A DNA stretch of 64,000 nt, from contig OU696589.1 of assembly GCA_916048095.2 (NCBI GenBank), positions 1,403,001 to 1,467,000 on the forward strand, in the 5' to 3' direction. The first letter of the stretch is position 1. Every line of letters starts with the position of its first letter. Positions 1-64,000 of this stretch are shown here, piece after piece. The notes under the pieces were generated by a model. That model was not told where the DNA came from. It made no database searches and was given only the letters and a program-made list of their open reading frames with translations. Origin of the DNA: Sacculina carcini. Lineage: Eukaryota; Arthropoda; Thecostraca; Sacculinidae. The translations under genes and the position numbers were made by a program.

Positions 1-116
1 CGAGCGCACACGCACACCCACTCACACACACACACGCCGTGACCTCCACGCAACCTTGACCACACAACACACGCATGCGCACAGTGAGTTACACACAGGC
101 ACACAACACTCAACTA
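1..116. repeat. CA-rich simple repeat
   Basis: Mostly CACACA runs broken by CG and TG steps. No coding signal on either strand. Similar CA-rich tracts lie in the LTRs of GYP5 and GYP6 further along, so it may be the remnant of such an LTR, but no boundary is visible because the window starts here. Confidence 0.7.
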
Positions 117-420
117 CAAGAAGTTTTAAGAATGGTTTAAGACAGCTGAGGTAGAGTAAGCTGCAGTAATCTAGTCTAGAAACTATTACAGGATGAAAAA
201 GCTTTATAGAGGTAAATTGATCTAGCCAAAGGCGAATAGAATAAGGAGAACGGAGAATAAAGCGGCAGGTGCGAGAAGTGTCAACAATATTTGTTGAAAA
301 AGAAGGAGATGAAGCAAAAATGATGCCAATATTTTAAACAGTGACAGAGTGGGAGAGAGGTAGACGAGGGAAACAAAATTTCTCGTTTTTGAAGAACGAG
401 AAATTCAGAATTAGAAGTAT
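117..420. other. no gene recognised
   Basis: AG-rich sequence with no ORF of note and no match I recognise. It precedes a LINE reverse-transcriptase fragment on the minus strand and could be untranslated or decayed LINE sequence. Confidence 0.4.
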
Positions 421-735
421 TCAGAAGGAGGCGACGAGAGGACGACCAGGAAGTAATATCAGATAGTATGTCATAAAGAGATTAGATATTAGAGTATAAA
501 AATGACAAGGAATAAAGAATTGAATGTCATCTGTGTAAATATGGACGGGGACAGACCCGCGAGGAAGGATTGGACAGAGAGAGGGTATATACAGATTGAA
601 AAAGGGGACCGAGAATAGACCCTTGAATAACGCCAGAGGTGAGTGGGAAGGAATCAGAAACGGAGGAGATAAATTGGACAGTATGATTGAGTATGTAGGT
701 AGGAGCGAAGTAGCGAGAGAGCAGAACGAGTAACA
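421..735 (-). pseudogene. fragment of a LINE reverse transcriptase
   Basis: Minus-strand remnant of a non-LTR retrotransposon reverse transcriptase. One frame carries GVIQGSILGPLF, the RT motif usually written GVPQGSILGPLLF. A second, shifted frame carries IYTDDIQFF near 526-531, the position of the catalytic F/Y-A-D-D box. The two motifs lie at normal spacing but in different frames, so at least one indel separates them. The closest relative in the window is the RT of LINE-B (12883-13842), which has the same order of motifs. No endonuclease or C-terminal part is visible, so this is a short truncated copy. Confidence 0.7.
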
Positions 736-1260
736 CCTATATGGTAAATCAGAAATGTATTGCCACGTTATACAACAAAGTATTGGCATGGATGAAATTA
801 TACATACAAATCACACAATGTACACACAAATGAAAATGCATCATGATCAACTTGGGCTCACAGCGGACAAAAACACGTATACTACAGAAAAACGATTAAT
901 ATCGGTGTGGGCTCAAGAATCTATGTACACATTCAAAAGTTATTTATATAATTTGCTGCTGAAATATTTATAGGAGCTGGAAGATGTAATTGAACGTGGA
1001 AGTTTATTGTACAGACGGGGGGCAATGTGTTCCAAGGATTTGGAAAACCATGATGATTCGGAAATGCTCAGGGTTCTAGAAGGGCATTAGATGATCGAGT
1101 GTTAGTGTTGTTATTATTATTATTATTAATTACAGGCAAATCCAGTAGCATGGGAAGAGTGCTAGCACTATTACCACCCTAAGGTGGCCCCACGTACCGG
1201 AAGCGCCCAAAAGATTAAGAGAGAAAGAGAGTTCGAAGAGAAAAAAGTCTAGAAAGAGAG
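736..1260. other. no gene recognised; ATT microsatellite near 1110-1128
   Basis: Contains a short (TTA)n tract after a T-rich stretch at about 1108-1128. The only ORF (755-973, 72 codons, plus strand) has no recognisable domain, and its composition is like the surrounding non-coding DNA. The microsatellite may be a LINE 3' tail, but I cannot assign it. Confidence 0.4.
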
Positions 1261-1930
1261 TTGGAAAGAAAATAATAAATAAATATCAATGAATAATAAA
1301 CCATCATCCGATAACAATCCATAATGTCACACCGCCCACGTTCCTCAATAAATAATAACAATCAACAATAAATATGTGATTCAGTAAATAACAGCCATCA
1401 ATAAATAAGAATAAATACTAATAAATAAGTAATAAATAACAATCAAGAACAATACATATGATTCAATAAGAAACATCCAACAATAAATATATATATGATT
1501 CAATAAACAATAACACCAATAAATATGATTCAATAAACAACAACAACAATAAATATGATTCAATAAACAGCAACAACAATAAATATGATTCAATAAACAA
1601 CAACAACAATAATATGATTCAATAAACAGCAACAACAATAAATATGATTCAATAAACAACAACAACAATAAATATGACTCAATAAACAGCAACAACAATA
1701 AATATGATTCAATAAACAACAACAGCCAACACTGAGTAAAAGTATAATTTAATAAATAACAACAACCAATAATAAATAGTAATAAATAGAGAGTAAAATA
1801 GGAATAAATATAAATAAATAGAAAATAAATAACAATAAGCATGAATAAATAACAATAAGCATGAATAAATAACAATAAGCATGAATAAATAACAATAAAT
1901 ATGAATAAATATACAATTAATAAGACTCAA
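1261..1930 (-). repeat. AT-rich minisatellite, probable expanded 3' tail of LINE-A
   Basis: Tandem repeats with units near 30 bp at about 1490-1735 (AATATGATTCAATAAA plus a CAA-rich half), flanked by shorter AATAAATA / AACAATAAGCATG units up to 1925. On the minus strand the array starts immediately after the stop codon and a very short 3' UTR of LINE-A (stop at 1934-1936). Several LINE clades end in short tandem repeats, so I infer that the array grew from the LINE tail. A 164-codon minus-strand ORF here is only the repeat read as Leu/Tyr/Cys-rich protein and is not a gene. Confidence 0.75.
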
Positions 1931-1933
1931 CAG

Positions 1934-4690
1934 TCAATTCCGCTCTTTCAGTAGCATTTCATTTACTTTGGCCTTGAATTTGTTCAAATTGTTCTGCGAG
2001 AAAGCCTCCTCCTTCAACGTGTTCCAAGTAGACACAGTGGCCGGAAGAAAGCAACGTTGGAATTGTTTTGTACGACAACGAATTGGAGCCATGCACTGGG
2101 AATGCTGTTTGGATGTAAACCGTGTGCTTCTTGCTGCCACGAAATCATCAGGAATTGACTTGCTCATCGGATGATGGTCGTTGTGCTTGATCTTGTACAG
2201 CATGCACACGCTGCTGACCTTTCGACGATGGCAAAGATCACCAAGAACCAAGTCACCACAGAGGAACTTGCAAGTTCTAACAACTCTGTTGATGAGATTG
2301 AGGTGACAATCCGCAGCAGAAGACCACACGGGGGCGCAGTACTCCAGAATTGGCAAAATGAAACAGCGAAAACAACTTTTTGAGATTGTGCTGCTACCGA
2401 ACATCCGATATGCCTTTCTTATAATTCCCAGTTTCCGCGATGCCGAACAAACTAGCTTCCGAATGTGACTCTCAAACGTCAGCTTTGAGTCTACATGTAC
2501 TCCCTATATTTTGAGCTCATCACACACGTTGAGTTGGGCGTCATTTATGAGGATAGCTCCATGTGAAGGCTGAACGGTACGTGACCTAGAAACCAACAAG
2601 CATTTAGATTTCGAAGTGTTCAGCATCATATTCCACCTCTTACACCACTTCAGGACGCTGCTGAGATCGTCGTTGACCGTTTGACGCACCTGTGGTCTGT
2701 CCGAAGGAGATTAAATTACAGCCATCAAGGTGATATCATCAGCATATCCATATACATGTTTGCGTGTGGTTGTGTACAGGTCAGCGGTGTAAATGTTGAA
2801 CAAAATAGGACCCAACACACTTCCCTACGGGACACCGGACACAATGCTCTGCCAGCCACTGTATGCTCCATCGATGGCAACACGTTGTACGCGATTGGAT
2901 AGAAATTGTTGCAAAACACTTAGCAAACGGCCGCCGACTCCAATGTTTCTCAGTTTTTGCAACAAGCCCTGGTGGCTCACACGGTCAAATGCTGCCGAGA
3001 AATCCAACTGCACAATCCAGGCTTCACTGCCTTTGTCTAGCACTTGCTGGAGCTCGTGCGTGATAGTAAGCAGAGCGTCAGTCGTGCTGAGTTTTTTGCG
3101 GTATGCAAATTGGTTTTCCGACAGCAGATTGTTGCTCTCCAGGTACTTGGACAGTCTGGAAGATATCAAGTGCTCGAATATTTTGGACAGAATCGGCGTA
3201 ATTGATATTGGCCGGTAGTTTGCAACATCAGCTGAATTGGTTCCTTTTGGTATGGGCGTGATATTCGCAACCCGCCAACATGATGGAAACGAACCAGTCT
3301 TCATCAAGCGCCTGAAAAGAGCACTGAGCTTCGGAGCTAGAGTATCTGCCGTGTTCTTGAAAAATAGCGGAAACATATTCAGAGGGTCTGTTCCTCCGTG
3401 GGCATCAAGGTCTTTCATGAGATTCGCCACTTCTTTTGATCGGAAGGCAATGCCTTTGATTTTCGGGGCGAGGACAGATGAATCGTCAGACGGAATGGAC
3501 CCTTGACATTGCTTGGTATTGAAGTAATCCATAAGCAACTCTGCCTTATCTGTTGGGTTGATTTTGAGCTCACCGCTCGCTGAAAATAAAGGAGAGACAG
3601 AAAGGTCATGTCCAAACACTGACGATTTCAACGTTGACCACCATTTGTGGGCGTCATTGGCAGATGTTAGCTTTTCAGCAAGTTTCTTTGAGTGACGTGT
3701 TTCCGCTTCTGAATACACATGCTCAGCATGCCGTCTGGCCTCAGTGTAGACATTCCATGAATCGGCTGAGCGTGATTGGAGCCACTTGTGGTAAGCCTCC
3801 TGCTTGGATTCACGTGCGCTGCGACATTCGTTGGTGAACCAGGCTTTGTCATCAGAGCGAAAACGTAGTTTTTCAGTAGGCACTCTCCTTGAGATGACAT
3901 CGGTAATGTATTTGTTCAATGCATCGATGGGGCATTCCTTCTGCTGCAGATTTGAAACTTTAATTGCTTTCAATTCATCATTCACCTTCACCCAGTCAAC
4001 ATTGTTCTTCATGTGCACGAGCCTTGAAATCGTGTAAGGAGAAACCTTCTGTCTAAATGTCAACTTCACGGACAGCGACGAGTGATCTGAACTTCCTATT
4101 GGAGCTTCCACGTTTACACTCACGATATCTGAGACGTCTGTCATAACCAAGTCCAAACAGTTTCCCGCTTGATGTGTGGGACCGGACACCATTTGGGAGC
4201 AGCCAGAAATGTTGCAGAAATCATATGCTGCTCTACCATGAGCGTCTGTAGATGTCGACAAGAGCCACTCACGGTGATGGGCGTTCATGTCTCCCACAAA
4301 TACAAATGCTGACTTGGTGTCCTTCTCCTGAATTGTTGACATGGCTGACAAGAGACATTCGTAGATAGAGTCGTTACTGTCTGGATTTCGGTAGGCTCAA
4401 AAGATGTAAAAATTCATCAAGGCGGTGTTGACACGCAGCAGCATAAATTCATGACAAGTGCAGTCGTGCGCTGTAATTCTCGTTGCTGAAAAGCCTTTGC
4501 GTACGTACACTGCCATGCCACTCCGCCTGTTTTTTGAGTCACGTTTGATTAGCAATGGCTTACTGAAACCTGGCATCAAGAGCTCAGATTGGTCCCGATA
4601 ATCGGACACAAGCGTTTCGGCACAGATAACGATGTCCTTGGAGCGACTGGCTGCTGTCAAATCACTGATGTTCTTATACAAGCCCCTGAT
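1934..4690 (-). pseudogene. LINE-A ORF2: endonuclease + reverse transcriptase, nonsense-riddled
   Basis: ORF2 of a CR1/Jockey-like non-LTR retrotransposon. The N-terminal AP-type endonuclease (about 4690-4000) shows GDMNAHHREW, then THQAGNCLDLVMTDV and the SSDH box. The reverse transcriptase (about 3400-2500) shows YRPISITPILSKIFE, the QLDFSAAFD motif A and, further on, GYADDI with both catalytic aspartates. The C-terminal part has the typical ILPILEYCAPVWS block. The whole 2.75 kb is a single reading frame with no frameshift but four internal stops, at 4397-4399 (TGA), 2825-2827 (TAG), 2711-2713 (TAA) and 2504-2506 (TAG). The true stop is at 1934-1936. The first codons of the endonuclease are missing because the frame runs into the start of the GYP1 LTR at 4691. 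Dead as a protein, yet evidently not very old. Confidence 0.9.
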
Positions 4691-5009
4691 GGTGGCGTGT
4701 GCGGTGCATAACACATGCATGTGATAGTATTGCGATTTGAGTGGCATTATTGTTTGTATCTGGTTTCACTATGTACACGTTATTTAAACTGTATGTAGAA
4801 TATGCGCTGCACATGTTTTGCAATGTTCACTGAAATCGCTTACGCAAGCACACACACACACGCGCACAAGATTAGATGACGAAGAGGGGGAGAGCTGTAC
4901 ACCGGGCGAGCATGGAGCAGCATCCACTTCACAGAACTTGTAGCAATACAGCCAACCAGCGACGCCGGGGCGGACTATGGTGTCTACATCAACGCCCACT
5001 CATCTCGGG

Positions 5010-5017
5010 TATAAAAA
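5010..5017 (+). promoter_or_regulatory. TATA box in GYP1 5' LTR
   Basis: TATAAAAA preceded by CTCGGG, repeated at 11839-11846 in the 3' LTR. If used, transcription would start about 30 bases downstream, before the 31-bp array, so the array would be transcribed. No start site can be proven from sequence. Confidence 0.6.
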
Positions 5018-5133
5018 GTCCCATGTCCGATGTTCATGCACGGTCTGGCAGGGCTACTCTCTGTGACTGTCCTTTTGTCTTATTCCCAGCATTTGAGCGC
5101 ATTGCCGTTGGCATATACGCCGTTCACTGGGTC

Positions 5134-7330
5134 TATATACATAGCTGTGCTACGCACGCTGTTTTATATACATAGCTGTGCTCCGCACGCTGTTCTATAT
5201 ACATAGCTGTGCTACGCACGCTGTTCTATATACATAGCTGTGCTACGCACGCTGTTCTATATACATAGCTGTGCTACGCACGCTGTTCTATATACATAGC
5301 TGTGCTACGCACGCTGTTCTATATACATAGCTGTGCTACGCACGCTGTTCTATATACATAGCTGTGCTACGCACGCTGTTCTATATACATAGCTGTGCTA
5401 CGCACGCTGTTCTATATACATAGCTGTGCTACGCACGCTGTTCTATATACATAGCTGTGCTACGCACGCTGTTCTATATACATAGCTGTGCTCCGCACGC
5501 TGTTCTATATACATAGCTGTGCTCCGCACGCTGTTCTATATACATAGCTGTGCTACGCACGCTGTTCTATATACATAGCTGTGCTCCGCACGCTGTTCTA
5601 TATACATAGCTGTGCTACACACGCTGTTCTATATACATAGCTGTGCTACGCATGCTGTTCTATATACATAGCTGTGCTACGCATGCTGTTCTATATACAT
5701 AGCTGTGCTCCGCACGCTGTTTTATATACATAGCTGTGCTACGCACGCTGTTCTATATACATAGCTGTGCTACGCACGCTGTTCTATATACATAGCTGTG
5801 CTCCGCACGCTGTTCTATATACATAGCTGTGCTACGCATGCTGTTCTATATACATAGCTGTGCTACGTACGCTGTTCTATATACATAGCTGTGCTACGCA
5901 TGCTGTTCTATATACATAGCTGTGCTACGTACGCTGTTCTATATACATAGCTGTGCTACGCACGCTGTTTTATATACATAGCTGTGCTCCGCACGCTGTT
6001 CTATATACATAGCTGTGCTACGCACGCTGTTTTATATACATAGCTGTGCTCCGCACGCTGTTCTATATACATAGCTGTGCTACGTACGCTGTTCTATATA
6101 CATAGCTGTGCTACGCACGCTGTTTTATATACATAGCTGTGCTACGCACGTTGTTTTATATACATAGCTGTGCTACGCATGCTGTTCTATATACATAGCT
6201 GTGCTACGTACGCTGTTCTATATACATAGCTGTGCTACGCACGCTGTTCTATATACATAGCTGTGCTACGCACGCTGTTCTATATACATAGCTGTGCTAC
6301 GTACGCTGTTCTATATACATAGCTGTGCTACGCACGCTGTTCTATATACATAGCTGTGCTCCGCACGCTGTTCTATATACATAGCTGTGCTCCGCACGCT
6401 GTTCTATATACATAGCTGTGCTACGCACGCTGTTTTATATACATAGCTGTGCTTCGCACGCTGTTCTATATACATAGCTGTGCTACGCACGCTGTTCTAT
6501 ATACATTGCTGTGCTACGTACGCTGTTCTATATACATAGCTGTGCTACGCACGCTGTTCTATATACATAGCTGTGCTCCGCACGCTGTTCTATATACATA
6601 GCTGTGCTACGCACGCTGTTCTATATACATAGCTGTGCTACGCACGCTGTTCTATATACATAGCTGTGCTCCGCACGCTGTTATATATACATAGCTGTGC
6701 TACGCACGCTGTTTTATATACATAGCTGTGCTACGCACGCTGTTTTATATACATAGCTGTGCTACGCATGCTGTTCTATATACATAGCTGTGCTACGTAC
6801 GCTGTTCTATATACATAGCTGTGCTACGCACGCTGTTCTATATACATAGCTGTGCTCCGCACGCTGTTTTATATACATAGCTGTGCTACGCACGCTGTTC
6901 TATATACATAGCTGTGCTCCGCACGCTGTTTTATATACATAGCTGTGCTACGCACGCTGTTCTATATACATACCTGTGCTCCGCACGCTGTTCTATATAC
7001 ATAGCTGTGCTACGCACGCTGTTCTATATACATAGCTGTGCTCCGCACGCTGTTCTATATACATAGCTGTGCTACGCACGCTGTTCTATATACATAGCTG
7101 TGCTCCGCACGCTGTTCTATATACATAGCTGTGCTACGCACGCTGTTCTATATACATAGCTGTGCTACGCACGCTGTTCTATATACATAGCTGTGCTACG
7201 CACGCTGTTCTATATACATAGCTGTGCTACGCACGCTGTTCTATATACATAGCTGTGCTACGCACGCTGTTCTATATACATAGCTGTGCTTCACACGCTG
7301 TTTTATATACATAGCTGTGCTACGCACGCT
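5134..7330 (+). repeat. 31-bp minisatellite inside the GYP1 5' LTR, about 71 copies
   Basis: Unbroken head-to-tail array of a 31-bp unit built from TATATACATAG, CTGTGCTACG and CACGCTGTTC. Units differ at a few recurrent positions: CTAC or CTCC, CGCACG, CGTACG or CGCATG, and GTTC or GTTT. About 2197 bp / 31 gives near 71 copies. There are no spacers, so this is not a CRISPR array. Confidence 0.97.
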
Positions 7331-7467
7331 GATCTGTTTATATGATTTTTCTGCTTATATAATTTGTTTATATAATTGAATTATAATCGTTGAGTGGTTA
7401 TAATATATCGTGTAAATTGTTGTCTTAGTGTATTTTGGTAGCCTGCCATTAACGGCAGTGTTACAAA

Positions 7468-7483
7468 TGGTGACCCCATTTGG
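7468..7483 (+). other. GYP1 primer binding site, tRNA-Trp type
   Basis: TGGTGACCCC begins three bases after the LTR end. It is complementary to the last ten bases of tRNA-Trp (GGGGTCA plus CCA). The following bases (ATTTGG) no longer match, while the related elements at 22579-22594 and 24942-24960 match over 16-19 bases. tRNA-Trp priming is, to my knowledge, usual for CsRn1-like elements. Confidence 0.7.
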
Positions 7484-7582
7484 TATTTGAATCGTTTTCT
7501 GTTGTTTTTGTGTGGTGCTTTTCACCTGGTGGTGTGTCTGTGTGGTTTTGCTTGCCTCTTACATATTAGTGCGTGCAGTATC

Positions 7583-8419
7583 ATGGCGACTAAAATACCT
7601 GTACATGCATCCACACCACCCATCCTGGGAGCCCCTCCCTCGTTTGTGGAAGAAAATACAAATATTTGGGTGATTCAACTCGACCTTTTCTTTTCGCGAG
7701 CGCAAATAACCGACGAGCGCTCCCGTTTCGAAACTGCCGCGTCTCTGCTGCCGGCACACCACGTGATGCAATTTATCGACATGATACGCGACCCCCCTGA
7801 CGACTGTTATACAAAGCTGTGTGACGCCCTGCAAACCCGTTTGGGAGAGTCTTCGGAGCAGAAGTTGCGCGCAGTACTAGAATCGCAAGAATTGGGTGAC
7901 CGACGGCCTACTCAGTTTCTTCGGCATCTACAAGAGCTTACTTCGCCCTACATAAAGGAAAGTAACTCACCTCTGGTACGCCAAATCTTCTTGAAGGCAA
8001 TGCCGGACGCCGTAGCGCCGTTTCTTCAATTTTTACCGCCGGAGACACCGCTCGACACACTGGCAGGCACCGCGGACCGTGTCTTATCCGCCCTGCCTCG
8101 CGCCAGCGCTGTCGTCAGTGCCGTCGATCGCAGCAGCCAGTGTCATGATTGTGCGCAAGCCAGGACCAACGCACAAGAGCTGCTGACACTGAAACGGCAA
8201 TTGAGCGGAATACAGCAGCAGCTGAAGAAGCTGACTACCTGTGCACAACGCGGCCGTTCGCCACAACGCCCACCGTCACGTACCAGGTTAGTGACACCGC
8301 AACCACAGTCAGAACAGTCAGGGCGAGACGACAACAAACAACAACTCTGCTGGTACCACAAAAAGTTTGGTGACAAAGCACGTGCCTGCATACAGCCATG
8401 TACGTATAATTTAAACTGA
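7583..8419 (+). CDS. GYP1 Gag
   Basis: Structural protein of the CsRn1-like element, forming the virus-like particle that packages element RNA. An upstream ATG at 7487 is in frame but adds a hydrophobic 32-residue leader. I prefer the ATG at 7583 (MATKIPVHAS), because relatives begin shortly before the P-P-F/S region. The capsid-like part carries the W-x-x-Q-(L/V)-(D/E)-x-x-F block and the ELGDRRPTQFLRHLQEL block shared with Gag at 23898-24938 and 34554-35428. The C-terminus has CWYHKKFGDKARACIQPC, a CX2HX9CX3C zinc finger in place of the usual CCHC. The stop is at 8417-8419 and protease follows in another frame. The frame is intact. Confidence 0.85.
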   Translation: MATKIPVHASTPPILGAPPSFVEENTNIWVIQLDLFFSRAQITDERSRFETAASLLPAHHVMQFIDMIRDPPDDCYTKLCDALQTRLGESSEQKLRAVLESQELGDRRPTQFLRHLQELTSPYIKESNSPLVRQIFLKAMPDAVAPFLQFLPPETPLDTLAGTADRVLSALPRASAVVSAVDRSSQCHDCAQARTNAQELLTLKRQLSGIQQQLKKLTTCAQRGRSPQRPPSRTRLVTPQPQSEQSGRDDNKQQLCWYHKKFGDKARACIQPCTYNLN

Positions 8420-8473
8420 CAAGGGGGTGCCAACATTCGCCGGTTGCTACCCTCTCATCCACCAGAAATGGCG

Positions 8474-8826
8474 ATAGCTCAACCACACCATTCTTTGTGT
8501 GCGACCCCAAGACTGGTGTGAAATTTCTCATAGATACAGGCGCCCAGTACAGCTTGCTGCCAGTATCCAAATTTGTAACTTGCAAATTTGTAACTTAAAT
8601 TTGTAACTGGGCCTTCGCAGAAATTTTCATTGGTCCTTTATACTGGCAGACATCGATATTTCGATAATTGGCTTGGATTTTTTGTCGCATCATGACATTC
8701 TCGTCCTCCCGCGCCTTCGCCAGCTTGACGATAATGCCACCGGTCTCAAAACAACAGGTCGTAGCAGCTGCACATCACTGCTAATATCCGTGTGTTTGCC
8801 CGATCACAGCAAGTCATACGAAAAAA
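8474..8826 (+). pseudogene. GYP1 protease, broken
   Basis: Aspartic protease that would cut Gag-Pol. LIDTGAQYSLLP (8527-8562) is the active-site loop (D-T-G), in a frame different from gag but the same as the RT start. Right after it, a triplicated AAATTTGTAACT block at about 8569-8607 introduces a stop and shifts the frame. A GLDFLSHHDILVL stretch at about 8670 is the usual end of the protease region. No full protease frame survives. Confidence 0.7.
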
Positions 8827-9134
8827 ATGCTGGCGCAATATCCACGTTTGACGTCATCGCCGGTGCTCAACGAACCAGTGCGCCACGGTGTGCTTCATCG
8901 AATAGAGACTCGAGGTCAACCGGTGTATTGTCGTCCGCGCAGGTTAGACGCTTCTCGTATGGCCATTGCCAAGAAAGAAATTCAATCTATGCTTGACCAA
9001 GGCATCATACGACCAAGTAGCAGCCAGTATGCATCCGCATTGCACATGGTGCCCAAAAGTACATCAGGTGAATGGAGACCATGCGGGGACTACCGGGCCT
9101 TGAACCGAATTTCAACTGCTGACCGTTATCTTAC
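8827..9134 (+). pseudogene. GYP1 start of reverse transcriptase, out of frame with the rest
   Basis: Encodes the N-terminal fingers of RT: YPRLTSSPVL, RPRRLDASRMAIAKKE and GIIRPSSSQYASALHMVPK, then WRPCGDYRALN. The frame is lost at 9130-9160, where TTACATGTCAGATT occurs twice, 21 bases apart, in place of a single copy. This looks like a short slippage duplication. Downstream the long frame from 9135 takes over. Confidence 0.8.
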
Positions 9135-11504
9135 ATGTCAGATTACAAATCTTACATGTCAGATTTCACCTTGGGACTGCACGGCAAGACCATATTCTCA
9201 CACATTGATTTGGTGAAAGCATTTTTTCAAATCGCCGTGCACCCTGACGATGTACATAAGACGGCAATAACAACCCCCTTCGGCCTTTTTGAAATGCTTC
9301 GAATGCCTTTTGGGTTGAGAAACAGTGCTCAAACCATGCAGCGTCTAATGGATTCCATTTTGCGCGGTTTGTCGTTCGCCTACGTCTTTATCGATGACAT
9401 TCTGGTGGCAAGCACTTCGCGGGAAGAACATGAAGAACACCTCAAAAAATTTTTTCGACGTCTGAGCCACCATGGTATACGCATAAGCACACAAAAATGT
9501 GTTTTTGGCGCTAGCAAACTGCAATTCCTCGGACATGAAATTTTTGCCGACGGCATCTATCCCATCAAAGAGAAAGTGGAAGCCGTGAAAAATTTTCCCA
9601 AGCCGATAACCCATGGCGATCTACGTCGATTTTTGGGGATGTTGAATTTTTACGCCCGTTTCCTGCCCAGCTCAGCAAGCATTCTACAACATTTGTACAA
9701 CCTGCTGACTGACTGTCGACGCAAATCCAAAACCCCGCTGGTATGGAACACCGCTGCATCAACCGCTTTTGAAGACGCCAAAGACCTGTTGTGTAACGCC
9801 ACATTGCTGCGACACCAGGATTCAGACGCCAAGGTGGGCCTGTTTACAGATGTGAGTAGCGTAGCTGCTGGTGCAGTACTGCAACAAATGCGTAACGGCC
9901 AATGGGAGTCGCTCGCGTTCTGGTTTCACAAGTTACCACTGGCTCAACAAAAATACAGCGCTTTCGGACGGGAACTTCTGGCAGCATATCTTGCAATTCG
10001 ACAATTCCGGTCGTTTTTGGAAGGGCGAAATTTCACGCTGTTTACTGATCACAAGCCTTTGGTCGCCGCAATCAAATCATCGACAGCTAACCACTCGCCC
10101 AGGGAACAACGGCATCTGGATTACATAATTCAATTCACCACCGATGTTGAGCACATCAAAGGCACCGACAACATCGTCTCCGACGCACTCTCACGTATAA
10201 CTGCTGTCAGCGAGCAAATCAATCTGTATCAGATGGCGTTGCAGCAACGAGACGATGTCGAAATTCATTCATTCCGCAAGTCAGCTGCAAGTTCTCTGCA
10301 ACTCACCGACAAACCTCTGCCTACGCACGCAAACACTACAATTGTTTGTGATATTTCAACCGGCACCGACCGAACTCTTGTTCCTGCAGCGGCCCGTAAA
10401 ACGGTGTTCAGCACATTGCACAATCTATCGCACCCCGGTCGTGCAGCTACAGACAAATTGGTGAGCGAACGATTTGTGTGGCCGAATATGCACAAAGATA
10501 TCGCCCTGTGGACAAAACAGTGTTTGCACTGCCAGAAAAACAAGATACACCGACATACGCGGTCTCCAGCAGCCTCGTTTGCGCCACCAGGTGAGCGATT
10601 TGGCCACGTGCACATTGATATAGTTGGCCCGCTGCCGTCATGTCGTGGTCAACAATATCTCCTAACAATGATTGACCGATTCACCCGTTGGCCAGAAGCG
10701 TGCCCAATTGCAGACATTTCCGCTGAAACCGTGACCAAGGCCTTTATAGCAACGTGGGTCTCAAGATACGGTGTTCCCCAGTGCATTGTGTCAGATAGAG
10801 GGGCACAGTTCAGCTCGCATCTCTGGAAAAACATAACTGCATCGTTGGGAGCAGACACATTGCAGACTAGTGCTTACAACCCAGCCGCAAACGGTCTTGT
10901 CGAACGGCTGCATCGCCAGCTGAAGTCAGCTCTGCGTGACAGCACGGTATGGGTCGACCGCCTGCCGATCGTCCTACTCGGCATCCGCTCCAGCATAAAA
11001 AACGAGCTGCAGTGCACGACAGCCGAACTAGTGTACGGCACCAAACTGCGATTGCCCGGTGAGCTTTTTGCATCCACGCATGCTCAAACACATTCTGCGC
11101 TCGCTGAACAGCTATCTGGTCATTTTGCAAATGTAAGACCAGTACAGCCTCGCTCTCAGGCGAGTATCACGTACATGTTCCCCGATCTGCCGTCGTCATC
11201 GCATGTGTTTCTGAGACATGATGGCCACCGTAGACCATTGCAAGCTGTGTTCAAGGGACCGTATCGCGTCATCAGTAGAACGCCAAAAACATATACTGTT
11301 GACATCAATGGCCGGCATGAGAGGGTATGCATCAATCGTCTGAAGCCAGCGTACCTTGAGAACGCCGACATCCGCGATACGCCGGAACCGACTACTCAGC
11401 TGACTGTCGGTGACACATTCCCCGCTGCAAACCCGCCGTCGGCAACACCCGGTCGCACTAGATCAGGTAGAGTGATTCGCCCTCCTGTGTGGTTTTCCCC
11501 ATAA
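9135..11504 (+). CDS. GYP1 Pol: reverse transcriptase, RNase H, integrase
   Basis: Open frame of 789 codons. RT: HIDLVKAFFQI (motif A) and FIDDILVAS (catalytic IDD) at about 9387. RNase H: VGLFTDVSS (first Asp), GRELLAAYLAI, FTDHKPLV. Integrase: zinc part HNLSHPGRAATDK ... CLHCQ, then the D-D-E core, HIDIVGPL, VSDRGAQFSS and AANGLVERLHR. A chromo/SH3-like end (INRLKPAYL) and TRSGRVIRPPVWF close the protein. All catalytic residues I can check are present. The annotated start is only the first ATG of the frame; the true protein begins further up, across the frame break. The stop at 11502-11504 is followed by a purine tract and the 3' LTR. Confidence 0.9.
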   Translation: MSDYKSYMSDFTLGLHGKTIFSHIDLVKAFFQIAVHPDDVHKTAITTPFGLFEMLRMPFGLRNSAQTMQRLMDSILRGLSFAYVFIDDILVASTSREEHEEHLKKFFRRLSHHGIRISTQKCVFGASKLQFLGHEIFADGIYPIKEKVEAVKNFPKPITHGDLRRFLGMLNFYARFLPSSASILQHLYNLLTDCRRKSKTPLVWNTAASTAFEDAKDLLCNATLLRHQDSDAKVGLFTDVSSVAAGAVLQQMRNGQWESLAFWFHKLPLAQQKYSAFGRELLAAYLAIRQFRSFLEGRNFTLFTDHKPLVAAIKSSTANHSPREQRHLDYIIQFTTDVEHIKGTDNIVSDALSRITAVSEQINLYQMALQQRDDVEIHSFRKSAASSLQLTDKPLPTHANTTIVCDISTGTDRTLVPAAARKTVFSTLHNLSHPGRAATDKLVSERFVWPNMHKDIALWTKQCLHCQKNKIHRHTRSPAASFAPPGERFGHVHIDIVGPLPSCRGQQYLLTMIDRFTRWPEACPIADISAETVTKAFIATWVSRYGVPQCIVSDRGAQFSSHLWKNITASLGADTLQTSAYNPAANGLVERLHRQLKSALRDSTVWVDRLPIVLLGIRSSIKNELQCTTAELVYGTKLRLPGELFASTHAQTHSALAEQLSGHFANVRPVQPRSQASITYMFPDLPSSSHVFLRHDGHRRPLQAVFKGPYRVISRTPKTYTVDINGRHERVCINRLKPAYLENADIRDTPEPTTQLTVGDTFPAANPPSATPGRTRSGRVIRPPVWFSP

Positions 11505-11508
11505 TCTG

Positions 11509-11519
11509 AGGAGGGGACT
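11509..11519 (+). other. GYP1 polypurine tract
   Basis: GAGGAGGGGAC lies just before the 3' LTR start (TGTGGCG at 11522), where the plus-strand primer is expected. Confidence 0.6.
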
Positions 11520-11521
11520 CC

Positions 11522-12285
11522 TGTGGCGTGTGCGGTGCATAACACATGCATATGATAGTATTGCGATTTGAGTGGCATTATTGTTTGTATCTGGCTTCAC
11601 TATGTACACGTTATTTAAACTGTATGTAGAATACGCGCTGCACATGTTTTGCAATGTTCACTGAAATCGCTTACGCAAGCACACACACACGCGCACAAGA
11701 TTAGCTGACGGAGAGGGCGAGAGCTGTACACCGGGCGAGCATGGAGCAGCATCCACTTCACAGAACTTGTAGCAATACAGCCAACCAGCGACGCCGGGGC
11801 GGACTATGGTGTCTACATCAACGCCCACTCATCTCGGGTATAAAAAGTCCCATGTCCGATGTTCATGCACGGTCTGGCAGGGCTACTCTCTGTGACTGTC
11901 CTTTTGTCTTATTCCCAGCATAATGTTCATATTCGCATTGCCGTTGGCATATACGCCGTTCACTGGGTCTATATACATAGCTGTGCTACGCACGCTGTTT
12001 TATATACATAGCTGTGCTCCGCACGCTGTTCTATATACATAGCTGTGCTACGCACGCTGTTTTCTATACATAGCTGTGCTACGCACGCTCTTTTATATAC
12101 ATAGCTGTGCTACGCACGCTGTTTTATATGCATAGCTGTGCTCCGCACGCTGTTTTATATACATAGCTGTGCTCCGCACGCTGTTTTATATACATAGCTG
12201 TGCTACGCACGCTGTTTTATATACATAGCTGTGCTACGCACGCTGATCTGTTTATATGATTATATACATATAAACATATATATAC

Positions 12286-12316
<31 letters not shown>

Positions 12317-12840
12317 CATACATACATATATATACATATATACATACATATATACGCTGATCTGTTTTATATACATTGCTGTGCTACGCACGCTGTTTTA
12401 TATACATAGCTGTGCTACGCACGCTGTTTTATATGCATAGCTGTGCTCCGCACGCTGTTTTATATACATAGCTGTGCTCCGCACGCTGTTTTATATACAT
12501 AGCTGTGCTCCGCACGCTGTTCTATATACATAGCTGTGCTACGCACGCTGTTCTATATACATAGCTGTGCTACGCACGCTGTTCTATATACATAGCTGTG
12601 CTACGCACGCTGTTCTATATACTTAGCTGTGCTACGCACGCTGTTTTTATATACATAGCTGTGCTACGCACGCTGTTTTATATACATAGCTGTGCTACGC
12701 ACGCTGATCTGTTTATATGATTTTTCTGTTTATATAATTTGTTTATATAATTGAATTATAATCGTTGAGTGGTTATAATATATCGTGTAAATTGTTGTCT
12801 TAGTGTATTTTGGTAGCCTGCCATTAACGGCAGTGTTACA
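11522..12840 (+). repeat. GYP1 3' LTR (1.32 kb)
   Basis: Starts TGTGGCGTG and ends GTGTTACA. Same sequence as the 5' LTR except for the minisatellite, which here has about 9 units (11970-12244), then a TATACATA-rich simple repeat (12258-12357), then about 11 more units (12367-12706). The TATA box is repeated at 11839-11846. Confidence 0.93.
11970..12706 (+). repeat. 31-bp minisatellite in the 3' LTR, interrupted by (TACATA)n
   Basis: About 20 copies of the same 31-bp unit as at 5134-7330. They are split by a 100-bp AT-rich tract made of ATATATACATACAT steps that looks like an expansion of the TATATACATA part of one unit. Confidence 0.95.
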
Positions 12841-12882
12841 GTGTTGTGTGAGACTGGCACTACCAGCTCTTTCAGGTCTCTT

Positions 12883-14508
12883 TCAGTTGATCAATTTGAA
12901 AGTGAGACAACATGTTTTGTGTTGGGTCATATATTTAAAAGGAAGCCATCTCAATGTTTTTAGGTATTGAGAGGTGGGATGACGGGAAGGAAGTCTGAAA
13001 ACAAAACGGCACGATTGGTTGAGAATAGATTGGAAGGAAGAAATGTCTTTTTCAGGTAGAGAATGAAAAAAAGAGGAACAATAATTGAGATTTGGGAAAA
13101 TATAAGCATTACTTAGAGCAATGGAGGAACGCTGATCTAGGTATTTACGTGACATATAGAGGTTACGTAGTATATAGCGACACTTTCGTAAAGTAATTGT
13201 GATGTGGTGAGAGAAGCTGAGTGAGGCATCAATATATACACCAAGACTTTTAACATGTGGAAGTATTTTCAGTTGGTCCACTAGGATATCCATAGAAGGG
13301 GTTTGCAATAGTAGGAATTGAGTTTTAGAGTGGTTAATAACAAGTGACCTAGAGGAAGCCCAGGAATTGATAGCGTTGAATATGTTGGGAATATCGTTCT
13401 GGCGAAAAGCAGGTGAATATATTTGCATATCGTCGGCAAAGAGGTGATACGATAGAAACATGGATCGGAGGAGAGGACAAATGGAGTACATGAACATGTT
13501 GAACAAAATGGGACCGAGGATAGATCCTTGAGGGACACCAGAAGTGACTGGATGTGAAGGGGATTCATCGGAATCAATTTGGACAGAAAAGCTACGGTCG
13601 GATAGGTAAGAAATTAACAGTGAAAGAACAGAATCAGATATACCAAATGAACGAAGATCCTGGATGAGGACAGAATGATCAACTAAATCAAAAGCTGAGG
13701 AAAGGTCTATTAAAATAAGGATAATTGGAGTTTTAGATGAATACTGCTGGAGAACGTAATTTTGAATTTTGAGAAGAGCGGTTTCGGTGGATCTATGTTT
13801 GATAACACAAGATTGAAATTTATCGACAAAATTGTTATCCATGATATAATGGGATAATTGGTGGTAAATGGCAGCTTCAATAATTTTGGCTGATAATGTC
13901 AGAAGGGAACTCGGGCGATAATTTGCTGTAGAAAACGTGTCTAAATTAGGTTTTTTTATTAGGTCTAAATTGTCTAAATTCTAAATTACGTGTATCGTAT
14001 AAATTAGGTTTAAATTAGGTTGACAACCGCGTGTTTTGAAGCGAGGAATGAACCTTGAAAAAAGGAACTGTTGATGAGGTGGGTATAAAAAGGGGCTAAT
14101 AAGTAGATACTTTTTGAAATATTTCCATAGCAAATGGGATTTAGAGGGCATGACGATGGGATTTCGAAGGTCATGTTTTCAGTAGAATTTGTAAGGTGTC
14201 GAATAAGGTTAATTGGTCAAATGACTGCAAAGGATTCACTGCACTTTTAACTACTGTGTGAGTTACTGGTGCTGGGGACGAGTTAGTTCCCAAAAGGGAA
14301 GAAGCCTTAGATATGAGGTAATTAGCAAACTCTGTCGCAGTGAATGAGAGAGATACTAGTCTGTTTACCAATGAGTTTAGCAAGCACCACCGAGAACAAG
14401 AATGACTATTTGCGAGCAGATTTGAAACCCTATCAACTTTGAATTTTTCGAGAGAGGATATGAGGTAAATGCTTCCCAGTCGGCATCGCAACGAATTCGA
14501 GACCAAAC
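12883..14508 (-). pseudogene. LINE-B ORF2, reverse transcriptase half
   Basis: Reverse transcriptase of a CR1/Jockey-like LINE. The 320-codon stretch 13842-12883 has LIDLSSAFDLVDHSVL (motif A), GVPQGSILGPILFNMFMYS (motif B), LFADDMQIYS with an intact A-D-D catalytic box, and LKSLGVYIDASLSF. The C-terminal block ANLNYCSS-like plus LRWLPF closes the protein. Upstream, 14566-14171 carries linker sequence in another frame, and several short indels near 13850-14050, including a repeated CTAAATTAGGTTT tract, separate the two. The stop lies a few bases from the GYP1 3' LTR, so the LINE 3' UTR is nearly absent here. Confidence 0.88.
14504..14508 (+). repeat. GYP2 target-site duplication, left copy (CAAAC)
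   Basis: CAAAC precedes the 5' LTR and is repeated at 19118-19122 after the 3' LTR. Both flanks belong to LINE-B. Confidence 0.92.
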
Positions 14509-14672
14509 TGTCACATATGTATGTAGATATATGTGCGTGTGTGTTATGAACAGTGCGTGACGTCACGCGTCACGCCACTGTCGTGGGAGTGGCTTGACGG
14601 TGCGCACGCGGGGGCTCGGGAGTGTGGCGCAGGACAGTGTGCAATACATGGTCGTATGATCAACATGTTACA
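14509..14672 (+). repeat. GYP2 5' LTR
   Basis: 164 bp, TGTCACATATG ... CATGTTACA. Same length as the 3' LTR. Contains a palindromic TGACGTCA at 14558-14565. Confidence 0.95.
14558..14565. promoter_or_regulatory. CRE-type palindrome in GYP2 LTR
   Basis: TGACGTCA, the consensus CREB/ATF site, embedded in GCGTGACGTCACGCGTCACGCC and repeated at 19003-19010. Whether it acts as a promoter element is inference. Confidence 0.45.
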
Positions 14673-14684
14673 TGGTGTCAGAAG
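14673..14684 (+). other. GYP2 primer binding site
   Basis: TGGTGTCAGAAG directly follows the 5' LTR, as a primer binding site should (TGG pairs with the tRNA CCA end). I do not assign the tRNA. Confidence 0.65.
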
Positions 14685-14708
14685 GGCCAGTAGATTTGTG
14701 AGTTATTT

Positions 14709-17700
14709 GTGAGTGTGTGTGAGTGGTGTCGTTTCTCTGTGAGTTTTGTTGTGCGGGTTTCAAGGATGGCAGCTAGACAGCCTCCGGAGCTGGAGTTGAC
14801 CTCACCTGTGTTAGCGTCGGAGTGGAATGCATGGAGGAGAGACTGGACATATTTTGCTGCGGCAAAAGAATTGTGCACAAAGCCGGTGGCCGTGCAAGTG
14901 GGCACATTTTTCAATGGTGCAGGGCGGCAGGCTCAAGAAGTGGCGTCTCATTTCAGTTGGACGGAAACGGATGGCTTGGACGCGCTAGTTCAAGAATTTG
15001 AGAAGTACTGTGCGCCGCGCAAAAACGAGGTGCTCGAGCGGTACCGCTTCTACCAGCGGGTACAGCAGTCGGGAGAAACGGTCAGCGCGTACGTGTCGAC
15101 ATTGAGAAAACAAGGAGCCCCATGTAATTTCAAAGATCTAGACAGCATGCTGAGGGACCGGCTAGTGATGGGTATAGCAGATAAGGCGGCCCAGCAAGCG
15201 CTGTTGCGTGAGACCGAGCTCACTCTGGAGTCTGCACTGAAAATTGCCCTGTCGGAAGAAGCGGCCAAGCGGGACCAGCAGGTCATCAGCGGCGATGTGG
15301 TGGTATCGGCGACTCAGTCCAGCGTCTGTGAGATCAGTGACATGGCGGAGGTGGAGGCGCGCCAGTGTCGTTTTTGCCGGCGTCGCCACGCGATGCGGCG
15401 TGACCTGTGTCAGGCCTGGGGGCGTCGCTGCAATGCGTGCGGTCGGATGCATCATTTTGCTCGTAGCGAGGCGTGCACCATGGGTGCGGGTGCATCTGAT
15501 GGGCAGCAACAACAACAACAGCAGCAGCAGCGGCCGCAGCCGACAGGAAGACCGTCCAGCCGGTATGGTCCGAGTAGATTTCACAGTAGAAGAGATGTAA
15601 ACGTCAATGAAGCGACTGCGGGGGATTGTCAGGATGTCTTATCCATTGCTGAGCGACATAACTGTAATGACAGTAAAGTATTCAAGACCTTGTTTACAGT
15701 TTGTGGTAAGCCATTAAAATTGCTCATTGATTCAGGGTCGGAGACGAATGTTTTGTCTCGCAGTGACTATGTTAAAATTTCAGGTGATGTTGAGTGTACT
15801 GATCTGAGACCATGTAAGATGATGTTACGCATGTACAATGGTCAGCTTGTGTCGACTGTGGGGAAGGTCACGATTGTCTTAATTAATCGTACGTGTAATT
15901 TGCGTCACTCATTGTTATTTCACGTGTTGGATCTTGATGTGAAGCCCATTTTGAGCTTGCGGTCGTCGGTGCACATGAACCTCATTGCTGTTAATAATTG
16001 TGACCCCCTTGAGTATGTGCCAAAAGTGCAGGCTGTGACTCAGTCTGACGCAATGTTTGCTAATATGAGGGTTAACGACAATGCTCGCGATTACATCGTT
16101 TCTCAATATCCAAGTGTTTTTACTAAAGAAGGGGTGGGTCTGGTAGCCTCTGATGTTAATATTGAAACTGATCCGAAGGTGAATCCCGTTGTAGAAAACC
16201 CTTACAGAGTTCGTATTCACCTGCGTGAAAAATTGCGTGTCAAGTTGAGTCAACTGGAGGAGCAGGGTATTCTAGTACGCGTAACTCAGCCAACGGATTG
16301 GGTGTCAAATTTGGTGATTGTACCGAAACCCGATGGCGATATCCGAGTGTGTATCGACCCGAGAACCCTTAATAAAGCAATAAAGCGCGAGCACTATCCT
16401 ACGCCAACTTTTGATGAAGTGAGTTATCGTCTATCAGGCGCAAAAGTATTCACCATGCTGGATGCTCGATCGGCTTTTCATCACGTTGGTCTGTCAGAAA
16501 AATCATCGTTGCTGTGTTGTTTTCATACCCCATTTGGTAGATACAGATGGACTCGTTTGCCATATGGAGTGTCGTGTGCGCCAGAAATTTGGCAACGCTT
16601 GATGCATGAGATGGTAGCGGATCTAGAGGGTGTAGAGGTAATAGCCGATGATTTTATAGTATATGGAAAAGGTGAGACCCGCGCAGAGGCAATTGCCGAT
16701 CATGATGCAAAATTGCGAGCATTTCTTGACAAGGCTCAGAAATGTAATTTACGACTAAATCAGGACAAATTACGTTATCGTGTTCAGGAAGTTTCGTGGT
16801 TGGGTCATGTGGTAAGCGAAGCAGGAATTAAAGTGAGTCCTTCTAAAGTGGAGGCTGTAGTTAAATTTCCGGCGCCAAGCAACAAAATCGAGCTGAAGCG
16901 TTTCATGGGTATTGCATCCTATCTCTCGCGATTTATTCCCGAATTTTCAACGGTAACAGCTCCGATGCGTCATTTGCTCAGTCAAAAATACGATTGGTTC
17001 TGGAGTGACTCGTGTCAGACTGCGTTTGAGCGAATCAAGCGATTACTAACAGAGGCTCCTCTGCTGGCGTTTTATGATAAGGATGCCGCGGCGACTGTTC
17101 AGTGTGATGCGTCTTCATCCGGTCTGGGTGCTGTGCTGCTGCAGAAGGGGCGTCCAGTGGTGTACTGTTCCAGAGCGCTGACCGAGTCGGAGAAAGCTTA
17201 CTCGCAAATAGAGAAAGAGCTGCTAGCGTTTACATTTGCAATGAAAAGGTTAGACCAGTTTGTATACGCTCGGCACGTAACACTTCAGACGGATCATAAG
17301 CCGCTGGTTGCCATTCGTGAAAAGCCTCTTGTGAAAGCACCGCTTCGCTTACAGAGAATGTTGATGACCTTGCAACGATATCAATTTGAATTAAAATACA
17401 CACCTGGATCGGAAGTTCCTGTGGCTGATGCTCTGAGCCGTGCACCGATGTCGAACACTCTTGAGAGAGCGACGTGGGCGGTGGAAATGAATGAACTCAG
17501 TCTGTCTGATGAGTTAGCGGTAACGGATGCGCGCTTGGAAAAATACAGAGAAGCGACGTTGGCAGATCCAGGCTTACAAAAAGTGCGTGAGTACGTAATA
17601 AGTGGGTGGCCGGAACAACGAAGCAGTGTCGATCAGGTAGCGGCCCCTTACTGGTCAGTGAAACATGAGTTGTCTGTTCAGAACGGTCTGGTTTACAAGT

Positions 17701-17900
17701 CAAACAGGCTGGTCATTCCATCGTCAATGAGACTTGAATTGTTAAATAGGTTTCACAGAAGTCACATTGGAGTGGCTTCAATACTCAGGCTGGCCCGGGA
17801 TAATGCCTTTTGGCCCGGAATGACGGCAATGGTGAGGACAAGATATTACGATGTGAAACCTGCATTTCATACCGTCCCCAACAGCCTCCAGAGCCATTAA
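14709..17900 (+). pseudogene. GYP2 Gag-Pol (Gag, protease, RT, RNase H, start of integrase)
   Basis: Open frame of 1063 codons, then a frameshift. The start may be 14709 or, better by context, the ATG at 14766 (MAARQPPELE). Gag residues about 220-260 hold two Cys clusters, CRFCRRRH and CNACGRMHHFARSEAC, followed by a polyglutamine run from CAA/CAG repeats (about 15507-15533). Protease: LLIDSGSETNVLS near residue 337. RT: MLDARSAFHHV (motif A) and the catalytic box VIADDFIVY near residue 646. RNase H: VQCDASSSGLGAVLL near residue 800 and QTDHKPLV. Integrase zinc part begins with HRSHIGVASILRLARDN. At about 17832 a one-base shift breaks the frame; the real continuation is the frame of 17810-18295. 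No separate gag stop exists, so Gag and Pol are one fusion. Confidence 0.9.
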
Positions 17901-18817
17901 CGCCGCACGAGGTGCCAAGTCGGCAGTGGCAAAAAGTTGGCACGGATATATTCGAATTTCGCGGTGCTCATTATCTCGTTTTAGTCGATTACTTCAGTGG
18001 ATATATTGAAGTTGAACGATTGTCGCCTGTAACAACGACGGCTGTGACAAATATTCTCTCCCACCAATTTGCTCGTTATGGTGTGCCGGAAGTACTTGTG
18101 TCTGATAACGGGCCACAATTTGCCAGTCTTGACTTCAAAGAGTTTGCGTCATTTGTGGATATGTTGCATATAACGTCAAGTCCGAGGTATCCGCAGTCGA
18201 ATGGTCGTGCAGAAAACACTGTCAAGCTAATCAAGGGGATCTTCCGAAAAGCGCACGATACTCGGCAGAATCCCATGTGGGCGCTCATGCTTTGACGAAA
18301 TACACCCAGTCAATATACAGCCTTCTCGCCGGCGCATGTTATGTTCGGACGTCGGTGTCGCACTCTGATGCCCACAACCCGACGTTCATTAGAGCCGGAT
18401 CCTCCAAAAGGGGTTCGGGACAATTTGCTGAATAGCAAAGCCGATCAAAAACATTATTATGATCATCAGGGAGTGCGGTCATTGCCGCCGATTCGTCCAG
18501 GGACAGCAGTTCGGGTAAAACGGCCGGATCAAAACTCGTGGTCACGGGGAGAATGTGTTAGGAAGCTACCCTATAAGTCGTATTTGGTAAAAGTGGGTGG
18601 CACACTGTATCAACGAAATCGCCGTCATATTTTGATGGCAGGGGCAGATAATCCCGTGCAGTCGACCCGTAGCTACCAGATGATCCAAGGGCTTCCCAGC
18701 CCTGAGGTCCTCCCGTCCAACAGGTCAAACACAACAGGCAATGAGGATCGTGTGTTACCGCGGCGGTCTATGCGTATTCGTCGACCGCCGGCGTATTTGA
18801 ATGATTATGTGCCGTGA
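17810..18817 (+). pseudogene. GYP2 integrase core and C-terminus
   Basis: Continuation of Pol after the frameshift. CETCISYRP finishes the zinc-binding part. The catalytic core has VGTDIFEF (D), VSDNGPQFAS (D) and NGRAENTVK (E). One in-frame TGA at 18293-18295 interrupts it; the same frame continues from 18296 to 18817 with the C-terminal barrel-like part (GTAVRVKRPDQNSW ... GTLYQRNRRHI) and a basic tail MRIRRPPAYLNDYV. The triad is intact but the protein cannot be made as it stands. Confidence 0.88.
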
Positions 18818-18942
18818 ACGCGTGTTATGCAATGCCATTTCATGTGGTATGTATGTTGTGATTAACTTGGAGGGGGAGGTATAACGTGTGTATGTATGTG
18901 CGTGTATTTTATTTCATGTTGTATATAGGTTGTGATTGACTT

Positions 18943-18953
18943 GGAGGGGGAGG
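18943..18953 (+). other. GYP2 polypurine tract
   Basis: GGAGGGGGAGG directly before the 3' LTR. An imperfect copy of the tract and its context (TTGGAGGGGGAGGT) occurs about 70 bases earlier at 18868-18881, a small local duplication. Confidence 0.75.
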
Positions 18954-19117
18954 TGTCACATATGTATGTAGATATATGTGCGTGTGTGTTATGAACAGTG
19001 CGTGACGTCACGCGTCACGCCACTGTCGTGGGAGTGGCTTGACGGTGCGCACGCGGGGGCTCGGGAATGTGGCGCAGGACAGTGTGCAATACATGGTCGT
19101 ATGATCAACATGTTATA
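18954..19117 (+). repeat. GYP2 3' LTR
   Basis: 164 bp, ends TGTTATA where the 5' copy ends TGTTACA, followed by the duplicated target CAAAC at 19118-19122. Confidence 0.95.
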
Positions 19118-20087
19118 CAAACCCGCTCATGTTTGCACAACTCCCTCCTGGATCTAGTTTTTTAGGGGAAGTCAAAGTTTTTATGTGTTTGATAGGAAAT
19201 GGCAAATCTCGGATCCCAGAAAGTCGCCAGTCTAAAAATGACTCCAGGAGTTCAGCAGATACATTCAAGAAGCTAAGAGGCGGAAGAAATTGATCGAAGT
19301 ATAATGAGGACGTGCCATGATAATACAACCGATAATCATGGAAGGAAATAGTTTTGGAATCCGCCTGGATTGTAGGAGTTGAATGGAGAGTAGGTAAAGT
19401 AACCAACAACAGGGAGTGGTCGCAAAAGTTTTGATCTGGTGGCAGATCCTGCACTAGGGGGTTACTAGTGTTGGGCATGAAGAGAGGAGAGGTAACGAGA
19501 ACAACGTCTAGTGTGTGGCCAGATAAATGCGTGGGACAATTTGGGAGTAAAGAAAGTGCATAATAATCTATAAGAGATAGGAATATGTGGGTCGATGGAG
19601 TTGGAGGGGAAACATTTGTCCAGAAATTAAAGCCCCCGAATATAGCGAAAGAATCAGAGAATTTCGCAGTCAAATTCTCAATGAGTGCAGAGAACTAATC
19701 GAAGAAATCAGGCAATGTCCCTGCGTGATTGTGCCTGTAGACAATCGAAATACAAAATATTTGGCCATAGGATTAATGTGTGACTAGGGATAAGTATTCA
19801 AAGGATATGGGAACAAATGTGAGTGTTTGATGTTTGCGGGCAGAAAAAGGTATGCGAAACAGTATACCAACACCACCGCCTTTGGAGTGATGTGACGAGG
19901 AAGAACTCGATGCGTGCAAAAAAGAGTATGAGGAAGGTAAAGCCGTCAGGAAAGAGTTACATTCCAGATCTTGTAGCCAAGTCTCCGTGAGGCAAAGGAA
20001 GTCTAGGCCATAACTTGAAAGGAGATCAGTGATGTAAGACACCTTATTCCTGGCCGATCGAATGTTGAGAAGGCCAATTTGTGGCAT
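19118..20087 (-). pseudogene. LINE-B ORF2, endonuclease half
   Basis: AP-type endonuclease of LINE-B in at least two frames. 20087-19773 starts MPQIGLLNIRSARNKVSYI and contains DFLCLTETWL, the E of the active site, and GGGVGILFR. 19673-19113 continues with the later strands (HTLDVVLVTSP and CDHSLLLVTL, the D-x-x-L and D-H boxes). The first Met of 20087 is a plausible ORF2 start because N-I-R-S begins most LINE endonucleases. The frame between the two pieces (about 19680-19770) is disrupted. Downstream it is cut by GYP2, whose removal joins it to 14508. Confidence 0.85.
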
Positions 20088-20162
20088 AATTTCTCATTCA
20101 GAGACACCATGAATAATTGAAGTAACGGAAGGAAATGTGGTGCGAGGGCTCACTGGGATCAA

Positions 20163-20845
20163 AACATTCAGACTCAGTTTTTTACTCCTCAGTACGTTGT
20201 TTCAAGTCAATAATGGCGTCAACAAATGAAGGGCAAAAGAGCGAGAAGGCGGAGTGGTGAGACATCAACCCTGCTAAACTACATGTGTAGCATTTTAGGT
20301 TACCACGATCATTACATTGGGAAGAAGGATTTGTGCCGGCACAGTGACCGCACTTGGGGGAGGATGGTCTGGAGCGACACTTTGAAGCAATGTGGCCCAT
20401 GCCTAGGCACGATTTGCAACAAATCCAAATCCATCCAGATCGAAATCCAGTGGACAGGGAGAGTGGACAGGGAGACATGATAGGTGGGCGTATACTCTGT
20501 CCCCAAGGACGCGTATGGCATCTCGACAAATGGGGGTCACGGCAAAAACAGCACAACGCGAATTAGACTTCACGAAAGTGAAGAACAAGAACTTCATGCT
20601 TCCATCCTCTATGAACGGGGAGAGCGACGGATTTGGGCGGATATTGATTCAACAAGAGCATCGGAAGACAAACTAGGAGGGATGTTGGGAATAGTGATTT
20701 CAGGCGTAATAGGGGCTCGATAAGGCTGTGATAGTTCGGAATGTGGGAAAGATTTCGACAGGGAATTCATGGTCAATGCCACTGTAGCGCTTTCGGTGTG
20801 CGTATGCAATCGCCTAGCCCGTCATTCATGAAGACCGCCATATAA
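20163..20845 (-). pseudogene. LINE-B ORF1, 3' part with zinc knuckles
   Basis: Gag-like ORF1 protein, probably nucleic-acid binding. The frame pieces 20809-20609, 20597-20403 and 20556-20182 follow each other with indels. Recognisable parts are ITPEITIPNIPPSLSSDAL, then KFLFFTFVKSNSRCAVF (hydrophobic strands), then the Cys region: CKSCLGMGHIASKC (CX2CX4HX4C), CGHCAGTNPSSQC and CYTC, ending just upstream of ORF2. A second copy of the same Cys region lies at 43930-44290. The N-terminal part is on the other side of the LTR composite (25607-26460). Confidence 0.75.
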
Positions 20846-21298
20846 TGTATATATTTACATGCCGTGTCTATTTACACCAACAAAGTGCACAGAGCCGGGG
20901 GATACGCTGCGCCGCGTAGGTACTCACAGCAACGACTAGGGACGACTGCTCTCAGCCGTGTGTCCACTGTACCTGTGTGTTGTCCGCACGGCCCTCGTGA
21001 CAATAACAACTGCGAGAGAGCAGGTCCGTGAGCAGGTCTGATATGATGTGTACACACAGAGCGAATAACGGTACAGTGGGCACGGCGATACAGGCACTGC
21101 GAATGAAGTAGAGTGTGAGAGCAGAAGGGTGTGAGGTGCATGGACAAACATGGTGTGTGTGAGAGAGCGAGAGGAGAAATACACACGGTTACTCTCGACC
21201 GGAAACATGATTAAAATGACAAATAATAAATTGACAATAACACGTATATACAAGCCTAGCATAAAATGACGACAATGCAGCCAACATGGCCCGCTACA
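20846..21298 (-). repeat. left end LTR of GYP4 (different subfamily)
   Basis: On the minus strand it starts TGTAGCGGGCC after the purine tract CAGGGGGTAG and shares with the other two LTRs only short blocks such as GTGCCCACTGTACCGTT. The proposed end TATATACA at 20846 is tentative. Confidence 0.55.
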
Positions 21299-21346
21299 CT
21301 ACCCCCTGTCAGAGTGTAATGAGAATGAAACTCGACGAATAGGAGC

Positions 21347-22551
21347 CTAGCGTGCAAGCGGTCGCGGTGAGCGTGAGCGGAGGATGGACCGCGATGTTGC
21401 AGTGGCGACGGTCGGCTGAGGGTTCCGTGATGTCAAAGTACATTCGCTGGGTTGTCGTGGCTGTTGTTTGGAGCCGTGTTGTTGTCGGATTGCCTTGTTG
21501 ATTCGCAGGAGCGGCTTAGGTCCTCGGTAAGGCGTACCGGAAGGTTGTAATGTGCGAGGCACAGATGGTTTATGCCGCAGCGCTGTGCTGTTGCTCTGCT
21601 TTGCTACTGCGGGATTGAAGCAGCAATCAAGTGGTGAGTGACGCTTTCCGTGCAGGACAAAAACGTCGCTGCACGTATCTAGGCCGCGTGGCTGGTGGCT
21701 TTTTCGGCGAGACTGTCGCGGTGCCACCTGTTTGACGAGGCCCTCGTTGCTCTGCAATGCCTGAACGTACGTCCTCTGGCGGGGTTTCGGCTTTTGCAGC
21801 GGCTGTAATGGCTGTGGACGGTCGTCAGCCAGCGACTTCTGCGTGGAAGGCCAGCTGCACTGGTCATTGCACCGCTTGGAGTTCTTGCCGAAACAGCGGT
21901 GATACCAGCACACGGTTGAGTTGCCGCTGCTGGTTTTTGAGCGTGCTGCATCGGCCGATCGCCGTTTGCGCGAGCGTGAGTGAGGCATGTTGTGAGATGG
22001 GCGCCGAGGCTCGGACAGCTGAAGCTCGCTATGACCAGTTTAATGGTCAACGGCTCGATACAGCTGGAGCTCTTTGATGAGGCTGCCTATTAATGCCACC
22101 AATTCACTCAGAAGTTTGTCGTTGGCTGCAAAGCTGATGTCAGGCGTGTCAGGCGGTCGCGACGGCATCTTGGCAGAGGCGACGACGCTCGCTGACCATG
22201 AACTCGCTGGCTGCTGAGCGGAAGCGGCGACAAATGGGTCGCCTTAAGCGCTTCCGGTTGCGACGATTGTGTGGCAAGACGGGACCTTAAGGCAGCGCAC
22301 AAGTCGGCAAAGGTCGCCGTGGGACACATGATAACGTCTCTCACCTGTGTTGCCAGTGAAAAAGGTATGCTGGCCACCAGGAGTTTCAGGCGGTTGCGGT
22401 CGTCCTCTACGCCGGACACATCTATGGCGAATTCGACCTGCGTTAGCCAGAGCTCCGTTTCTACGGCGGAGAATGGCGGCAGGCGGACGGATGCCATCGG
22501 CGTGCTCATTGGAGCCGTGATTGCGACTTTTGTGATGTAGGCTGCAGACAT
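21347..22551 (-). pseudogene. GYP4 gag fused to the Pol C-terminus by internal deletion
   Basis: Starts MSAAYITKVAITAP at 22551, 28 bases inside the primer site. The capsid-like part has ETELWLTQVEFAIDVSGV and VRDVIMCPTATFADLCAALRSRL. After indels near 22100-22150 the last 213 codons (21988-21347) carry the CHCC finger CWYHRCFGKNSKRCNDQC, then a basic stretch, then DVFVLHGKRH and a SRSILRSRSPRPLAR tail. That tail resembles the end of Pol (compare YTVDINGRHERVCINRLKPAY in GYP1). Protease, RT, RNase H and most of integrase are missing. It is a non-autonomous derivative whose tail may be read as an extended Gag. Confidence 0.7.
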
Positions 22552-22576
22552 GGCGGCGACGGGTACAGATGCGACG

Positions 22577-22594
22577 ATCACGTCGGGGTCACCA
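22577..22594 (-). other. GYP4 primer binding site (tRNA-Trp)
   Basis: Plus-strand ATCACGTCGGGGTCACCA equals the last 18 bases of animal tRNA-Trp including CCA, so the element-sense site TGGTGACCCCGACGTGAT pairs with it fully. It lies one base from the LTR end. Confidence 0.88.
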
Positions 22595-22595
22595 A

Positions 22596-23223
22596 TGTAG
22601 CGCTTTAGACGTGACTCTGCCTGGAAACGTGCTACTGTCTTAGTCCCGCGCCACAAACGCGACGAAATGTCCACGATGTGATGCACGCAGTGTATTTAGT
22701 GGCGTACACAGTTCCGGCAGCTCAATGAGCAAGTGACACCGTAATGCATACAATAATACGAATAGCACTAATTCACACTAATAGGAATAACACACCGATC
22801 ACAGTAATAAAACGTAGCACCGTGTATCCACAGAGATGCCCCACAGACGACTGACCCTGTGGCCCACTGTAACCCCGTGTAGTCTGCTCGGTCATGCTGT
22901 CAACAACGGACCGCGAGGGGAGAAGGACCGTTAGCCGAAAGGACACAATGACCAACGGTACAGTGGGCACAGCGCTGATACAGGCACAGCGAAGGAGCAG
23001 AGTGTCAGGATGTATGTACATGACGAGAAAAACAAGTAATGCGTGGAAGGCAGAGGATGGGAGTAGAGAAGGGTGTGAGCGGAGTAAGCTCAGTGTGCAA
23101 AACAAGCTTGGAAAGGAGCAGAGTTGTGATGAAGGAAAGTGTGTGAGAGCAGGTGCCGCATGTAATGCCGTAACGTTTGGAGGGTGATATATCTATACAT
23201 AAATGTACACGTGGGACGCTACA
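22596..23223 (-). repeat. shared LTR between GYP3 and GYP4
   Basis: 628 bp, TGTAGCGTCCCACGTG ... GCGCTACA read on the minus strand. Nearly identical to 24962-25606 except for a 17-bp insertion (ACACTGTGTAATAATAC region) in the latter. Confidence 0.92.
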
Positions 23224-23985
23224 CCACCCCCCTCTCGCCCAATTGCTGGAAGATGGCCTCTTCACTCTAGTCTGCAACATGTGGTCAAATGCCTTCTTGG
23301 CTACTTGTAAGCGATTAGGCGGTAGAAGACGAGGACGTGCGAATTTCGGTGGACCAGTGGTAGCAATGTGGTGCGTGACCTTGTGGAGCAACGGGAACGG
23401 GTCGCTAGCAGGACGCACGACACCAGGAAATACACTTAGAAGTTGTTGGAAGCGACTTCGTGGTTGAATTGGGCACCGAAGTCCAGACGATTCAGCACAG
23501 GTTTGGATTCCGCGAGCTCGAACTTAACCTGATGATTCACGGAGCTCGCGGTTGTGCAGATCAACAATCAGCCGGTATTGTGATAGTAGGTCAGCACCGA
23601 TAATATTTGTGGTGACATTCGCGACCAGAAATCGCCACTTGACAGAAGATTCCTTGTCAAATGACACCTGGAGGTCATGTGTGCCGTAGACGTCGACGAG
23701 GGATCCATTGGCGGCCTGTAGTTTCGACTCGATTGTCGACGAAAGTGGAGCAGGAAGTGCCTTGGGCATGATGAGACTGACTTGGGCTCCAGTGTCGACA
23801 AGAAAGAGCTGTTTGGTGAGGTGATCTTCGACCATGAAGAGCGGCACCGATGATGGCCGTTTACCTGCAGTCGCTGGTGCTCCGCGCTGCAGGCACGCTA
23901 GTTTTCCGCCGGCGTGGAAGCGGACCAGCTGCACGGACTGGTGCAGTGCTCGGCAGCGGCACCCCAACGACGGTGGTACCAGCAC
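23224..23985 (-). pseudogene. GYP3 protease and first part of reverse transcriptase, then deletion
   Basis: 23985-23524 carries the aspartic protease: LFLVDTGAQVSLIMP (D-T-G) and NIIGADLLSQYRLIVDL. It is open but in a different frame from gag. 23418-23227 carries the RT start (HKVTHHIATTGPPKFARPR and SSSNWA) in another frame. The RT stops abruptly at SNWA and the next bases are the purine tract GAGAGGGGGGTGG and the LTR. About 2.5-3 kb of RT, RNase H and integrase have therefore been deleted. Confidence 0.82.
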
Positions 23986-24938
23986 ACTCTTGCCTCTGTC
24001 GACGAACGTGGTGACGGAGAACGCGGTGGAGCGGATGTGCGCGATCTGGACCGTCTGCGACCGGAAACGCCTCGAGTGCCCGGACGGGCCCGGTCGCCGG
24101 CGAACTGCAATTTCTCAATCAAACTGCTGAGAGTTGCAGTGAGAGTGTACGATTCATGCCCGTTCGGCGCAACCTGCTGTGTAGCAGCGAGCACGGCTGG
24201 TGGCTGTATAACGGCAGCTGGTGATTGTAGGGCGGCTGGTGCCTGTAGGACAACAGGTGACTGTGTGACGGCGGCTGACGTCTGTAGAGCAGCAGCTACC
24301 GGCCAGATGCTGGCTGGCGGACGCTGGGTGGCGGCTATGAATCGATCGGCAGCCAAAGCCAACTCAGCCAATCCAGTGCTCTCAGGCAACAAAGCCAATG
24401 CAGCGTTGACATCACGCGGCATACGCTGTAAAAACAGCATGCGTAGCAGGTCAGTGTCGCAGGTGGCCCCGGAAGTTGTCAGCTCATTCGTCATGCTGCG
24501 CAATAGCTCAGAGGGCTTCTGGTCCCCCAGCTGTTGGTGCCTCAGCATCGCTTCTAGCCTTGACGCTCGTGATTCCGCAAGACGAGTGCGAAGAGCGCTG
24601 CATAGCTCTGCAAATGTCGACGTAGGCCGGTTGATGACGTCTTTGACATGTTCCGCGACGTGAATGGGTAAGTTGGAGGCCAACAATTTGAGCTTGAGGC
24701 GGTCCTCATTGATGCCAGACACGTCCATTTAAAATTCGACTTGTGTGAGCCATAACTCCGGATTTTGTGCGGCGAATGGTGGCAGTCGAAATGCGGCGAC
24801 CTGCCTTGAAAGAACCGCCTCGGCGGCAGGAGCGTCAGGGGCGACCGGAGCAGCATGAGCAGCAAGTGCGTCAGGAGCGCTCTTCGGCGAGTGGCTCTGT
24901 GAAGAAGGGGCGGCAGGGATGGCACGACCTCCAGGCAT
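23898..24938 (-). pseudogene. GYP3 Gag with one stop
   Basis: Starts MPGGRAIPAAP at 24938, four bases from the end of the primer site. An Ala/Pro-rich leader is followed by FRLPPFAAQNPELWLTQVEF, a single in-frame stop at 24729-24731, and then the rest of the capsid-like part (DVINRPTSTFAELCSAL, LGDQKPSELLRSM, FLQRMPRDVNAALALLP). An Ala/Val-rich linker and the CHCC finger CWYHRRWGAAAEHCTSPC (CX2HX9CX3C) follow. Protease begins in another frame before this frame ends. Apart from the one stop the frame is intact. Confidence 0.88.
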
Positions 24939-24941
24939 GGT

Positions 24942-24960
24942 AATCACGTCGGGGTCACCA
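24942..24960 (-). other. GYP3 primer binding site (tRNA-Trp)
   Basis: Plus-strand AATCACGTCGGGGTCACCA equals the last 19 bases of tRNA-Trp with CCA. It lies one base from the LTR at 24962. Confidence 0.9.
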
Positions 24961-24961
24961 G

Positions 24962-25606
24962 TGTAGCGCTTTAGACGTGACTCTGCCTGGGAACGTGCTA
25001 CTGTCTTAGTCCCGCGCCACAAATGCGACGAAATGTCTACGATGTGATGCACGCAGTGTGTTTAGTGGCGTACACAGTTCCGGCAGCTCAATGAGCAAAT
25101 GACACCGTAATGCGTACAATAATACGAATAGCACAATACTACACTGTGTAATAATACACACTAATAGGAATAACACACCGATCACAGTAATAAAACGTAG
25201 CACCGTGTATCCACAGAGATGCCCCACAGACGACTGACCCTGTGGCCCACTGTAACCCCGTGTAGTCTGATCGGTCATGCTGTCAACAACGGACCGCGAG
25301 GGGAGAAGGACCGTTAGCCGAAATGACACAATGGCCAACGGTACAGTGGGCACAGCGCTGATACAGGCACAGCGAAGGAGCAGAGTGTCAGGATGTATGT
25401 ACATGACGAGAAAAACAAGTAATGCGTGGAAGGCAGAGAATGGGAGTAGAGAAGGGTGTGAGCGGAGTAAGCTCAGTGTGCAAAACAAGCTTGGAAAGGA
25501 GCAGAGTTGTGATGAAGGAAAGTGTGTGAGAGCAGGTGCCGTATGTAATGCCGTAACGTTTGGAGGGTGAAATATCTATACATAAATGTACACGTGGGAC
25601 GCTACA
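24962..25606 (-). repeat. GYP3 5' LTR
   Basis: 645 bp, same ends as 22596-23223. Lies directly against LINE-B ORF1 sequence at 25607. Confidence 0.92.
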
Positions 25607-26460
25607 CCACACCGGGGGCGGAGTTGCATCTGATCACAAATGTTGTCTCATTTTTTGAGACACCTTTTATAGGGATATTGGATAGGGCAGACGCAATTTG
25701 CTCGCTTGACACATAATCAGATATTAGAATGCATTTTTCTTCGGAGCCAAACCACCCACAGCAGACAAATTACCGTTATGACCATCACAAATCACATCAC
25801 ATGTTTTGCGGGTAGTGACGGCAGATGTTACAGTACTTGCAGGCGCAGGAGCAGCAGTGGCGGCGACGGGAGCAGCAGTGACGGCGACAGGAGCAGCAGT
25901 GGCGGCGACAGGATAAGCAGAGGCATCAATATAAGCTGCAGTGGCGGTGACAGGAGTAGCAGTGACGGCGACAGGAGCAGCAGTGGCGGCGACAGGATAA
26001 GCAGAGGCATCGATATAAGCTGCAGTGGCGGTGACAGGAGCAGCAGTGGCGTCGACAGGAGCAGCAGTGGCGGCGACAGGATAAGCAGAGGCATCGATAT
26101 AAGCAGCAGTGGCGGTGACAGGAGCCACATTGATGACATTATCAAGTGATTCCATAAACTCAGCCCTCAGTGTAGCAACAGCTGTGGATATATTGGTGTC
26201 AATTTTTTTTCGAGAGATGGACTCAATTCAGTGATGAGGCCACCGCTAGAAGATTTTGTGAATGGGCGATGATTGTCAACAATCAAGGATATTTTTTCAT
26301 CGCAATCCATGCAGTGCCAACGGAGTGAAGATTTTGCGATTTTTCGCAGCAAACCTGCTGAGACATTGATGCACTTTTTGTACAGGTGCTGACCACACGA
26401 AATATCGCTGGACGGTGTGTTGCACACCGAACAATCAGCGATCGTCATCACAGGCATGAT
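25607..26460 (-). pseudogene. LINE-B ORF1, 5' part: PHD-like finger and Ala-rich repeats
   Basis: Likely start MPVMTIADCSVCN at 26460, the second Met of a longer open stretch. Residues about 9-60 form a Cys/His cluster, CSVCN ... CGQHLYKKC ... WHCMDC, spaced like the PHD-type fingers at the start of many CR1-like ORF1 proteins. A run of eight T near 26202-26209 shifts the frame. The other frame continues as MESLDNVINVAPV and a tandem Ala/Val/Pro repeat (units of VAATAAPV and YIDASAYP) over 26110-25850. After another shift, KCILISDYVSSEQIASALS and FVIRCNSAPG, strands of an RRM-like fold, run up to the LTR at 25606. The remainder is at 20845 downwards. Confidence 0.7.
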
Positions 26461-27259
26461 GGGGTGGACGAATACAGCAGACGGAAAAACGCTAAATCTA
26501 AATCTCAATCGAAAAGCCAATGTGGATATAAAAGCGGAGAGAGACATCTAAGTCAAGCAACCAGGTTTCAACCAAACAAAAACTACACAAATGATAACAA
26601 GAAACAAGGTAAACGAATTAAGTGAGTTTGTTGCGACAGGAACAAATGTTCAAGAGACCGACAGATAGAGGTGGGGGAGAATGCAGAGTAGAATGACGAA
26701 TAGATGACTGTGGGAGTGTAGAAGGTGGAGTAGGACTACAGTACGCGACAAAATGTTTGACGTGGTGAACTTTTCCCCGCGCATTTTGTTGCGATGCGAA
26801 ATTATTGGTAAAAGCTGAATGAGGTTGTGGTGGTCAAACCACATAGAATGATGGCACAGGCGAAGAACGATATATTGTGGCACCGGAAAAGAGCAGCTGA
26901 TACCTCAACGATCGACTGGCCTAGACTGCCTTTGCTGAGCCCACTTGCATATTTATATCACTTTTGGTCACGTGACGTGAAACAGTGCACACACGCAAAC
27001 ATACACACCGACACACACAAACATACACCATGATTCTCATACGCACAATCACAATGACACTTGAGCTACAGACAAACATACATCCGTTCATACACCCAAG
27101 CTTCACACACATTCGCACAATTCTTACATGCATACATACACGCATACATTACACTTGCTTACACACAGGCGTCACACTTGCATACACCACGAGGTTGGCA
27201 AGTAATGAAAGCACGTGTGTTTCTGGTCGATTTTTTCTTGGCTTTACAATGTGGTGTTC
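26461..27259. other. LINE-B upstream region and CA-rich sequence
   Basis: 26461-26960 is probably the 5' UTR of LINE-B; I see no gene in it. From about 26975 to 27190 the plus strand is CA-rich (CACACAAACATACACC and similar), like the LTRs of GYP5 and GYP6, and may be an old LTR remnant. No ORF here has a recognisable domain. Confidence 0.4.
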
Positions 27260-27264
27260 GGATA

Positions 27265-27818
27265 TGTGGTTTTTCTTCTACTGCACGACCCTCCATAAGG
27301 TGAATTAGAAAAGAAGATGTATTAAATGACACACAAAATGATGATGAGGAAAAATCAGTAAAGAGAAAAAACCAAAGAAACCAGAACACAAAGCACGCGA
27401 AAACCTCTGTCGAAAGCCGATACGCGAAAACACCAAAATAACCCACAGAAACTCTCCACGTCCGAGTCACGACAAACCGCCACACACACTCCCTCCAAAG
27501 TTCATTCACACCACGAACAATCACTCGCACACAGACATACAAACCCGCACATACACGCCTAAGCTCGCTCGCGCACACAACCCATCCCCATCCCCAAGTC
27601 CAAACAGGTCAGCTTATACGTACACATACGCACACTCGCGCGCACACACACGTACACACACACACACACACACATACACACACACACACACACACGTTCA
27701 AACCATGAAACCCACACAGACACATACACTCACACACTCGCGCATGCGTACACTTACTAATGCAAACACTCATACGTGCATACTCACATATACAACTATA
27801 AATATACATACATTCACA
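27265..27818 (-). repeat. GYP5 3' LTR
   Basis: 554 bp; on the minus strand TGTGAATGTATG ... AAAACCACA. Contains a (CA)n tract at about 27650-27695 longer than or different from that of the 5' LTR. Preceded by the target GGATA on the plus-strand left. Confidence 0.93.
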
Positions 27819-27826
27819 CTCCCACC
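27819..27826 (-). other. GYP5 polypurine tract
   Basis: Minus-strand GGTGGGAG abuts the 3' LTR. The hairpin at 27827-27842 directly precedes it. Confidence 0.7.
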
Positions 27827-27842
27827 TGATTCCTAAGAATCA
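27827..27842 (-). other. hairpin at pol stop / polypurine tract of GYP5
   Basis: Plus strand TGATTC-CTAA-GAATCA, a 6-bp stem with a 4-base loop. It overlaps the pol stop codon (27833-27835, in the loop). GYP6 has a hairpin of the same size at the same place with different bases (36197-36212). Confidence 0.7.
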
Positions 27843-30800
27843 CAAAAGTGGCACCGCCTTTGCTGTCGAATTCTTTCGCTCCTGCGCAACTCAGGTACTG
27901 GAAGCTCCGCTTCTGGTTCCGCATCCGGCTGCGGGGGATCTGGTTCCAAACATACAGGTTCCCTGAATCGTACAGTCACTGGTGGCTCATTGTAGCCGCT
28001 GATGTCACTTCGATCCGCGACATCGGTTGATCCGTTTTGAACTGTTGGCACCTTCGGCGTCCCCGTCTCGTTCCTCGGTCGCACATCTTTGACGTGATAA
28101 GGTACTCTGTCCACCCCTACAGCTTGACTTGAAATAACGCTAGTGACATTACCCCTGGAGGACACTTGGTCACAGCGTGTTCCTGGCCGCCTCACCCACA
28201 CACTATGTCCAATCTGATAGCTGTTGCCTCTAGACCTAGCTCTCGTAGGAGTTTCATCTACATCTCTTATTCCTGGTGAGTACCGATATAACCGATCCAT
28301 CGGAGAAGATTCAGCACTATCCTCCGACGGCAACAAATTGTAGCGATATACTGCTTCTTCTATCGAACAATGAGATCTGGCCGCGATCACCTTAACTGTG
28401 CGATGACATCTTTCCACTATTCCGTTCCCATGTGGCTCATAAGCACATCGGAAAATCGGCATTGCTCCCCAACGTGACAAAAACGCGCGGAACTCTGAGC
28501 TGGTGAAAGCTGTTCCATTATCGGTCAGTGCTTCTCGAGGTGCTCCTCTTTCAAGGAATATTTGTTCGAGATTCGTCACTACGCTCTTGCTGTCCTCCCG
28601 CGCCAGTTTCCTCCAAAGGGCGAATCGAGATGGCCCACAATCAACTACCGATAGGTACGGAATTCCTCGTACGTGTGTCACATCCATCGCAAGTCGATCC
28701 CAAGGGCATTTGACAGAAAGTATGCCGTGGTTCCATTTGACCGGTGCCGGATCAATCGAACGACAAACTTCGCAGTTCATGACTACTTCGCGGGCCATCC
28801 TTTTGGTCACTCGAGAGTCCCGCCGTTTGGCAAAAGACCACGTTCTTCTTACCCCTGGATGCCCAGCAACATGGTGCAATCTCATAATTTCATCTTGCTG
28901 CACCTCCGGCGATGGATGACCGGCGCAGCACGTTTGAACTGTTGAAGTCATCCACCTGGCGGGCACCCGAGTTAGGACATCCGCAAGATTTTCTGCAGAG
29001 CGTACTAACACTACTTCAATATTTAGTCCAAGCTCTTCTTGAATTCCTTTCACCGTGCCCAGTCTTCTTCTTATCAGAAAGTCTCCAGCTGCCTTGGTTT
29101 TAACCCTGGCTTTCCCTGTAAGGGCATCTCGTAGCCAGTGGAGCACGGTGAGCGAGTCTGTTTTGACTCGAATTTTGTTCATTCTCCACGAAACCGCTCA
29201 ATTGATCCCTCTCAGTACGGCATCAAGCTCAGCCATATTAATATGGTAATCATCTTTGCGTAACCAGCACGCGTCTTCTATCACATGTCCATTCTCCTCC
29301 AACACGACACCCAAAGCTAACTGACTCGCATCTACCCATATATCAGCATGATCACCTCTCACACACCAGTGCCCTCTTGCCATGTCTTCCGATTTCACCT
29401 TTTCTCTGAACAGATTGATCACTCGTAGACAATGAGAGTCCAAAATGTCATCATCCCACCCAGATGATGCTTCATTTGCCAAACGTTTCACAAATGACAA
29501 GGCCGCTCTCATCCATCCACACACAGGCATGTTTCCAACGACCTTTCCGCAAAATCAGAAAACATTACGTCTTGTGACTGGTCCACACAGGTCCCCAACT
29601 TCATTGTCCCTTGCCCAAGTGAGTGGTCCATCTTGTTGGTGCACACGCAGACCAAGAACACGAAACGATGGTTCAGCTCTACTCACGGGCTTGCACACCA
29701 AGCCGTATCGACTGAAATGGCTGCTCACTTTATCGGCGCTCACCACACGCTCGCCGACTAGAATATCATCTAAATACGCTGATGACGATTTGTTCACATC
29801 TGCATCCTGCCTCAGCACGTAGTCGACAATCGATTTCATTATCAGAGGTGCCGCACTGAGACCGAATCCCGAACGGGTAAGGCAATAGCGCTTCCCTTGA
29901 ATCATGACTGTCTGGTATCTCCAGAGCTGTGGCTCGACCCGCACCTGTAGGTAAGCTTTTTTGAGATCCAGCAACGCTATGCTCTCACCCATTCTCCTCC
30001 AGTCACGCATATTTTGTTGGCACATATCCGCATCAGCTGTATAGAGTTCAATGAATTGGTTCAGTTGCCGGAAGTCCGTGACCGGCCTCAACTTTCGTTT
30101 GTTTTCTTGATTGACTGCCATCAGTGGTATCAAGCCTTTCACCGACCCATGCTTCTTCCCATCATGCTCCACCAACCAGCCCTCATCAATCCACATATGC
30201 AGTTCCGCGTCGTACTCTTCACGATCCCGTGGTGATATTTTATATTCCGGAATACTGTTCGTCAGAACAGCGGTATGTTCGGACCACTTCCACCTCACAC
30301 TCCAGGCATTATCAGCAGGGTTGAAGGTTGCTGCAGAATTCTTTTCTTCAATATTTGGTTTGTCCACAACTGCTGCTGCCACATCATCTTGGCCCATTTT
30401 CCCTTGACTTGGATCCCCGAAAGCCAGCCTCCTGTCTTTATCTATCGATACGCCTCCCAGAGCCATAATGCCATCAAGTCCCAACACGAAATCCACTCCA
30501 ACCGGCCGATGCTCTACCACAATAGCGTCCACAGAAGACCGCCGATCCTCAACACAGACCAGGACTAAGCTGGTACCGTCACAGAACATTCTGTCTCCAC
30601 TAATAGTCTCAAGAGGTAATTTCTTCCAATTTATTCCACGTCTGCAAAGTCTCTTGTTCACCAAACTCCTGGAGCATGTGACCAATCTGATGATGTGACC
30701 AATCTGACCGCACTTAAAACAAGTCAATTGACGACCCCTGTCAACACCATCACGTCTGACACGCTGGGAGCATGCGCGAGCAATATGACCACGTCTACCG

Positions 30801-31453
30801 CACACGTAGCACCTTACAAAACGATCTACGTATGAATTGCTCAAGGTAGGTGCAGAAACAGCCATGCCAGTAGTTTTGTTTGTGTCATTTCTCTTCAAAC
30901 AGTCCAAGTGGTTTGTTGTGGCCACACTACTCTCTGCCAAGACAACCCTCGCTCTACTACCGACATCTGGTATTGACATGTCGTCCAGCTTGACATTTGC
31001 TCGTAGAGTATGTCTCACATGCTGTGGCATTGCGCTCAAAAATGCGCATTTAATTGCCACCGGATCGGTTATCTTGCACCTTGCTCCCAATCTCTGAAGG
31101 TCTGCCAATAATACGTCCACACATTCACCATCCGACAGCTGCCGAGTCGCAAGCTTGTCGTAGGCTGCAAAAGCGTCAGTTCCCAATACAGCATGTAGAG
31201 CCTTCTCGACTTTGCCCATATTCAGCTGATCTGTGTCTAAGAGTCCATCAACCACTGAGTAGGCGTCTCCTGCGAGGCGCATCCAGGCCACTTGCGCCAC
31301 ATTGCTCACTCCATGCAGACGACACATTTTCTTGACTCTGCTTAGCCACTTGGAAGGATCTGTTGTACCGTCATACTCTGGCACCAGGCGCACATCAAGG
31401 ACTGCAGTTGCCGAAATAGCTTGTGGTTTTTCTTCTACTGCAAGGCCCTCCAT
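27833..31453 (-). pseudogene. GYP5 Gag-Pol fusion with two stops
   Basis: A single frame of about 1200 codons. The ATG at 31451-31453 lies inside the 5' LTR and the first ten codons (MEGLAVEEKP) are LTR sequence. Gag is followed by two CCHC knuckles, CYVCGRRGHIARAC and CFKCGQIGHII. A protease-like stretch and RT follow: LDLKKAYLQVRV (motif A) and AYLDDILVG (catalytic). RNase H: DIWVDASQLALGVVL. Integrase: HHVAGHPGV ... CEVC, then AMDVTHV (D), LTDNGTAF (D) and NGIVERCHRTVK (E). The tail has RRSERIRQQRR. Stops at 29555-29557 and 29198-29200 (both TGA) break RNase H; there are no frameshifts. Residues of all active sites seen are intact. Confidence 0.92.
31410..31421 (-). other. GYP5 putative primer site complementary to the tRNA-Phe 5' end
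   Basis: The first 12 bases after the 5' LTR (minus strand AGCTATTTCGGC) are the exact complement of GCCGAAATAGCT, which is how animal tRNA-Phe begins (from memory). No TGG-type site for a tRNA 3' end is present at the junction. The same 12 bases stand at the same place in GYP6 (39925-39936). They are also codons of gag (Ala-Ile-Ser and part of the next Ala). Confidence 0.6.
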
Positions 31454-31793
31454 GAGGTGAATTAGAAAAGACGATGTATTAAATGACACACAAAATGATG
31501 ATGAGGAAATATCAGCAAAGAGAAAAAACCAAAGAAAGCATAACACAACGCACGCGAAAACCTCTGTCGAAAGCCGATACGCGAAAACACCAAAATAACC
31601 CACAGAAACTCTCCACGTCCGAGCCACGACAAACGGCCACACACACTCCCTCCAAAGTTCATTCACACCACGAACAATCACTCGCACACAGACATACAAA
31701 CCCACACATACACGCCTAAGCTCGCTCGCGCACACAACCCATCCCCATCCCCAAGTCTAAACAGGTCAGCTTATACGTACACATACGCACACT

Positions 31794-31841
<48 letters not shown>

Positions 31842-31961
31842 CAAACCATGAAACCCACACAGACACATACACTCACACACTCGCGCATGCGTACACTTAC
31901 TAATGCAAACACTCATACGTGCATACTCACATATACAACTATAAATATACATACATTCTCA
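31422..31961 (-). repeat. GYP5 5' LTR
   Basis: 540 bp; minus strand TGAGAATGTATG ... AAAACCACA. Flanked by GGATA at 31962-31966. Includes a (CA)n tract at about 31801-31838 and the gag start codon, 32 bases from its end. Confidence 0.93.
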
Positions 31962-31966
31962 GGATA

Positions 31967-32604
31967 CTAGCTGGAAAACATTTGCGGTGAAATTTTTTGA
32001 GTGTCTTGAAACGTCTATCTGGGATATCGCAAAATTATATTGACATCACCTGTGTTAGAGGCTGTTTGCAAAAATGGTTATGACTAGAGTTGAAACCTGA
32101 GCAAATATAATATATCACATCTGTTTAAGACCGGGAAATACAATATAGACATTGCCAACATACCCGAAGTTACACTGAGAAGTGTTCAACGGTGGATCAA
32201 GAGAATCCGCGACGCAGTAGCGCTTAATGTACCTCACACAAGAAGTCCATAGGTAGGCCAATCTACGAGAACGAGAACATCTACGAGAACTTTGAATGTT
32301 CTGAGAAAACTGGTTGAGACTCATCATCGTCTAACGGCGGCAGAATTGAAGGAAAAGGAACTAAATTACTATCTCACGTATCTCTGTCAGAACAGTGAAT
32401 CGTCGTCTGCACTTTGACCTCGTATTCAGACATCTTGTCCTTCGCCGAAAACTAATCTACTGCCGAATAATCGCCGTTTGCCGCAAGTATCTGAAATAGG
32501 ATAAGGGAACATAGCGGAATGTACTTTGGAGTGATGAGGTCGTATTTACTGTGACTGGAAACCGAGGTGGCAATGTGTATCGTCGATCTGGCAGTTATGT
32601 CTAT
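31967..32604 (+). pseudogene. Tc1-like transposase, first half
   Basis: From about 32085, broken frames read HLFKTGKYNIDIA, VTLRSVQRWIKRIRD (helix-turn-helix), TLNVLRKLVETHHRLTAAEL, then RTVNRRLHFDL and VLWSDEVVFTVTGNRGGNV. The last is the first catalytic aspartate block (W-S-D-E) of Tc1/mariner transposases, with YRRSGSY after it. Several shifts separate these pieces. The gene is cut at 32604 by GYP7 (target CTAT). Its continuation is at 40532-40580 and then 43266 onwards, once GYP7 and the LINE-C copies are removed. Sequence before 32085 is not recognised and may be the 5' end of the transposon. Confidence 0.85.
32601..32604 (+). repeat. GYP7 target-site duplication, left copy (CTAT)
   Basis: CTAT precedes the left LTR and recurs at 40532-40535 after the right LTR end. 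Both flanks are Tc1 sequence. Confidence 0.75.
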
Positions 32605-32892
32605 TTTAGCGAGAGCCACAAACACCAAAACACGTAGCAAATTTAATGATCACCCGTACAAGAGCGCGAGCAACGAGGTGCGCACACGGCAAGCGTCCAT
32701 GAGAGAAGGAAGGAAAACTCCCAAGTTCAGTGACAGTGCCACATACAATACGCATCAAAGTAAAAGTTCAAACAAATGTTCACAACAAAAACAAGACGCA
32801 CATACGAAGGTATGATAAATTAAATTACATAATACACAGAGAAAGAAACACTTAAATAAATAATAATAACGCAAAGGGCTGTAGCGGGCCGG
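32605..32892 (-). repeat. GYP7 3' LTR
   Basis: 288 bp, matches 35443-35671 joined to 40464-40531. The right boundary is uncertain by about 20 bp because this copy (GGGCTGTAGCGGGCC) and the other (GGGCTGAATGCGGCGC) diverge there. Confidence 0.85.
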
Positions 32893-33180
32893 TCGGTGTT
32901 CTGGACGGCCGGAGCGCGTGTATTGGTCTGCAGTGTCTATGACCAGCGTTGGCGCCGGCACTGGACAGCCGGGGACGCTCGGCAGTGCCCTAGGTGCTGG
33001 GCGATCGATGACAGCGGTAAATGGCGGCACAGGTGTCGTGACGTTCAGCCGCAGTGGGAGGAAGAAACTGTGTCGATGAGTCGCAGCGCGCCGTTGCTGA
33101 TAACCGGGACGTGACGGAATCAAGTGCACGACAGGGGCGTTGGCGAATACCACTGTCTTTACCGTTGATGCCGTTGGCCG
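32893..33180 (-). pseudogene. GYP7 Pol C-terminus remnant
   Basis: Minus-strand coding remnant with a Pro/Arg-rich stretch and YTRSGRPEHRPARYSP, equivalent to the TRSGR ... RPP tail that ends Pol in GYP1. Nothing of integrase core is visible, so the deletion reaches into the C-terminal domain. Confidence 0.65.
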
Positions 33181-34530
33181 ACTTATACGGAGAATGGACT
33201 TCGGTGCGCGCGTGTCAATCGTCCATGCAATGAACTCTCGGAGTCTCTCGATGGTCGAGTGGGGCGAGCAGCTGGGACGCGTGCGGTATCAGCCGGTGGT
33301 AGAAGGTTACCATCCCGATGAAGCGGCGTAGTTGCGCCTGTGTGGCCGGTTGGGAGAACGACTTTACTTCGGTAGCTTTTTTGGCCGTAGGAGCCACACC
33401 GGCATGAGAGAGATGGTGTCCGAGGAAATCTAGCTCCGGCACGCCCACGACACATTTGTCGACGTTGAGTTGCACGCCGATATCGTTGAGCCGCTGCAGG
33501 ACGGCGCGTGGATGGCGCTCGTGTTCCTCCACCGACTTGCTGGCCGCGAGTATGTCGTCGACATACACAGAGCAGCCACCTAGGCCCCGAAGTGCCTCGT
33601 CCAGGAAACGCTGGAATGTTTGTGCGGTCGAATTCCGCAGGCCAACGCACAGCATGCGGAATTCGAAGAGGCCGAATGGTGTGACCACGGCGGTCTTCGG
33701 GATGTCCTCTTCTGCGACGGGTATGTGGTGGTACGCGCGCACAATGTCGAGCCTCGAAAACATGGTGGAGCCGGCCAGTTGGGCGACGCTGTCGTGGAGG
33801 AACGGCACCGGGTACCGGTCGGGTTTTGTGATTGCGTTAAGTGCGCGGTACACTCGCAGACTACCGTCCGACTTGTTTACCACGTGCAGGGGACTCGACC
33901 AGGCGCTAGACGACCGTCGAACGATGCCCAATGCCAGCAGACGGTCGAACTCTCGCCGCACTATCGTGAGTTTTTCGGGTGCGAGGCGGCGGGCGCGGGA
34001 GTACACCGGACGGCCCTTTGTCGGAATGTGGTGCATCGTTGCGTGCACTGGCGGCCGGTTGAAGTCGGGCTGCGCGATGATGACCGTGAACTCATGCAGT
34101 ATCCGCTTCAAGTTCGTGGGGTCCACAGTCAGGATGTCACACGCCGCCGCTATGTCTGGATGTGTCATCGAAAGAGCGACAGACGAGCCGTCGCTGGGCT
34201 GTCGCTGCGCCATGTCGATGGAGAGACGGAAGTTGGAGAGGAAGTCAGCATCCAGGATGGCGGTCGGAGTGTCGGCGACGACGAAGCGCCATTCGTACGT
34301 GACGGCAGACATGCCGGCGAGACGCATTGTGGCGTGATACGTGCTGTGAGCGGCGATCGGTCGCCCGTCCGCCGCACGCAACCGGGGTTTGCTGTCAGAG
34401 CTATTCACAGCCGACTGTTGCAGCCTGCTGCGCGGCCACACGCTAACCTGGCACCGGTGTCCACCAGCAGACTCTGGCCTGAGATCAGGTCTGTGACAAA
34501 TAACAGCGGATGTGGTAGTGTCGCTGAGAC
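33181..34530 (-). pseudogene. GYP7 protease and reverse transcriptase
   Basis: LLVDTGARLA near 34440-34470 is the protease active site; the following frame (34441-33215, 408 codons) starts just after it, so a shift lies at the active site. RT parts: PVYSRARRLAPEKL, SRLDIVRAYHHIPV (motif A), RNSTAQTFQRFLDEAL, YVDDILAASKSVEEH (catalytic V-D-D) and LDFLGHHLSHAGV. The frame ends within the thumb region (FIGMVTFYHRLIPHAS). No RNase H or integrase core follows. The plus-strand ORFs of 290-325 codons over this interval are antisense shadows. Confidence 0.88.
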
Positions 34531-34553
34531 GGGCGCTACTTGCCCCAGCGCGG

Positions 34554-35428
34554 CTAGTTTAAAGCCGGCCGGAAGTTACACGGCGGGCGGCAGCTGATGG
34601 CGTCGCGGCCGAACGTGCGATGGTAATAGCACACAGCGTCGTCGTCGTCGGTGCGTGGCGGTGAACGCGTTCTCGAGCGGCTGCGCTGTGGTATGTGCAT
34701 CCCCCGTGTGCGTGCCGTCGTCATCTCCCGCACGGCTGAGGTCAGCTCTGTGACGGCGGCGAGCAGTTGCTGCACGGGCGGGTCCGCCCTGCTGTTGCCA
34801 CCGGCCGAACCGTGCGTCGATTGGACTGCCGCTACAGACACCAGCGGCTGATCGGCGCGTGTGGCGTCCATGAAGCGGTCGGCGACGGCGGCCATCTCGT
34901 TCAGCTGCGTTGTGTCCGGCAGGAATGATATGGCCGCCTTCACGTTGCTGAGCAGCCTCTGCATGAAGAGGGTTTGCAGCAGACCGGTGTCAACGGACGA
35001 ACTCCCGGCACTCTCCAGTTCGCCCCTCATGCGACGAAGCAGCTGCGACGGCTGCTGATCGCCCATGTGCTGATGACGCAGCATAGCTTCCAGCCGGCCG
35101 CTCGCGAGAGTGCCACGCGCGTAGTGAGGTTCTCACAGAGAAGCTGTTAGTTTGGCGGCCCCATCACCACGCCTTTCAGCTCCGTCGCCACGTCGATCGG
35201 CAGGTTGGCGACCAGAAACTGAAACTGCCGGACGGGCGACGTGATGCCCGCCACTGCAAAAGCGCAGCTTACCTGCGCGAGCCACAGCTCTGGTTCTCCC
35301 GGAGTAAATGGCGGCAGCCGGAACAAAGTGGTGGGCCGGCCATCGTCGTTAACCTCGACACATGACACGGGCTCGGCGCTCGGAATGGGAGTCGTGGCGT
35401 TGTTAGGCATCTCACAATAAAAAGTCAC
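34554..35428 (-). pseudogene. GYP7 Gag in two frames
   Basis: 35428-35147 gives the N-terminus with FRLPPFTPGEPELWLAQV. After an indel near 35100-35146, 35084-34554 gives MLRHQHMGDQQPSQLLRRM and DTGLLQTLFMQRLLSNVKA, an Ala-rich linker and the CHCC-type finger CYYHRTFGRDAISCRPPC (CX2HX9CX3C). Same architecture as Gag of GYP1 and GYP3. Confidence 0.85.
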
Positions 35429-35441
35429 GTCGTGGTCACCA
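35426..35441 (-). other. GYP7 primer binding site (tRNA-Trp type)
   Basis: Minus-strand TGGTGACCACGACGTG differs from the tRNA-Trp complement at one base (A for C). One base from the LTR at 35443. Confidence 0.75.
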
Positions 35442-35442
35442 A

Positions 35443-35671
35443 TTTAGCGAGAGCCACAAACAGCAGAACAAGTAGCAAATTTAATGATCACCCGTAAAAG
35501 AGCGCGAGCAACGAGGTGCGCACACGGCAAGCGTCCATGAGAGAAGGAAGGAAAACTTCCCAGTTCAGTGACGGTGTCACATACAATACGCATCAAAGTT
35601 AAAGTTCAAACAAATGTTCACAACAAAACCAAGCCGCACATACGAAGGTATGATAAATTAAATTACATAAT
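35443..35671 (-). repeat. GYP7 5' LTR, first part
   Basis: Left part of the 5' LTR; it continues at 40464-40531 beyond GYP6. The last five bases ATAAT are the GYP6 target duplication. Confidence 0.88.
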
Positions 35672-36002
35672 TGTGGTTTGATGTCCATTTTTACACCACG
35701 AAAACAAAACTACCTTGTAAAATGATGAACTCTATTGATGACGACAACAAATATGATTTAACAACAACAAGATGAAAACTCACACATACACAGTAGAGCA
35801 ATAATCTCTCTCTAGGCTGGCATAAATTATAACCACACAAACAGCACACAGAAGACTACACCGACCAGTCCACACATAACAACACAACGCACGATGAGCA
35901 CTACCACACCACTCCCGTCATTCCATACCAGCCGCTAACACCAGTACACGCTGCATACAAACATACAAACACGAAGTAGAATCATTCGCATGAATACAGT
36001 GA

Positions 36003-36041
<39 letters not shown>

Positions 36042-36189
36042 GTCTACGCTCAGTCACACACAGGTACACACACAAGTCTACGCTCGCAAGCGCACACGCT
36101 CTCCTTCACTCTCGCTCAATTCAGCAAACGCATTCACACCCCCATTCATTCCTTCGCACAGCGTTCAATTTCTGACCAACAATACCACA
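35672..36189 (-). repeat. GYP6 3' LTR
   Basis: Minus strand TGTGGTATTGTTGG ... ATCAAACCACA. A (CA)n tract at 36009-36041 is the main length difference from the other LTR. Confidence 0.95.
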
Positions 36190-36212
36190 CTCCCCCTTGA
36201 TCTCAAGATCAA
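36190..36212 (-). other. GYP6 polypurine tract with adjoining hairpin
   Basis: Minus-strand GGGGGAG (36190-36196) abuts the LTR. Plus-strand TTGATC-TCAA-GATCAA (36197-36212) is a 6-bp stem with a 4-base loop, directly after the pol stop (36213-36215). Confidence 0.72.
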
Positions 36213-38867
36213 TCAATCACCTACGAAATAATCATCCATCCAAGGCGGACGTCTCCTCTCTCTGGTAGATCTCCGAAGAATGTGCTCACTCCGGTCCTCT
36301 TCGGCTCTATTATGTATGTCAGTTGTCTCGAGCACTTCGTTTGTGTCCGCTGCACAGTCATCTGGAGTCTGATTGTCCACGTCTAGACCACCGGCGTCAT
36401 CTCGATTATTGTCTTCATCATACACACGCCGCAGATCTAGTAGATGCCTCGGTACTCCATCCACCGATACATTGTTTGAGGACTGAATCCCGGTCACTCT
36501 TCCTTTTGACCAATGCGACGTACATCTTGCCCCAGGTGGCTTTACCCACACCTCATCGCCGACTTCTATGCCCGAGTTCTTCTCGCCGTCGTCATTGTGG
36601 GCTGGCAAAACCTCCGGATGTCGCCAGGCATATGTGTAGACACTGTGTTGCGGCGCCTCGTCTTCAATTCGATCCGCTTTGGGCGCCATGTTGTACCGAA
36701 ATACCGCCTCGAGCGGGGAGATGCCAGCTCTCTCCGCTATCCTCTTTATCGTACGATGATGCCGTTCGACAATACCGTTTCCGCTGGGTCGATAAGCCGC
36801 TCGGAAAAACCTGCTGATTTTCCAGCCATCGAGGGTTTCCCTGAGTAATTCTGACTTGAACACCGTTCCATTGTCCATCAGCAATTGTTCAACAGGCCCT
36901 CGCTCATAAAATACTTGGTTCAGGATATTTGAAATCTCATTTGCCGACTCTGCACGCAGCTCTCGCCATATCGCCAACCTTCCAGGGCCGCAATCAACAA
37001 TAGAAAGAAATGGACGATATCTGAAATGAGTAACATCGACTGCCAATCTTGTCCAGACTGTTGGCACGTGCAGCTCGCCCGCCTCGTGAGTCACCGGCGC
37101 AGGATCGATAGACTGACACTCCAGACAGCTCTTCACCACACGTTTCACCTGTTCACGTGTCACAGTAGGGTCCACTTGCTTAGCGAGAGATAACGTTCTG
37201 TCAACGCCCATATGATGACTACGGTGGAGATCTTTCACTCTTTCCAACGCCATGTCGCATGTTTCGTTTACCGGTTTTCTCTCGAGCTTCAGCATCCATT
37301 GCCTGTTGATGCGCGTCAATGAGTCTGCTTTGTTACTTGCTGTAGGAACAAGAATCAATCTCACTTCGAGACGCAATTCATCAATTAACTCCTTGACTAC
37401 TCCCAGTCGTCGTTTCACAAGAACTTCTGCAGCTCCTTTTGTCTTCACTCTGTTCTCGTCGGATAGTGTGGCACGCAGCCAGCCAAAAACTGTAGCGGAG
37501 TCGGTGCGTACTTCTATACATTCTAATCCCCACTTTATTGCAAGATTGAGTCCTCTGGATACAGCTTCAAGCTCAGCGACGTTTATATGATTGAAGTCAT
37601 CTTTTTTCCTCTGCCACGAGGCATCTTCCACTACGATTCCGTCGATTTCGATTACTGTTCCAATAGCCTGATTACTGGCGTCACACCACACAACACCAGA
37701 TTTCGATTCTGAAACCGACCACTTTCCTTGCACTGGATCTTCGATTTTCACTTGTTCTAGCATGTCGTGTGTAACAGACAGAACTTCCTCCCGGACTGTG
37801 TCATCCCAGCCACCATCGGATGAATGACGTTTGACATAGCTGCACGCCGGTCTGAGCCACCCGGAAATGGGATAGTGGCCCAACAATTTCCCACATAAAG
37901 AAAACAGTTGGCGTTTAGTCAGTGTACGATCTACCTGCGGTAACTCATTTCCCCGACGAAACTCCAGCAAGCCCGCTGCATTTCTCTGCACTCTCAGACC
38001 GAGCACTGCACCGCCAACAATTGGAGTCGGATCTTTGGCAATCAGTCCATACTTGCGCAAATGATCAACCACATGATTCGGGTTCACTTTTGTTGTATCA
38101 ACCACAATATCATCGATATAGGAATCGGTTGCTTCACGGATAACTTTAGACTTCTCCAGCACTCTGCGCAAAATTCTGGTCATGATTCGCGGTGCTGAGC
38201 TGAGACCAAACCCCAATCTCGTGAGGCAGTATGTTATGCCCCCATACTTAACCAGTTGACACTGCCAGAGCTTCGGATGCACACGTATTTGGAGATATGC
38301 TGACTTCAAGTCAACCAGCGCCGTCGCACCTCTGATTCGTCGCCATCGCCGAAGCTTTTCCGCGCAAACATCGATGTAATCATCACCAGTGTGACTGCTG
38401 ACATATTCTTTTAGCTCCCTGAAGTCAATAACTGGACGCGTTTCGTTTTTGGTTGTTTGCACAACCGCCAACAATGGTGATACTCCTCTCTTGACTTGTT
38501 GTGACCACGGCACCAATATTACTTCGCTTATCCAGCGCTTCACTTCTTTGTCAAACTCCTCCCTACATCCTCCTTTCAACGTTTGTTCGTAACATCCAAT
38601 TGACTTGGTCAAAACAGGTGACGTTTCCTTCAGAAACCACTCGACTTCCCAATAACTACCATTCAATTTAGCTGAGAAATCTTTGTCACTGAACTGGTCT
38701 TCAAAGAACTCAGACTTCAACCTTTCATCAGACATGCTCATCTTGCAGCATTCGGTGTTTTCATCCTCCTTCGGATGTACTGCAGTCCCGCTAACAGCAA
38801 TAACGCTTGAAAACGCGTCAACATTACTGTTTTTCCCCTGCTGTTTTAGCAACTTTCCGAACTCCAC
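36213..38867 (-). CDS. GYP6 Pol: reverse transcriptase, RNase H, integrase
   Basis: Open frame of 884 codons. RT: ETRPVIDFRELKEY, ALVDLKSAYLQIRV (motif A) and DSYIDDIVVDT (catalytic I-D-D). RNase H: VVWCDASNQAIGTVI, then HINVAELEAVSRGLNLA and VRTDSATVFGWL. Integrase zinc part: HRSHHMGVDRTLSLAKQ ... CLECQ; core: LAVDVTHFRYR (D), LLMDNGTVFKS (D) and GNGIVERHHRTIK (E). The C-terminus has GDEVWVKPPGARC and a basic RRSTRERRRPPWMDDY tail. All catalytic residues are present and nothing interrupts the frame. The start is the first ATG only; protease precedes it in another frame. The pol frame is the same as the gag frame. Confidence 0.92.
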   Translation of the reverse strand: MEFGKLLKQQGKNSNVDAFSSVIAVSGTAVHPKEDENTECCKMSMSDERLKSEFFEDQFSDKDFSAKLNGSYWEVEWFLKETSPVLTKSIGCYEQTLKGGCREEFDKEVKRWISEVILVPWSQQVKRGVSPLLAVVQTTKNETRPVIDFRELKEYVSSHTGDDYIDVCAEKLRRWRRIRGATALVDLKSAYLQIRVHPKLWQCQLVKYGGITYCLTRLGFGLSSAPRIMTRILRRVLEKSKVIREATDSYIDDIVVDTTKVNPNHVVDHLRKYGLIAKDPTPIVGGAVLGLRVQRNAAGLLEFRRGNELPQVDRTLTKRQLFSLCGKLLGHYPISGWLRPACSYVKRHSSDGGWDDTVREEVLSVTHDMLEQVKIEDPVQGKWSVSESKSGVVWCDASNQAIGTVIEIDGIVVEDASWQRKKDDFNHINVAELEAVSRGLNLAIKWGLECIEVRTDSATVFGWLRATLSDENRVKTKGAAEVLVKRRLGVVKELIDELRLEVRLILVPTASNKADSLTRINRQWMLKLERKPVNETCDMALERVKDLHRSHHMGVDRTLSLAKQVDPTVTREQVKRVVKSCLECQSIDPAPVTHEAGELHVPTVWTRLAVDVTHFRYRPFLSIVDCGPGRLAIWRELRAESANEISNILNQVFYERGPVEQLLMDNGTVFKSELLRETLDGWKISRFFRAAYRPSGNGIVERHHRTIKRIAERAGISPLEAVFRYNMAPKADRIEDEAPQHSVYTYAWRHPEVLPAHNDDGEKNSGIEVGDEVWVKPPGARCTSHWSKGRVTGIQSSNNVSVDGVPRHLLDLRRVYDEDNNRDDAGGLDVDNQTPDDCAADTNEVLETTDIHNRAEEDRSEHILRRSTRERRRPPWMDDYFVGD

Positions 38868-39330
38868 TCCACGTTTTGTGATTTTGACTTTTTCAGAGAA
38901 TTACATCGAACCCACTCACTACTTCCGGAAGGACAATCACTTGCGCATGCAATTCTTCACCATTGACCACGATACACGTTTAACACGTACCTAAACACAA
39001 AATTTCACTTCCGTCTACTGTGACGACACGCTTTGGCTCCTTAATAAATGCCAAGCCACATTTTGCAGACACAATACTTTTTGAACACCCGGTGTCGATC
39101 ATAGCCGTCACTGTTCGTCCACATATTCGTACCTTCGCACTCATTAGACCCCCGCGTTGCGCCTCCACTGTACAGAGGGGGAGCTTCTTGGCGCTGAAGC
39201 CCCCCCCCCCCCTACATCGTTTCCCTTTGCGCACTTTGCTGCAACATGTCCTATCTGACCGCAATTGAAGCACACTATCGCAGAACGTCTGCAATGTCGC
39301 GCCATATGGGCACCTCCGCAGTTGAAGCAT
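38868..39330 (-). pseudogene. GYP6 protease region, different frame
   Basis: The frame 39330-38980 contains VTAMIDTGCSKSIVS, the D-T-G active-site loop, in a frame different from gag and pol. It is entered across a run of about 13 G (plus strand C, 39199-39212), so either the run is a mutation hotspot that slipped or it is a site of frameshifting. A stop at 38980-38982 and another before 38880 end it. A short stretch with VVNGEELHAQVIVLPEV follows that stop. Confidence 0.75.
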
Positions 39331-39953
39331 CGTCCGTTGACGTTCGGACGACGTTCGACTGAACGTCGAATGGCAGCTGCTCCAGCCACGGTGTGATCAG
39401 CTGAATCATCACCGGCCGCTACATATGCCGCCATGGTTCCAGAACTAGCTGAAGCATCTGCCCGTGTCAATATACGAGCCCTCGAGATCAGACGACTCAT
39501 AGTTACTGTCTGCATATCGTCTTCCTGTAGTCCTGCCGAAACTCGGTCCGGAAACCCACTAATGAACGCCAACTTCACCGAGAGTTCCAATCCCTGACTG
39601 ACAAAACCGCACAAGCCAGCGAGTCGTCTAAGCTCATTTGCGTACACATCCACTTGCTCTCCTTGCCACTTCTTCTTCGTCAGCATGGCAAATGATTCAA
39701 CTGGATTGGGGGAAAACGCTTCTCGCAGTTTGGATTTGATCAAATCGTACCTTGACTGCGCCCCTTCATTGAGCTCGAGGTAGAGTGACAATGCTCCTCC
39801 TTCCAGAAATAGTGGCACAAACGCATGCAGCTCAGTCACTCCTGTCAGCTTGGCCACAAGTTCTGCCTTCTTAAACCATGCGACTACGTCGCCAGTACCG
39901 TCAAAATTCTTCATCATTGTTGTAGCCGAAATAGCTTGTGGTTTGATGTCCAT
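39144..39953 (-). CDS. GYP6 Gag
   Basis: The ATG at 39951-39953 is inside the 5' LTR; the first five codons (MDIKP) are LTR, then QAISAT spans the junction. Capsid-like part: VVAWFKKAELVAKL, ELNEGAQSRYDLIKSKL, LTKKKWQGEQVDVYANELR and ALSVKLAFISGFP-like helices, as in arthropod-type gypsy Gag. Two CCHC knuckles, CFNCGGAHMARHC and CFNCGQIGHVAAKC, precede a Gly-rich run encoded by poly-G. Beyond the run this frame ends after about 17 codons, while protease is in the other frame. Confidence 0.88.
   Translation of the reverse strand: MDIKPQAISATTMMKNFDGTGDVVAWFKKAELVAKLTGVTELHAFVPLFLEGGALSLYLELNEGAQSRYDLIKSKLREAFSPNPVESFAMLTKKKWQGEQVDVYANELRRLAGLCGFVSQGLELSVKLAFISGFPDRVSAGLQEDDMQTVTMSRLISRARILTRADASASSGTMAAYVAAGDDSADHTVAGAAAIRRSVERRPNVNGRCFNCGGAHMARHCRRSAIVCFNCGQIGHVAAKCAKGNDVGGGGASAPRSSPSVQWRRNAGV
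39925..39936 (-). other. GYP6 putative primer site complementary to the tRNA-Phe 5' end
   Basis: Plus strand GCCGAAATAGCT directly before the LTR (39937). Same 12 bases at the same spot as in GYP5. Overlaps gag codons. See the finding on both elements. Confidence 0.6.
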
Positions 39954-40458
39954 TTTTACACCACGAAAACAAAACTACCTTGTAAAATGATGAACTCTAT
40001 TGATGACGACAACAAATATGATTTAACAACAACAAGATGAAAACTCACACATACACAGTAGAGCAATAATCTCTCTCTAGGCTGGCATAAATTATAACCA
40101 CACAAACAGCACACAGAAGACTACACCGACCAGTCCACACATAACAACACAACGCACGATGAGCACTACCACACCACTCCCGTCATTCCATACCAGCCGC
40201 TAACACCAGTACACGCTGCATACAAACATACAAACACGAAGTAGAATCACACGCATGAATACAGTGACGCACATACACACACACACATACACACACACAC
40301 ACACACACAAGTCTACGCTCAGTCACACACAGGTACACACACAAGTGTACGCTCGCAAGCGCACACGCTCTCCTACACTCTCGCTCAACTCAGCAAACGC
40401 ATTCACACCCCCATTCATTCCTTCGCACAGCGTTCAATTTCTGACCAACAATACCACA
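39937..40458 (-). repeat. GYP6 5' LTR
   Basis: 522 bp with the same ends as the 3' LTR; followed by ATAAT (40459-40463). Contains the gag ATG 17 bases from its end. Confidence 0.95.
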
Positions 40459-40463
40459 ATAAT

Positions 40464-40531
40464 ACACAGAGAAAGGAACACTCAAATAAATAATAATAAT
40501 GCAAAGGGCTGAATGCGGCGCGGTCGCTACA
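40464..40531 (-). repeat. GYP7 5' LTR, second part
   Basis: Matches 32825-32892 (ACACAGAGAAAG ... GCAAAGGGCTG). Ends GCTACA, followed by the target CTAT at 40532-40535. Confidence 0.85.
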
Positions 40532-40590
40532 CTATCACCTCAATCACCACTATCACCTCGTTTACAAGGTAAGTTTACTCAAGGCACCGT
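40532..40590 (+). pseudogene. Tc1-like transposase, small middle piece
   Basis: Short stretch between GYP7 and the first LINE-C copy. In the frame of the W-S-D-E block it continues with a His/Leu/Tyr-rich stretch up to CTCAAGGCACCGT. That stretch would be followed by 43266 (AAACATCCATAAT), which gives the S-I-M-V-W-G-A-F region of Tc1. Confidence 0.6.
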
Positions 40591-40681
40591 CTGTATCTGA
40601 GCCTAACCTCAGGTTAGGCTCGGATATTGCCCAGGTTAGTAACCTGTGCTATATGCAGTAACCAATAAGAACAACAACAAT
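40591..40681 (+). mobile_element. LINE-C tail-only copy 1
   Basis: About 90 bp with GAGCCTAACC, GCTATATGCAGT and an (AAC)n tail, the 3' end of LINE-C. Flanked by AAGGCACCGT at 40581-40590 and 40682-40691. Confidence 0.75.
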
Positions 40682-40691
40682 AAGGCACCGT

Positions 40692-43184
40692 AAATAGTAC
40701 TCCGACGTTTTGTGAAAGCCGTTTGTTGTGACGATATTAATTGATGGTGTTGTATAAATTGTAGAAAACGGGGTAATATCAGGCGTTCATATAATTTGCA
40801 TGAACAGGAGGTCAGTTGTATATCATCAATATCAGTATATCAGTTGTATATCATCAATATCAGTATATTGTATATCAGTTGGACAACATCAATGTGTTAG
40901 TGTCTAGCATTCGAATCGGTGTCGCAAGAGAGCAACACACACTTTCAGTATTTATAGACCTCACTTCAGCTTTCAATCAAGTTTCGAAATCCGCACTACT
41001 TTCATTACTACTATCTAATGGACTCAAATGTCACTTATTTCATTTCATGCAAGGCTACCTTAGAAATAGAACATTCCAAATACGTACAACGATTATGTCC
41101 CGATCTTTCACACAAGAAAATGGTGGCGTTCAAGGCGGGGTACTCTCTCCAACCATTTTCAACGTAGCTGTGAACCAAATTACTTGAATAATTCCCCGCT
41201 CGATTAGTTGTTCACTTTATGCTGATGACATTGTACTGTAGGCTACCGGCACATATACACATACACTCGCTCAAGACATGCAAACAGCTTTGAATAAAGT
41301 ATTCAGCAAGTGTACAGAATTCGGCCTGAACATATCCTCATCAAAAACGTCTGCCACTCTTTTCAAAAAAATAGATCAAGACAACCTACAGACATATCCC
41401 ACTGTATAAACAACACCAGCATATCTTTCAAGAAGTACACAAAATATCTTGGCATGGTTCTTGATCCATAACTCTCGTTTCAGATGCACCCGTAACACGC
41501 TAGGACCAAATCGATCAGAATAATCAGCGTCCTAAAATGTCTTGTTCACCCAACATACGGTGCCGACACTAGCACTCTTATCCGTATTTACAACAGCCTC
41601 ATCAGACCAATTCTTGAATACGGCGCAACTACTTTCTCATATCTTCAACCATATAGGCTTACGTGTTTGAATACCATTCAAAATACCTGCCTAAGAATAT
41701 CATCAGGGGCTCTCCGTTCCTCTCCATTCAACAAACTGCACCAGACTCTAAAAATCTGGCCTCTGAATCTACGTAGACAACAACAGATCCTTACATACAC
41801 ACTGAAAGTAATGGAGGACACTTGTCATCCATGCCACCATCTACTTTCATCTCTCGTCTCAGTGCAAGATCTATCACAAAAATATATCAACAGACTATGC
41901 GGCCACATTCTCAACATGTCATACAGAGCTGCTTGTCGACTCATTCAATTTACGCATCCGTCTCCCACAGTGCTTCAGACAAACACTTCTACACCAGACA
42001 TGCCACAAACCATTGTATATATTACACAACACCGACAAGAACATTGTTTATTCTCCATCCAACAAAACTTCTATGAATTCAAATCACATCACATGGAACA
42101 TATTTTCTTCTACACGGATGGCTCTGTCCAACACAACAAAACTTGCTGTGCCATAATATCACCATCTCTCTCCATCAAACAACTCTTTCGGTTATCTGAG
42201 CACTCGTCCATCTATACAGCTGAACAATTTGCTATCTATAAAGCGCTTCAAGCCATCGAAGAATACGGAGTGCACCAAGCCGTTATTCTAACCGAATCTC
42301 AGTCTGCAGTTGAATCACTGACAGCGCCACGCAATGTTCTCGCTAATAAAACAAATACTATGTTGCAAAAGCTTCAAACAAACTCGCGGTCTGTAATTAT
42401 TGTATGTGTTCCCAGTCATTGTGGAATAGCTGGGAATGACCTTGCTGACTCAGCTGCCAAACGAGCACTGAGAATCGCCAATATCACCAATCCTCTTTTG
42501 CCTCAGATCTAAACTCCACTATACATTCACATATTAACCAATATAGAAAGAGATTGACTTCATCACTGGTAGCTCCAAACTCATACCAATTCCGTTATTT
42601 GAACAGTTCAGGCCTAACTCATACATCTACACACCGTCGCTTCCAAGTAATCCTACATAGACTGAGAATAGGGCACACATACATAACACACGGCCACCTT
42701 ATACAGAACACAGAACCGGCAGTTTGCACTTCGTGCAACCAAATAATCACCATAGAACACCTCCTACTACACTGCACAAAATATTGCACACATCGTGCAG
42801 TCAACTTTACTGGCCTTGCTCCGTCACTAACTTCCCTAACACCTGATAAACTCCTGTACGATCCTAACTGCTTCCCACACCTGCTTAAGTACCTCCAGGA
42901 CACCTCACTAGTTGATCTCATATGAATGACGCAATCTCACATCTGTATACTTTTGCATTACATTCACGAAATCTGTATTACATTCACGAAATCTATTACA
43001 TTCACGAAATTCACCAAATCTTTACATCATATGTCTGACGCCTGTCAACTGATGATCAGCCTATACGACCAACCTTCACTACACTGAAGAATCAAGACAC
43101 ATTGTCAAAGTGAATCACATCTGAGCTGCACTTGAGCCTACCCTGGCTGTGTGCTAAAATCACAACAACAACAACAACAACAAC
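40692..43184 (+). mobile_element. LINE-C: 5'-truncated I-type LINE with RNase H
   Basis: Plus-strand non-LTR element flanked by AAGGCACCGT (40682-40691 and 43185-43194). Starts within RT, so the endonuclease and ORF1 are missing. Ends in (CAA)n at 43163-43184. A TATATCATCAATATCAGT block is repeated near 40817-40870. The presence of RNase H after RT puts it with the I group of LINEs. Confidence 0.88.
40816..42925 (+). pseudogene. LINE-C reverse transcriptase, RNase H and C-terminus
   Basis: RT: LSVFIDLTSAFNQVSKSAL (motif A) and GGVQGGVLSPTIFNVAVNQI (motif B) in 40816-41187, then SLYADDIVL near 41213-41240 in another frame with stops. The frame 41667-42512 has the RNase H domain: FFYTDGSVQ (D), YTAEQFAIYKAL (E), ESQSAVESL (usual D replaced by E) and SHCGIAGNDLADSAAKRA (H and D). 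The last frame, 42554-42925, has LHRLRIGHTYITHGHL and CTSCNQIITIEHLLLHC, the Cys/His end common to these LINEs. At least three frameshifts. Not functional. Confidence 0.88.
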
Positions 43185-43194
43185 AAGGCACCGT

Positions 43195-43256
43195 AAATCT
43201 GCATTTGAGCCTATCCAGAGCTATATGCAGTATTCATCAACACTAACAACAAAAAC
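43195..43256 (+). mobile_element. LINE-C tail-only copy 2
   Basis: About 60 bp with TTTGAGCCTATCC, GCTATATGCAGT and an AAC-rich tail, between AAGGCACCGT (43185-43194) and AAGCACCGT (43257-43265, one G lost). Confidence 0.7.
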
Positions 43257-43265
43257 AAGCACCGT

Positions 43266-43930
43266 AAACATCCATAATATTTTATGGTTTGGGGCGCATT
43301 TGTGTGCTGTTGTTGTGATGAATATTGTGTTTGTATTGTGAGAGAGATAGCGTGAGTAAGTGTGTGCGTGTGTGTGTGTGTATGCGCGTGTGCTCTTGTC
43401 GCATTTTGTATGGCTAACAGTGCTTACTGTATGTGTGATTCGCGCTCGCTTCGTTTAGTTCACTAGATGTGCGTGCATCTGTGTGTGTATGCGTATGTTT
43501 GTGTGTGTAAGAGAGCGAATTTGATATGCGTAGAGGACGGTTGGTGGTGTGTGAGCTGTGCGTGAGAGCGTTGCGTGGTAGCTGTGTGATATAGTGTTCG
43601 TGCGGTGTGATTGTGATTGTGGTGTGTGTGATAGTGTTGCGTGGTTGTTTGCGTTTGGATATTTGTATACATTTTTTAATATTACAGCTGTCCATGGTGC
43701 TGGTCAATTAATTACATTACTAAAAATGTTACGATGAATGCTGAGAGTTATTTGGACTTGTTGAAACAAAATCCACAATGCTGTCACACAAAATGCAAGA
43801 CTGAAATTTTTATGCAAGATGGTGCCCCGTGTCACACATACAAATTGTCAAGACTTATTTAGTTTCTCTTTAGCTGGACCATATGAATGATTGGCTCGGT
43901 AATTCACCTGATATATACCTTATACCTTAT
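43266..43930 (+). pseudogene. Tc1-like transposase, second half
   Basis: ATGGTTTGGGGCGCATTT (MVWGAF) at about 43284-43301, then a GT-rich interruption, then from 43685: GAGQLITLLKNVTMNAESYL, EIFMQDGAPCHTYKL (second catalytic D, Q-D-G-A-P-C-H) and, near 43890, GNSPD-like residues of the third acidic block, after which the match stops. Together with 31967-32604 this is one transposase gene. Frames are broken by a stop after TYKLSRLI and by shifts. Confidence 0.85.
43327..43678. repeat. GT-rich insertion in the Tc1 gene, possibly a solo LTR
   Basis: About 350 bp rich in GTGTGT and GTGAGAG that interrupts the transposase, flanked by the direct repeat AATATT (43321-43326 and 43679-43684). Composition resembles the minus-strand LTRs of GYP5 and GYP6, but I see no clear match and no clean TG...CA ends. 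Confidence 0.4.
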
Positions 43931-44290
43931 AGACAGGGAGCAGAAGAGGAAGGACAAGCATTTCATAAGAGATCATGAGAAGTGGAAGTGTAAGTTGAAG
44001 TCCGTGGGCAAATGCTACTACACATCGCCAAGAAAGACGCACAAGAATAACTAAAAGATGAGTGGTCATGTGCACGACCAGTCCTACAACAGGTACTATA
44101 TCTTTCAGGAACCGACTTGCCGCAATGCGGATTAGTATGATCGCCAGCGCAGTGGCCACAAGTCACGGGCCGAGGGCTCGGGACGCTTTGTGACCAAGCC
44201 CAGAACAACGAGACAGGCGTACGACACAGAAGCGGTCATTTATAGGACATGATCGGAGCCCAATCAAGATTCGATCGCCGATGGCACCAA
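43931..44290 (-). pseudogene. fragment of a LINE-B-like ORF1 (zinc knuckle region)
   Basis: Minus strand reads SPRPVTCGHCAGDHTNPHC and a following CC pair, closely parallel to CGHCAGTNPSSQC ... CYTC in LINE-B ORF1 (20182-20556), with HDHSSFSYSCASF matching SHHSAFSLFCPSF. No other part of the LINE is found here. It marks the end of recognisable Tc1 sequence. Confidence 0.65.
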
Positions 44291-44573
44291 ATAGTGGTGT
44301 ATTTTATTTTTATCATACAGAATAATAGTTGTGACGTGACTGTGCATTTCTATGTTGTCTAAATTATATATCAGTTGGGTGCGATGTGTTCATGTAATTT
44401 GTATAGCTCTGCGTTGTCATATTGACGCTGCACGATGCTGTTAGAGGAAAAACGGGAGTTGTTAGCGCCAATGTGGAGAGGGAGGTGTGTGCATTTTTGG
44501 CCGTTGTCTGTTAATTGTTAATTCATATTGAATTAGTTGTTTCTGCCTATGTACCACAATAGAATTTACCAGC
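44291..44573 (+). other. upstream / 5' UTR of the INTS13-like gene
   Basis: No ORF or element recognised. AT-rich with no clear TATA box at a fixed distance. Presumed promoter and leader of the following gene. Confidence 0.35.
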
Positions 44574-44722
44574 ATGAATTTGCGGCGAGAGTCGTGCAAT
44601 AGAACCGTGGTCGTTCTGGACCGAACTGCTCAAATGAACGATTCCAGTGGCATCACCATAGACATGGATTCACTGTCCAAAAACCGCGCCCCGGGCATCA
44701 TTCCACTGGCACGCGTCACCAA
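44574..44722 (+). CDS. INTS13: INTS13/asunder-like, coding exon 1
   Basis: INTS13 (asunder) is a subunit of the Integrator complex, which processes snRNA 3' ends and terminates transcription in the nucleus. The ATG at 44574 (CCAGCATGAAT) opens a 49-codon exon containing VVVLDRTAQMN, MDSLSKNRAPGIIPLARVTK. It lines up with the N-terminus of known INTS13 (VFVVDH ... VKNRTQGIIPLAPISK, from memory). The exon ends ACCAA followed by the donor GTAAGA at 44723. The phase-2 junction gives Lys with exon 2. The only clear host protein-coding gene in the window. The rest of the gene, about 550 residues, is not seen, so it may lie beyond large introns or be lost. Confidence 0.8.
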
Positions 44723-45076
44723 GTAAGATTCGATATTATATTATTTTACTGTTGTTATTATTTATAATATATATATTTACGCATGCTACGTCAACTCTGC
44801 ACTTATGTCTTATGATATTCGTGGGGTGTATCTAGTGTTTTGACGTTAAATTTCATTCTTATTTCGTTATTTTGCTGCCCAAGTTATGTTATATTCATTG
44901 TATTTCTGGTTATTATGTGCTCTGGTATATTTATGATTTATATTTATGTTTGTCTATTTATTTTTCTATTTGCCGGTATGTCATGTTTTTACAATTGTTT
45001 GTATATCATATTTGTATATTTTCGTGTCTATTTGTCTGTATGTCATGTTTGTCTATTTGTATGTCATGTTTGGCAG
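44723..45076 (+). other. intron 1 of the INTS13-like gene
   Basis: 354 bp, begins GTAAGATTCG, ends TTTGGCAG, T-rich throughout its second half. Splicing joins AA to G and restores the reading frame into SLWTC-like sequence. Confidence 0.8.
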
Positions 45077-45392
45077 GACTCTGTGGACGTGTGCCATTGA
45101 GTCTTGTCTCGAGTATTGTCGAATTGTGTGGGATATTCACGGCGCCGCGCAGTTGGTGCGCGTGGAGGTGGCTGGCGAGACGCGGCACGTGGCAGTCAAC
45201 TCGTGGACCCCGGCCTCGCAGCATCTCAGTCAGCTGACGACCGCACTGCCACGGGCCATGAGTGACACCGACCCGACGACTGGCACTCATCATTCAGACA
45301 AGAGCGAGGGAGGACTGCACACCACCCTCTCCGCCGCTATTCAGGTGGAAACACTTGCACGGCGGCGTCTACTGTGTTCCCATTTATTCTAA
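45077..45392 (+). CDS. INTS13: INTS13/asunder-like, coding exon 2
   Basis: Continues with TLWTCAIESCLEYCRIVWDI, matching SLWTCSVESSMEYCRIMYDI of vertebrate INTS13 (from memory), then VNSWTPASQHLSQLTTALP (family: LNSWTQEDQNLQELMAALA). The open frame runs to a stop at 45390-45392, but family proteins continue. The probable donor is CAG|GTGGAA at 45344/45345; alternatively VETLA (45345-45359) is still coding, as VETL occurs at that place in the family. Exon end uncertain. No later exon recognised before 64 kb. Confidence 0.75.
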
Positions 45393-45573
45393 CATTATTT
45401 TTAATAATGCTTATCTGGATTATATTAACTCTAATTAATTCATAATATTAATTCTGAATTATATGGAATAAATAATATTTATTTCAATCAATTTGTCAAT
45501 GGATTCGCTAATGGTATGCTGTTTCCATCTTCTTGCCAATGTGAATTCTTATTTTATTATTATTAAAATCAGT
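45393..45573 (+). other. AT-rich interval, no gene seen
   Basis: Strongly AT-rich, presumably intronic. Ends in a pyrimidine-rich stretch and TCAG at 45570-45573 that could be a splice acceptor. Confidence 0.4.
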
Positions 45574-45742
45574 GAATTCTGTGAAATGGGAAGATCGCGA
45601 ACGCTATGAATTGGAACACTGCAATCCTCATGCTCCTTTATCATCAACATACATAGACATGAGCATTAACATTATAAATGAAAAACACACTGAAAATGAA
45701 ATAAGGTGTAATGAAATCAGAGATGCTCACAGTCACCCTAAT
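45574..45742 (+). other. candidate exon or degraded coding fragment
   Basis: After an AG acceptor-like site, an open stretch reads SVKWEDRERYELEHCNPHA and then TYIDMSINIINEKHTENEI, hydrophilic and unlike simple repeat. I do not recognise it and it does not match INTS13 as I remember it. It is cut by the MITE at 45743. Could be part of a host gene or an unknown element. Confidence 0.3.
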
Positions 45743-45933
45743 CAGTGGTGGCACCAAGGGGATCTTGGAGGGATTGAAGCTCCCCTTAAAACACGCTAAG
45801 CCCTCCCTGAGCTGGCCCGAAAATTTTGACCATGCACATTTCGAGTGTAATTATTGATGTTTAACCACACCCCCGCATCTTTTTTCTTAACCCCCCTCAT
45901 CCTCCACCGAACAATATCCTGGTGCCGCTACTG
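45743..45933. mobile_element. small inverted-repeat element (MITE)
   Basis: 191 bp bounded by CAGTGGTGGCACCA and its imperfect reverse complement TGGTGCCGCTACTG. No coding capacity. Looks like a non-autonomous DNA transposon. Confidence 0.65.
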
Positions 45934-46717
45934 ATCCCAAGTGTATAACTGAAGCAGCGATGTAGCGAGATGTACAAAGTAGTGTAAGCATATTAAATTG
46001 AAATGTGTTCATACTCACATTGAGTCGGATACGCATGTATCGTGTAAGCACCAAATACACGCGAATATTAGCAGCGTTTATAGTAATCGTATGTATAACG
46101 ACCATGCGACAGAATCACCGTCTGATCATTCAAATGTTGCACGATCCGTGTGCATGCCATTTTATAAATTCGCAATCGCACATAAACACGCACGCACATA
46201 CAACACTGGCTGCACACGTGTTCGTTCATAGAATTTCGGCACACAAACACAGAAAGCAATACAAAATGCAAAATGTATCGTGTGTGCAATTACTGAGAGG
46301 CAGGATAACGCGCACACGACCACGTGGCTGCAATTGCGCACTGTATGTATGTGTGTGTTTAAGCGCGGTGTATGTGCATGTAATCTTAGCACACATGTAT
46401 ACAATACAACGTGCGCACGGTATGGGTAAATGGGAAACTGAGTGGGTAATTGCTGAGAATGCGCACACTCGGCGGCAAGCGCACATTATGTGTGTATGTG
46501 TATGCATGTATGCATGTGAGTAGGCATAAGTTTTCTGGCACATCGCGGCACCTATATGTGTAAGCGCCTAACTAAAGCGTAGTGTTTGGCGATAGACAGC
46601 GTTGCCTCCGCGTTCACCCAGCGCGCTCTTTCACTGAAAAATGGGTCCCTCCCAATTGGGAGAGCGCTCTTGACACTCACTATCGACGAGAAATAACGTT
46701 TCCGATTCTACACACGT
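45934..46717. other. no gene recognised; CA/GT-rich
   Basis: Contains GCACACGACCACGTGG, GTATGTGTGTG-type runs and CGCACACTCGGCGG. ORFs on both strands (up to 172 codons) are His/Thr- or Cys/Val-rich low-complexity readings. Could be an old LTR; no partner found. Confidence 0.4.
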
Positions 46718-46963
46718 TTATTTGCAACGCACACATTTCCAGCACTTGGGTTTGCAGATAACAAATTTGAGCTTCATGGTGTAAATACAATTGATGCTCT
46801 CATAAAGTATTTGCAGCCGAGTGTTGCACTGATCCGGAATGGAGACGCCGCTCATCATAGCGTTGCAAGTACACTCTTTAAAATTATCTAATGCATTCTC
46901 GCATTCACTCAATTGTTCCGTCGATAGGCCCACCGTCACCAATGTATCTCCAAGCAAATACAT
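46718..46963 (-). CDS. small Cys-rich ORF, possible last exon of a secreted protein
   Basis: 81 codons, minus strand. The second half of the protein is regular: LSTEQLSECENALDNFKECTCN, then QCNTRLQILYESINCIY, then ICKPKCWKCVRC at the end, nine cysteines in about 65 residues. The amphipathic helices with spaced cysteines look like a folded domain rather than random translation. The first codons (MYLLGD) may be intron, with an acceptor such as TTTAAG or TTGGAG just upstream. No signal peptide in this piece. Unrecognised; it could be a host exon or chance. AT-rich sequence around it fits an exon in non-coding DNA. Confidence 0.35.
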   Translation of the reverse strand: MYLLGDTLVTVGLSTEQLSECENALDNFKECTCNAMMSGVSIPDQCNTRLQILYESINCIYTMKLKFVICKPKCWKCVRCK

Positions 46964-47370
46964 TTTCTTAAATATTGACGCAAGTCATTGTGCGGGAGAG
47001 ATACGCGTACCTCAGCAAGCCAAACAAGACTGACACATAGGCGATTCGATGACAAAATGTGTGGGGGATTAGATGAAAATGAACATTTAAATTTACTTTG
47101 CTCGGGCTGTACAGCCTCATGTGTCGTCGGACAAGCACACATATATATACACACACTGTAAATCAGTTGCATAAGCTTATTGTAAGAGCAGTATATAGTA
47201 TTTAATATCAGCCATGTGTTGTGTATTCTGTGACCCTCTCCAATACGTCGTCCGTCCTTGTGACGCCATAGCGTGTAGGGTCGTGTAGGGCCGCCAGTCC
47301 GACGCTCTCCAGTTTCAGTGAGATGAACGAGGCACACCTCTGTGCTCATAAGCTTCAGTTTCTTCTCGTA
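46964..47370. other. no gene recognised
   Basis: Mixed sequence with TATATATACACACAC near 47140 and a CGTGTAGGG direct repeat near 47270-47285. Followed by integrase sequence of a gypsy element, so part may belong to that element. Confidence 0.35.
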
Positions 47371-48407
47371 CAGCAGCTATCACTTGACGTATTTCAGGGA
47401 ACCAAGCGGGCTGGCGCTGAAGGACTGGTAGTTCACCTACGGACATTCATCGGTATATTCGGCGTCCCGGTGGAACTGTCTTCAGATGGCGGCCCGGAGT
47501 TCACCGTTTCCACCACAACTAACTTTCTGCAACGATGGGGAATACGACACAGTATGTCATCTGCGTATTATCCCCGGTCAAACGACATAGCAGAAGTGGC
47601 TGTTAAATCCGCAAAGCGTCTTCTGCGTTCCAACACTAGCTCATCTGGGTCCCTGAATAGTGACAAATTCCTCCAAGGCATTCTTCAACTCAGGAACACA
47701 CCTGATCCTGATTGTGGAAAGTCCCCAGCCCAAATAGTTTTTGACAAACCCTTAGGAGACACATTATCGTTCGCCTCATGACTCCATGAGGTCTGTGGTA
47801 CCGTTCACCAGGCAAATGAGGTGCACCCAACGTGGCGCGAAGCATGGAAGGCCAAAGAGATCGCTCTCCGACAAAGGCTCGTCCGCCAGTCCGGCGCTCT
47901 CAACGGCTCCTCCGCAAATTTGCCGTCGTTAGACATCGCAGACAATGTCTTCAATCAAAACCAGTTCGGCACATCGCGGAAAAGCGTTGGGATTGAACTG
48001 GAGTAGTCGTGGAGACACGTAGCCACTACCAGTACACAATAAAGGTATCTGGGTCTGGGCGCCTTACTTCACGAAACCGGCGATTCCTCCGACAGTTCCG
48101 TCCCGTTATCGAGATCGACAGGCACCGGCTTCTTGATGTGACGCATGAAACCGACACTGTAGTGACACCAGCCGAACCCGGCGATAAAGACGAGGACACC
48201 CAACTCGCCCCAGTCGTCGACGGACAGATTTCGTCGCTACTGAACTCACCAAGCGCGGCCTCGATTCCTAAGGCCGATACAGTAGACATCGTCCTCAGGC
48301 CGACGAATCAAGCATCATCACAAGAATCAAGCATTTTGTTTGCAACAACTTCCAATCCACGATTGGCAGACTCTTGTCAGCATTCTCTGAACTGTAAGAT
48401 AGAATAG
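47371..48407 (+). pseudogene. Ty3/gypsy integrase C-terminal fragment, plus strand
   Basis: FIGIFGVPVELSSDGGPEF carries the second catalytic Asp and YYPRSNDIAEVAVKSAKRLL the catalytic Glu (usual N-G-R-A-E). LQLRNTPDPDCGKSPAQIVF follows. A stop at 47779-47781 interrupts; the frame from 47821 has WKAKEIALRQRL, and a shifted frame from 48009 has VSGSGRLTSRNRRFLRQF, the end of Pol in K02A2.6-like elements. No RT or LTR found nearby. The element is truncated on the 5' side. Confidence 0.8.
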
Positions 48408-48668
48408 TTGACAGTTTTCTGTGTAGGTGTGTTGTTTGAGTGATACTAACCTGTAGTTGGTGTATCGTTCTTGTCAGAGATGGTATACAGTCCTAAGTTT
48501 CTTCCTCTAATGAATTCTGCAAACAACTGTTCTTCTTCTTCATCAATAAGTGTCTGGATACCAACCGAAACATGGGTGTGTTGCGGAGGGCCGAATAGGT
48601 CTGACTGCTACCGAACTAAACTGAACTATGCAACTACATTGATCTAGGCACTGAATTAATCATAGTAC
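48408..48668. other. no gene recognised
   Basis: May be the 3' untranslated part or LTR start of the preceding gypsy fragment. No ORF with a domain. Confidence 0.35.
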
Positions 48669-48730
48669 AGTGGTTCCCAACCTTTTTCAGTGGTTCCCAA
48701 CCTTTTTCAACATGTTACCCCTTCATCAAA
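48669..48730. repeat. hAT-like terminal sequence, duplicated in tandem
   Basis: CAGTGGTTCCCAACCTTTTT occurs twice head to tail, followed by CAACATGTTACCCCTTC. This matches the familiar hAT (Charlie-type) end CAGTGGTTCTCAACCTTTTT. No transposase and no opposite end were found. Confidence 0.6.
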
Positions 48731-49124
48731 ATGTTGTCAACATTGGTGTATATTAACTAGTAATGCTCATAACTATCAATGCCCGTCATAGACAACATTG
48801 GCGTTACCACAGAAGGGTCCGGAAATCCACAGCACATATATATTCAAGCCAACACTACATAATAGAAGTATAACAAGACGGCACGCAATCGCGCAATACA
48901 AGAATGAAATGCACGTACACGCGTATGTACGCGAAACGGCAGTACTTATGAGTTGATTGCGTTGCAGAGAAGATTGTTCGATCAAATTTGTCGTGAACAG
49001 GACAATCTAGTGTATCGCGCCACGAATGAGGTAACACGGATGGGCCGCGTAATGGACTAAGACAAAACAAAAACGAATCGCGTATTGATGACAGTTGCCA
49101 GTTCTTGTCTGTCCACAATGACGA
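48731..49124. other. no gene recognised
   Basis: Possibly internal sequence of the hAT-like element. ORFs here are short and lack domains. Confidence 0.35.
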
Positions 49125-50263
49125 TTACACATTAGTCATGTCGGATGGCTGCGAGGTCGCCGCTGATTCAACGTCGTTAGCGGCTGGCTCCAGCATTATC
49201 GGGAATCTATCGCTCACGCGGATGGGAATGAGTGGCCTACGAAGCGGCAGAAAACGATGATTTTTCCATTGATTGGCCACTGGGTAAACGTACCAGATAA
49301 TCGCGGTGATTTCCCATACCGGCAATGATTCAGTAACTGTCCCATCGCTTGATTCTCGGATCCTGGAGGTCTACATGGTGTCCCCTCCACATGTGATGTA
49401 GAGGACAAGCATAACAATTATATCGAAGTATAGTGGAGTCTCGCACTTTCGCTGCCATCTGGTCGCACTCTTCGGCCGCCCTCTGCCACAAATGTCCAAA
49501 TGATCGATAGTGTGCAGGTACACATTAACACAGTGGGTGGTCCAGCAGGATTTAAGCCGGCGATCGGCTATCTACACGTGGAGTGTTTCTTATTTCAAGG
49601 AGATCACGTACAAATGCAACATTATAAAGGTGACCGTGGGTCGCTGACTTCTCAATCAGGCGTTTTACCAGCTTAACCGTTGCCTCAGCATGACCGTTGA
49701 ACTGAGGGTACTGAGGAGTCGACGTGTGATGCTCAACTCCCCATTGCAAGAGAAATTCACGTGCCTTTTGGTGGAAAAATGTAGGCCTCCGTCGCTACGA
49801 ATTACACTCGGCGCATCGATGTCAGCAACATCCGGCGAAGCACAGTGACGAGATGTCGGCCTGATGCCTCTCTGGGACACGAACCTACACAGGGTCATCC
49901 CGAAAGTCGGTCGACATACACGAGATATGCGTGGCCCACAAATTAAAACGATCAGCGGGCACGCTCTCTCACGCACAAGACATATGTCGGAGAGATGTCC
50001 GCGGCTCGCGCTGCCGGATGGGTACATCTCGACGGCAATCATCACAGGATGTTGCAATGTGTCCATCGATGCCTGTAAAAGCGTAAACGAGCTGGCGAGT
50101 TCTCTTTTATGCGCGTCATCCTCTGGTGACTGTCGTGTAGGCGCTGCAGAACCTGTCGACTAAATGATTCTGGAATGAGTAGTCTAGCACCTAGAACGAT
50201 CAGATCCGCGTCCACTGCCAACTGACCTCTGAGGCACCAGAAAGGGTGTGGTGACGATCTCAC
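49125..50263 (-). pseudogene. Ty3/gypsy integrase fragment, minus strand
   Basis: From right to left on the minus strand: LAVDADLIVLGARLLIP and VLQRLHDSHQRM (zinc-binding part, 50263-50042), VIRSDGGLHFSTK (second Asp) in another frame, STPQYPQFNGHAEATVKLVK (catalytic Glu, 49749-49552) with LEIRNTPRVDSRSPA, and near 49320-49200 the chromo-like end YLVRLPSG. Many shifts. Same broad group as the plus-strand fragment at 47371-48407, but a different, inverted copy. Confidence 0.8.
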
Positions 50264-50299
50264 GCATATGATTGAAAACAGATTGAAAAGAGTATGTGT

Positions 50300-51920
50300 T
50301 GTTGTCGTTTGTGTGCTGCGGTGTGTTCTCGTCTTGTCCTACTGTGTATTGTGTCTTTGGTCGGTCTATTGTCAGTAGGTCCAACCTTTCCCGACCCGTC
50401 GGCCAATCGGCGCCGCCCCTGACCCCTAGTTCGTGACCCTGTTTGCAGCGGCGGCGCCACCGTCGAAAGCAGCCTCTCATTCGTCGTCGCCACGCGGCCA
50501 TTCTTCTCACGGGCGGCAACGCTCCGGCGCTCAGTCGTCGTCGCCGGCCCCCGCGCCGCCGCCACCGTCGATCACTACCGTCTCGTGGAGGCCGGCGCCG
50601 CAAGCGCCACCGACGAGCACGCCACCGATTCCGCCAGCAACGGCGCCACCGATACCGACGACCGCACGTTCGTCGCCGCCTCGCAGCCTTCCGTTTCGCG
50701 GGCGTCAACACCTTGGTGTTCAGTCGTCGCCGCCGACCCCCGTGCAGCCGCTATCGTCGGTCGCGGCAGTCTCCTCGCGGCCTGTGCAGCCAGCGCCACC
50801 GGTGAACACGCCGCGGACCCCGCGCAGCCGCCACCTTCGATCACAGCCGTCTCCCGGCGGCTGGCGCCGCCGGCGAATACGCATCCGGTTCTGCCGGCAG
50901 TGGCGCAGCCGTCTCCGTCTGCATCGCCGACGCCATCAGTGATTCCGCCGACGACCTCACGTTTGGCACAACCACGTGATCTTTCGTCCGACGGGAGACG
51001 ACACCCGGGCGCCCAGTCGTCGTCACCGACGACGCCGCATCCGTCTCCGAGCAGCCGGCGCCGCGGAAGCGGCCGGCGAAGACCACCAGCGACCCCGCCG
51101 ACGACCCCACGATTGGCGTCGCTCCGTGAATCCCCGTATCAGGGACGACGTCACTCGAGCGCCCGGCCGCCGCCAGCAATCCCGCCGCCGCGGTCGCAGT
51201 CATTCGTGATCGGCTCTCTGCAGCCGCAGCCGCTGTCGGGCCGGAAACATGCAGTCGCTCCAGGAGCCGCCTCATCGCCGCGGACTTTCCATGTCATTTC
51301 ACGGCGTCCAGCGAGCGATCGGGTAAAATGCGGTCCGCATGTGCGCGCTCACACTGGGCCTTCAGAGAGCTCAGCCCAGACCGCTCCGTTTGTAGCATGG
51401 CTCTTGGAAGTAGCTGGTCCTCCTCTAGGTCCCATCGTGCCTTGCTACCCGCTCCGGCCGCCGTGCTGATGCCATCCGCACGATCGCGGTGGTAGGAAGC
51501 AGCGCGCTCTCGTCTCGCGTGCAGCGAGGCCCGTGTCGTCGTGAAACGGCGGTCGCAATACCGGCAACCCACCGTGGCCCCTCTCCATCACCCGCGAGGC
51601 TTCCATCTCAGCCGGTGTTTGCCCCCCGGGCGGGCACCTGCATCCCGCCCGTTGGTGGCTGTTCCATAATTATTCTGCGTACCGGGAGAGCAAAGGGCGT
51701 CGTGCTGGCAACCCGACTCCCCGATTACCCTTATCCGGGTTAGCCCGCCGCGGGCCTCCCCGAGACCAAAGAGGCAAGCATCAAGGTCAAAGAATACGCC
51801 CCGCGGCGGTTTCCGACTCTCAACACGAGGAGGTACGGTTAGGGACTAGGTACGCCCCGCGAGTACGGGTTATAGTGCTTCGCCAGCGATAGCTCCACAC
51901 TACCCGCATCCCGGTGCGCC
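50300..51920 (-). mobile_element. R2-B: 5' end of a second R2-like element
   Basis: On the minus strand it begins at about 51920 with GGGCGCACCGGGATGCGG, the same 5' start as R2-A (56753), then the 5' UTR and then a ZnF-Myb N-terminus (51572-51294): CRYCDRRFTT, LHARRERAASYHRD, KARWDLEEDQLLPRAM and RILPDRSLDAVK. An Arg/Ala-rich linker runs to 50440. The stretch 50300-50430 matches 53430-53520 of R2-A (TTGTCGTTTGTG ... CCCGACCCGTCGGCC). It ends before the RT. The long plus-strand ORFs over this interval (up to 294 codons, Pro/Arg/Ser-rich) are antisense readings of GC-rich DNA. Confidence 0.82.
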
Positions 51921-53336
51921 CACTGCCGTCGTCTTACGGTGTGCATCGGCCAGAATGATGAGCGAGACGCTTTTGTCAGGGTTGACCTGTAGCCCGCATG
52001 CAGCCAATCGAGACACCCGATCAATCCGCCACTGAATCGCTGGTTTGCGAGCAACAATGACGAGATTGTCGGCAAACGCCAGGATGGGCGGCGTGTCACC
52101 ACATGCGTCGGCATCTAGGTCAGCCACGGCCTCGTCGATCACCAGGTTGAAGAGCGCCGGGCTCCAAGGATCGCCCTGACGGACTCCCCTCTTCACCCGG
52201 ACGAATGTTTCTGGCCGAATTTCGGTGGTCGCGTCGCGGTATAATGCTTCAACCAGACGCAACGCTCGTCTGGGAGCTCCCGATCGGCGAAGCGCTCGGA
52301 CAATCGACTGGTGAGAGACCGAGTCGAAAGCTTTGCGCATGTCGATCGACACTAGGCACAAGTTGCGGTACCGAGTCCTCGCCTCGTATAGGAGGTGTTG
52401 AAGGATGTGAGTTTTCTCCGCACAGCCGTCAAACGGTTGGAAGGCGCGCTGTGTGGGGTTCAGTGGGAGGTGTGTGGTGCGTTGTGCCATGATTCATGTG
52501 CATAGACAAATAATAGTGGAAGATAGTGAGATCGGTCGGAATTGTGAAGGTGAGGTGGCGTTTGGTGTTTTCGGTATCAATGTAGTGCGTGTGTGTTTGA
52601 GTGCCTGAGGAATGTGTTCAAGATAGAGGAATAGATTGTAGAGACGGGCGAGGACTGTCGGTGGTGCGCTTTTCACTTCCCGGGCCAGTACGCCGTCCGG
52701 TCCGGGAGCAGTGTCAGTGTGGATCGATCGCTGGGATGCTGCGACCACCTCTGCACTCACCGGCTCGGTTAGCTGCATCCTGACAGGTTTGGGGTCCGTG
52801 ATTGGACGTGTGTCCATCACGCTCTCCTGGGAGAAGAGCGGGCCCCAAAAGGCCTCCTGTGCCTCAGCGGTGACAACAGACTTCGTGAACGGCTCCCGCC
52901 AGCGCCCCTCCAGGACCAAGCGTGCGGCGTGCGACATGGACTTACGCCAGGCTTGCTGCAGAACAGCGTACCTGACAGTCTTGGTCACAGCCCCTGACGG
53001 TCCCTTCAGTGCTCTGTGGAGCCGCTCTGTTGACCGACGCTCTGGGCGCAACATTCGGCCAACAATGTCATCCAGGCGCCCCCTGGGGTGTGCTGCCGCT
53101 CCTGTCAGAATGTCGTCGGTCAGCGATTGGAGCTCGGCCGCCTACCACCTACTGGTGGCGACAAGCGGCGCCCGCAAGGCGTCTTCGAGACGCATCAACT
53201 GATCGACCTGAGCGTCCCCGAGCGGTGAAACCGAAGGGGACTCGTTGGTGCTCGCCAGATCCGTTGCACTGTAGCGTGCCGCCGCTGTTTCCGCCGCCAA
53301 GTCCCCATCACCCTCTGGAACTGCCCCCAGCACCAC
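51921..53336 (-). pseudogene. R2-A reverse transcriptase region
   Basis: R2-type Pol, which copies the element RNA at a nick in 28S DNA. A single frame from 53336 to the R2-B junction with two stops, at 53142-53144 (TAG) and 52494-52496 (TGA), and no shift. Motifs: TDTAPGPDGVLAREVKSAPP and FRPISLSS upstream, then LNPTQRAFQPFDGCAEKTHI, LCLVSIDMRKAFDSVSHQSI (motif A), RGVRQGDPWSPALFNLVIDE (motif B) and AFADNLVIVA (motif C). The second catalytic Asp of F-A-D-D is Asn here. The frame ends in the thumb region, where R2-B starts; no CCHC knuckle or nuclease domain remains. Dead. Confidence 0.9.
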
Positions 53337-53660
53337 AGTCCAGTGTTGTGTGGATGTGCATTGTGTAAGTGTGATGTGCGTTGAGTGTTTGTCAGTCTGT
53401 GTAGTCGAATGTGGCAGGGTCTAGTCAATGTTGTCGTTTGTGTTCTGCGGTATGTTCTCGTCCCACCGTTCCCGACCCGTCGGCCGTCCGCTGCCGCCCC
53501 TAACCCCTAGTCCATGACTTAGTTGGCATCCCCTCGTTTGTCGTCGTCACGCGGCCATCCTTCTCGCGGGCGGCAACGCTTCGGTGCCCAGTCGCCGTCG
53601 CCGAAACTCGCGCCGCTGCCACCGACGATTGCATACGTCTCCTGGAGGCCAGCGCAGCCC
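53337..53660 (-). other. R2-A linker between the modules and RT
   Basis: Region between the last ZnF-Myb module and the RT frame. 53430-53520 is shared with R2-B at 50305-50430. Frames are broken. Confidence 0.6.
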
Positions 53661-56513
53661 TCGCCGCGGACGAGCGCGCCGCTGAGTCCGCCAGCAATGG
53701 CGCCACCGACACCGAAGACCGCACGTTCGCCGCCGCCTCGCAACAATCCGCGTCGCGGGCGGCAACACCCCTGCGCTCAGTCGTCGCCGCCGACCCCCGC
53801 GCAGCCGCTACCGTCGGCCGCGGCCGTCTCCCGGCCACCGGCGCCGCGAGCGCCACAGACGAACACGCCGCCGACTCCGCCAGCAACGTTGTCACCGACA
53901 CCGACTAACGCACGTTCGCCGCCGCTTCGCAGCAATACGCTTCCCGGGAAGTCAATGAGGAGCCTCCTCATTGCCTGGGATTCGCCCCGACACTTCACGG
54001 CGTCCAGCGTGCGATCCGGCAGAACACGCTGGGCATACGCGCGCTCACACTGGGCCTTCAGCGGACTTAGGCCGTCCCGCTCCACTCGCAACATAGCCCT
54101 CGCTAGAAGCTGGTCCTCTTCTGTATCCCACCTTGCCTTACCAGCTGCTGCGGCCGCCATGCAGATCGAGTCCGCGTGGTCGCTGTGGTAGGCGGAGGCG
54201 TGCTCCCGTCTGGCGTGAAGCGAAGCGCCCCGAGAGGTGGTAAACCGCCGGTCACAATACCGACAGCCCACCTTGCCGTCGCTCTCCATCACCCGCGAGG
54301 CCTCCATTATAGCCGGTATCGGGCGGGCACCTGCATCCCGCCCGTTGGTGGCTGTTCCATCAATATTTTCGCCTCGCCGCGGACGAGCGCGCCGCTGAGT
54401 CCGCCAGCAATGGCGCCACCGACACCGAAGACCGCACGTTCGCCGCCGCCTCGCAACAATCCGCGTCGCGGGCGGCAACACCCCTGCGCTCAGTCGTCGC
54501 CGCCGACCCCCGCGCAGCCGCTACCGTCGGCCGCGGCCGTCTCCCGGCCACCGGCGCCGCGAGCGCCACAGACGAACACGCCGCCGACTCCGCCAGCAAC
54601 GTTGTCACCGACACCGACTAACGCACGTTCGCCGCCGCTTCGCAGCAATACGCTTCCCGGGAAGTCAATGAGGAGCCTCCTCATTGCCTAAGATTCGCCC
54701 CGACACTTCACGGCGTCCAGCGTGCGATCAGGCAGAACACGCTGGGCATACGCGCGCTCACACTGGGCCTTCAGCGAACTTAGGCCGTCCCGCTCCACTC
54801 GCAACATAGCCCTCGCTAGAAGCTGGTCCTCTTCTGTATCCCACCTTGCCTTACCAGCTGCTGCGGTCGCCATGCAGATCGAGTCCGCGTGGTCGCTGTG
54901 GTAGGCGGAGGCGTGCTCCCTTCTGGCGTGAAGCGAAGCGCCCCGAGAGGTGGTAAACCGCCGGTCACAATACCGACAGCCCACCTTGCCGTCGCTCTCC
55001 ATCACCCGCGAGGCCTCCATTATAGCCGGTATCGGGCGGGCACCTGCATCCCGCCCGTTGGTGGCTGTTCCATCAATATTTTCGCCTCGCCGCGGACGAG
55101 CGCGCCGCTGAGTCCGCCAGCAATGGCGCCACCGACACCGAAGACCGCACTTTCGCCGCCGCCTCGCAACAATCCGCGTCGCGGGCGGCAACACCCCTGC
55201 GCTCAGTCGTCGCCGCCGACCCCCGCGCAGCCGCTACCGTCGGCCGCGGCCGTCTCCCGGCCACCGGCGCCGCGAGCGCCACAGACGAACACGCCGCCGA
55301 CTCCGCCAGCAACGTTGTCACCGACACCGACTAACGCACGTTCGCCGCCGCTTCGCAGCAATACGCTTCCCGGGAAGTCAATGAGGAGCCTCCTCATTGC
55401 CTGGGATTCGCCCCGACACTTCACGGCGTCCAGCGTGCGATCAGGCAGAACACGCTGGGCATACGCGCGCTCACACTGGGCCTTCAGCGGACTTAGGCCG
55501 TCCCGCTCCACTCGCAACATAGCCCTCGCTAGAAGCTGGTCCTCTTCTGTATCCCACCTTGCCTTACCAGCTGCTGCGGCCGCCATGCAGATCGAGTCCG
55601 CGTGGTCGCTGTGGTAGGCGGAGGCGTGCTCCCGTCTGGCGTGAAGCGAAGCGCCCCGAGAGGTGGTAAACCGCCGGTCACAATACCGACAGCCCACCTT
55701 GCCGTCGCTCTCCATCACCCGCGAGGCCTCCATTATAGCCGGTATCGGGCGGGCACCTGCATCCCGCCCGTTGGTGGCTGTTCCATCAATATTTTCGCCT
55801 CGCCGCGGACGAGCGCGCCGCTGAGTCCGCCAGCAATGGCGCCACCGACACCGAAGACCGCACGTTCGCCGCCGCCTCGCAACAATCCGCGTCGCGGGCG
55901 GCAACACCCCTGCGCTCAGTCGTCGCCGCCGACCCCCGCGCAGCCGCTACCGTCGGCCGCGGCCGTCTCCCGGCCACCGGCGCCGCGAGCGCCACAGACG
56001 AACACGCCGCCGACTCCGCCAGCAACGTTGTCACCGACACCGACTAACGCACGTTCGCCGCCGCTTCGCAGCAATACGCTTCCCGGGAAGTCAATGAGGA
56101 GCCTCCTCATTGCCTGGGATTCGCCCCGACACTTCACGGCGTCCAGCGTGCGATCAGGCAGAACACGCTGGGCATACGCGCGCTCTCACTGGGCCTTCAG
56201 CGAACTTAGGCCGTCCCGCTCCACTCGCAACATAGCCCTCGCTAGAAGCTGGTCCTCTTCTGTATCCCACCTTGCCTTACCAGCTGCTGCGGCCGCCATG
56301 CAGATCGAGTCCGCGTGGTCGCTGTGGTAGGCGGAGGCGTGCTCCCGTCTGGCGTGAAGCGAAGCGCCCCGAGAGGTGGTAAACCGCCGGTCACAATACC
56401 GACAGCCCACCTTGCCGTCGCTCTCCATCACCCGCGAGGCCTCCATTATAGCCGGTATCGGGCGGGCACCTGCATCCCGCCCGTTGGTGGCTGTTCCATC
56501 AATATTTTCAGTA
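53661..56513 (-). repeat. four 713-bp tandem modules of the R2-A 5' end
   Basis: Period 713 bp, with equivalent points at 53661, 54374, 55087 and 55800, differing by only a few bases. Each module holds the end of the 5' UTR, the start MEASRVMESDGKV, a C2H2 finger (CRYCDRRF ... LHARREH), a Myb-like segment (RWDTEEDQLLARAM ... LPDRTLDAVK) and an Arg-rich linker. 713 is not a multiple of three, so the modules cannot be read through as one protein. In the 5'-most module a single base change (CTCTCACTGG for CTCACACTGG near 56183-56192) makes a stop after LSSLKAQ. Confidence 0.95.
53777..54481 (-). pseudogene. R2-A N-terminal protein frame, 3'-most intact module
   Basis: Longest ZnF-Myb frame (234 codons with upstream Arg-rich leader). 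A likely start is the MEASRVMES Met at 54307. C2H2 finger with C-x2-C and H-x4-H, then W-D-T-E-E-D of the Myb-like domain and PDRTLDAVK. R2-clade proteins use these domains to bind rDNA. The same frame recurs in the modules ending at 54490, 55203 and 55916. It ends in a Gly/Ala-rich reading and a stop, not joined in frame to RT. Confidence 0.8.
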
Positions 56514-56753
56514 CCGGGAGAGCAAGGGGCGCCGGGCTGGCAACCCGACGCCCCGTTTACCCTTATCCGCGTTGGCCCGCCGCGGGCCTCCCCGAGACCA
56601 AAGACGCACGCATCAATGCCAAAGAGAACACCCCGCGACGGTTCCCGACTCTCACCACGAGGAGGTGCGGCTAGGGACTTGGTACGCCCCGCGAGTACGG
56701 GTTATAGTGCTTTGCCAGCGATAGCTCCACACTACCCGCATCGCGGTGCGCCC
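56514..56753 (-). other. R2-A 5' UTR
   Basis: 240 bp, GC-rich, shared with 51660-51920 at the start of R2-B. Begins GGGCGCACCGCGATGCGGG at the 28S junction. Confidence 0.8.
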
Positions 56754-57048
56754 CTTAAGAGAGTCGAAACTTAAGAGAGTCATAGTTACTCTTGCCGTTT
56801 ATCCGCGCTTGGATGAATTTCTTCACTTTGACATTCAGAGCACTGGACAGGAATCACATAGCGTCAACACCGACCGTGGTCATCGCGATGCTATGATTTT
56901 ATTAGTCAGTCGGATTCCCCTGGTCCGTGCCTGTTCTGAATTGCTTCTCAATTGCCGAACGACGCGGTGAGTCCCGCCGCCGGATGCACACGCACGCAAG
57001 CGCCGACCGCCCGCAAATGCAGCCAACACTCAACGCACGCATAAACAC
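56754..57048 (-). rRNA. 28S rDNA fragment upstream of the R2 target
   Basis: Minus strand of 28S: CTTAAGAGAGTCATAGTTAC, then TGAATTTCTTCACTTTGACA and AGTCGGATTCCCCTGGTCCG on the plus strand are conserved 28S sequence, recognisable to about 56965; beyond that it is probably a variable region. The target bases CTTAAGAGAGTC occur twice (56754-56765 and 56770-56781), separated by GAAA. Only about 280 bp remain before an LTR begins. Confidence 0.88.
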
Positions 57049-57319
57049 TGTTGGGAGTTAGCTCGCAACATGCTCCGTGCGGCCCTGCGCAGACTGAGCG
57101 TTGACCTGTGAAGGTCATGCGTATGTTGACTGTGTGGTGATATTTACGCGTGTGCTGACCTGTGCGTGTGCGTATGGTGTATAGACTGCGTGGATGTGAA
57201 ATATGTGTATGAGTGATTGTTCAAGCTCGTCAAGTTAGTCTGTGTCTGGTTCTGTGATTGAATACAACGTGTATTTTGTGATCGTCTTCCGTGCGTCGTT
57301 CCTTCGTAACATCCTAACA
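57049..57319 (+). repeat. isolated LTR with primer site
   Basis: 271 bp with ends TGTTGGGA ... TCCTAACA, followed by TGGCGCAGCCG at 57320-57330, a primer site of the TGGCGCAG type common in gypsy elements. The coding sequence beyond it is on the other strand, so the element is rearranged. Confidence 0.6.
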
Positions 57320-57330
57320 TGGCGCAGCCG

Positions 57331-58420
57331 ACATGATATTCTCTCCAGTCTATAGTAGTGTTTTCTCCAGGAATTGGCTTTAGGTGACCGTCAAAAACTG
57401 TGTGATATTTTGTCACCAGCTTCTCTTGTAATTATCTTGTGTTATCCAGCTCATTTTGATTTTCTGATTGGCGGAGGGGCTTTGCTTCTCCATTCTCTTG
57501 AGAATTGTCATCTCGTGATTTGATGCGGTTTACCGAATTTTGCAGTTCTGGATAGTTCTCCGACAAAATTTTTAGGTCGCGAGATATGATCCAAGACAGC
57601 TGTAATCCTTTTACACCAGGTAGTACATGGAATATTCTTATACTGTTGTAGTGCCACACGTTACGTTCATCACAAACGTTCCGAGAGAACGAACTTCTGT
57701 TTGGTCTGCCATTTTTGGATTTGACATTGCTGGGGACAGTTCGTGTCTACCCATTTTGATGCGTCTCAGAACGTCTAATCCCACGACTGATATATCGGCT
57801 CCTGAGTCCGGCAGAGCTTGAACCGTACACTTCGACTGTGTTTTCTTCTTTGGTACAATCTGCACATTGATTTTCGGAGCTTAGATGCCGTTTGTACTAG
57901 CTATAACAGTCATTACCCGTTTTATTCGATTTTTCGGTCGAGGAAATATTTCTGGTGTTCTGCACATTGTTGCAAAATGTCCAACATTGTGGCACCTGTC
58001 ACATGTTTTGTTTACTGCGGGACAATCTGCTTTTTTCTCGTGCCATGCGCCTCCGCAATAGGAACACGATTTTATTTTCGGTTGATTCTCAATGGCGTTT
58101 TGATCACTCTCACTGTGCTTTCCGACTTTGTTCAGCTGTTGTCCGAATAGAACTGATGAATCATGATGTGCCGCTTTTTCTGAACGACATATTCTGATGG
58201 CATCATGAAGAGACAGATTCTGAACTGCACACATCATTGTCTGTGAGTCAGCTAATCCCATCACTACTCGATCACGTATCATCGATTCGCGACATGCGAC
58301 GCAGACGTTGCATTCATTCGACATGTCCTTAAGACTCGTTAGGAAGTCGTCAAAACATTATCCAGGTTGTTGTGCTCTCATGTTGAATTTTCTACGTGCC
58401 AGTTCCTCGCTAAATGAAAG
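57331..58420 (-). pseudogene. gypsy Gag-protease-RT start fragment, joined to 18S
   Basis: Minus strand from 58420: SFSEELARRKFN, an in-frame TAA near 58360, DDFLTSLKDMSNECNVCVAC, SMIRDRVVMGLADSQ, then the paired fingers CSYCGGAWHEKKADCP and CDRCHNVGHFATMC (57881-58324). Protease: VQALPDSGADISVVGLDVL (57865-57638), where the usual D-T/S-G is D-S-G. RT start: KYHTVFDGHLKPIPGENTTI (57416-57340). It stops at the LTR. Same Gag group as GYP2. The junction with 18S at 58420/58421 is sharp. Confidence 0.82.
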
Positions 58421-59499
58421 CTCTAACTTTCGTTATTGACTAATGAAAACATTCTCGGCAAATACTTTCGCAGAAGTTTGTCTTGCGACGGTCACAGGAG
58501 TCCACCCCTCGCGCCGCAATACAAATGCGTCCGTCAGTCCCTATTACTCATTCCCCTTCGACTCGCAAAACCGATACCAAATCGAGCCAGGGACATATTC
58601 TCCTATTCGATGAATATATTTTCAGGCGTCGATAGCCTGCCTTGAGCACTCGAATTTGTTCAAGGTAACATCGCCGGTCGCCGACAGGCCGCTTTGGAAA
58701 GACGGCCCACGGATCCGGTATATTTTAAATGCGACCAGCTTGTTAGCCGATACTGTTTAGCCCGGCCGGCCACGCGTGCGCAAATACACGCAGCCCACCG
58801 AGCATACCGGACGTGGATACGCACTAATATCCAACTACGAGCTTTTTAACCGCAACAGCTTTAATATATGCTACTGGAGCTGGAATAACCGCGGCTGCTA
58901 GCACCAGGCTTGCCCTCCAGTTGATCCTCGTTAAAGGATTCACATTGTACTCTTTCCGTTTGAGAGATACCGATTAACGGAACCTCTGTAAGGTATTTCT
59001 TGTCACTACCTCCCTGAGCTGGGAGTGGGTAAGTTACGCGCCTGATGCCTTCCTTAGATGTGGTAGCCTTCTCTCAAGGTGACTCTCCGGAATCGAACCC
59101 AGATTCCCCGTTACCCGTCACAGCCACGGTCAGCCACTAGCTAACCGTCGACAGCTGATAGGGCAGACATTTAGAGAGCGCGTCATCGGTACAAGACCGT
59201 ACGATCCATGCACTGTTATTTTGATTCACCGGATAACGACGGCCGAGCGTTGCCGCCCGACCATTATCGGTTTTCAGCCAATAAAAGCGACCCTCCGACC
59301 CCGAAGAGCGGGGCTAGGTATCGGCTGCATGTATTAGCTCTAGAATTACCACAGTTATCCATGTATCACAGTATCGGCCATCAAATTATGACTGATTTAA
59401 TGAGTCATTCGCGGTTTCACCTTAGTTCGGCATGTACTCATACATGTATGACTCAATCTTTAACACAAGCATGTCATAACTGGCAGGATCAACCAGGTA
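58421..59499 (-). rRNA. 18S rRNA gene, 5' part, divergent and truncated
   Basis: 5' end TACCTGGTTGATCCTGCCAG at 59499 (minus strand), then recognisable 18S for 1079 bases up to CGAAAGTTAGAG, where it breaks off at about 60% of a normal gene. Conserved landmarks are present but altered: the 530 loop reads GGTGCTAGCAGCCGCGGTTA instead of GGTGCCAGCAGCCGCGGTAA, and the stretch before CCGTCGCAAGAC reads GGTGGACTCCTGTGA instead of GGTGAAATTCTTGGA. Changes at near-universal positions suggest a decayed copy, although a fast-evolving lineage cannot be ruled out. Confidence 0.93.
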
Positions 59500-59846
59500 T
59501 AAAGTTCTTATTCTCACATCTGTACACCTGCGTGTGTCTCCACCATAGACTCCTTGAAGGAGTCTATGGTCTCCACACACAAACGCACAGTGAGAGACGA
59601 GTTTCGGTGCACAAATGCGTATCACACTGCATGCACGCTAGGCCCAACACCCAACGCAACGCCGTATCACACACAAGCACACAATGTGCTCACTTTGCCA
59701 GCCAACAGGCCAACGCCGTTATACACCGAGCAAATTTCGACTCTCTCATCTTTGACATCACATGCACATGTGCATAGAGCTGATCGCTCTCCTATCGCCT
59801 TGAAGCGCTCTGCTCGAGTTAGCAAGCCTCCCGATCGGTTGACGTA
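59500..59846 (-). other. presumed 5' external transcribed spacer
   Basis: Sequence directly upstream of the 18S 5' end. No ORF with a domain. Contains a 27-bp near-perfect palindrome at 59543-59569. Bounded on the right by the CACTGG transposon. Confidence 0.5.
59543..59569. repeat. 13-bp inverted repeat (hairpin) upstream of 18S
   Basis: CCATAGACTCCTT, one G, then AAGGAGTCTATGG. Perfect arms of 13 bases. Confidence 0.85.
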
Positions 59847-60205
59847 TTACACTGGTCAACAATTTTTTACTTTCTGAATGTTGTCTAGATTTCTACAAGT
59901 GAATTAGGGTATTCTGGCACTGCTTAATCATGAAATGGCATCCGTTTCTCTCCATCAGGTCAGGTTTTTGTGCTAAGTTGATTTGAAAAAATCAGATCTT
60001 GTGACAAAATCAATTACATTTTTGTGGCATTATCAGCTGATTTTTGTCAACACATCATCCTAAACATGTTTTTAAGAAAAAAAATGTTTTGCCAACTACA
60101 TTTATTGATTACATTATAGAAACATCGATTACTGTCATCTGAATGGTAGGTATTGATGAAGGTAAGTACACGTAAATTGCATGTTGCGTCACCACTGTTC
60201 AAACT

Positions 60206-61875
60206 TCAGGGCTTGAACTTCCGTTTCTTCGAACTCTTGGAATGTTCAGCGGCAGGGAGGTCTCTCTTCAGATTCCAACAGTAGTTAGCCATCATGACTG
60301 CGTCCCAACGACCCTGATACCTGGTCTCCATCTCCTTCATGTCCTGATGGAATCTCTCCCCCTGCTCGTCACTCATTGAACCCAGTTTCTCAGGAAACCG
60401 GTTCATATGTGAAAATAGGTAGTGCATCTTGATGCTCATGTTGCAGCCCAGGTTTCTGAAAGCAGTCAGCATGTTGTTGACAAGTTCTGCGTAGTTTCTG
60501 GCCTTATTGTTGCCAAGAAAGTTCTTCACTACCAGAACAAATGTCTTCCACGCATCCAGTTCCACTTCGTTCATTGAGTTTTTGAACTCTGGATCTCTGA
60601 TGAGCTGACGGATCTGAGGACCATCAAAGATGCCAGCTTTCAACTTATCCATGGTCAATCCTGGAAAAGCCTGGCACAAGTAAGTGAAGCAGTCATCATC
60701 TTTGTCCAGAGCCTTGGTGAACTGCTTGATTAAGCCGAGCTTGATGTGCAGCGGTGGGAAGAGTATTCTGTCTCTGTCCACCAGAGGGTCGTTGATGACG
60801 TTCCTTTCTTTGCATGGCACCAATTCCTCCCGCACAGGCCAGTCCTTCTTCGTGTAATGCTGAGCACGGTCCCTACTATCCCACATGCACAGAAAACATG
60901 GGTACTTGGTGAAGCCAGACTGTTGTCCCAACAAAAAGTTCACCATCTTCAGGTCAACACAAATAAACCACTTATGCTGATCATAAACAATTTTATCCAG
61001 CACATACTTCACCGCTTCATACTTCTCCTTCAGTGTAGTCGAGTGAGCGATGGGTACAGAGGCTAACTGGTTGCCGTTGTGTAGCAGAACACATTTCAGT
61101 GATCGCTTGCTGCTGTCAATGAACAGTCTCCAATCTTTGGGTTCGTACTGTGGCACTCCAAGCTTGAGCAGAAGCTGCGCAATATCAGCACAGTACACCA
61201 AGTCCTTCTCTTCAGAGAAAAAACGGAGGTACTCTTGATGCCTGTTGCGGAAGAAGCTGATGCGAGCACTGTCAGAGAGGAGTTATTTTCCTTCAATCTG
61301 GATGCCAACAGTTCGGCAGAGTCCTTTGACAAGCTGAGGTCGCGAACTAGATCATTCAACTCCTTTTGGGAAAATGGATGTGGAGCATCATCTTCAAGAA
61401 CCATTTCTTCTTCTTCATGTCCTTCAACACTGGAGGCTTCTTCGTCACTAATGTCAGGAAGTTCGCCGAAGATAGGCACTGGAATTGCATCACAATGAGC
61501 TACAGGACGACGTGCTGATTGAAGATCAGGATACTTGAGGCTGCCCCGGTTCTTTCTGTTGATTCCAGACACATCAACAGCGCAGAAGTAGCAGTCAGTG
61601 ACATGGTTTGTCGGCTTCCTCCAAACCATGGGAATTCCAAACTTCAGACTCCTCTTGCCGTTGATCCACCCACGCAGAGTCTCAGTGCATGCTTTGCACA
61701 CCATGTGTGGCGCCCAAGCTTTATCCTGGTCACCAAGTTTAATACCAAAATAAGCATGGTAAGCACGCCTTATGAAACTTGTGACTGGCTTCCTATTAGG
61801 AGCAATGGTGTATTCTCCACATATGTAGCAAAACACATCGGGCTTATTTCTGCACGATCTTCTGGTCGAAGCCAT
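60206..61875 (-). pseudogene. uncharacterised transposon protein (putative RNase H-fold transposase), one frameshift
   Basis: Probable start MASTRRSCRNKPDVF at 61875, right after TTTTTGTTTTGCAG, which looks like a splice acceptor of a leader intron. N-terminal part: FCYICGEYTI ... HMVCKACTETLRGW and VTDCYFCAVD, three Cys pairs (zinc). An acidic linker follows. A one-base shift near 61270-61300 moves the frame; the second part (61201-60206, 331 codons) has WRLFIDSSKRSLKCVLLHNG, FICVDLKMVNFLLGQQSG, YPCFLCMWDSRDRAQHY, FPPLHIKLGLIKQFTKAL, MSDEQGERFHQDMKEME and a basic end. Spaced Asp, Cys-x-x-Cys, His and Glu resemble DDE transposases. I know relatives only as uncharacterised proteins in many invertebrate genomes. 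Confidence 0.7.
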
Positions 61876-62351
61876 ATCATTCACCTGCAAAACAAAAATA
61901 GGTACAAATTAGTCATAAATTGGCGCATGTAGGTATTGTACATTCTTCAGAGTTCGTTATTTTAAGAAATACAACTTTTTTGTATCACATTATTACAAAA
62001 TCTGCCCCATTAACTTTAGTTTTGATCCACGAACTTTATGCTTTGCCTCACCAATTTTTGGAAGATTTTGAGGTTTTATGACTTCAAACTGATCCCTTTT
62101 CGACAAAATCACCCAGAACTATCGTACCTGAATACTTCTTGTCATTAAAATAATTATTTGACATGACATTTTACCCCCACCAACATCTTCTAAAATGCTC
62201 CACACATGCGTACATGTGAACAAAAATGTAAAAAACGACATTTGGCCATATCTCAAAAACTTAACCTGATTGAACAAAACTAATGTGAGTTTTGGATTCA
62301 GCGCATCAGATTTGTCCTAAATCAGCTTAAAAAATGCAGACAACAAATTTG
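61876..62351 (-). other. 5' non-coding part of the CACTGG transposon
   Basis: AT-rich, no ORF. Presumed promoter and leader on the minus strand, ending with the acceptor-like site at about 61885. Confidence 0.45.
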
Positions 62352-62367
62352 TTGTTGACCAGTGTTA

Positions 62368-63131
62368 TCATTGTAACTTTTCGATGTAAAATTGTCAGAA
62401 GAGGAAGAGATGTAGTGTTATTTAATGCAATTGCGTGTACATGTATGAATGCGCGTACGTATGTCTGTGTATGTGTATGTATGTGTGTACCCGGTACAAC
62501 CAGCCGCATGGTCGAAATGTCGGCGACTAATCCGGCCCCCCACTGGCCTATGCCAGTGAGGAGGGTGGCCAGACATCCAGCAGGAAGAAAAACAAGACCT
62601 GTCAAAGGGCGGATGAGCTGTTCAGCAGCCAACGGCCATCTGGAAACTCTCCCCCGTCGGATCGGCAAACAGGATCCTGGCCGCTGAGTGTCACGTCACC
62701 CGGGGTATAGTGGTGGCGTGACGCAACACTCGTCTTTGGCCTGCGCGTCGAACCCCGACGGGGCCGCTGTTTAGCTCCTCGACAGTGGAGAGAATGGTCT
62801 GACGCCGGCACGGGTGGCCGGATTGGGCTCAAGAGGGTCAAGGGTGAGGTGCCTGGTGCTCGAGGGTGTCCCGCCCGGTGCAGTGTCCGCCGTTTGCAGT
62901 GGGGCTGCAGCTGCCGAGTCCAGATGGACCGATGGGGGTCACTGGTCCGGGCCCGGAGCTGTAGCTCCCGCGGACTCGTACCGGGCGGAGCTCGCAGCCA
63001 GCTCAGGGGTATTCGGTGTCCGTACAGCGCGCATCACCACTGACGTGGCATCCCATGCTGGCTCTGCCAGTCCCCCCAGTAGGGCCCCGTGCAGAGGTGG
63101 GTGGTCGTGTGCGCAGAGACAAACAAAAAAT
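62368..63131 (+). other. LINE-D 5' UTR
   Basis: From about 62520 the sequence is GC-rich and precedes the ORF1 start. Contains no ORF with a recognised domain. The exact 5' boundary is not visible; 62400-62510 has GTATGTGTGTATG-type runs. The run ACAAAAAATT just before the ATG is AT-rich in otherwise GC-rich DNA. Confidence 0.5.
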
Positions 63132-64000
63132 TAATGGCTTCAAAACCTACAACCACCCCAACTGCTGGTCGTCCATCGGGCCATCGGCCACGGCCGCCGA
63201 AAGGTGGCCGTACTCTGAGAAACGACCAGGACGACACTCGTGTTGTTCCCACTCCGATGGTGATGGTGTTTGCCAGCACCGATGAGAAGACGAAGCTGTC
63301 ATCGTTGAACCCGTTCCGTCGTCTGTATGGATTCAGGAACATCGGAGACGTGCCTCTCGAAGCCAGCCGGCAGAGAGATGGTTCGTTGATGGTGAAATAC
63401 CACACTGAGACGACAGCAGCCCGCGCGATAAAGGCAACCGCTTTCCGGTATCGCGTGGGTACGGGCGAAAACAAGCCTTGGGTGAGCACCCCCATCTCGG
63501 TGTGTGTGCACTCGGCATTGAACCACGCCAGAGGTGTTCTGTTCTGTCGTGCGCTAGAGGGTATTGATAACGATGAAATCTGCGACGGTTTGTCATCCCA
63601 GGGTGTCATCCGTGTGGAGCGCATCGTCCGACGGCGTGAGGGTAGCGAGGTGCCAACGCACTCTTTCTTCCTCACGTTTGACGGTGCTGTTCTGCCGGAT
63701 GACATCAAGATCGGTGACATCCGTCAGCGTATCCGTGTCCGCCCCTACGTACCCAACCCAATGCGATGCTACAGGTGCCAACGTTTCGGGCATACGAGCT
63801 CCCGCTGCAACCGTGCTGAGATCTGCGGACGCTGCTCATCCGAACGGCACACCGCTGCTGATTGCGACAATGAGTATTTCTGCGTCAATTGCAGGAGCAG
63901 CGGTCATGCGTCCTCGTCGCGTGACTGCCCGGAATGGCTGAAAGAAAAATATATTCTTGCTATCCGCGCTGCCCAGCGCTGCAGTCTCGGCGAGGCGCGT
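63132..64000 (+). CDS. LINE-D ORF1 (Gag-like), open to the window end
   Basis: ATG at 63132 (MASKPTTTPTAGRPSGHRP); 289 codons with no stop before the window ends. An N-terminal Pro/Arg-rich segment is followed by LSSLNPFRRLYGFRNIG and SLMVKYHTETTAARAI (RRM-like strands), TPISVCVHSALNHARGVLFC, then three CCHC knuckles: CYRCQRFGHTSSRC, CGRCSSERHTAADC and CVNCRSSGHASSSRDC. This is the ORF1 layout of Jockey/I-type LINEs; it would package the LINE RNA. All minus-strand ORFs over it are shadows. Intact as far as seen; an ORF2 is expected beyond 64 kb. Confidence 0.85.

Follow-up and report, generated by a model that had tools for sequence, protein, structure and literature searches.

Ty3/gypsy-type LTR elements of Sacculina carcini probably include a set that is primed from a 5' tRNA fragment of about 12 nt ending in the D arm, to judge from the sequences at their LTR borders. 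The candidate primer-binding site is a run of 12 bases lying flush behind the 5' LTR, and it occurs in two forms, which we take to be the complements of the first 12 bases of tRNA-Phe and of tRNA-Ile.

Structure of GYP5 and GYP6

Two elements, GYP5 and GYP6, lie on the minus strand of the window, the whole 64-kb stretch of DNA that was analysed (Table 1). Both have two TG...CA LTRs, a 5-bp target site duplication (TSD) and a polypurine tract, as expected of Ty3/gypsy LTR elements, and they are the only ones among all elements examined in which both LTRs and the TSD were verified. The LTRs are 98.3% identical in GYP6 (522 columns, with five mismatches and one gap) and 95.1% identical in GYP5 (551 columns); the 3' LTR of GYP5 starts with TG and ends with CA, and its 5' LTR starts with TGAGAATG. 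Pfam matches comprise zf-CCHC, RT, RNase H-like, DUF7047 and integrase domains in GYP6 and a zinc knuckle, RT and integrase in GYP5, with the integrase after the RT in both, as determined from the ORF positions. GYP6 is inserted in a repeat of which an intact copy at ~32790-32850 represents the empty site.

Table 1. Positions of GYP5, GYP6 and their parts in the window.
Feature	Position	Strand	Basis or remark
GYP6, Ty3/gypsy-type LTR element	35672..40458	-	LTR pair, TSD, domain matches
GYP6 5' LTR	39937..40458	-	sense-strand end ...CATCAAACCACA
GYP6 primer-binding site (predicted) AGCTATTTCGGC	39925..39936	-	presumed complement of tRNA-Phe nt 1-12
GYP6 gag ORF, 269 aa	39144..39953	-	start within LTR; 12-mer codes for part of QAISA
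GYP6 pol ORF, 842 aa	36213..38741	-	RT part, RNase H-like, DUF7047, integrase
GYP6 polypurine tract, adjoins 3' LTR	36190..36202	-	sequence and LTR border
GYP6 3' LTR	35672..36189	-	LTR pair comparison, TSD
GYP6 TSD ATAAT	35667..35671 and 40459-40463	.	uninterrupted paralogue
GYP5, Ty3/gypsy-type LTR element	27265..31961	-	LTR pair and TSD GGATA
GYP5 5' LTR	31422..31961	-	sense-strand end ...GAAAAACCACA
GYP5 primer-binding site (predicted) AGCTATTTCGGC	31410..31421	-	flush behind 5' LTR
GYP5 gag-RT ORF, 632 aa	29555..31453	-	ORF and Pfam
GYP5 integrase ORF, 449 aa	27833..29182	-	ORF and Pfam
GYP5 3' LTR	27265..27818	-	LTR pair comparison, TSD
GYP5 TSD GGATA	31962..31966 and 27260-27264	.	exact 5-bp duplication

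Several other repeats were seen in the window. Copies of the repeat that contains GYP6 lie at 32605-32833, at 35443-35671 and from 40459, the right-hand copy being split by the element. Arrays of a 31-bp minisatellite occupy 4979-7465 and 11523-12840, the second ~88-96% like the first, and a tandem repeat with a unit of ~713 bp, its copies 99% alike, occupies 53659-56509.

In both GYP5 and GYP6 the LTR ends in ACCACA and AGCTATTTCGGC starts at the next base; on the plus strand of the window the two sites read GCCGAAATAGCT. The stretch common to the two elements is 20 nt long, AAACCACA followed by AGCTATTTCGGC, and its first eight bases are the LTR 3' ends. A preliminary description of this DNA had placed 12 identical bases first after the 5' LTR in elements whose Gags are otherwise different, and both observations hold: the 12 bases are flush with LTR ends fixed by the TSDs, and the Gags, although homologous, are 27% identical, with N-terminal KPQAISAT common to both. 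We take AGCTATTTCGGC to be the complement of nt 1-12 of animal tRNA-Phe.

Distribution of the site in the genome

The genome examined, 264 Mb in 43 contigs with the window among them, contains 2021 exact occurrences of the 12-mer AGCTATTTCGGC, compared to 5 of a reversed control, and 78 occurrences of the 20-mer AAACCACAAGCTATTTCGGC, compared to 0. Within the 64-kb window, six places match the 12-mer with at most two mismatches where 3.75 are expected by chance; 12-mers with two mismatches thus arise by chance in a stretch of this length, and the exact genome-wide counts exceed this. Junctions were read at all 78 places of the 20-mer (76 fetched loci and the two in the window) and at an unselected sample of 58 of 100 listed 12-mer places, taken regardless of LTRs, where the two bases before the 12-mer are CA at 56 places and CT at two.

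The junction flanks form 25 groups once three doubtful places (L015, L016 and L105) are dropped; an earlier grouping into 24 still included the chance place L105, and grouping on the LTR side alone yields 39-42. Among the 24 group representatives, this chance place included, the information content is 1.1-1.4 bits at positions -3 to -1 and -0.06 to 0.31 bits at +13 to +24. Apart from the 12 bases, the LTR end ACA is nearly the sole feature common to the flank groups, and the edge of conservation at +13 coincides with tRNA nucleotide 1. The motif was originally described as a feature of two elements, a view superseded by its 2021 exact copies and ~25 flank groups.

One common family with Phe-type sites has no gag ATG nearby (L110, L111, L118, L119, L125, L130, L131, L132, L133, L141, L145, L171, L178, L182, L183 and L184). 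Most of its members carry CTGCGACCCGGCTTCAGCAG ~30-45 bases behind the site, and the family possibly consists of non-autonomous elements.

In GYP5 and GYP6 the gag start codon falls within the LTR, and the 12-mer codes for part of QAISA. Elsewhere the ATG comes later: it follows immediately after the 12-mer at 23 of the 76 fetched 20-mer loci and lies at most 30 nt downstream of it at 42 of the 58 unselected places. The location within gag codons reported in the preliminary description is therefore correct for families with the ATG in the LTR and incorrect for others, and the position "inside gag" follows incidentally from the translation start that some families use. Since the 12-mer precedes the gag ATG in many families, protein coding is ruled out as the cause of its conservation; the same bases stand in coding and non-coding settings, so the constraint acts on the nucleic acid. 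The RNA-level constraint suggested earlier is accordingly upheld, with a site that is non-coding in many families and recurs in ~25 flank groups.

A second site type and its exchange with the first

Copies were also collected by a route that made no use of the 12-mer. The public Gag relative P0125 matched at least 150 places in the genome, of which 20 were chosen for variety in score and length, and the 220 bases upstream of each were fetched. All 20 carry a tRNA-5'-type site. Eight are of the Phe type (five exact, three with 1-2 changes), and 12 carry AGCTAACCGGCC (11 exact, one with a single change), which we take to be complementary to nt 1-12 of animal tRNA-Ile(AAT), GGCCGGTTAGCT. Both types are common, but the copies were picked by hand and their numbers do not give the proportions of the types. 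The site thus follows tRNA identity in 20 of 20 copies picked without the 12-mer. Relatives that keep the LTR junction and lack the Phe 12-mer, which were to count against the original proposal, do exist, but they carry the Ile complement, and the tRNA-5'-end reading is strengthened by them. The same second form rules out common descent of two similar Gags as the sole cause of the shared bases.

At the junctions read, the sites start with AGCT (one AACT and one AGAT among the Gag-selected copies excepted), and not with the TGG expected of a conventional tRNA 3'-end site. Complementarity to the anticodon region, as in half-tRNA priming, is likewise absent; the 12-mers equal the complement of what we take to be tRNA nt 1-12. 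The site is preceded by AA instead of CA in three of the 20 Gag-selected copies (L222, L224 and L228, one related group). Its first five bases, AGCTA, fit any tRNA with TAGCT at positions 8-12, here also those for Lys, Cys, Tyr, Thr and Ala, so only seven bases discriminate between Phe and Ile.

These seven bases can be exchanged as a block. The Ile-type copy L225 and the Phe-type copy L005 are identical at 208 of 219 bases, and five of their 11 differences fall within the seven bases TTTCGGC/ACCGGCC, while they agree at the LTR end, in AGCTA and in the downstream ATGGCAAAAAT. L225 is an Ile-type copy with the LTR and gag start of a Phe-type family, in which only that segment is swapped. At L140 (G000:C1:6826448-6828059) both sites stand in tandem, 19 bases apart, in the order TTTTACA, AGCTAACCGGCC, TGTAACA, AGCTATTTCGGC. 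At L144 (C1:7086940-7088551) the upstream tandem site is decayed (AGCTAATCGGCC) and the border site is exact, the pattern that a shifted LTR end would give. The exchange and the tandem sites are as expected if the primer is copied back into the site in every round.

Host tRNA genes

Searches of the 264-Mb assembly with seven sequence patterns and at the DNA level found no complete tRNA-Phe gene, a result that counts against the proposed primer, although an assembly gap may be the cause. The patterns, which covered the 5' end, the D arm with the anticodon, the anticodon with the T arm, and the T arm with the acceptor, matched only Tyr, Lys and chance places. The DNA search with animal tRNA-Phe returned only two isolated 3' halves, L219 (G000:C19:4480840-4481240) and L220 (C12:8527590-8527990), which start at A38 with no 5' half in the ~300 preceding bases; one of them terminates in GGGTTTCGGC, which is the pairing partner of GCCGAAA. 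In an RF00005 scan, 63 of 15013 candidates were scored and 51 listed, and the 20 of these that were fetched were typed by ARAGORN as Arg, Cys, Thr, Ala, Met and Val.

Relatives beyond the host

Among the best 120 of 736 relatives of the GYP6 pol protein, those that are named come from cephalopods, sea hares, decapods or mantis shrimps, and identity to proteins of Argonauta hians and Oratosquilla oratoria is 55-57%. A Phe-type junction peptide stands upstream of Gag in six of 193 listed public relatives: QAISA in P0099, P0183 (Plakobranchus ocellatus) and P0192, KLFRQ in P0112 and P0116, and SYFG in P0190. Most of the 193 stop short of the junction and are uninformative, and a pattern match in P0134 was rejected as it lies inside Gag. 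Eight relatives, read as protein only, have variant peptides, namely KLSRP (P0124, P0127, P0132), SYLG (P0153, P0155, P0179, P0184) and SYPG (P0162), which could represent other tRNA 5' ends; SYPG presumably fits the tRNA-Lys 5' end AGCTATCCGGGC, and KLSRP and SYLG would presumably fit AGCTATCTCGGC. Junction peptides of 4-5 residues are each weak evidence, yet they are placed right before the Gag start, and the traces in Plakobranchus and in metagenome relatives suggest that 5'-fragment priming may reach beyond this host. The single public relative of the GYP5 Gag, P0194, has an N-terminus without a junction peptide. A protein scan of viral contigs found no relatives, and of 33 places with a 15-mer in such contigs none had pol similarity better than E 0.29.

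Proposed priming mechanism

Flush 12-mers, two tRNA-specific forms, a sharp end of conservation and a swap between copies are read directly from the DNA, and from them we infer the RNA steps. The primer would consist of approximately nt 1-12 of a host tRNA with its 3' end in the D stem after U12, or of 10-12 nt if integrase trims up to two bases; the predicted RNA would read GCCGAAATAGCU or GGCCGGUUAGCU, with its end at U12 (or at G10-C13). This fragment, for which tRNA-Phe and tRNA-Ile would be alternative donors, is predicted to pair with the 12-mer immediately behind the 5' LTR, with duplex energies for the 12-bp RNA of -18.7 kcal/mol (Phe) and -23.1 kcal/mol (Ile). Because the U5 end of an LTR is set by the point at which minus-strand synthesis begins, an RNA paired flush at the LTR border with its 3' end there should be the primer. 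Minus-strand DNA would begin at the 3' OH of the fragment and thereby set the U5 end, and plus-strand strong-stop DNA would copy the attached primer and run off at tRNA nucleotide 1, so that each cycle would rewrite the site from the tRNA. Run-off at nucleotide 1 would account for both the exact 12-nt length of the site and the wholesale tRNA swaps. The acceptor and T-stem stack is also 12 bp, the length measured by tRNA-end nucleases, and, speculatively, a nuclease of the tRNase Z kind that measures the 12-bp hybrid could create the primer 3' OH. The earlier suggestion of a primer site for a tRNA 5' end has been reinforced by a second form that matches the first 12 bases of another tRNA, as we take them to be, and the proposal of a 5' fragment ending in the D arm has gained plausibility from this form and from the flush sites. 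New insertions of HIV and MLV are described as acquiring a copy of their primer tRNA (PMC7472051); the site exchange would make such copying directly visible in genome sequence.

The origin of the primer's 3' end is the only point separating this proposal from one with a longer 5' tRNA piece as primer, such as a half of ~33 nt, whose nt 1-12 pair and whose unpaired 3' tail is trimmed before extension. Half-tRNA primers are used by copia, Ty5 and some plant and fungal Copia elements (PMC5371799, PMC6317226, PMC10886601), and cleavage in the D stem is otherwise unusual; we regard a longer piece as unlikely overall, though a serious candidate. Alternatively, the 5' end of a full-length tRNA might act as a helper only, in a bipartite site of the kind that exists in Ty1 and Ty3 (PMC5371799), with the tRNA 3' end as the true primer. 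Pairing of nt 1-12 would, however, place that 3' end on the downstream side of the site and not at the LTR border, and the junctions read begin with AGCT and not TGG, which makes this arrangement improbable.

Self-priming, in which the element RNA would pair its own 5' end with the 12-mer, is known in Tf1 and Tj1 (PMC4600332) and predicted in some plant elements (PMC6317226), but found no support in the two window LTRs or the fetched junctions. In the LTRs of GYP5 and GYP6, GCCGAAATAGCT matches no better than in shuffled sequence, and an antisense 12-mer is found at one of 119 junctions with at least 600 nt upstream (L025), where it lies outside the family LTR, next to an LTR end and a flank that are those of another element family. 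Self-priming moreover predicts neither tRNA 5' ends nor a switch between two tRNAs, and we give it almost no credence. The 12-mer might instead be some other conserved signal, for packaging, dimerization or translation or as a DNA element, with a tRNA fit that is coincidental or due to shared descent. Shared descent of the junction is real, given the homology of the two Gags, and AGCT is palindromic. Against this, two distinct 12-mers fit the exact 5' ends, as we take them to be, of two tRNAs, the exchange alters five of seven bases at once between otherwise near-identical copies, and the flanks vary freely on both sides; a signal of this kind is very improbable.

Comparison with known priming systems

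Three kinds of primer, namely whole tRNAs, half tRNAs cut at the anticodon and self-primers, are counted in a plant survey (PMC6317226). The 12-nt 5' tRNA fragment ending in the D stem would, if real, be a fourth, and on balance we favor the broader view that it is a distinct priming mode of LTR elements, used by thousands of gypsy-type copies, with Phe and Ile fragments interchangeable and the site rewritten to the first base of the fragment. Very short 5' tRNA fragments would thereby gain a concrete role, D-stem cleavage would be predicted along with an enzyme to look for, and the failure of standard, TGG-seeking tools to find a primer site in these elements would be explained. A search of the open literature, with subscription papers and Repbase notes outside its scope, found no element described as primed by a tRNA 5' end. 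Other departures from the conventional site include bivalve TRIMs, described as having no recognisable site, two of them resembling the middle of tRNA-Tyr (PMC6934838), and Skipper elements, with a polypyrimidine stretch in its place (PMC5006619).

The primer-binding site of Tf1 is 11 nt long. The self-primers of Tf1 and sushi elements share with the sites described here a short site without complementarity to tRNA 3' ends; here, in contrast, the sites match what we take to be two tRNAs and no LTR sequence. The mollusc and crustacean gypsy relatives bearing PF23088/DUF7047 resemble these elements in pol, a comparison made at the protein level. A conventional counterpart is present in the window itself, where a CsRn1-like element, also Ty3/gypsy and with its site directly behind the LTR, differs in a site that starts with TGG: the repeat at 14509-14670 is followed by CATGGTGTCAGAAGG. 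The repeats at 14509-14670 and 18954-19115 form an LTR-like pair, 99.4% identical.

The half-tRNA systems (Drosophila copia, yeast Ty5, Osser, Bryco, Bianca and fungal Copia and Helenus elements) resemble the present one in that a tRNA piece other than the CCA end pairs behind the 5' LTR, and in that the primer 3' end derives from internal cleavage, as proposed here. They differ in where the tRNA is used. Both the cut and the pairing lie in the anticodon loop or stem in these systems (PMC5371799, PMC6317226, PMC10886601), the fungal Helenus and Copia elements having anticodon-loop sites (PMC10886601), whereas here nt 1-12 would pair and the cut would fall in the D stem. The plant survey limits half-tRNA primers to Ty1/copia (PMC6317226), whereas the elements described here are of the Ty3/gypsy type.
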